A DNA stretch of 33,898 nt from Myxococcales bacterium (GCA_016191815.1 JACPVI010000089.1:1-33898), one strand, 5' to 3'. Positions 1-33,898 are shown, counted from the first letter of the stretch. Program-made: numbers and translations. Notes: generated by a model not told the origin, from the sequence alone.

Positions 1-2
1 GC

Positions 3-119
3 CCGGGCGACTGGGAGACGGTGAAGGACTATTTCCTCACCCGGGTGGGCAGTCTCCTCGTCCCTCCCACCCGGCGGCTGGCCATCCAGGCGACGGAAGT
101 CGACCTGCTGCCCGAGTAG
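3..119 (+). CDS. C-terminal fragment of an unknown protein (cut by window edge)
   Basis: An open frame runs from the left edge and stops with TAG at 117-119, giving 38 residues that begin PGDWETVKDYFLTRV and end EVDLLPE. The composition is ordinary for a soluble protein. No family can be named from so short a tail. It converges on the diverged 3'-end copy at 123-185 on the other strand, only 3 bases away. The reading frame is plausible but rests only on openness and codon bias. Confidence 0.45.
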   Translation, partial: PGDWETVKDYFLTRVGSLLVPPTRRLAIQATEVDLLPE

Positions 120-122
120 AGG

Positions 123-185
123 TCAGTCGCGCTCCACCCGCACTCCCAGCTCGGCCGCGCCAGCCCCTCGCGGGGGCAGGCGGTA
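123..185 (-). repeat. Diverged copy of the 3' end of the 182-residue hypothetical gene (left copy)
   Basis: Read on the minus strand this stretch encodes YRLPPRGAGAAELGVRVERD and a stop. The intact gene at 3215-3763 ends RRYLPAGGAGAAELGVRVER and a stop. Over the 17 codons from CTG to the last Arg codon, about 43 of 51 bases match, and most differences are at third positions. No start or further upstream homology is visible. It is therefore a gene-end remnant, lying in the same orientation as the intact copy about 3.0 kb away. Confidence 0.7.
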
Positions 186-237
186 GCACCAACCGCTTCT
201 TGGCATCTTGGTTGAGAGCGATTAGCGTTCCACAGTT

Positions 238-537
238 GTGTACGTCATCGAGCTGATCTGGAGAGAAGCCGGCGACGTTCGCGGTGAGAGTGACGAGGAC
301 CATCTGGCGCGGCATGGAGTGACTGCGGACGAATTCGAGCAAGCCTTTTGGTCGGAGCCACTTTGGCGACCCGTAGGGAACAGGGGCGAACGGTACGTTG
401 CGTTTGCTCGGACGGAATCAGGTCGATGCTTGATGCTGGTGATCGAGCCATGGAACGAAAGCGAAGGACTTTGGAGCCCAGTGACCGCACGAGACGCCAC
501 CCGGCGCGAGCGAAAGAAGTACCTGGGCGAAAGCTGA
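238..537 (+). CDS. BrnT-like ribonuclease toxin of a type II toxin-antitoxin pair
   Basis: This 99-residue protein starts at GTG 238. Its layout fits BrnT-family toxins: an early xxHxxRHGVTxDEFEQAF segment, a central ERYVAFARTESGRCLMLVIEP strand pair, and a C-terminal TARDATRRERKKY segment. That last part matches the BrnT signature in which Arg, Thr and Arg-Glu-Arg residues form the RelE-fold active site. Known BrnT proteins are about 90-100 residues and inhibit translation by cutting RNA. A small RHH-type gene follows directly, as expected of brnT-brnA order. The N-terminus is less conserved, so a diverged RelE-fold relative is possible. Confidence 0.7.
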   Translation: MYVIELIWREAGDVRGESDEDHLARHGVTADEFEQAFWSEPLWRPVGNRGERYVAFARTESGRCLMLVIEPWNESEGLWSPVTARDATRRERKKYLGES

Positions 538-557
538 GAATCCCGACCCGCGCAGAA

Positions 558-788
558 GTGCGCCGAGCTCGAGACACGGGGGCGGAAGCAGCCTTCTGGC
601 AAACTCACCAGGCCGCCCAGCTCGGGCCCCCGGTGCGCGCGACATATCGCCGCGCGCCTCCCAGCGAAGTGGTCCACCTCCGCCTCGAGAAGAGCGCCAT
701 CCGGCGCCTGAAGGCCAAGGCGGCGAAGGCCGGGCTGCCGTTCGCGACCTATGCGTCGTCGGTGCTCAAGCGCGACGCAAGGTCGTGA
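558..788 (+). CDS. BrnA/CopG-type ribbon-helix-helix antitoxin
   Basis: The C-terminal half carries a ribbon-helix-helix pattern: the strand SEVVHLRLEKSAI, then two helices RRLKAKAAKAGLPFATYASSVL. The preceding AEAAFWQTHQAAQ resembles the toxin-binding arm of BrnA-like antitoxins. The role would be to neutralise the BrnT-like toxin and repress the operon. The start is uncertain. GTG 558 is the first standard start after the toxin stop and gives 76 residues. The frame is open upstream, with CTG 534 (overlapping the toxin stop) and ATG 450 as alternatives, and the conserved-looking RIPTRAEVRRA segment begins near 537, so the true start may be CTG 534. Confidence 0.65.
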   Translation: MRRARDTGAEAAFWQTHQAAQLGPPVRATYRRAPPSEVVHLRLEKSAIRRLKAKAAKAGLPFATYASSVLKRDARS

Positions 789-806
789 GCTGGTAGACGC
801 CAGCTC
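787..806 (+). terminator. Hairpin directly after the toxin-antitoxin pair
   Basis: A perfect 7-bp inverted repeat, GAGCTGG-TAGACG-CCAGCTC, begins inside the antitoxin stop codon and ends 6 bases before the next start. No T-run follows, so it is only a possible terminator or an mRNA-protecting end structure. Confidence 0.4.
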
Positions 807-812
807 TCAGAG

Positions 813-1616
813 ATGGTTCGGCCTACCTGCTCGGGAAGACGGACCAATTCAGCCGCCAACCCTGACGATGCCGACGCGCTGCTCTACGTGGCCGAGTGCC
901 TGTCCAAGCTCGGCGATCCGAGCGCGGCGACCGAGCGGGTGGAGCGGGTGCTTCGGGCCAACCCGACAAACCTCGATGCGCTGGAGATGCGCGCCCGCGT
1001 TCGCTGGAGCGCCAAGGACTGGCACGGCTGCGCCGACGACTGCCGGCTGATCCTCTCCATCGAACCGGGCAACGCCTGGGCCACCGGCTCGCTGGAGCTG
1101 GCGCTCGCCAAGTGTCGGGAGGAGGGCGTGCTCACCGCTCCGCCCGAAGTCGCCGGCGGAGCGCTGGTCGAGATGCTCGGGCACTTCGCCGCCTTTGAGT
1201 TGAACGACCTCGCCTGCGAACTGGGCCTCGACGCGCGCGGCCCCGAAGCGCGCGCCTCCGCCGAGTGGGAGCTGGCTCAGTGGTTGTCATTCTGCTTGCT
1301 GCGCTCCTGCACGGACCTCCTTCCCAGGGAGAACGCCGAGCAGGTGGCCGCGGTGTTCCTGCGCGAGGCGGCCTCAGGCGAGCCACTCGACCGATACCTC
1401 GTCACCGTTCAGCCCGTCTTCGATCACTATGAGCGCACGCTGGGGGCGATTCCGGGTGCCGACGCCGCCCAGACGATGGGCCACCCGGCCTACTGGCGGA
1501 TGCTGCCCAACGCGACTCCCCAGAAGAAGGCCCTGCAGGCGCTCTCTTCACTGTGGAGCCAGAAGTACCTCGACGCCGCCGCGCTGCTGGGCAAGCTGGC
1601 CGGGACCGCCCGATGA
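813..1616 (+). CDS. TPR-repeat protein, probably N-terminally shortened
   Basis: The product is 267 residues. The first ~95 residues are TPR-like helices (for example DADALLYVAECLSKLGD and NLDALEMRARVRWSAKDW, each followed by a PxN/PGN turn). The remainder is mostly helical with no recognised domain. There is no signal peptide. The start at ATG 813 gives an odd leader (MVRPTCSGRRTNSAANP) that runs straight into the middle of a TPR. A 5' portion may have been lost when the toxin-antitoxin pair arrived. The stop overlaps the next start as ATGA (1613-1616), so the two genes were translationally coupled. The function is unknown; TPRs usually mediate protein-protein contacts. Confidence 0.7.
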   Translation: MVRPTCSGRRTNSAANPDDADALLYVAECLSKLGDPSAATERVERVLRANPTNLDALEMRARVRWSAKDWHGCADDCRLILSIEPGNAWATGSLELALAKCREEGVLTAPPEVAGGALVEMLGHFAAFELNDLACELGLDARGPEARASAEWELAQWLSFCLLRSCTDLLPRENAEQVAAVFLREAASGEPLDRYLVTVQPVFDHYERTLGAIPGADAAQTMGHPAYWRMLPNATPQKKALQALSSLWSQKYLDAAALLGKLAGTAR

Positions 1617-2634
1617 GCGAGGGCACCGTCCGCCTCCTCTGCCCAGCGTGCGGATACGAGAACGTCTTCTTCGAGCAAGCGCTCCCGGAGTGGCCTCCTG
1701 CAGCGAGTGTGACATCTGGTTCCCAGTTGCCCAATCGCGCGCGCCGCCTTCGCTCGAGCAAATCGTGGAACGCTCGGTTCGAGAGGGCGCTAGGACATCG
1801 CGTCCGCGCCTGGGTGGTGGGTGACGTCGCTCCGCGGCCGACGCGCGTGGCGGAGCGGTTGGTTGATCTGCTCAAGCGGGTCGAAGCCGCTGTGCGCACC
1901 TCGACCGAGCCGGCCGACCTCTCGGTGGCGCTCCTGGCAGTGCTGCTCCACGATCGAGAGGTCGAGTGCGCTGTCGAGGGCCGCCGCCAGGATCCGCTGG
2001 GGGGGTGTTGCTCCACCGCTACCGCCTCGAGCGGAGGGTAGAAGCGGGCGGCTGCTTCCGCTGGCTAATTCAGGATGCACGGATGCGCACCGGTCCGGAC
2101 GGCAGGCCCCATACGTGGAGCGGGGCCGGCGTAGCCTTCCACGCCTTGTTCTCGCCGGAGGTTCGGACGCAGGCACTCAAAGACCTCCAGGAGAAAGCAA
2201 AGGCCAAGGCGAAAGAGGTTCGGAAGGACGCCGCGAAGGAGGCTTCCCGCGAGTGGGTGAAGATGCAGCTCGGGGACCCGGTCGGCCACGTCTCGCTGGC
2301 GCACCTTTCCGCTGATGCGGAACTCTGGCGCGCTGAACAGAGAAAGAGTTTGGTCGACCATGTAGCGAAGAGCTTTCGTCCTGGCGGAGAGGCGGCTACC
2401 AGAGCACCGGCGCTCTCCAGAAAGAGGGGGGACGAGAAGGCAGCGCCCGAGAGCCTCGAACAGAATCTCCGGTGGATGCTGGAGGCAACCGAGAAGCTCG
2501 CGCCAAAGCCCGGCAGCGAAGTCGCTTCCGTCGCCGATGCCGCCAACGGTGCGTACGAGTTCGCGTCCCAGTCTGCCGATCAGCCTCCGCGCACAGGAAC
2601 GGCTGCCTTTGGTAACCCCTGCGCGAAGCCATGA
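1613..2634 (+). pseudogene. Zinc-ribbon protein gene broken by about three frame changes
   Basis: Translation starts at ATG 1613 (ATGA overlap) with a zinc knuckle, LLCPACGYENVFFEQALPEW. The matching second knuckle, CSECDIWFPVAQSRAPP, lies in another frame from 1699, so one base seems to be missing near 1698. A coding-like stretch VVGDVAPRPTRVAERLVDL then returns to the first frame near 1800. After a run of seven Gs near 2005 the frame shifts again into VLLHRYRLERRVEAGG and a Lys/Ala/Glu-rich helical tail ending at 2634. Joined, this would be about 340 residues. The tail's TGA overlaps the next start (ATGA), showing a formerly intact operon. Sequencing error cannot be excluded. Function unknown. 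Confidence 0.6.
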
Positions 2635-3091
2635 CGCTGCGGATGCTGTTCGCGAGCCTGGTTGTCGCCGGCTCCTCAGGAAAGCGGCCCGAGGAACCCA
2701 CGGTCCTCGGCGGCGTAGAGGTGCTGTCGGTGGTTCGCCTCGATCGCCCAGCTACCGGCGCGCGCCTGGTCATGGCGGCCGAAGGCCCGCTCGCCGTGTT
2801 CGACGGGAACGTGATCAACCTCTCGGTGGGAGCGGCCGTGCTGCCCAAGCCCATCGCCGGTCTCTCCGATCCCATCCAAAGGGATGCGAATCCGGACCGT
2901 GCCGGAGGGGCGCTTCCTCTACCTGTACGGAGGGGGCCATTCAGGGCGGCTCCTCAGTGCTGGTCGCGTCGGGGATCGGCGGCGAGATCGAGTGGTCCCG
3001 CGGGCGTCTGTTCGTGCTCGACCGGAATAGGGGGCTGTTGCTGGCGCTCTCCGGAGTCTCCGAGGCTGTCGTCGCCGTTCCACCGAAGTAG
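2631..3091 (+). pseudogene. Exported protein gene of unknown function broken by two frame changes
   Basis: ATG 2631 overlaps the upstream stop. The N-terminus MTLRMLFASLVVAGSSG looks like a signal peptide. A beta-rich stretch follows (GARLVMAAEGPLAVFDGN), then the frame changes near 2878 to GMRIRTVPEGRFLYLYGG. It changes again at a G-run near 2934 to GGSSVLVASGIGGEIEWSRG, ending AVVAVPPK at 3091. Removing one base at each place gives a continuous protein of about 150 residues. The strand-rich, Gly-rich pattern could be part of a beta-propeller, but I do not recognise a family. Indels at short homopolymers could be decay or sequencing error. Confidence 0.55.
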
Positions 3092-3147
3092 CGTTCGGGA
3101 TGAGGCAGAGGAAATCTTCGGCTCCTTCTCGCAGGGAGGCTCAACGG

Positions 3148-3214
3148 ATGCACCATCGCCCGCTCGCTGTCGCGGCGGTTTGCTGCCTGTCGGCCATCAC
3201 TGCCTGCTTGAAAC
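3148..3214 (+). pseudogene. Truncated start of a lipoprotein gene
   Basis: ATG 3148 is preceded by AGGGAGG at a good distance and encodes MHHRPLAVAAVCCLSAITAC. This is a textbook lipoprotein signal peptide with the lipobox Cys at residue 20. Immediately after it the sequence becomes the 3' end of the minus-strand hypothetical gene, and the continuing plus frame is Pro/Arg-rich noise. The body of the gene is therefore missing, cut at about 3210-3215, exactly at the repeat boundary. Confidence 0.5.
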
Positions 3215-3277
3215 TCATCGCTCCACTCGCACGCCCAGCTCCGCCGCGCCCGCCCCTCCCGCCGGCAGGTAGCGCCG
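3215..3277 (-). repeat. Intact-gene copy of the duplicated 3' end (right copy)
   Basis: These are the last codons of the 182-residue hypothetical gene, matching the remnant at 123-185 in the same orientation (about 43 of 51 bases over the best 17 codons). The two copies bracket about 3.03 kb of accessory sequence. Confidence 0.65.
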
Positions 3278-3763
3278 GCACCAGGCCCAGAGGGCGGAGA
3301 GCAGCTCCTCCTCCTTCGCCACTCGCCCCGCAGGGAAGTCCCGCAGCACCTCTAGCCCAACAGGAAACCACCCCCGCACCACCGCGAGGAAGAGCTTCTT
3401 TCTCCCCTCGTCGCCCATCGCCGCCTCGGCGGAAAGCTCCGGCAGGGCGGCCTCCAAATCCGCCTGCACCCGCCGCATCGCCATCGCCGCCTCCAGCTTC
3501 CCCAGCCGCTCCTTCCCCTCCAGCCGGTAGGCCCACCTCGAGAGGTCCGCTCTCTCGGTGGCCCCGCGGCCTTGGCACCACTCGGAAATCACCCGCCGGA
3601 GCAGCCCCGGCTCGGCGCCCACCCCATCCAAGGTGCCGGAGAGGCCCTTCCCCAGCTCGGTCCACACCACCAGCGCGTTCATCGGCTCCCGAGTCTTCGC
3701 CGCCGACGCGAGAGCCCGTTGGATGACTTCGAAGGCCAGCTTGGATGCGGGGTGCTCGCTCAC
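3215..3763 (-). CDS. Conserved-context hypothetical protein coupled to the NtrC-type regulator
   Basis: This 182-residue protein starts at GTG 3763, which overlaps the TGA of the upstream regulator gene as GTGA, so it is translationally coupled to it. The sequence is mainly helical (SKLAFEVIQRALASAAKTRE; KERLGKLEAAMAMRRVQADLE), with no signal peptide, membrane segment or obvious catalytic motif. I do not recognise a family. Its place as third gene of a kinase-regulator operon suggests an accessory role in that signalling pathway, which is inference. A diverged 3' end of a homologous gene survives at 123-185, so related genes exist in the same genomic neighbourhood. Confidence 0.75.
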   Translation of the reverse strand: MSEHPASKLAFEVIQRALASAAKTREPMNALVVWTELGKGLSGTLDGVGAEPGLLRRVISEWCQGRGATERADLSRWAYRLEGKERLGKLEAAMAMRRVQADLEAALPELSAEAAMGDEGRKKLFLAVVRGWFPVGLEVLRDFPAGRVAKEEELLSALWAWCRRYLPAGGAGAAELGVRVER

Positions 3764-5130
3764 CCGACCTCCGAGTCCGGCGCCGTCTCCGCTTCTCTTT
3801 CCTTGAGGCCGAGCTTCTCGATGCGCCGGTACAAGGTGGCCAAGGACAACCCGAGCAGCCTGGCCGCCTCGCGCCGGTCGCCTCCCACCCGCTCCAGGGT
3901 GGAGCGGAGCAGCGCCCGCTCGAAATCGGCCATCGACTCCACGTAGCCGGCGTCCTCCGCGGCGGTGCCGGTCACCTCCGGGGGCAGGTCCGCCACTCCG
4001 ATGGTCGAGCCGGTGCACACCACCACCGAGCGCTCCACCACGTTGGAAAGCTCGCGCACGTTCCCCGGCCAACCGTAGGTGAGCAGCTTCCTCACCGCCG
4101 CGCTGTCGAAGCCGGCGATGGCCCGCTTGTGCTCAGAGGTGTGCCGGGCGAGGAAGTGCTGGGCGAGGGCGGGGATGTCCTCCGGCCGCTCGCGCAAGGG
4201 CGGCACCTTCACCCGGATGGCGCCCAGCCGGTAGTAGAGGTCGCTCCGGAAGCGCTTCTCGGAAACCAGCTTGCCCAAATCGGCGTTGGTCGCCGCCACC
4301 ACCCGGGTGTCCACCTTCACCGAGCGGCTTCCGCCCACCGGGATGATTTCCTTCCCCTCCAGCGCCCGGAGCAGCTTGGCCTGGTTGGGCATCGACAGCT
4401 CGCCGATCTCGTCGAGGAAGAGGGTCCCGAAGCTGGCGGCGCGGAACAGTCCTTCGCGGGCCGAGTCCGCCCCGGTGAAGGCGCCCTTCTCGTGTCCGAA
4501 GAGCTGGCTCTCCACCAAGGTGTCGGGGATGGCGGTCATGTTCACCGCCACGAACGGTCCCTCGCGGCGGGGCGAGGAGTCGTGGAGCGCGCGCGCCACC
4601 ACCTCTTTCCCGCTGCCGCTCTCCCCCTCGATGAGCACGGTGCTGGTGGAAGCCGCCACCTGCCGCACGAAGGCGAGCAGGTCCAGCATCACCCGGCTCC
4701 GGGCGATCGGCCCCTGCTCCTCGCCGCGGCTCCCCAGGATGCGCCGGAGCCGCGCGTTCTCCCGCGCCAGCCGCCGGTGCTCGCACACCCGGGCCAGCTT
4801 CACGCCCACGTCCTTGAGGAGCAGCGGCTTCACCAGGTAGTCGTGCACCCCCGAGTGGAGCGCGTCGATCACCGACTCCACGCTCGAGTAGGCGGTCATC
4901 ACCACGATCGCCACGTCGCGCGCCGAGAGGTCTCCGGCCAAGGAGAGCCCGTCCCTCCCCGGGAGCCTGATGTCCACCAAGGCCACGTCGAAGTCTTGCC
5001 GGGCGACCTCCTCGACTGCCTCCTCCGCCGAGCCGGAGCAGCACACCTGGTAGCCTTGCTGCTCGAGGTATCGCCCCAGGTTCTTCCGCAGCGTCTCCTC
5101 GTCCTCGACCACCAGGATGCGGTCAGGCAT
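3760..5130 (-). CDS. NtrC-type sigma-54-dependent response regulator
   Basis: The protein has 456 residues. An N-terminal receiver domain (about 1-120) carries the acidic pair E9/D10, phospho-acceptor D53 (LVDIRLPG), T79 and K101. The AAA+ activator domain (about 140-370) has Walker A GESGSGKE at 169-176, the sigma-54 contact loop GAFTGA at 216-221, Walker B TLFLDEIG at 236-243, and an arginine-bearing GWPGNVREL. A Fis-type helix-turn-helix lies at about 417-440 (GDRREAARLLGLSLATLYRR). It overlaps the kinase gene by 8 bases, so it is the kinase's partner. It is the expected activator of the two sigma-54 promoters at 6574-6592 and 6739-6754, with control of the nitrate cluster inferred from position. 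Confidence 0.95.
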   Translation of the reverse strand: MPDRILVVEDEETLRKNLGRYLEQQGYQVCCSGSAEEAVEEVARQDFDVALVDIRLPGRDGLSLAGDLSARDVAIVVMTAYSSVESVIDALHSGVHDYLVKPLLLKDVGVKLARVCEHRRLARENARLRRILGSRGEEQGPIARSRVMLDLLAFVRQVAASTSTVLIEGESGSGKEVVARALHDSSPRREGPFVAVNMTAIPDTLVESQLFGHEKGAFTGADSAREGLFRAASFGTLFLDEIGELSMPNQAKLLRALEGKEIIPVGGSRSVKVDTRVVAATNADLGKLVSEKRFRSDLYYRLGAIRVKVPPLRERPEDIPALAQHFLARHTSEHKRAIAGFDSAAVRKLLTYGWPGNVRELSNVVERSVVVCTGSTIGVADLPPEVTGTAAEDAGYVESMADFERALLRSTLERVGGDRREAARLLGLSLATLYRRIEKLGLKEREAETAPDSEVG

Positions 5131-6487
5131 TGGCCACCTTCTTCAAGGTCGCGGTGTGGGGGAAGAAGAGCTCCACCGTGGTGCCCTCGCCCACGCTGGA
5201 CTCGAGGCGCAGGGAGCCACCCACCGTCCTCACCAGGTCCGCGCTCACGGTGAGCCCCAGCCCGGTCCCCTTGGACTTGGTGGTGAAGAGCGGATCCAGC
5301 GCGCGCCGCTGCACTTCGGGGCTCATCCCCTCGCCGCTGTCGGTGAGCCACAGCCGCACCCCTCCCTCATCCGGCTCGGCGCGGATGACGAGCCGCCCGC
5401 CCTTGGGCATGGCGTCGAAGGCGTTGAGGGTGAGGTTCACCAGCACCATCACCAGGTGGTCCTCCACCATCCGCAGCTCGGGAAGCTCGGGAGCGAGCTG
5501 GGTCTCGATGGAGATCCGCCTGGCCCTCGGGTCGTGCCGCACCATCCGGAGCGCGTCCTCCACCGCCTCGCCCACGGAGAGGGTGGAGCGCTCGTCGCCC
5601 CGCCGCCGGGCGAACTCGGTCATCTCCCGCAGGGTGCGGTTGATCCGCGCCACCTGGCGCCTCAGCACCGGCAAGGACTCGCGCAGCTTCCCCAGGTCCC
5701 GCTCCGACTCCAAGAGCTCCAATTCGCTGGACATCGACGCCAACGGATTGGCGATGTCGTGGGCGATGCCCGCGGAGAGCACTCCCAGCGCCGCCAGCTT
5801 CTCCTGCGAGCGGAGCCGCGCCTCCATCTGGCGGGCCTCGGTGATGTCCCGCGCCACCTCCACCACCACCTCCTGTCCGCTCTCCGGGTCCGGGATGGGA
5901 TAGGCGTCCACCTCGAACACCCTGCCGGTGCGCGGGTCGGTGCGGATGACCTGCCCGACGATCGGCCGGCCTTCCTTGAGCGCCCTCAGCGCCACGCACC
6001 CGCTGCCGCCGGGCACGCAGGCGTCGCCCAGCATCGAGCAAGGCCGGTTGAGCGAGAGCGGGCCCATCGCCTCGAGCGCCACCCGGTTGGCCTTCACCAC
6101 TCGCCCGTCCGGCGACACCACCACCAGCCGGTCCTGCAAGGCGTCGAACAGCCGGTCGGAGAAGGCCTTCGAGCGGGCCAGGGCCTCGGTGCGTGCCTCG
6201 TGCGCGTCCTTGAGCTCGCGGTACGCCTTGTCGAAGGCCGAGTCGTAGCGCCGGCGCGTCCGCCAGATGCGGACGAAGGACCAGGTGCTCAAGAGGATGG
6301 CCGCCCCCACGCCTCGGTAGATGTGGAAGCGGAAGAGCGCCAAGGTGCTGAAGCGCTCGAGCAGGTAGGCGCGCTCGATCACCTCATAGGCCACGAAGTA
6401 GACGGTCAACAGCACCATCCCCAGGCCGGCGGTCCGAAGCCAGGTGTGGACCCACGACTCGCGGGTAAAGGTCGCCGGTTCGATCAT
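5123..6487 (-). CDS. Membrane-anchored PAS sensor histidine kinase
   Basis: The product is 454 residues. Two membrane helices lie near 17-38 and 55-72, separated by a short loop, so there is no large periplasmic sensor. A PAS domain (about 105-225) holds three cysteines, C140, C147 and C154, in its loop. The H-box AGIAHDIANP has H243; the N-box NLTLNAFDAM is at 351-360; the ATP-binding glycine motifs are DSGEG 383-387 and GTGLGL 407-412. ATG 6487 was chosen because a GGAAG ribosome-binding site precedes it. An upstream in-frame ATG at 6559 lies only ~5 bases inside the predicted sigma-54 transcript. The PAS cysteines suggest redox or metal sensing, which is inference. Confidence 0.93.
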   Translation of the reverse strand: MIEPATFTRESWVHTWLRTAGLGMVLLTVYFVAYEVIERAYLLERFSTLALFRFHIYRGVGAAILLSTWSFVRIWRTRRRYDSAFDKAYRELKDAHEARTEALARSKAFSDRLFDALQDRLVVVSPDGRVVKANRVALEAMGPLSLNRPCSMLGDACVPGGSGCVALRALKEGRPIVGQVIRTDPRTGRVFEVDAYPIPDPESGQEVVVEVARDITEARQMEARLRSQEKLAALGVLSAGIAHDIANPLASMSSELELLESERDLGKLRESLPVLRRQVARINRTLREMTEFARRRGDERSTLSVGEAVEDALRMVRHDPRARRISIETQLAPELPELRMVEDHLVMVLVNLTLNAFDAMPKGGRLVIRAEPDEGGVRLWLTDSGEGMSPEVQRRALDPLFTTKSKGTGLGLTVSADLVRTVGGSLRLESSVGEGTTVELFFPHTATLKKVANA

Positions 6488-6573
6488 CGGACTTCCGGCG
6501 AGCCGATGATCAGTCGTCCGGTCATCAGGTTGTCCGACAAGCTCGGCTTGCTCTGCCATTGCGGAATCAACCG

Positions 6574-6592
6574 CTGCAGGGGTCGTGCCCCA
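6574..6592 (-). promoter_or_regulatory. Sigma-54 (-24/-12) promoter for the kinase-regulator operon
   Basis: On the minus strand the sequence GGGCACGACCCCTGCA (6590-6575) has GG at 6589-6588, exactly 10 bases, then GC at 6577-6576. It resembles the consensus TGGCACG-N4-TTGCA. Predicted transcription would start near 6564, leaving a leader of about 77 bases before ATG 6487. The NtrC-type regulator in the operon would then regulate itself. Confidence 0.6.
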
Positions 6593-6597
6593 TCCGC

Positions 6598-6645
6598 TTC
6601 TCAGTCTCGCGAGGAGATTCGGCTGCATTTTCTCAGGGCTGAGAA
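6598..6645. promoter_or_regulatory. Candidate enhancer (UAS) for the NtrC-type regulator
   Basis: A perfect palindrome TTCTCA-GGGC-TGAGAA lies at 6630-6645, with a direct copy of its left half (TTCTCAG) at 6598-6604, 32 bases or about three helical turns away. An 8-bp palindrome CTCGCGAG sits at 6606-6613. The main palindrome is ~95 bases upstream of the plus-strand -24 element and ~40 bases upstream of the minus-strand one, so one site could serve both. The rest of the 6488-6801 gap shows no further gene. Confidence 0.5.
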
Positions 6646-6738
6646 CTCGCCCCGGTAAGAGGGGCCTGAAAGCCCGCAACGGTTGCGTCGAGGCCGCCTT
6701 CTCCAAGCCTGCTACGCAAGTTCTGCGCCCGACGGTTT

Positions 6739-6754
6739 CGGCCCTCCCGTTGCA
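6739..6754 (+). promoter_or_regulatory. Sigma-54 (-24/-12) promoter for the nar-act cluster
   Basis: The sequence CGGCCCTCCCGTTGCA has GG at 6740-6741, 10 bases, then GC at 6752-6753, and a full TTGCA -12 block. Transcription would start near 6765, about 37 bases before the ATG at 6802, which has GAGG just upstream. It faces away from the promoter at 6574-6592. Confidence 0.65.
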
Positions 6755-6801
6755 CCTTGGCCCGCCCCGGCCGGCGCGGAGCCGGAACAGGGGCGTGAGG
6801 C

Positions 6802-7683
6802 ATGAGCGACATTCTCGTTTGCGCGAATCCGTCTGGGGCCGCGGGGCGGCGTCGGGCTTCCCTGGCGGCGGGGCTCGCGCTCATTTGCCTGGCGGTGCCG
6901 CCCGCCTCCGCGCAGGAGGCCGAGCCTTCGCCAGCGGCGCTCCTGTTCGGAAAGAAGTGCGGCGGCTGCCACACCCTCGGCCAGGGCGACCGCAACGGCC
7001 CGGACCTGCTGCACGTGGATCAGCGAAGGGACAAGGCCTGGATCTCCGGCTTCGTCCGCGACCCCTCGGCCTACTTCAACAAAGGCGACAAGGCGGCGCT
7101 GGAGCTCTTGGAGCGCTTCGACGGCATGGAGATGCCTCCGCAGTCGCTCACCGACCAGGAGTTGGAAGCGGTGCTGGCCTACGTGGCCGACTGCGGAAAG
7201 AAGGGCGGCTGCCAGGTCATCTCCGGGAAGCTCAAGCCGGCGAGTCAGGCCACTCCGGGGGAGGTCTCCTCGGGCCAGGCGCTCTTCGAAGGCAGGCAGC
7301 GGCTCTCCAAGGGGGGCCCGCCCTGCTTTAGCTGCCACAACGTCCGCGGCACCGGGCTGGTGGGCGGAGGCACCTTGGCCAAGGACCTAACCCACGTCTA
7401 CGCGCGGATGGGAGACCCCGGGCTGTCGGCGGCGCTCTCCAGCACGCCCTTCCCGCTGATGAAGGACATCTACGGCGAAGCGCCGCTCTCCACGGCGGAG
7501 GCGTTCCAGCTCAAGGCCTTCCTCTATGAGTCCTCCAAGGACGGCACCGCTCCCAGGCGCGACCGGAACTTCGTCTACGCCGGAGCGATTGGCCTCTTCC
7601 TCTCGCTCGGGCTCATCGGGCTGGTGTGGGCCGGGCGGATCCGCGGCGTGCGGCTGAAGGTGGTCAGGCGAGGAATCCCATGA
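6802..7683 (+). CDS. Membrane-anchored diheme cytochrome c, NarC-like
   Basis: The product is 293 residues. An N-terminal signal peptide follows an RRR stretch and ends near VPPASAQ (about 37). The first heme c site is CGGCH at 53-57 with likely Met ligand M111 (EMPPQ). The second is CFSCH at 175-179 with possible Met ligand M220. One C-terminal membrane helix lies at about 258-277 with a basic tail, so both hemes face the periplasm. Its TGA overlaps the narG start (ATGA 7680-7683). A cytochrome gene directly before narGHJI is the arrangement of the Thermus narCGHJIK operon, where NarC is a fourth subunit passing electrons to downstream reductases. Sequence homology to that NarC cannot be confirmed here. 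Confidence 0.85.
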
Positions 7684-10600
7684 GCTGGCTCAAGGACATC
7701 ATCGACCCGAAGACCCGGTCCTGGGAGGAGTTCTACCGGAACCGCTGGCAGCACGACAAAATCGTCCGCAGCACCCACGGGGTGAACTGCACCGGCGGCT
7801 GCTCCTGGAACATCCACGTCAAGGACGGGATCGTCACCTGGGAGATGCAGGCGCTGGATTACCCGCTCATCGATCCGGCCCTCCCCCCCTACGAGCCGCG
7901 CGGCTGCCAGCGGGGCATCTCCTATTCCTGGTACCTCTACAGCCCGATCCGGGTGAAGTACCCCTACGTGCGCGGCTCGCTCATCGACCTCTGGCGGGCG
8001 GCGCGGCGCAAGTTCGAGGACCCGGTGGAGGCCTGGGCGTCCATCCAGGCCGACGAGAAGGCGCGGGCCTCCTACCAGCGGGCGCGGGGGAAGGGCGGCT
8101 TCCGGCGCGCCGCCTGGGATGAGCTGAACGAGCTGATCGCCGCCGCCACCGTGTACACGGTGAAGAAGCACGGCCCCGACCGGGTGGTGGGCTTCTCGCC
8201 CATCCCGGCGATGTCGATGCTCTCCTACGCCTCCGGCTCGCGCTTCCTCCAGCTCATCGGCGGGGTCAACCTCTCCTTCTACGACTGGTACTGCGACCTG
8301 CCGCCGGCCTCGCCGGAAATCTGGGGCGAGCAGACCGACGTGGCCGAGTCGGCCGATTGGTACAACTCCAAGTTCATCGCGGTGATGGGGGCGAACCTCA
8401 ACATGACGAGGACCCCCGACTGCCACTTCGCCGCCGAGGCCCGCCACAACGGCTCGAAGATGGTGGTGTTCGCGCCGGACTTCTCGCAGGTCTCCAAGTA
8501 CGCGGATCAGTGGATCCCCATCCACGCCGGGCAGGACGGCGCCTTCTGGATGGCGGTCTGCCACGTCCTTCTCTCCGAGTTCCACGTCCAGAAGCCCACC
8601 CGCTACTTCCTCGAGTACCTCAAGCGGTACACCGACTCGCCGCTCTTGGTGGAGCTGGAGCAGGACGAGGCCGGCTACCGGCCGGGACGCCTCTTGCGCG
8701 CCGCCCGCCTGGAGCGCTACCGGGGCGAAGAGAACGGGGAATGGAAGTTCCTGGTCCTCGACGAGAAGAGCGGCCAGCCGCGCCTGTTGGGCGGCAACGT
8801 CGGCCACCGCTGGCAGTCCAAGGGCAGCCAGTGGAACCTCAAGCTTGAAGACCCCACCGACGGCAGCCCGGTGGAGCCGGTCCTCTCCCTCCTCGAGGGC
8901 CGGGAGGCCGAGCTGCAGGTGCGCTTCCACGACTTCGCGCGCGAGCGCGAGGTGCACCGCGGCGTGCCGGTGCGTTACCTCCAGACCGCCACCGGAAAGG
9001 TGCCGGTGGCCACGGTCTACGACCTGCTCATGGCCGAGCTCGGCGTGGGCCGCGGGCTCTGTGGCGAGTACCCGGCGAGCTACGACGACGAGTCGGCGAT
9101 GTACACCCCGGCCTGGCAGGAGAAGCTCACCGGGGTCGGCCGCAACACCCTGCTCCAGTTCGCCCGCGAGTGGGCGCGGACCGCCGAGGCCACCGAAGGC
9201 AAGTGCTCCATCATCATCGGGGCCGGCATCAACCACTGGTACCACAACAACCTCATCTACCGGGCGGGCATCACCGCGCTGATGCTCACTGGCTCGGTGG
9301 GGCGCAACGGCGGCGGCCTCAACCACTACGTCGGCCAGGAGAAGCTGGCCCCGATGGCGAGCTGGTCCTGCCTGGCCTTCGCCCGGGACTGGGGGGTGCC
9401 GCCCAGGCTGCAGAACGCCCCCTCCTGGCACTACATGCACTCGGACCAGTGGCGCTACGACTCCGGCCACTCGGCCTACGGCTCCAACCCGCCCGGCGGC
9501 GGGCCGCTCACCGAGGCGCACACCGCCGACCTCCAGGCCAAGGCGGTGCGGCTGGGCTGGCTGCCCTTCTACCCGCAGTTTGCCCAGAGCAGCCTGGAGC
9601 TCTGCCGCGAGGCGATCGGCCAGGGGGCGAAGAGCGACCAGGAAATCCTCGACCGGGTGGCGCGGCGTATCGGCTCGCGCCAGCTCAAGTTCGCCGCGGA
9701 GGAGGTGGACCGCCCCGACTGCTGGCCCAGGCTGTGGTTCATCTGGCGGGGCAACGCGCTCATGTCCTCCGCCAAGGGGCACGAGTTCTTCCTCAAGCAC
9801 TACCTCGGCACCCACCACAACGAGATCGCCGCCGAGCTGGGGCAGGGGAAGGTGCGCGAAGTGGAGTGGGCCCAGGCGGCGCCCAAGGGGAAGATGGACC
9901 TGGTCGTCGACCTCAACTTCCGGATGGACACCTCCGCGCTGTACTCGGACATCGTCCTCCCGGCGGCCACCTGGTACGAGAAGGCCGACCTCAACTCCAC
10001 CGACCTCCACTCCTTCATCCATCCGCTCTCCGAGGCGGTGCCTCCGGCCTGGGAGTCCAAAAGCGACTGGGACATCTTCAAGGGACTGGCCAGGGAGGTC
10101 TCCAAGCTCGCCCGGAGGCACCTCCCCGAGCCGGTGAAGGACCTGGTGGCGACTCCGCTCGCCCACGACAGCCCCGACGAGATTTCCCAGCAGCAGATCC
10201 GCGACTGGGCGCAAGGGGAGTGTGAGTACCTGCCGGGGAAGACCGGCCCGCGGCTCTCGGTGGTGGAGCGCGACTACGTCCGGCTCTACGAGCGCTTCGT
10301 GGCCTTCGGGCCCAAGGCGAAGAAGGACGGCCTTTCCGCCCACGGGGTGAAGTACGGCATCGAGGACTTCTACGACGAGCTGGTGAGGGACGGCCCCACG
10401 GTGCTCACCTCCGCCGGCCGCTGCCCCTCGCTGGAGCAGGCGCAGGAGGCGGCCAACCTCATCCTCACCCTGGCGCCGGAGACGAACGGCGAGCTGGCCT
10501 ACCGCGCCTACCAGTTCATCGAGAAGAAGACCGGCCTCGCCCTGGCCGACCTCGCGGAAGGGAGCCGGCAGGTCCGCACCACCTACCGGATGCTCCAGTC

Positions 10601-11297
10601 CCAGCCGCGGCGGCTGCTCAACAGCCCCTGCTGGTCGGGGCTGATGAACGGCGGGCGGGCCTACTCCGCCTTCACCTACAACGTGGACCGCCAGGTGCCC
10701 TGGCGGACTCTCACCGGGCGCCAGCAGTTCTACCTGGACCACGAGGGCTACCTGGCCTTCGGCGAGCACCTGCCCACCTACAAGCCGTCGCCCAGGCCGA
10801 AGCACTACGGAGACTTGGTGAAGAGCCAGGAGGTGGGCCCCACCAAGGTCCTCAACTTCCTCACCCCGCACGGCAAGTGGCACATCCACTCCACCTACGG
10901 GGACACCCACCGGATGATGACGCTCAGCCGCGGCTGCGAGCCCCTGTGGCTGAACGACGAGGACGCCGCGGAGATCGGCATCCATGACAACGACTGGGTG
11001 GAGGTGCACAACGACAACGGAGTGGTGTGCACAAGGGCCAACGTCTCGGCCCGCATCCCGCGGGGAGTGTGCATCCAGTACCACTCGCCCGAGCGGACGC
11101 TGAACGTGCCCAAGTCGCCTTTGCGAGGCAACCGCCGCGCCGGCGGCCACAACAGCCTCACCCGGGTGCGGCTCAAGCCGCTCTTGATGATGGGCGGCTA
11201 CGGGCAGTTCACCTACCACTTCAACTACTGGGGCCCGACCGGCGTGAACCGCGACACCTTCGTGATGGTGCGCAAGCTGGACCAGGTGACTTTCTAG
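7680..11297 (+). CDS. narG: Respiratory nitrate reductase alpha subunit (molybdopterin catalytic subunit)
   Basis: The protein has 1,205 residues, close to the usual ~1,200-1,250. Near the N-terminus lie [19 protein letters not shown] and EPRGC, with H33, C37, C41 and C76 positioned as ligands of the FS0 [4Fe-4S] cluster. [20 protein letters not shown] around residues 198-216 contains the conserved Asp that binds molybdenum in membrane nitrate reductases. There is no cleavable Tat signal, so it is predicted to sit on the cytoplasmic face with NarH, reducing nitrate to nitrite with electrons from quinol via NarI. ATG 7680 overlaps the cytochrome stop; narH follows 9 bases after the stop. Confidence 0.97.
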
Positions 11298-11306
11298 GAG
11301 CCCGCC

Positions 11307-12793
<1,487 letters not shown>

Positions 12794-12794
<1 letters not shown>

Positions 12795-13414
12795 TGAGCG
12801 CGCACCCCTACGAGCTGCTCTCGGCCTTGCTCGAATACCCGGACGAGTCGGCGGTGGCCCAGGCGGAGGAGTGCCGCGCCGCGCTGGCCAAGAGGAGCCC
12901 AGAGGCCGCCTCCCAGGTGGAGGGCTTCGGCCTCTTCGCCGCCAGCGCGGAGGTGCACGAGCTGGAGGAGCTGTACGTCGGCACCTTCGACTTCGAGCCG
13001 GCCCACTGCCTGGATTTGGGCAACCAGCTCTTCGGGGAGAGCTACAAGCGCGGGAGCTTCTTGGTCTCGGTGCAAGAGGCGGTGAAGGAGGCGGGAGTGG
13101 AGTTCGGCGGGAAGCTCGCCGACCACCTCACCGTGGTGTTGCGGCTCCTCATCCGGCTGGAGCCAGCCCGGGCCCGCTCGCTGGTGGACGAGGCGGTGCT
13201 CCCGGCGGTGGACAAGGTGCTGGGGACGATGCGGGACGCCTCCAATCCCTACCGGATGCTCCTCGAGGCGGTGAAGGCGGTGCTGGCGGCGGACTACGGC
13301 ATCCAGCACATCCGCCCGGTGCCGGAGGCGCGCCCGCTCGAGCTGCCCGGAGCGGTTCCGCCGGGGCCGCCGCTTATGGCCAACCGGCACGAAGAGGAAG
13401 GGAGCGCGCGATGA
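12794..13414 (+). CDS. narJ: Nitrate reductase assembly chaperone
   Basis: The product is 206 residues, mostly helical, of the NarJ/TorD chaperone family. It has the typical N-terminal YELLSALLEYPDE and the central ELEELYVGTFDFEPAHCLDLGNQLFGE, the conserved YVxTFDFxxxxxLYLT-type region. It is expected to act in the cytoplasm, loading the molybdenum cofactor into NarG and timing membrane attachment. It overlaps narH by one base and narI by four (ATGA 13411-13414). The C-terminus is Pro-rich (PLELPGAVPPGPPL) and probably disordered. Confidence 0.92.
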
Positions 13415-14100
13415 GCTACGTCCTGTTCGGGGCCTTCCCCTATGTCGCGGTGGTGCTGCTCCTGCTCATCTCCATCCAGCGCTACCGGGTCAACCAGTTC
13501 ACCATCTCCAGTCTCTCCTCGCAGTTTCTGGAGAGCGAGAAGCTCTTCTGGGGCTCGGTGCCCTTCCACCTGGGAATCCTGGTGCTGTTCTTTGGGCACC
13601 TGATCGGCTTCCTCATCCCCCGGGAGGTGCAGCTCTTCGCCAGCTCTCCCCTGAGACTCTTGGTGCTCGAGCTGACCGGCTTCGTGGCGGCGCTGCTCTT
13701 CGCGGTGGGGCTGGTCCTGCTCATCCACCGCCGGCTCACCTCCAAGCGGCTGCGGGAAGTCACCACCTTCTCCGACTACCTGGTCTACGGGCTGCTGCTC
13801 TTCCAGGCCGCCACCGGCCTGTACATCGCGCTCTTCTTGCGCTGGGGCACCGCCTGGTACGTGCAGGTGGCGGTCCCCTACCTGCACTCGCTCTTCCTGT
13901 TCCAGCCGGACGTGGCGCGGATCAGCAGCGTGCCCGTGATGGTGCAGGCCCACATCCTGGGGGCCTTCACCCTCTTCGCGGTCTTCTCCTTCACCCGGCT
14001 GATGCACGTCCTGGTGGTGCCCATTCCTTACCTGTGGCGGCGAACCCAGCTCGTCATCTGGAACCGCGACCGCCACGCCGTCCGCAAGGTGGAGGGCTAA
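13411..14100 (+). CDS. narI: Respiratory nitrate reductase gamma subunit (cytochrome b)
   Basis: The 229-residue membrane protein has five predicted helices. The four heme-b ligand histidines are in place: H53 and H63 (PFHLGILVLFFGHLIGF) and H181 and H199 (QAHILGAFTLFAVFSFTRLMHV). It oxidises quinol on the periplasmic side and anchors NarGH. The basic C-terminal tail WRRTQLVIWNRDRHAVRK lies in the cytoplasm, as usual. It ends with TAA three bases before the next start. Confidence 0.96.
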   Translation: MSYVLFGAFPYVAVVLLLLISIQRYRVNQFTISSLSSQFLESEKLFWGSVPFHLGILVLFFGHLIGFLIPREVQLFASSPLRLLVLELTGFVAALLFAVGLVLLIHRRLTSKRLREVTTFSDYLVYGLLLFQAATGLYIALFLRWGTAWYVQVAVPYLHSLFLFQPDVARISSVPVMVQAHILGAFTLFAVFSFTRLMHVLVVPIPYLWRRTQLVIWNRDRHAVRKVEG

Positions 14101-14103
14101 GCC

Positions 14104-15645
14104 ATGAGCGAGGCGCGCAAGGCAAACGCAGTCCTCTCGATGAACACCCTCGCGTTCACCGCCTGCTTCGCGGTGTGGATGATGAACGGGGTGCTCGTCA
14201 CCTTCCTGGCCGACAACCGCATCTTCCTCTTCGACAAGGTGCAGATTGGCTGGCTGATGGGCATTCCGGTCTTGACCGGCTCGCTCGTCCGCCTTCCGGT
14301 GGGGCTGCTCACCGACCGGTACGGAGGGCGCATCGTCTTCCCGGCGGTGATGCTGGTCTCCGCCGCCGCCTGTCTGGGCCTCGCCCACGCCCAGACTTTC
14401 GCCGGCTTCGCGCTCGGCTCTTTGGGCTTCGGGCTCGCCGGCACCGGCTTCGCCACCGGCATCGCCTACACCTCGGTGTGGTTCCCCAAGGAAAAGCAAG
14501 GCACCGCGCTCGGCATCTTCGGAGTGGGCAACGCCGGCTCCGCGCTCACCAGCATCGGCGCTCCCTTCGTCCTGCGCTGGCTCACCCAGGCCGGCGCCAA
14601 CCCCGAGGGATGGCGGAACCTCCCCCGGCTGTACGCGGCGCTGCTCTTGGGGATGACGGTGGTCTTCATCCTCTTCACCACCAACAAGCGGCCGGCCGGA
14701 GGAAAGGTGCGGACTCTCTCCGAGCAGCTCTCCCCGCTCCGCTCGATGCGGGTGTGGCGCTTCGGCCTCTACTACTTCCTGGTCTTCGGCGGCTTCGTCG
14801 CCCTGGCCCAGTGGCTCATCCCCTACTACGTGAGCGCCTACGGCAGCTCGCTCGCGCTCGCGGGGATTCTGGCCTCCATCTTCAGCCTGCCCTCGGGAGT
14901 CATCCGGGCGCTGGGCGGGTGGATGTCCGACAAGCTCGGGGCCCGCACCACCATTTACTGGGTGCTGGGGGCCTGCGCGCTCTCCTGCGCCCTCTTGGTG
15001 GCGCCGAGGATGGACATCACCTCGCCCGGCGAAGGGGTGATGTCCACCGTGGCCGGCACGGTCACCCGCGTCAGTCCCACCGAGGTGGCGGTGGGCGAGA
15101 AGAGCTTCCCCTTGCGCTCCGACCGGCGGGAGCAAATCGAGGAAGGTCAGCTCGTGCTCCCCCGGGCCGAGTTCTGGCAGGAACCGGTGGTCCAGGTGGG
15201 GCAAGTGGTGAAGAAAAAGGAGCTGCTCGCCCGCGGCGTCACCCACATCTTCTTCCAGGCCAACGTGTGGATTTTCACCGCGCTGGTCTTCGTGCTCGGC
15301 ATCGCGATGGGGATCGGCAAGGCTGCGGTCTACAAGTACATCCCCGATTACTTCCCCAACGACGTGGGCGCGGTGGGCGGGTTGGTGGGAGTCATCGGCG
15401 GGCTAGGCGGTTTCGTCTGCCCCATCATCTTCGGTTACCTGCTCCGCGGAACCGGGCTGTGGACGAGCTGCTGGATTTTCCTCTTCCTGCTCTCGATGGC
15501 CTGCCTGGTCTGGCTGCACCTGGTGGTGCGCAAGGTGATGCGCGAGCAGGCCCCTCGCCTCGCCCAGCAACTCGATGAGCAGGCCTTCCGCTCGCTCGCG
15601 CCGGTGAGGTTCCCGGAGCAGGCGGCGAAGGGGGTGGCGTCGTGA
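14104..15645 (+). CDS. NarK-type nitrate/nitrite transporter with a soluble loop insertion
   Basis: The MFS protein has 513 residues, longer than the ~400 of NarK1-type proteins. TM5 holds IFGVGNAGSALTS and TM11 holds VGGLVGVIGGLGGF, the two Gly-rich nitrate signature motifs. Residues about 300-382 are an extra hydrophilic segment between helices (GTVTRVSPTEVAVGEKSFPL to VVQVGQVVKKKELLARG). Its strand pattern and Gly-Gln-Val-Val-Lys-Lys turn recall a small beta-barrel or biotinyl/lipoyl-like fold, but the MKM-type attachment Lys motif is absent. Its probable role is nitrate/H+ symport or nitrate/nitrite exchange. It ends in a GTGA overlap with the second transporter. Confidence 0.93.
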   Translation: MSEARKANAVLSMNTLAFTACFAVWMMNGVLVTFLADNRIFLFDKVQIGWLMGIPVLTGSLVRLPVGLLTDRYGGRIVFPAVMLVSAAACLGLAHAQTFAGFALGSLGFGLAGTGFATGIAYTSVWFPKEKQGTALGIFGVGNAGSALTSIGAPFVLRWLTQAGANPEGWRNLPRLYAALLLGMTVVFILFTTNKRPAGGKVRTLSEQLSPLRSMRVWRFGLYYFLVFGGFVALAQWLIPYYVSAYGSSLALAGILASIFSLPSGVIRALGGWMSDKLGARTTIYWVLGACALSCALLVAPRMDITSPGEGVMSTVAGTVTRVSPTEVAVGEKSFPLRSDRREQIEEGQLVLPRAEFWQEPVVQVGQVVKKKELLARGVTHIFFQANVWIFTALVFVLGIAMGIGKAAVYKYIPDYFPNDVGAVGGLVGVIGGLGGFVCPIIFGYLLRGTGLWTSCWIFLFLLSMACLVWLHLVVRKVMREQAPRLAQQLDEQAFRSLAPVRFPEQAAKGVAS

Positions 15646-17021
15646 GCGACGCGCGCTCGGCGGCGACTCCCTGGGAAGTGAAGGGCTGGGGAGGTTGGCT
15701 CTCCCGCTGGGAGCCGGAGAACCACGCCTTCTGGCAGGCGGCCGGGAGCCGGGTGGCCTGGAGGACCTTGACGCTCACCACGGTGAGCCTGGTGCTCTCC
15801 TTCGCCACTTGGTTCGTGGTGAGCGCGCTGGTGGTCCGCCTCCCCGGAGTCGGCTTCCAGTTCGACACCATGCAGCTGTTCTGGCTCGCCGCGATGCCCG
15901 GCCTGGCGGGAGGGACGCTGCGCATCATCCACAGCTTCCTTATCCCGATGTACGGGAGCCGGCTGGTGATTGGAATCGCCACCCTGCTCAAGCTGGCTCC
16001 CTGCCTTGGCCTGGCGCTGGCGGTGATGAACCCGGCGACGCCCTTCTGGGTGTTCATGCTCCTCGCCTTCCTGGCGGGAATGGGCGGAGGGGATTTCTCC
16101 TCGTACATGCCGAGCACCAGCCTCTTCTTCCCCAAGCGGCTGCAAGGGTCGGCGCTGGGCATCCAGGCCGGGGTGGGGAACTTCGGGGTGAGCCTGGCCC
16201 AGTTCGTCACTCCGTGGATCGTGGGCTTCGCCGCCTTCGGCTCCGTGGTGGGCGGGCCGCAACTGCTCAAGAAGGGCGAGGCGCTGGCGCCCATCTGGCT
16301 GCAGAACGCGATGCTCTGGTACGTGCCGCTGCTGGTGCTGATCGGAGCCATTTGCCTCCTCATGCTCCGGAGCGTTCCGGTGAAGGCCTCCTTCCGGGAG
16401 CAGCTGGACATCTTCCGGAACAAGCACACCTGGTTCTGCACCGCCACCTACGTGATGACCTTCGGAAGCTTCTCCGGCTTCGCGGCGGCCTTTCCGCTGA
16501 TGATCAAGACCATCTACGGTGGCTTTCCGGGCGCGCCGGATCCGCTCGCCTACGCCTTTCTGGGGCCGCTGATCGGCTCGGCGACACGGGTGGGCTTCGG
16601 CTTCGTGGCGGACAAGGTGGGCGGGGCCATCCTCACCCACCTCGCGGGGCTGGCGCTGCTCATCACCAGCGTGGCGCTGGTCTTCTCCGGGGCGCTCACT
16701 CCCAGCTCGCTGGAGCAGTTCCCCCTCTTCGTGGCGCTGATGCTGACCCTCTTCCTCGCCTCCGGAGTGGGGAACGCCTCCACCTTCCGGCAGTACCCCA
16801 TCATCTTCTCCCACTCGCCGAGGCAAGGCGCCCAGGTGCTCGGCTGGACCGCCGCGGTGGCGGCCTACGGGCCGTTCGTCTTCTCCTCGCTGGTGGGGGC
16901 CTCCATCAGCAGCACCGGCTCGGCGGGCAGCTTCTTCGTCGGCGCGGCGGCCTTCTACCTGGCGGCCACCGCCATCAACTGGTGGTTCTACACGAGGAAA
17001 GGATGCGAGCGACCGTCGTAG
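15642..17021 (+). CDS. narK: Second NarK-type nitrate/nitrite transporter (E. coli NarK-like)
   Basis: The MFS protein has 459 residues and starts at GTG 15642 inside the previous stop. It aligns by eye with E. coli NarK/NarU: the cytoplasmic lead WEPENHAFWQAAGSRVAWRT, FFPKRLQGSALGIQAGVGNFGVSLAQ in TM5, LRSVPVKASFREQLDIFRNKHTW in the central loop, and LGWTAAVAAYGPFVF in TM11. Twelve helices are expected. Paired transporters of this kind usually divide nitrate import and nitrite export. The ActA frame begins at 17003, inside its last codons. Confidence 0.94.
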   Translation: MSDARSAATPWEVKGWGGWLSRWEPENHAFWQAAGSRVAWRTLTLTTVSLVLSFATWFVVSALVVRLPGVGFQFDTMQLFWLAAMPGLAGGTLRIIHSFLIPMYGSRLVIGIATLLKLAPCLGLALAVMNPATPFWVFMLLAFLAGMGGGDFSSYMPSTSLFFPKRLQGSALGIQAGVGNFGVSLAQFVTPWIVGFAAFGSVVGGPQLLKKGEALAPIWLQNAMLWYVPLLVLIGAICLLMLRSVPVKASFREQLDIFRNKHTWFCTATYVMTFGSFSGFAAAFPLMIKTIYGGFPGAPDPLAYAFLGPLIGSATRVGFGFVADKVGGAILTHLAGLALLITSVALVFSGALTPSSLEQFPLFVALMLTLFLASGVGNASTFRQYPIIFSHSPRQGAQVLGWTAAVAAYGPFVFSSLVGASISSTGSAGSFFVGAAAFYLAATAINWWFYTRKGCERPS

Positions 17022-17716
17022 CAGCCCCGGGCGCGAGCGTTGACGTGGACGGCGACGTGGACGGCGCTACTCGTCGCCGTCGCCGTCGCCGTCAACGTTC
17101 ACGACCACGACCACGACCACGTCGTTCACGAACACGTCCACAACGGCGAACGGCGAACGACGGGAAGAACGTCGGCCTTTGGAGCCTTGGCGCGCTCCGC
17201 GGAAGATGGGCGCTCCTGGCCGCCGCCTGCGCCTTTCTCGCCGGCTGCTCGGTGGGGAGCCAGCAGGGCTACGCGCCCGTGCAGCCGGTCGCCTTCTCCC
17301 ACGCGCTGCACGCGGGCGAGCACAAGCTGGACTGCCGCTATTGCCACTTCGGCGCGGAGAAGAGCCGCCACGCCGGAGTGCCTCCCCTGGAGGTGTGCAT
17401 GAATTGCCACTCCCAGGTGAAGAAGGACTCCCCGGAAGTCCAGAAGCTCGCCTCGGCCTTCGAAGCGGAGCAGCCCATCGAATGGGTGAAGGTCCACCGG
17501 CTGCCGGACCACGCGTTCTTCAGCCACGCGAGCCACCTCTCCGCCCAGGTGAAGTGCCAGAGCTGCCACGGCTCGGTGGAGACGATGGTCCGCATCGAGC
17601 AGGTGGAGCCGATGACGATGGGCTGGTGTCTCGAGTGCCACCGCTCGATGGGGAAGCCGCCTCCCGAGGCGCCGGCATCCGCTCCCCCCACCGACTGCTC
17701 CGCCTGCCACCGCTAG
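17003..17716 (+). CDS. actA: Alternative complex III pentaheme cytochrome c subunit ActA, with an odd N-terminal extension
   Basis: Five heme c motifs lie in order: CRYCH 111-115, CMNCH 132-136, CQSCH 185-189, CLECH 209-213 and CSACH 232-236. This is the hallmark of ActA, which takes electrons from quinol oxidation in ACIII on the periplasmic side. A lipoprotein signal, RGRWALLAAACAFLAGC, ends at C82. It is preceded by about 64 unexpected residues (DVDGDVDG, then a run of seven Arg and RPRPRPRR) encoded by repeat DNA. No ATG, GTG or TTG occurs in frame between the repeat and the signal peptide. The start must be ATG 17003, one of GTG 17045/17057, or non-standard. actB follows after 3 bases. 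Confidence 0.9.
   Translation: MRATVVAAPGASVDVDGDVDGATRRRRRRRQRSRPRPRPRRSRTRPQRRTANDGKNVGLWSLGALRGRWALLAAACAFLAGCSVGSQQGYAPVQPVAFSHALHAGEHKLDCRYCHFGAEKSRHAGVPPLEVCMNCHSQVKKDSPEVQKLASAFEAEQPIEWVKVHRLPDHAFFSHASHLSAQVKCQSCHGSVETMVRIEQVEPMTMGWCLECHRSMGKPPPEAPASAPPTDCSACHR
17038..17097. repeat. Large imperfect hairpin of GACGGC/GACGTG hexamer repeats
   Basis: The left arm (17038-17063, starting CGTTGACGTGGACGGCGACG) and right arm (17072-17097, ending GCCGTCGCCGTCAACG) pair at 22 of 26 positions around an 8-base loop. The two internal mismatched pairs are both TG against GC. Further simple repeats follow to about 17160: GACCAC three times, then CGGCGAA twice. The element starts 16 bases after the narK stop. 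It could act as attenuator, terminator or mRNA-stability structure between the nar and act genes. Confidence 0.75.
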
Positions 17717-17719
17717 CCC

Positions 17720-20665
17720 ATGTCCGACCGATTGCCCCAGTACTGGCAAACCCTGGCCGAACGAGCGCGGAAGCTCGACCCGGAGGAGCTGTCGCGGGAG
17801 TTCCCCGAGGAGCTGCCAGTGGGCCCTCTTCGCCAGCCCTTCTCCTTCGACCGGCGCGGCTTCTTCAAGGCGATGGGTCTTTCGGCGGCCGCCGCCCTGG
17901 CCGCCTGCCAGCGCGCCCCCAAGCAGAAGATTCTCCCCTTCGTTCGAAAGCCAGAGGAAGTCACTCCGGGCGTGCCGCTCTGGTACGCCTCCACCTGCGC
18001 CGCGTGTCCGGCGAGCTGCGGCATCCTCCTCAAGGTGCGGGACGGGCGTCCCATCAAGGTGGAGGGGAACGAGGCCCACCCGCTCTCCTCGGGCGGAGTG
18101 TGCGCCGCCGGCCAGGCCTCGCTCCTCTCGCTGTACGACGCTAGCCGGGCCCGCGGGCCCAGCTTTGGCGGCACTCCCACCAGTTGGGCGGCACTGGACG
18201 AGGCGGTGAGGCGGGGGCTCTTGGCCGCCAAGGCGCAAGGTCGCCCCATCCGGCTTCTCCTCCCGTGGGTGCTCGGCCCGTCCGCCGAGGCTGCGGTGGC
18301 GCGCTTCCTCGAGGTGTACCCCACCGCGAAGACGGTGCGCTACGAGGCGATCCCGGCGCGGGAGCCGATCGCCTCCGCGCACCGCGAGACCCACGGCGCC
18401 TTCGTGGTGCCCGACTACCGCTTCGAGAAGGCGAAAGTCATCGCCAGCTTCGGGGCGGACTTCCTCGGCACCTGGCTCTCGCCGGTGGCCTTCACCCGCC
18501 AGTACTCGGCGGGCCGCTCGCCGGAAGCGAAGCGGATGTCGAAGCACTTCCAGCTCGAAGCGGCGATGAGCCTCACCGGCAGCAATGCCGACCGCCGCCT
18601 CGTCCTCCCGCCCTCGGACTTCGCTCCGGCGCTGGGCGCGCTGGTGTCGCTACTCGCCCAGAGGTCCGCCCATCCGCAAACGGAGGCCATCGCTCCAGCC
18701 GCGCACGGCCCGCGCCCCGCGCTCTCCACCGAGGCGCTGGAGGAGGTCGCCTCCGCGCTCCTCTCCGCGCGAGGAGAGGCCCTGGTAGTGTGCGGCAGCG
18801 GCTCGCTGAGGGCCCAGCTTCTCGCCAACGCCGCCAACGAGCTGCTGGGCGCCTACGGCCACACCCTCTCGCTCGAGCTGGGCCTCCCACTCGACGGCTT
18901 GGCGCTCCCGTTCGAGGACTTCCTTGCGGAGCTTCGATCCGGCGCGGTGGGCGCTTTGGTGGCGTTGGGCGTCAACCCGGTCTACAGCCACCCCCGCGGC
19001 GAGGAGCTCTCGAGCCTCCTCTCCAAGCCGCCGCTTTCGGTGTGCGCCTCGGACCGGCTGGACGAGACCGCCGCGGCGATGGCCCACCACGCTGCCACCC
19101 ACAGTTTCCTTGAGGACTGGGGAGACGAGGAGCCGAGGAGGGGACTTTTCTCGGTGAGGCAGCCGGCGGTGGCGCCGCTGTTCGACACCCGCGGCCCCTT
19201 CGAGTCGCTGCTCGCCTGGGCCGGCATCGAGCAGGGCTGGTACGACTTCCTCCGCGCCCGCTGGGAGCGGGAAGTCTTTCCCCGCTCGGGGGCGGCCTCC
19301 TTCGAGCCCTTCTGGGAGGGAGCGGTCCAGCTCGGAGTGGCCGACCTGCCTTCGCCCGCGGAGCCGGCCTCCTTCCGCCTGGGAGGCCTGGAGCAGGCGC
19401 TCTCCGAGGCTCCGCCTCCCTCGCGCAAGGACGGCCTGGAGCTGTTCCTCTACCCCAAGGTCTCCATCGGCGATGGCTCGCTGGCCAACAACGGCTGGCT
19501 CCAGGAGCTGCCCGACCCGATCACCAAGGCCACCTGGGGAAACTACGTGCAGCTCTCGCCGCCGCTCGCGGCGTCGATGGGAATCGAAGAGGGGAGGATG
19601 CTGACGGTGAGCACCGAGGCGGGAAGCCTCACCCTTCCCGCCCAGGTGCAGGTGGGGCTCCACCCGCGAGTGGTGGCGGTGGCGCTGGGCTACGGCCGGA
19701 CAAAGGCCGGCACGGTGGCCAACGGCGTCGGGCGGAACGCCTACCCGCTCGCCACCGAGGCCGGACGGGTCTCGCTCGCCGCCTCTGGCGCGAGCCTGTC
19801 GCTGGCGGAGGGGAAGAAGAAGCTGGCCCTCTCCCAGACTCACCACTCGGCGGAGGGAAGGCCCATCGTGAAGCAGGCCTCCTTCGGGGAGCTCTTGGCC
19901 GACCCGCGGGCGGGCAACGAGGCCGAGGAATTGCCCACCCGCCGCTCGATGTGGCCTTTGCATTCCTACCTCGGCCGCCGCTGGGGAATGGCGGTGGACC
20001 TCACCGCCTGCACCGGCTGCGCCTCGTGCATCGTCTCCTGCCAGGCGGAGAACAACATCTCGGTGGTGGGCGAGGAGGAGGTCCGGCGGCGAAGGGAGAT
20101 GCACTGGCTCCGCATCGACCGCTACTACGCCGGCCCGCCCGAGGCGCCCGAGGTGGTGCATCAGCCGATGATGTGCCAGCACTGCGAGAACGCGCCCTGC
20201 GAGACGGTGTGCCCGGTGTTGGCCACGGTGCACTCCGGCGAGGGGCTGAACCAGCAAGTCTACAACCGCTGCGTCGGCACCCGCTACTGCGCCAACAACT
20301 GCCCGCCCAAGGTGCGGCGCTTCAACTGGTTCGACTACCCCCACGCGGACCCGCTGGAGCGGATGGTGCTGAACCCCGAGGTGGCGGTGCGCACCCGCGG
20401 GGTGATGGAGAAGTGCTCGATGTGCATCCAGCGCATCGAGGAGGAGAAGGCCCGGGCGAAGCGCGAGGGCAGGCCGCTGCTCGACGGCGAGGTGCGCACC
20501 GCTTGCCAGCAGAGCTGCCCGGCAAAGGCCATCGTCTTCGGAGACTTGAACGACCCCAAGAGCGAGGTGTCGCGGCTCATCCGCTTGGGCCGCGCCTACA
20601 AGCTGTTCGAGGAGCTGAACGCCGGCTCGCAGGTCTCCTACCTCACGCGGATCCGCAACACCTGA
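17720..20665 (+). CDS. actB: Alternative complex III iron-sulfur subunit ActB (fused molybdopterin-like and ferredoxin-like parts)
   Basis: The protein has 981 residues. A Tat-like signal [20 protein letters not shown] lies near 44-63. The B1 half (about 80-700) has the molybdopterin oxidoreductase fold, with [21 protein letters not shown] and a fourth Cys in GGVCAAGQ. The B2 half starts at C764: [55 protein letters not shown] and CQQSCPAKA, ligands for four clusters of which one may be [3Fe-4S]. In known ACIII the B1 part carries no molybdenum and only the B2 clusters transfer electrons. It sits between ActA and the ActC membrane subunit. Confidence 0.95.
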
Positions 20666-20669
20666 GGCC

Positions 20670-22097
20670 ATGAGCGAGTCCACCCATCTCTCCTCCCTGC
20701 GCGAGCCCTTGGTGGCCGAGCAGCGCTCGCTGCACCAGCTCACCGAGGAAATCTGCGCCCCGATGGAGCGCCGGCCGGGCGGGCTTTGGTGGGCGGCCTT
20801 CCTCCTCGCCTTCGCCGCGCTGGCGATGGGAGTGGGGATGGTGGCCTACCAAATCAAGACCGGCATCGGGGTGTGGGGGCTGAACAAGACGGTGGGCTGG
20901 GCCTTCGACATCACCAACTTCGTCTTCTGGGTGGGCATCGGCCACGCCGGGACGCTCATCTCCGCCATCCTCTTCCTCTTCCGCCAGAAGTGGCGCACCA
21001 GCATCAACCGCGCCGCCGAGGCGATGACCCTCTTCGCGGTGACGTGCGCGGCCATCTTCCCCGTCATCCACATGGGGCGGCCGTGGCTGGCCTTCTGGAT
21101 GCTCCCCTATCCCAACTCCCGCGGCAGCCTCTGGGTCAACTTCCGCTCGCCGCTGTTGTGGGACGTGTTCGCCATCTCCACCTACTTCACCATCTCCGCG
21201 GTGTTCTGGTACGTGGGGCTGGTCCCCGACCTGGCCACGGTGCGCGACCGGGCCAAGAGCAAGCTCCGGCGGCTGGTGTTCTCGGTGCTCTCCTTGGGCT
21301 GGAACGGCTCCTCGCGCACCTGGTCGCGCTACGAGACGGTGTACTTGCTGCTGGCCGGCCTGGCCACCCCGCTGGTGGTGTCGGTGCACACCATCGTCTC
21401 GATGGACTTCGCCACCTCGGTCATCCCCGGCTGGCACGCCACCCTCTTCCCGCCCTACTTCGTGGCCGGGGCCATCTTCTCCGGTTTCGCGATGGTGCTG
21501 ACCCTGATGGTCATCACCCGAAAAGTGTTCCGCCTCGAGCACCTCATCACCCGCCGGCACCTGGAAAACATGTGCAAGGTGATCATCGTCACCGGCGGCA
21601 TCGTCGGGCTGGCCTACGGCACCGAGTTCTTCACCGCCTGGTACTCGGGAAACCTCTACGAGCGCTTCGCCTTCGCCAACCGGGCCTTCGGTCCTTACGG
21701 CTGGGCCTACTGGGTGATGGTGAGCTGCAACGTGGTGGCCCCGCAGCTCTTCTGGTTCAAGCGGGTGCGCACCACTCCGGCGGTCATCTTCCTGCTCTCC
21801 TTGGCCATCAACGTGGGCATGTGGTTCGAGCGGTTCGTGATCATCGTCACCTCGCTCCACCGGGACTTCTTGCCCTCCAGTTGGGCGATGTACACCCCCA
21901 CCGTCATCGAGGTGGGGACGCTCATCGGCACCTTCGGGCTCTTCTTCACCTGCTTTTTGCTCTTCGCGAGGCTGCTCCCGGCCCTCTCCATCGGCGAGGT
22001 GAAGGCGGTGGCCGCCTACGCCCAAAGCCCCGTCGCGCAGCTCGCGGCGGCGTCCTCCGGGGAAAAGAAGCCCAAGTCGGGGAGGGCGGCGGCATGA
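20670..22097 (+). CDS. actC: Alternative complex III membrane subunit ActC (NrfD/PsrC-like)
   Basis: The membrane protein has 475 residues with about ten helices and an NrfD-type body. Recognisable parts are the N-terminal cytoplasmic segment [45 protein letters not shown], the loop [18 protein letters not shown], and [20 protein letters not shown]. These match ActC of ACIII and its PsrC/NrfD relatives, and the last two segments lie near the quinol site in those proteins. ActC and ActF form the membrane core. Its stop overlaps actD as ATGA (22094-22097). Confidence 0.95.
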
Positions 22098-22612
22098 GGC
22101 GCCTTCTGGTCGGCTACTTCGGGGAGGAGAGGCAGGTGCTCGCCGCCACCAGAGCGGTGCGCGAGGCGGGTCTGGAGGTGCACGACGTGTACACTCCCTA
22201 CGCGGTGCACGGGATGGAGGAGGCCTTGGGCCTTCGGCCAACCCGCCTCACCTGGGTGTGCTTCGGGGCCGGGCTGTTCGGGCTCCTCTTCGCGCTCTTT
22301 CTCCAGCACTACGCCTCGGCGGTGAGCTGGCCGATCAACGTGGGCGGAAAGCCGTTCCACTCGCTGCCAGCCTTCATCCCGGTGGCCTTCGAGCTGACCG
22401 TGCTCTGTGCCGGCCTTTTCACCGTGGCCGCCCTCTTCCTGAGGGTCCGGCTCTTCCCTACCACTGGGGGGACAGCCCTCCCCGGAGTCACCGACGACCG
22501 CTTCGCCCTGGCGCTCATCCCCGAGGGCCCGCGCTTCGACGAGGTGGAGGCCACCTCGCTGCTTTGCCGCCACGGCGCGCTGGAGACCAGGCTCGAGGAG
22601 GTGGCGCGATGA
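22094..22612 (+). CDS. actD: Alternative complex III subunit ActD (DUF3341)
   Basis: The 172-residue product has an N-terminal soluble part ([42 protein letters not shown] split across strands and helices) and two membrane helices ([19 protein letters not shown] and [20 protein letters not shown]). A C-terminal segment ends with [12 protein letters not shown]. The order [19 protein letters not shown] and the two-helix layout match DUF3341/ActD. It carries no cofactor motif. ATGA overlaps at both ends show a tightly coupled operon. Confidence 0.93.
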
Positions 22613-23166
22613 GGCGGCTCCTCTTCGCGGTGCTCTTTTGGGCCGGGTGCGAGCGGGACCCCACCCAGCCCAGGCATGAATTCCTCCCGGAGATGGTGGA
22701 CTCGGTCGCCTACGACAGCTTCGCTCCCAACCCGGTTACCCGCGACGGCAAGACGCTGCTCGCTCCGGCCAAGGGCACCATCCCCCGCGGGCATCAGCCG
22801 CTCCACTACGGCAAGGGAAAGGAAGAGGCCGAGCGGGCGGGGCGCGAGCTGGAAAACCCTTTGCCCGCTGGCGAGAAGGCGCTCGCCCGGGGAGCCGAGG
22901 CCTACGGAGTGTTCTGCTTCCCCTGCCACGGCAAGGCGGGGCAGGGGGACGGGCCGGTGGCAGGAAAGTTCCCCACTCCGCCTTCCTTGTCGGCCGAGCG
23001 GGCCAAAGCCCTCCCGGACGGCCAGCTCTTCCACATCATCAGCCGCGGGCAGGGAGTGATGCCGCCGCACGCCTCCCAGGTTTCGCCGGAGGACCGCTGG
23101 CGGATCGTCCATCACCTGCGGGAGCTGCAGAAGGCCGCGCCCGCCGCCGCGGGAGGTGCGAGGTGA
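22609..23166 (+). CDS. actE: Alternative complex III monoheme cytochrome c subunit ActE
   Basis: The product is a 185-residue lipoprotein. A short signal, [14 protein letters not shown], has its lipobox Cys at 14. It is followed by MVDSVAYDSFAPNP and GTIPRGHQPLHYG, typical of the ActE lead segment. The class I cytochrome c domain holds CFPCH at 103-107 and the Met ligand at M151 (GVMPPH). It is expected to pass electrons from ActA to a periplasmic partner. GTG of actF overlaps its stop. Confidence 0.93.
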   Translation: MRRLLFAVLFWAGCERDPTQPRHEFLPEMVDSVAYDSFAPNPVTRDGKTLLAPAKGTIPRGHQPLHYGKGKEEAERAGRELENPLPAGEKALARGAEAYGVFCFPCHGKAGQGDGPVAGKFPTPPSLSAERAKALPDGQLFHIISRGQGVMPPHASQVSPEDRWRIVHHLRELQKAAPAAAGGAR

Positions 23167-24311
23167 GCCTGTCCGTGGCGCTGAGCCAGACGCAAAGGCG
23201 CTACCTGTGGGCGGCCGCCGGCCTGGGCGTGCTCGCCTTCGGAGGGGGCCTCCTGTCCTCGCCCGCGCGCGCCTTCACCAGCCTGCTCGTGGCGGCCTTT
23301 CTCTTCACAAGCCTCTCCTTGGGGGCGTTGGTCTTCCTCGCGCTGATGTACCTCTCCAACGCCGGCTGGAGCGCGGCGCTCAAGCGGGTGCCGGAGGCGC
23401 TCTCCTCGTATCTGCCCTACGGAGGGTTGTCGCTCCTGTTGGTGTTGCCGGGGCTAGGCCTGCTCTACCACTGGCTTCACCCCGGAGAGGACGCGCTGCT
23501 CCAGGCCAAAGTGCCCTACCTCAACCTGCCCTTCTTCGTGGCGCGGATGGTGGGCTTCCTCCTCGTCTGGATTGGCTTCGCCTGGGCGCTGAGGCGGCAG
23601 TCGCGGGCGCAGGATGCCGACGGCTCGCCCACCCACACCCGGCGGAGCGTGGCCACCTCGGCCGCCTTCCTGGTGGTGTTCGCCATCACCTTCTCGCTCG
23701 CCAGCGTGGACTGGCTGATGAGCCTCGAGCCGCACTGGTACAGCACCATCTTCGGCCTCTACCAGATTGGCGGGGCGATGCTGGGCGGGGTGTGCGCCAT
23801 CACCGTGGCGGCGGTGCTGCTCCGCCGCGCCGGACACCTCCCCATCGGGGAGGCCCACCTCCACGATTTGGGCAAGCTCCTGTTCGGCTTCTCCACCTTG
23901 TGGGCCTACCTCTGGCTCTCGCAGTACCTCTTGGTCTGGTACGCCAACATCCCCGAGGAGACCACCCACTACCTCGCCCGCACCGAGGGCGGGTGGGGCT
24001 TTCTCTTCTACCTGAACGTGGCGCTTGGCTGGGCGGTGCCCTTCACCATGCTGTTGCCTCGGCCGGCGAAGCGCTCGGAGACCAATCTCCTCTGGGCCTG
24101 CGGCTTCTTGCTCGCGGGAAGGTGGCTGGACATCTACCTGATGGCAGGGCCGGCCGCGGCACCGGAGCATCTAGGCATCGGGCTTTTGGAGCTGGGCGTG
24201 ACCGCCGGGCTCGCGGCGGTGTTCGTCCTGGTGGTGGCGCGGGCGCTCGGTAGCGCGCCGATGGTGCCCAAGGGAGATCCGTACCTGGTGGAGAGCCTCC
24301 ACCATCACTGA
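23163..24311 (+). CDS. actF: Alternative complex III membrane subunit ActF
   Basis: The membrane protein has 382 residues with about ten helices and starts at GTG 23163 (GTGA overlap). The features VDWLMSLEPHWYSTIFGLY and FGFSTLWAYLWLSQYLLVWYANIPEET match the ActF family (quinol:cytochrome c oxidoreductase membrane subunit, relative of ActC). With ActC it forms the pseudo-symmetric membrane core of ACIII. The C-terminal SLHHH is unusual but short. The next gene starts 10 bases after the stop behind GGAGGACC. Confidence 0.93.
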   Translation: MSLSVALSQTQRRYLWAAAGLGVLAFGGGLLSSPARAFTSLLVAAFLFTSLSLGALVFLALMYLSNAGWSAALKRVPEALSSYLPYGGLSLLLVLPGLGLLYHWLHPGEDALLQAKVPYLNLPFFVARMVGFLLVWIGFAWALRRQSRAQDADGSPTHTRRSVATSAAFLVVFAITFSLASVDWLMSLEPHWYSTIFGLYQIGGAMLGGVCAITVAAVLLRRAGHLPIGEAHLHDLGKLLFGFSTLWAYLWLSQYLLVWYANIPEETTHYLARTEGGWGFLFYLNVALGWAVPFTMLLPRPAKRSETNLLWACGFLLAGRWLDIYLMAGPAAAPEHLGIGLLELGVTAGLAAVFVLVVARALGSAPMVPKGDPYLVESLHHH

Positions 24312-24321
24312 GGGAGGACCG

Positions 24322-25200
24322 ATGTCATTTTCCCGGAACACCTTGTGGCTGGCGGCGCTCTGTTGCTCTGCTGCGACGGCGCAGGCGCCCTATTCGCTCC
24401 CCTTCCAGCTTCGGCCGGCGGCGGCGGGCAACGCGGTGCGCTTGGACACCGCCATCGCGATGGTGCAGGGGGTCGACGGGGCCTCCGGCTCCACGGTGGC
24501 GAGCATGCTGCTCGTGAGCTACCAGCTCGCCCCGAGCTTCGCGCCGCTCATGCGCCTGGGCTTCGTGAGCAGCGCTCCTCCGGGAGGCACCGGCGGCCAG
24601 GCGTTGGTCAACCCGGCCCTGGGAGGCACCTACGCGCTCAAGCTGAGCGAGCAGATGCGACTGGCGTTCTTCCTCGGCCTCGCCTTCCCGCTGGGGATGG
24701 GGGGAGGGGACTTCGGAGACCCCTCCTTGGCGGCGGTGTCGCGGTCGGGAGTCCTGGCGCGCTCGGCGATGGACAACGCGATGTTCGCGGTGAACGACTT
24801 CACCGTCTTCCCCGGAGTCGGCTTCGCGTACGTCTCCGGGGGGCTGACCGCGCAGGTGGAGGTCACCGTGCTGCAGCTCACCCGCGTTCGCGGGGAGCGC
24901 GTCCAGAAGGACAGCTCGAAGACGAACTTCACCTCCGGGCTTCACCTGGGCTACTTCGTGCATCCGAGCGTGTCGGTGGGCGGGGAGCTTCGCTACCAGC
25001 GGTGGCTCAGCACGCCCTCCTTGGTCACCACGCCCGACACCCGGGACAACCTCACCGCGGCGGCGGGAGTGCGAGGGCACTTCAAGCTAGGGCAGTCCAC
25101 CTGGCTGCGTCCCGCGCTCGCGGTGGCGATGCCGCTCGATGACCCGATGCGGGCGCAGGGCTACCGCATCGTGCAGCTCGACCTGCCGGTAGCCTTCTAG
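24322..25200 (+). CDS. Predicted outer-membrane beta-barrel protein of unknown function
   Basis: The 292-residue product has a signal peptide ending near SAATAQA (about 22). The rest alternates short amphipathic strands and turns (FAPLMRLGFVSS, MRLAFFLGLAFPLGMGG, VSVGGELRYQRW, WLRPALAVAMP) and ends in Phe (LDLPVAF), the usual terminal signal for BAM-dependent barrels. No heme or metal motif is seen. A good ribosome-binding site (GGAGG) and the 10-base gap place it as last gene of the nar-act transcript. It could be a porin for nitrate/nitrite or an unrelated barrel. Confidence 0.7.
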   Translation: MSFSRNTLWLAALCCSAATAQAPYSLPFQLRPAAAGNAVRLDTAIAMVQGVDGASGSTVASMLLVSYQLAPSFAPLMRLGFVSSAPPGGTGGQALVNPALGGTYALKLSEQMRLAFFLGLAFPLGMGGGDFGDPSLAAVSRSGVLARSAMDNAMFAVNDFTVFPGVGFAYVSGGLTAQVEVTVLQLTRVRGERVQKDSSKTNFTSGLHLGYFVHPSVSVGGELRYQRWLSTPSLVTTPDTRDNLTAAAGVRGHFKLGQSTWLRPALAVAMPLDDPMRAQGYRIVQLDLPVAF

Positions 25201-25275
25201 GAAGAGGTGATTCCTCTGACGCCCGTGCTGCTGGCGGGTCGGCTCACCGCGGGCGAGTGAACTGACGGCGGGCGG

Positions 25276-25303
25276 GTGACTCCACGGGCTTCCGTGCAGT
25301 CAC
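25276..25303. terminator. Bidirectional hairpin between convergent operons
   Basis: GTGACT-C-CACGG-GCTT-CCGTG-C-AGTCAC forms 11 base pairs with a single C:C mismatch. It overlaps the stop of the minus-strand diheme cytochrome gene (25300-25302) and lies 75 bases after the plus-strand barrel gene. A smaller hairpin, AGAGG-TGATT-CCTCT, sits at 25203-25217. Neither has a long T-run, so Rho-assisted or structural termination is likely. Confidence 0.55.
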
Positions 25304-26205
25304 TCCCAGGGCGTCTGGGGGCCGAAGAGGTAGCCGGCTACCCCGCCGGGCCTTCGCAGCGAGCGCAGGTAGTGCGCCAGCGCCCAGCGGTCGCGCTCCT
25401 CTGCGATCGACTCGCCGTAGGCGGGCATCGGCGTCCCGCTCAGTCCGGAGACCATCGTCCGGTAGAGGTCCTCCGGCCTGGCCCCGCCCCGGAAGCGCCC
25501 GGCGCCGAAGTCGGTGGGGAGAATCGGCCGGCCGAGGTCGTCGCGAAGCTCCGCGGCGGAAGGCCCGTCTCCGCGCCCAGCATCCCCGTGGCACTTGGTG
25601 CACTGTAGCTCGCGGTAGAGCACCTCGCCTCGGCGGATCAGCTCCTCGGTCGACTCCGGTGGCGCGAGCGAGTCCGCCGGCGGCACCACCCGCTCAGGCA
25701 CTTCTTCGCGGAATCGCGGGGACAGCTCCCTCAGGTACTCCACCACCTGGGCGATCTCCGCCCCGCTCAGGTGCTCCTTCCATCGCGGCATGAAGGTGCC
25801 CGGAATGCCCTCCGAGACGGTGCGGATCAAGTCCTCGGTGAGCGGCACTGCTCCGGAAGGAGTGCTCCGGAACTTGTAGTTGCCGGTGGTGAAGTCCCGC
25901 GGCGGCGGATCCAAGAAACGCGCTGCTGGCCCCTCTCCGTCTCCTCGGATGCCGTGACAGGGCGCGCAGGCCTTTCGATATAGCCGGCGGCCTTCGGACG
26001 ATGGCGCGGGCGCGGAGAGGGCGGCGGCCGTGACAGGCGTCTCGGGATTGCTCGGAGGCGGTATCGGCTCGGCCTGGGGCTTGGCCGGCGCCGGTTGCGG
26101 CCCCGGGGGAGGCTCCTCCGCCGGCTGCGCAGAGGCGCCTGCCAGCGGCAGCGAGGCCCAGAGGAGGATCAACATCGTCCGGCGGGTGGCGTGAGAGCTC
26201 TGCAT
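25300..26205 (-). CDS. Periplasmic diheme cytochrome c
   Basis: The 301-residue product has a signal peptide to about 26 (PLAGASAQ) and a Pro/Ala/Glu-rich linker to about 70. Two class I cytochrome c domains follow: CAPCH 80-84 with M139 (TFMP), and CTKCH 202-206 with M260 (TPMPAYG). It resembles soluble diheme electron carriers. It starts 13 bases after the beta-barrel heme protein gene and is the last gene of the minus-strand module. The predicted role is shuttling electrons between inner-membrane complexes such as ACIII or NarC and the outer membrane, an inference from context. Confidence 0.88.
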   Translation of the reverse strand: MQSSHATRRTMLILLWASLPLAGASAQPAEEPPPGPQPAPAKPQAEPIPPPSNPETPVTAAALSAPAPSSEGRRLYRKACAPCHGIRGDGEGPAARFLDPPPRDFTTGNYKFRSTPSGAVPLTEDLIRTVSEGIPGTFMPRWKEHLSGAEIAQVVEYLRELSPRFREEVPERVVPPADSLAPPESTEELIRRGEVLYRELQCTKCHGDAGRGDGPSAAELRDDLGRPILPTDFGAGRFRGGARPEDLYRTMVSGLSGTPMPAYGESIAEERDRWALAHYLRSLRRPGGVAGYLFGPQTPWE

Positions 26206-26218
26206 CGGCTGGTCCTGA

Positions 26219-27373
26219 TCAGAAGAACCCGTGGAGCTGCACCAGCAACAGGTCCTGGTTTCCCGCCACCTTCTGCGGAATGTCGCGGCGGAGGTGATAG
26301 GTGACGCTGGCCCGCAGGAACTGGAGCGGGAAGACGTCCAGCGAGAAATTGAAGCGCTCTCGCTGATCCTCCGGCACTGCGAGGTCCGGATCGTTGAAGT
26401 CGTAGCCCACGCGCAAGTTGAGGCCCCGGCGGATCAGCACGTCCAGCTCGCCGTAGAAGGCCCACTGCTCGCGCGATTCGGGCTCCTCCGAGGGAGATTG
26501 CCGATCGAGAACGTGGTCCGCCTCGGCCAGGATGGTGAAGCGCCCCACCGTCGCGGTGGCGAACGCGCCCCAAACCCGCCGGCTCACCTTCCGCTGCTCG
26601 GTGGAACCATCCGCGTAGGAGAAGGAAGCCCCAACCCGCCCCAGCCGCCCGACAAGCCCCGCCGAGGCGGTGAGCTGCTTGGAGAGGTTGTTGTCCAACC
26701 CCCCCTGCGTCCCGTTGGAGACCGCCACCGCCAGGAAGGTTGGCCCCGGCTCCGCGCCCAGCTCGAGGCCCAGGTCCTGGTTTCCGTAGTTGAAGCCGGT
26801 CACGTCGCGGATGAAGGCGGTGTCGTCGGCCAGCCGTAGCCCGTACGGCAAGAGGATGCGGCCCGCCTTCAAGTACCCGCGCGCCGGCAGTCCCTCGACC
26901 AGGAGGAATGCCTCCCGGCTGGCGGCGGACTCGGGAGACACCACCTCGTCCACGTACACCGAGAGCCGGTCTTCGAGGAGCTGCACCGAGAGGTAGAGGT
27001 CCGCCTCCGCAATCTTGAAGGTGCTGGTCGGCCTCGCCGTAAGCTGCTGACCCTGAAAGCTCCCCTTCGCCGCGAAGGCGGTGGAGACCTGCAGCCGAAA
27101 GTCCGCCCCCACCGACACGTGCTCGCCAAGCTGCCCGTCGAGGAAGAGGCTTCCGACGGCGGGCGCGGCCTCCTCGCGCGGCGCGGGCTTGAAGGCGGGC
27201 AGCACCACCTGGCTGTACACCCGCCCGAAGGAGTTCCTCATCCCTCCCCCGGTGCGGTTGTGGTGGCACTGACTACAAACAAAGCCCTCCCGGGCGGCGA
27301 GGTGGGGCTCGGCCCATGCCGGAACCGCCCAGACGACTACCGCGAGAAGGCCCAGCTGCCGCGCGAGCCTCAT
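26219..27373 (-). CDS. Outer-membrane beta-barrel (porin-like) protein with an N-terminal heme c motif
   Basis: The product is 384 residues. The signal peptide ends at VPAWA (about 21). Just after cleavage comes GFVCSQCHHNRTGGGMRNSFG with C33, C36 and H37, a single c-type heme site. The remainder (about 80-384) is strand-rich with alternating hydrophobic residues (DLYLSVQLLEDRLSVYVDEV, GRFTILAEADHVL, ASVTYHLRRDI) and ends in HGFF, as outer-membrane barrels do. ATG 27373 was chosen for its ATGA overlap with the upstream lipoprotein gene; an in-frame start 27 bases further up is less likely. A heme at the mouth of a barrel suggests electron entry or exit across the outer membrane. Confidence 0.82.
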   Translation of the reverse strand: MRLARQLGLLAVVVWAVPAWAEPHLAAREGFVCSQCHHNRTGGGMRNSFGRVYSQVVLPAFKPAPREEAAPAVGSLFLDGQLGEHVSVGADFRLQVSTAFAAKGSFQGQQLTARPTSTFKIAEADLYLSVQLLEDRLSVYVDEVVSPESAASREAFLLVEGLPARGYLKAGRILLPYGLRLADDTAFIRDVTGFNYGNQDLGLELGAEPGPTFLAVAVSNGTQGGLDNNLSKQLTASAGLVGRLGRVGASFSYADGSTEQRKVSRRVWGAFATATVGRFTILAEADHVLDRQSPSEEPESREQWAFYGELDVLIRRGLNLRVGYDFNDPDLAVPEDQRERFNFSLDVFPLQFLRASVTYHLRRDIPQKVAGNQDLLLVQLHGFF

Positions 27374-27855
27374 TGCCTGGCCGCTCCGAGGGAAATCCAC
27401 TGCCGGATGGCTTCAATCTGCTCGTCGGTGAGGTAGGGCGGACCGCTTCTCGGCATGCGCTCTCCCACCCGGCGAGGGTCGGTGGGGACGATCTTCACCA
27501 TCAGGTAGCTGTTCGCCGGATCCGCCGGCTTCACCCGCAAAATCTCCGGCACCTCCACGCTCGGGACGTTGATCAAGTTGTCGTGAGCGACCGCCGCCTC
27601 CAGGCTGAGCCCCTTGGGGGCGGCGGCGCCGATGTGGCACTGGGCGCAGATGGGGGTGAAGACGTTCTGCTGGATCCACCCCAGGTTGGCCCGCGGGTTG
27701 GAACCGCTGCCGGCGTCCTCGCCCGCGTCCGCCTCCCCCGCGTCGGGCAAGCCGGCGTCGAACTTGAGCGGCCGGCCGTTGAGGTCCAGGCCCTCCCCGC
27801 TGCCCACGCAGGCGGCGAGGAGGGCGATTGGGAGGGCCGCGAGCTTCCGCGACAT
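27370..27855 (-). CDS. Monoheme c-type lipoprotein
   Basis: The 161-residue product has the lipobox LLAAC with Cys at 16. A flexible Asp-Ala-Gly linker (DAGLPDAGEADAGEDAG) is typical of myxobacterial lipoproteins. Then comes the heme motif CAQCH at 70-74 and a late Met (GERMPRSGPPYL, M134) that could be the sixth ligand. The C-terminal LTDEQIEAIRQWISLGA resembles the end of small planctomycete-type cytochrome c domains. It follows the heme-binding lipoprotein gene by 10 bases and overlaps the barrel gene by 4. Confidence 0.85.
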   Translation of the reverse strand: MSRKLAALPIALLAACVGSGEGLDLNGRPLKFDAGLPDAGEADAGEDAGSGSNPRANLGWIQQNVFTPICAQCHIGAAAPKGLSLEAAVAHDNLINVPSVEVPEILRVKPADPANSYLMVKIVPTDPRRVGERMPRSGPPYLTDEQIEAIRQWISLGAARQ

Positions 27856-27865
27856 CCGCGGCAGG

Positions 27866-29488
27866 CTACTGCACCTTGGTGAAGTCCACGTCGTCCGCGT
27901 CGGGCGCCACTAGGGTGCGCTTGAACTCCACGACCCAGGTGTTGTTGGCCCACTTCCCCTCCGCCTCGTTGTTGCAGCGGCCGCAGAGGGAGGTGGAGGC
28001 CGGAGTGCGGAAGATGTAGCCCGGGGAGAGGTCTCCGGCCTGCGGCACGAAGGTCGCGTCCAGCATCGCGGTCTTCGTCCCGCGCGCGCCGATGTGGGGC
28101 GAGCCGTCCTCGTACATGTACTTGGCGAACGGAGCGCGGTTGTAGGGCGAGGGGATGCGGCTCGGGCCGTTGGAGGGGCAGCCGGTGACGTCGTTGAACC
28201 ACTCGTTCACGAAGTGGAGCATCACCTTCGAGGTGTCGCCGGTGGGCACCCTCGCCCCGTCTACCTTCTTGGAGCAGTTGGCGGTGGTCCAGCTCCACTC
28301 GTCGGACTGGCCGCTGTCGCCCTTGCGCTTCTCGTGGTCGAAGTACTGGTCGTCGTAGATGCGCAGCGCGTTGGAGCGGTAGCTCTTCCAGTGCCAGAGG
28401 TCAGCCTTCAGCCCGGCAGCGTAGGTGTACATCCGGCCCTTGCCCGAGTAGTAGTTGACGTTGCTCACCGTCACCACCGTGGCCGGATCCACCCCGCCCT
28501 TTCCCTCGAGGTGGCACAGGCCGGCGCAGCCCTTGCCCAGCCCCTGGTTGGCGTTGGCCCCGAAGTAGTCGGGGATGTTGATGTTGAACATGAGCTGCAC
28601 CCGGTCCTCGGCGCGGGTCACCGGGCGGGTGGTCTCGCGGTTGCCCGATGGGACCGGCTGGGTCTGCGCCTCGTCGCGCACCCACATCGTCCCGTCGTGC
28701 TTCCAGCGGCCGCGGTCGCTGTTCTCGGTGTTGTCGGTCCACTCGGCCCGGAAGTAGATGTTCGAGCCGTCGTAGGCCGAGCGCACCTTCACCTCGGAGA
28801 TGCCGAAGTCTTCGGTGACGATGTTCCCCACCGTGCCGTTGGTGCGGCGGTCGACGTTGATGAGCTCCGAGGCGCGCGCCAGGGAGAGGGTGGTGCTCGG
28901 CACGCCCTTCCATTCGTTGACGTCGGTGTCCGCGCCGTCCACCTTGACGGAGCCGGGGGCCACCGCCACCGAGAGCACCTGGTTCTTCGGGCTCACCGAC
29001 CAGTTGAAGTCGAGGTACACCTCCTCGGCTCCCTGCGGCGCGTCGCCGCCGTTGTTGTTCACGCCCACCGACATCTGTTTGTTGATGAGGTCGGTGCGGA
29101 TGACGCCCCCGCCCGGGCTGGCCTCGCAGGCTCCGGTGGCCGGGTTGCAGGCCTGGCCGCCGGTGCACTGCACTCCGTGGCACTTCACCGCCGAGGGCTC
29201 GCACACGCAGGTCTGCGCGTTGGCCTGGTGGCCGCTCGGGCAGGTGATGGCGGCGCAGCGCTCCTCGCACTTGCCGGTGGCGGGCAAGCACACCTCAGAG
29301 GCCCCGCAGCTCACCCCCGCGCACTTGTTGTCGCTCGCCGGCTTGCAGGTGCACGCCGCCAGGTCCTTGTCGTAGCCGGCAGGACAGGTGAGCGCCTCCT
29401 TGCAGCTCTTCTCGCAGCCCGCGACGAGCGCCGCTGCGGCGACCAGCGCCGCCGAAACCGCCGCGAATGCCCCGATTGCCTTCCGCAT
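27866..29488 (-). CDS. Lipoprotein with Cys-rich modules and an ethylbenzene-dehydrogenase-type heme-binding domain
   Basis: The product is 540 residues. ATG 29488 has a strong GGAGGG site and a lipoprotein signal ending LVAGC (C25). Residues 25-125 are repeated Cys-rich units (CPAGYDKDLAACTC; CPSGHQANAQTCVC). The body (about 145-535) matches the EB_dh/DMSO reductase-like heme-binding family: VKVDGADTDVNEWKGVP, SAYDGSNIYFRAEWTDN, EDRVQLMFNINIPD, GCAGLCHLEG and AGLKADLWHWKSYRSN. C321-x3-C325-H326 is a CX3CH site rather than CXXCH. Related subunits bind heme b between dehydrogenase and cytochrome. Here it is a free-standing outer-membrane or periplasmic lipoprotein, so the partner enzyme is unknown. 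Confidence 0.85.
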   Translation of the reverse strand: MRKAIGAFAAVSAALVAAAALVAGCEKSCKEALTCPAGYDKDLAACTCKPASDNKCAGVSCGASEVCLPATGKCEERCAAITCPSGHQANAQTCVCEPSAVKCHGVQCTGGQACNPATGACEASPGGGVIRTDLINKQMSVGVNNNGGDAPQGAEEVYLDFNWSVSPKNQVLSVAVAPGSVKVDGADTDVNEWKGVPSTTLSLARASELINVDRRTNGTVGNIVTEDFGISEVKVRSAYDGSNIYFRAEWTDNTENSDRGRWKHDGTMWVRDEAQTQPVPSGNRETTRPVTRAEDRVQLMFNINIPDYFGANANQGLGKGCAGLCHLEGKGGVDPATVVTVSNVNYYSGKGRMYTYAAGLKADLWHWKSYRSNALRIYDDQYFDHEKRKGDSGQSDEWSWTTANCSKKVDGARVPTGDTSKVMLHFVNEWFNDVTGCPSNGPSRIPSPYNRAPFAKYMYEDGSPHIGARGTKTAMLDATFVPQAGDLSPGYIFRTPASTSLCGRCNNEAEGKWANNTWVVEFKRTLVAPDADDVDFTKVQ

Positions 29489-29522
29489 CTTTTCCCTCCG
29501 CGTGGATTGGCCCCGCCGGCCG

Positions 29523-29538
29523 AGCAACCCGCGCGCCA
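29523..29538 (-). promoter_or_regulatory. Near-consensus sigma-54 promoter for the four-gene cytochrome/barrel operon
   Basis: On the minus strand, TGGCGCGCGGGTTGCT differs from the consensus TGGCACG-N4-TTGCW at one defined position. GG is at 29537-29536, then 10 bases, then GC at 29525-29524. Transcription would begin near 29512, giving a 24-base leader that contains the GGAGGG ribosome-binding site before ATG 29488. Confidence 0.75.
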
Positions 29539-29613
29539 AGAGGGTGGCCCGCCCCCAACCCCGCGATGTCGGGGGGATGACTGTCGCCCGGGCCGCGGCG
29601 CCGCCATCGCCGA

Positions 29614-29643
29614 GGTGGCGCTTCCGCCACCGGGAGGGTGGCG
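29614..29643. promoter_or_regulatory. Inverted and direct GGTGGCG repeats: possible enhancer and/or terminator
   Basis: A perfect palindrome GGTGGCG-CTTC-CGCCACC (29614-29631) is followed by another direct GGTGGCG (29637-29643). It lies 20-50 bases after the stop of the NtrC-type regulator gene and about 80-100 bases upstream of the sigma-54 promoter at 29523-29538. That is a normal distance for an activator site. It could equally end the regulator transcript, as no T-run is present to decide. Confidence 0.45.
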
Positions 29644-29662
29644 GTTGGCAGCGGAAGTTTGG

Positions 29663-31050
<1,388 letters not shown>

Positions 31051-31054
<4 letters not shown>

Positions 31055-32904
31055 GAGGGGGGGCCTCCGGGAAGGTGGATGTGCACCGCCAGCCCGCCCC
31101 CCGGCCGGTTCTCCAGGGTGAGCGAGCCGCCGTGGTTTCCCACGATGTGCCTGGCGATGGGCAGGCCGAGCCCGGTGCCCTCGGGCTTGCTGCTGAAGAA
31201 AGGCTCGAACACGCGCGGGAGGAGCCCGTCGGGAATCCCCGGCCCGTTGTCCACGATGTCGATGGCCACCCCGCGCCGCGCGTCCGGCCGCACCGCCACT
31301 TCCACCTCCGCTCCGCTCCTCGCGTCTGCTTCGAAGGCCTGCACCGAGTTGAGCAGGAGGTTGAGCAAGGCCTCGTTGATCAGCGCCGCGTCGCCGAGGC
31401 AGACGCAGGGCACTCCGGGGTAGTGCTCCACCAGCCGGATTCCCCGCCGGTAGGCGCCCGGGCGGACCAGGTCCACCGCGTCGCGCACCACCCGAGACAG
31501 CTCCACCGGCACCACCTCGGGCTGGACCGGCCGCGAGAGGCGGAGCAGGCGGCTCACCAGAGTCTCCATCCGCTCGATGGAGGCGAGCGCCACCTCCAGC
31601 GATCGTGGGTCTCCGCTCCCGGCCTTTTGCTCCGCCCACACCTGGAGGATGAGCTTGGTGCTGGTGGCGGCGTTGCGGACCTCGTGGGCTACTGCGGCGG
31701 CCAGCTCTCCGGCGGTGGCGAGCCGGCCGGCGCGGGAGGCCTGCTCCTCGGCGCTCCGCCGGGCGGTGACGTCGGTGATCATCTCGATCGCCCGGACCTC
31801 CAGGCCTCCGTTGCGGATCGGCACCGCCACGTGCTCCAGCCAGCGCGTGGCCCCGCCCTGCTCGATGACTTGAAGCTGGGTGCGCTGGCAGCCCTCGAGC
31901 ACCGCCCTCCTCGCCGCGCACTGCTCGCCCTGGGTGGGGCAACCCCAGGCCTCCCAGCAGCGCTTGCCGCAGGGGTCGGCGCACCCTCCCAGGAGCGCGC
32001 GGAACTGGCGGCTGGCGTAGAGGACTTTCGCCTCGGCGTCGAGCAGTACGAAGGCGCTGGGCGCCTCGTCGAGCACCGTGGAGAGCAGCTCTCGCTCCTG
32101 CCGAAGCTCCAGGGTGCGCTGCTGCACCGTCTCTTCCAGGTTTGCGACGGTGCGGGCGAGGGCCGTCTCCAGCCGCTCCTGCTGCTCGCGCTCCGCTTGG
32201 ACCAGGCGAGAGGCGCGCCGCGAGACGGCGAGGAGCAGCGCTCCCAAGGCCACCAGCACGAAAGCCGAGCCGAGGGCCACCACCCAGGCGACGTCCCGCA
32301 TGCCCAGGCTCATCGCGCCCACGCTCTGGTACACCTCGAAGGCGCCGGCGATGTCCCCGGAGGGCTTCCCGTCCGCGCCCAGCGCCCGGAGCGGCACGTA
32401 GGTTTCCAGGAAGTCCTCGGAGTGGCTGCCTTCGTCGAAGTCGGACTCGTCGGCGCTCTCCACGTCGGAGACCGCTCCGCCGGCCAGTGCCCTCTCCAGC
32501 TTGCGGTTGCCCAAGGAGGGCCGCGGGGCGAGGCCCGGCTCGGTGGAGTACACCAGGGTGCCGTCGCGGGAGAAGATGTTGATCCGCTCCACATCGAGGT
32601 AGCGGAGGTAGCGGCGGGTGATGCGGTCCACCTCGGGCGAGAGGCCCTTTTGCTCCCACTCCGCCGGTGGGGGAGGATGTCCGCCACGCTGCCGGAGGGC
32701 CTTGAGCAGGTCCTCGTTCAGGTTGGAGGCCAGGTCGATGGCGTGGCGCTGCCAGTCGAGCAGGTACTGGTGCCGCACCACCAGGTAGAAGGCGGCGCTG
32801 GTGGCGGCGACGAAGAGCGGGAGAAGCAGGAGGTAGTAGCGCGCGCTGAGGCGGAGCACGTCTACCTTGGCGTCGGTGCGCGGGGTGGAGGGTGAGGGCG
32901 ACAC
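31051..32904 (-). CDS. Sensor histidine kinase with periplasmic domain and Cys-rich PAS
   Basis: The protein has 617 residues with a GTG start. TM1 is at about 23-43, a periplasmic sensor at about 44-204 (Cache/dCache-like in size and strand content), and TM2 at about 205-227, followed by a coiled segment to 275. A PAS domain (about 275-390) has six cysteines: C308, C312, C316, C322, C329 and C339. The H-box AAAVAHEVRN has H407; the N-box is near N515/N519; glycine motifs are DNGPG 552-556 and GTGLGL 576-581. The Cys spacing suggests a metal, Fe-S or redox-sensitive PAS. It is paired with the regulator at 29663-31054. The upstream 200 bases show no sigma-54 promoter. Confidence 0.93.
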
Positions 32905-32923
32905 GCGGCGGCGGAGGTAGCAC

Positions 32924-32944
32924 CTTTCCGGGCTCGGAGGAAAG
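32924..32944. promoter_or_regulatory. Inverted repeat upstream of the second kinase gene
   Basis: CTTTCC and GGAAAG flank a 9-base spacer, 20-40 bases upstream of GTG 32904 on the transcribed side. It could be an operator or a leader hairpin. The evidence is only the symmetry and position. Confidence 0.3.
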
Positions 32945-33041
32945 TCGTCCCCGCCAGGGCGCAGCCGGACGGCTCAGCGGCGGCCCCGGGGCAACTGCTC
33001 CCGCAGGGGAGCGCCGGTGCTCGGCGGCTGGGTGGGCGTCC

Positions 33042-33061
33042 GCTGCCGCAAGTGCGGCGGC
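33042..33061. terminator. Hairpin after the TPR membrane protein gene
   Basis: GCTGCCGC-AAGT-GCGGCGGC gives eight pairs, one of them G:T, 45-65 bases beyond the TGA at 33106-33108 (minus strand). There is no T-run. It probably separates this gene from the kinase operon. Confidence 0.4.
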
Positions 33062-33105
33062 TGTGAACGGCCTCCTCTGTTGCGGCGAGGAGTGGGCGGC
33101 GCGCC

Positions 33106-33898
33106 TCAGTTGCTCGCCGGGGGCAGCTGGTCCAGCACCGCCTGCAGCTCCTCGGCGTTGCGGCCTTCCGGGTCGATCACCAGGTACCGCTCGTAATAGG
33201 CGCGCGCGGTGCCGTAGCGGCCGGCCTGCTGCGCGAGGAAGCCGGCGAGGATGTTTCCCATCGGGTGGCCGGGCTCGAGCAAAAGGGCCCGCTTGAGCGA
33301 GCGGTCCGCCTGGGCGTCGCGGCGAAGCTCGTGGGAGCAGAGGGCGAGGCCGTACCAGGGCTCGGCGCTGGAAGGAGCGAGCTTGGAGGCCTTGCGGTAC
33401 AGAGGCAGCGCCCCGCGGCAATCGCTGCGGTGGAAGCGGGCCTCGGCGCGGCGGAGCAGCGGGGCGATTCGCCCCGCCTTGGCCGGGGAAGGCGGCTCGA
33501 GGCGCACCGGCGGCCGCGCCTTGGCTGAGCGCCGGGAGGAACCCTCTGGCGGCGCGCGATGGGCGCTGGGCTCGGCGGTTGGCCCTGCGGCCGGCTCCTC
33601 GGGCTTGGGGAGCATTGCCAGGGGCTCGGGAATGGCCTCCTGCTCCTGGGTGGGGGGCTCCTCGTCCATCGCCGTCGAAGCCACCAGCGCCGGCTTGGAG
33701 TCCACCTCGGTGGAGACGAGCGCTCCCGATATGCCCGCCGCCACCGAGGCCACGGGCAGCAGCCAGTACCATCCCTTCCGAGAGCGGAAGGCCAGCTCCT
33801 CTGGAGCGGCGCCGAGGGCGACGTCCTCCGCTGGTTCAGCGGCCTGCACGGCGGGCGGGAGGTAGACCTGCTCGAGAAGCAGGACCTTGGGTGCCGGC
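33106..33898 (-). CDS. TPR-containing membrane protein, N-terminus cut by the window edge
   Basis: The frame stays open to the right edge (residues PAPKVLLLEQVYLPPAV before the first in-frame GTG at 33849), so the gene probably starts outside. A single membrane helix, WYWLLPVASVAAGISGALVS, is followed by a Pro/Glu-rich linker. The C-terminal ~130 residues are TPR-like (LRRAEARFHRSDCRGALPLY; EPWYGLALCSHELRRDAQAD; NILAGFLAQQAGRYGTARAYYERYL). Proteins of this shape in myxobacteria are often C-terminal parts of signalling or gliding/secretion proteins. The missing N-terminus could hold a kinase or FHA-like domain. Function unassigned. Confidence 0.75.
   Translation of the reverse strand, partial: PAPKVLLLEQVYLPPAVQAAEPAEDVALGAAPEELAFRSRKGWYWLLPVASVAAGISGALVSTEVDSKPALVASTAMDEEPPTQEQEAIPEPLAMLPKPEEPAAGPTAEPSAHRAPPEGSSRRSAKARPPVRLEPPSPAKAGRIAPLLRRAEARFHRSDCRGALPLYRKASKLAPSSAEPWYGLALCSHELRRDAQADRSLKRALLLEPGHPMGNILAGFLAQQAGRYGTARAYYERYLVIDPEGRNAEELQAVLDQLPPASN

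Follow-up and report, generated by a model that had tools for sequence, protein, structure and literature searches.

A four-gene operon around a heme-bearing porin as a candidate low-heme outer-membrane redox module in a Myxococcales bacterium

Results

Operon layout and regulatory genes

The window analysed here is the whole of a 33,898-nucleotide stretch of DNA from a Myxococcales bacterium (GCA_016191815.1, JACPVI010000089.1). Four genes, designated A, B, C and D in the order of transcription, form one operon on its minus strand at positions 25300-29488. The genes are closely packed, with a gap of 10 bp between A and B, an ATGA overlap of the stop codon of B with the start codon of C, and a gap of 13 bp between C and D. 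Lipoboxes on A and B and signal peptides on C and D were read from the sequence. The first-pass annotation of this DNA had described, at exactly these positions, a Cys-rich lipoprotein with an EB_dh domain, a monoheme lipoprotein, a beta-barrel with a heme motif right after its signal peptide and a periplasmic diheme cytochrome. It had assigned to them a sigma-54 promoter and a two-component system of their own and had noted that no catalytic dehydrogenase subunit lies next to the EB_dh protein. All of these claims were borne out by the evidence given below.

A sigma-54-type promoter (TGGCGCGCGGGTTGCT) was located at 29523-29538 on the minus strand, 50 bp before the ATG of A. It is the sole match to TGGCRYN5TTGCW in the window, where 0.08 matches are expected, and a similar sigma-54-type site precedes A at another locus (L022). 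An inverted repeat at 29624-29644 (CCGCCACC-N5-GGTGGCGG) is possibly the binding site of an activator. Directly upstream of the operon and on the same strand lie the genes for an NtrC-type sigma-54 response regulator (29663 to approximately 31060, the start being approximate; Response_reg, Sigma54_activat with E=8.7e-61 and HTH_8) and a sensor histidine kinase with a PAS domain (31051-32904; HisKA, HATPase_c and PAS_4). As in the window, an NtrC/histidine kinase pair is found just upstream of A at two further loci (L025 and L071). In response to some signal, the adjacent pair would turn on the four genes via the sigma-54 promoter.

An altered EB_dh protein

Gene A (27866-29488, minus strand) encodes a lipoprotein of 540 residues with the lipobox ...ALVAGC, a Cys-rich N-terminal region, 23 Cys and an EB_dh-fold domain that spans residues 193-537. 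In Pfam the protein matched EB_dh (PF09459) with E=2.1e-29 and 103.7 bits (cut-off 33.3), the match covering positions 4-212 of the 236-position profile and ending before the last strand, and against TIGR03477, the model for the heme-b (gamma) subunit of type II DMSO reductases, it reached 15.9 bits, under the cut-off of 169.85. A phmmer search of PDB with the single sequence of A gave no match and a profile was needed; the profile of six A homologues retrieved NxrC (7b04_C) best at 4.9e-8 and the gamma subunit of EBDH (2ivf_C) weakly at 0.017.

The heme b of NxrC is ligated by Met155 and Lys305 (PMC8387239). Aligning NxrC (RMGDRQKPVNLWHWK) with A (RMYTYAAGLKADLWHWK, of the form RM...DLWHWK in this protein) placed Met353 of A (28430-28432, minus strand), which is invariant in the A family, at the position of Met155. 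By the same alignment A stops before the C-terminal strand that in NxrC carries K305 and ends in GQKNIS. All homologues of A end at this point. Permutation may have occurred here, in which case the N-terminal strand of A would be a copy of the absent lysine strand. Within the EB_dh domain A carries CX3CH (CAGLCH, residues 321-326; 28511-28528, minus strand), a proposed covalent heme c site that is invariant in all six aligned homologues and in the A protein of the L122 locus described below. CX3CH is a non-standard heme motif, and that of A was absent from the first-pass annotation. In a diheme-EB_dh fusion encoded at L122, the EB_dh domain retains the canonical last strand, lysine included, and is free of CX3CH. 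From the retained methionine, the missing lysine strand and the gained CX3CH we infer that A exchanged its heme b for a c-type heme, which would be held by His326 and Met353.

Protein A thus shares its fold and the position of the methionine ligand with EB_dh subunits such as EBDH gamma (2ivf_C) and NxrC (7b04_C). Unlike these subunits, it is a lipoprotein with CX3CH and without the heme-b lysine strand, and it is paired with B and a barrel rather than with a molybdoenzyme. No genes for catalytic or Fe-S subunits were found beside A. Scanning viral contigs with family A returned no relatives and PHROGs gave no match.

The window does nevertheless encode a molybdoenzyme, namely a nitrate reductase 15 kb from A. 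At approximately 6.8-17.0 kb, the plus strand carries genes for a diheme cytochrome, narG (1516 bits), narH (633 bits), narJ, narI and two NarK-like transporters, where narG and narH both scored over the cut-off and NarI was identified by eye from the sequence. As this enzyme is complete with its own NarI, A is not its heme subunit and that assignment was rejected. Beyond the nar genes lies a set with a five-heme ActA-like protein and a cytochrome c that, from the gene order, we take to be alternative complex III (ACIII).

The monoheme lipoprotein and the diheme cytochrome

Gene B (27370-27855, minus strand) encodes a monoheme c-type cytochrome lipoprotein of 161 residues with the lipobox ...LLAAC and the heme motif CAQCH. 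In Pfam it matched cytochrome c models below cut-off only (7.9e-4). The core of its AF2 model has pLDDT values mostly above 80-90, yet a Foldseek search of PDB with this model returned nothing significant, the top matches being mostly cytochromes at E of at least 0.67, and the fold assignment of B accordingly rests on motifs. Among 31 homologues Met134 in GxxMP, W153 and GA157-158 are invariant while CX2CH, CX3CH or CX4CH occurs at one and the same position. This interchange suggests that CX3CH acts as a heme motif here.

Gene D (25300-26205, minus strand) encodes a periplasmic diheme cytochrome c of 301 residues with a signal peptide, two CXXCH motifs and two cytochrome c domains (Pfam E=5.6e-23). 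In its number of hemes and in being encoded beside a monoheme barrel, D recalls the Cyc1-type periplasmic diheme cytochromes (PMC7029218).

A monoheme porin resembling Cyc2

Gene C (26219-27373, minus strand) encodes a protein of 384 residues that combines a monoheme domain with a 16-stranded porin. Its sole CXXCH is CSQCH (residues 33-37; 27263-27277, minus strand), situated approximately 12 residues past the predicted signal peptide within CxxCHxNxxGGGxR, a pattern present in 66/66 aligned members of the C family. Relatives were found in Myxococcota, Proteobacteria, Gemmatimonadota, Nitrospirota, Bacteroidota and others. In Pfam C matched Porin_4 only, and weakly (0.0047), and phmmer with the single sequence found no match in PDB. 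An AlphaFold2 model built on the alignment of C with 65 relatives has a mean pLDDT of 90.8, a pTM of 0.86 and about 16 strands in DSSP. The first-pass annotation had named a soluble or non-barrel fold as a result that would speak against its proposal, and the model is instead that of a porin. Its best matches are OprP and OprO (Foldseek E=1.3e-12; VIA-align), with Z=26.8 and an rmsd of 2.4 over 291 residues for OprP and Z=26.6 for OprO. These matches comprise residues 76-384 of C; the heme domain is located outside them.

The closest characterised barrel architecture is that of Cyc2, an iron-oxidising protein in which a one-heme cytochrome is joined to an OprO/OprP-like porin of 16 strands. 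Its published models were built on OprP and OprO as templates, and its lone N-terminal heme is described as plugging the periplasmic mouth (PMC8406198). The first-pass annotation had not drawn this comparison. C is like Cyc2 in having a signal peptide, a single N-terminal CXXCH and a 16-stranded porin that models on OprP/OprO, and its heme domain is a remote homologue. In hhalign, where E-values refer to a single comparison, the heme region of C scored 97.7% against Cyc2-motif proteins (96.2% without the signal peptide) and the whole C family 96.2% with E=2.5e-9, compared to 10.9% for family B as a control. For the barrels of the two proteins the score was 0.8%, which is not significant, although fast divergence is typical of porin sequences.

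Both consensus motifs of Cyc2 are missing from the C family. PXFAR[QK][TY] was found upstream of CXXCH in none of the 66 members, C itself having AEPHLAAREG where Cyc2 carries AXPXFAR[Q/K][T/Y], and PXL shortly after CXXCH was likewise found in 0/66, with C having HNRTGGGMR. Instead the family has CHxNxxGGGxR, is distinct in sequence and, unlike Cyc2, is paired with a dedicated upstream lipoprotein cytochrome, B. C is therefore Cyc2-like in architecture but of a different family that fails the published membership motifs, that is, of a separate and widespread family of monoheme cytochrome-porins. A 37-residue consensus that we composed after the published motif retrieved Cyc2-motif proteins from 42 of 193 Myxococcota genomes, the source genome included, which holds a Cyc2-like gene (C27) apart from C. 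In the source genome a relative of D (37%) precedes this Cyc2-like gene, which is followed by a five-heme protein (L172), and a paralogue of C (C33, 33%) occurs with a paralogue of D (42%) and a five-heme protein (L031). C and Cyc2 thus swap beside D, and this is the best evidence that the two do similar work.

Conservation of gene neighbourhoods

Co-occurrence of the genes in other genomes, which had been named in the first-pass annotation as a check, was surveyed at 80 C loci from a scan of genome contigs, using phylum labels from database records and heuristic gene calls. Of the 75 loci with room to test, 46 have B immediately upstream of C; they come from Myxococcota, alpha-, beta- and gammaproteobacteria, Gemmatimonadota, Marinimicrobia, Fibrobacterota and others. 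In Bacteroidota, Ignavibacteria and most Nitrospirota loci, C has no B upstream of it. A relative of D adjoins C in 21/80 loci, mainly in Myxococcota, other deltaproteobacterial MAGs, Marinimicrobia and Fibrobacterota. At one B-C-D locus (L077) the three genes are followed by Rieske- and cytochrome b-like genes, read from the sequence, and an eight-heme protein.

B-C-D also occurs without A, and A-B also with another barrel. Every strong match to A in 10 other genomes (two families of one order) adjoins B and a second barrel, C', with an internal CXXCH; the barrels of C' and C are related (hhalign 90.8%) but carry their heme at different places. A and B share one reading frame in two genomes (L074 and L075). 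Directly upstream of A-B-barrel, an OmcA/MtrC-family decaheme is encoded at L024 (281.7 bits, cut-off 209.3), and a decaheme similar by Pfam lies beside A-B-barrel at L073.

The exact order A-B-C-D was not found in close relatives. Apart from the window, all four genes were found together at one locus only, L122 in a deltaproteobacterial groundwater MAG. There one strand encodes a histidine kinase, an NtrC regulator, B and an A-type EB_dh lipoprotein with CX3CH, then two further genes and, after them, B, C, D, a subunit resembling bd oxidase, two cytochromes and the diheme-EB_dh fusion. Hence the genes recur as modules, B-C, B-C-D and A-B-barrel, and all four with the histidine kinase/NtrC pair in L122. 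As A usually stands beside a different barrel, it is the window and L122 that link A to C. Given this recurrence in other genomes, chance assembly of the four genes is unlikely.

Discussion

In conduits of the MtrCAB type a decaheme cytochrome sits inside a 26-stranded barrel. The products of the present operon share with these porin-cytochrome conduits the combination of an outer-membrane barrel with cytochromes. They differ in that C matches 16-stranded porins and in that CXXCH occurs at most twice in any one of the proteins, giving one or two hemes each in place of decahemes. The set is neither an artefact nor a standard conduit, in agreement with the difference from known conduits pointed out in the first-pass annotation. 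We consider it probable that the operon is a Cyc2-type low-heme outer-membrane redox module, built around a heme-plugged porin, with the roles for A, B and D set out below and under control of the histidine kinase/NtrC pair. The low-heme route that had been suggested earlier stands as a module of this kind but not as one without precedent, as Cyc2, a remote homologue in its heme domain, already is a monoheme cytochrome-porin (PMC8406198).

The four proteins are probably a simple electron route between the cell and its surroundings. The heme domain of C would most likely sit at the periplasmic mouth of the modelled barrel, and D with its two hemes would connect C by electron transfer to the pool of periplasmic cytochromes, which in turn could reach the alternative complex III and nitrate reductase chain encoded nearby. 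The lipoproteins A and B most likely hold one covalent heme each and would be placed on the partner side of the barrel. Judging from the conserved adjacency and the A-B fusions, B would touch C and A would touch B, giving an electron order of D-C-B-A. A single barrel heme cannot span the membrane alone. This leaves two ways of closing the gap, in which B extends into the barrel or, as has been proposed for Cyc2, the substrate comes into the pore. We rate continuous passage across the membrane and a Cyc2-style encounter with a substrate or partner within the pore as equally likely.

With respect to direction, our analysis leans slightly towards Cyc2-like uptake of electrons, the donor being soluble or accessible through the pore. 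No RuBisCO was found in the source genome and lithoautotrophic growth on such a donor by the Calvin cycle is therefore not indicated, an argument that leaves electron uptake unaffected. Export of electrons appears rather unlikely. It would fit the lipoprotein nature of A and B, the decahemes beside A-B-barrel at L024 and L073 and the OmcA/MtrC-like proteins encoded elsewhere in the source genome, but Cyc2 works inward, a single heme in the barrel falls short of spanning the membrane and B-C is common at loci without any multiheme protein.

We regard it as unlikely that the operon is a conventional gene cluster for Fe(II) oxidation in which C is no more than a diverged Cyc2. To our knowledge A and B play no part in published Cyc2 pathways. 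The source genome has a separate Cyc2-like gene and the absence of PXFAR[QK][TY] and the downstream PXL extends to all 66 members of the C family. These observations outweigh, in our opinion, the common architecture, the remotely homologous heme domain and the diheme partner D that recalls Cyc1 (PMC7029218).

It is more doubtful still that C is a transport porin outside respiratory electron flow, its heme serving as a structural element, a gate or a sensor of redox state. The adjoining cytochromes B and D, the relatives beside quinol-oxidising (L077) and oxidase (L122) genes and the occurrence of the D type beside a Cyc2-like gene all argue against this, although the barrel is OprP-like and B-C is widespread at loci without evident respiratory neighbours. 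Finally, it is very improbable that A is the free-standing heme subunit of a molybdoenzyme encoded elsewhere, of the EBDH, NXR or chlorate reductase type, with B-C-D merely co-operonic, since the EB_dh fold, the top PDB match to NxrC and the DMSO-reductase-family NarGH in the window are set against a NarGH with its own NarI, the missing heme-b lysine strand, the CX3CH and the consistent adjacency of A to B and a barrel, including A-B fusion in two genomes.

Within the preferred reading of a Cyc2-type module, a more far-reaching version is put forward tentatively. C may represent a second phylum-spanning class of fused cytochrome-porins with B as its dedicated partner, the path being extended outward in myxobacteria by an EB_dh protein whose b-heme site was rebuilt as a c-heme site, which would place about five hemes across the outer membrane. 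The Cyc2 kind being already known, what is new here is a broad, separate monoheme cytochrome-porin family with cytochrome partners of its own, to which an EB_dh lipoprotein is added in this operon. The C family is apparently undescribed so far. No description of it was met, and nothing that connects EB_dh proteins with the outer membrane or extracellular electron transfer was found, in literature that was mostly of the non-subscription kind, which makes both results weak evidence of novelty.

Searches for genes of extracellular electron transfer rely on multiheme clusters or on the Cyc2 motif. The C family has neither and would probably be missed by such screens. If the family does move electrons, more organisms would be suspected of electron exchange at the outer membrane, and the question is raised of how a barrel with one heme passes electrons to partners outside the cell.

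Genes flanking the A–D operon

A nitrate reductase operon on the plus strand of the window (6802–17021), comprising genes for a diheme cytochrome, narG, narH, narJ, narI and two NarK-like transporters, is accompanied by a separate histidine kinase/NtrC-type regulator pair (3760–6706). The plus-strand genes at ~17000–24311, which run from an ActA-like five-heme protein to an ActF-like one, are assigned to alternative complex III by their gene order. After these, a gene for a predicted beta-barrel protein of 292 aa (24322–25200, plus strand) is convergent with the A–D operon.

Related modules in other genomes and in the source genome

The second barrel type, C', of loci L021–L025 and L071–L075 carries its CXXCH within the barrel sequence rather than at the N-terminus (motif DVHxxxxxxAKACFSCHG), where it seems to lie in a loop connecting early strands. 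The single C' protein compared with family models gave zero matches. A and B are joined in one open reading frame at L074:6386–8122 (minus strand) and L075:1848–4262 (plus strand). A D-type diheme cytochrome is fused to an EB_dh domain at L122:14455–15975 and, as read by eye, at L104:4519–6195; close to these fusions are genes for small c-type cytochromes and for an oxidase subunit of the cytochrome bd-like kind.

In Myxococcota, proteins of ~740–850 aa with eight to nine hemes recur near B-C-D (L027, L028, L083, L085, L088–L091, L100). Several cytochrome c models match the multiheme proteins of L028 and L077, including a SoxX-like match in L028, none describing the whole length. Within the source genome itself, on contig C27 (L172), a gene for a D-like diheme cytochrome is followed in turn by genes for a Cyc2-like barrel, a small membrane protein and a cytochrome with five hemes, which together make a second candidate outer-membrane electron module.
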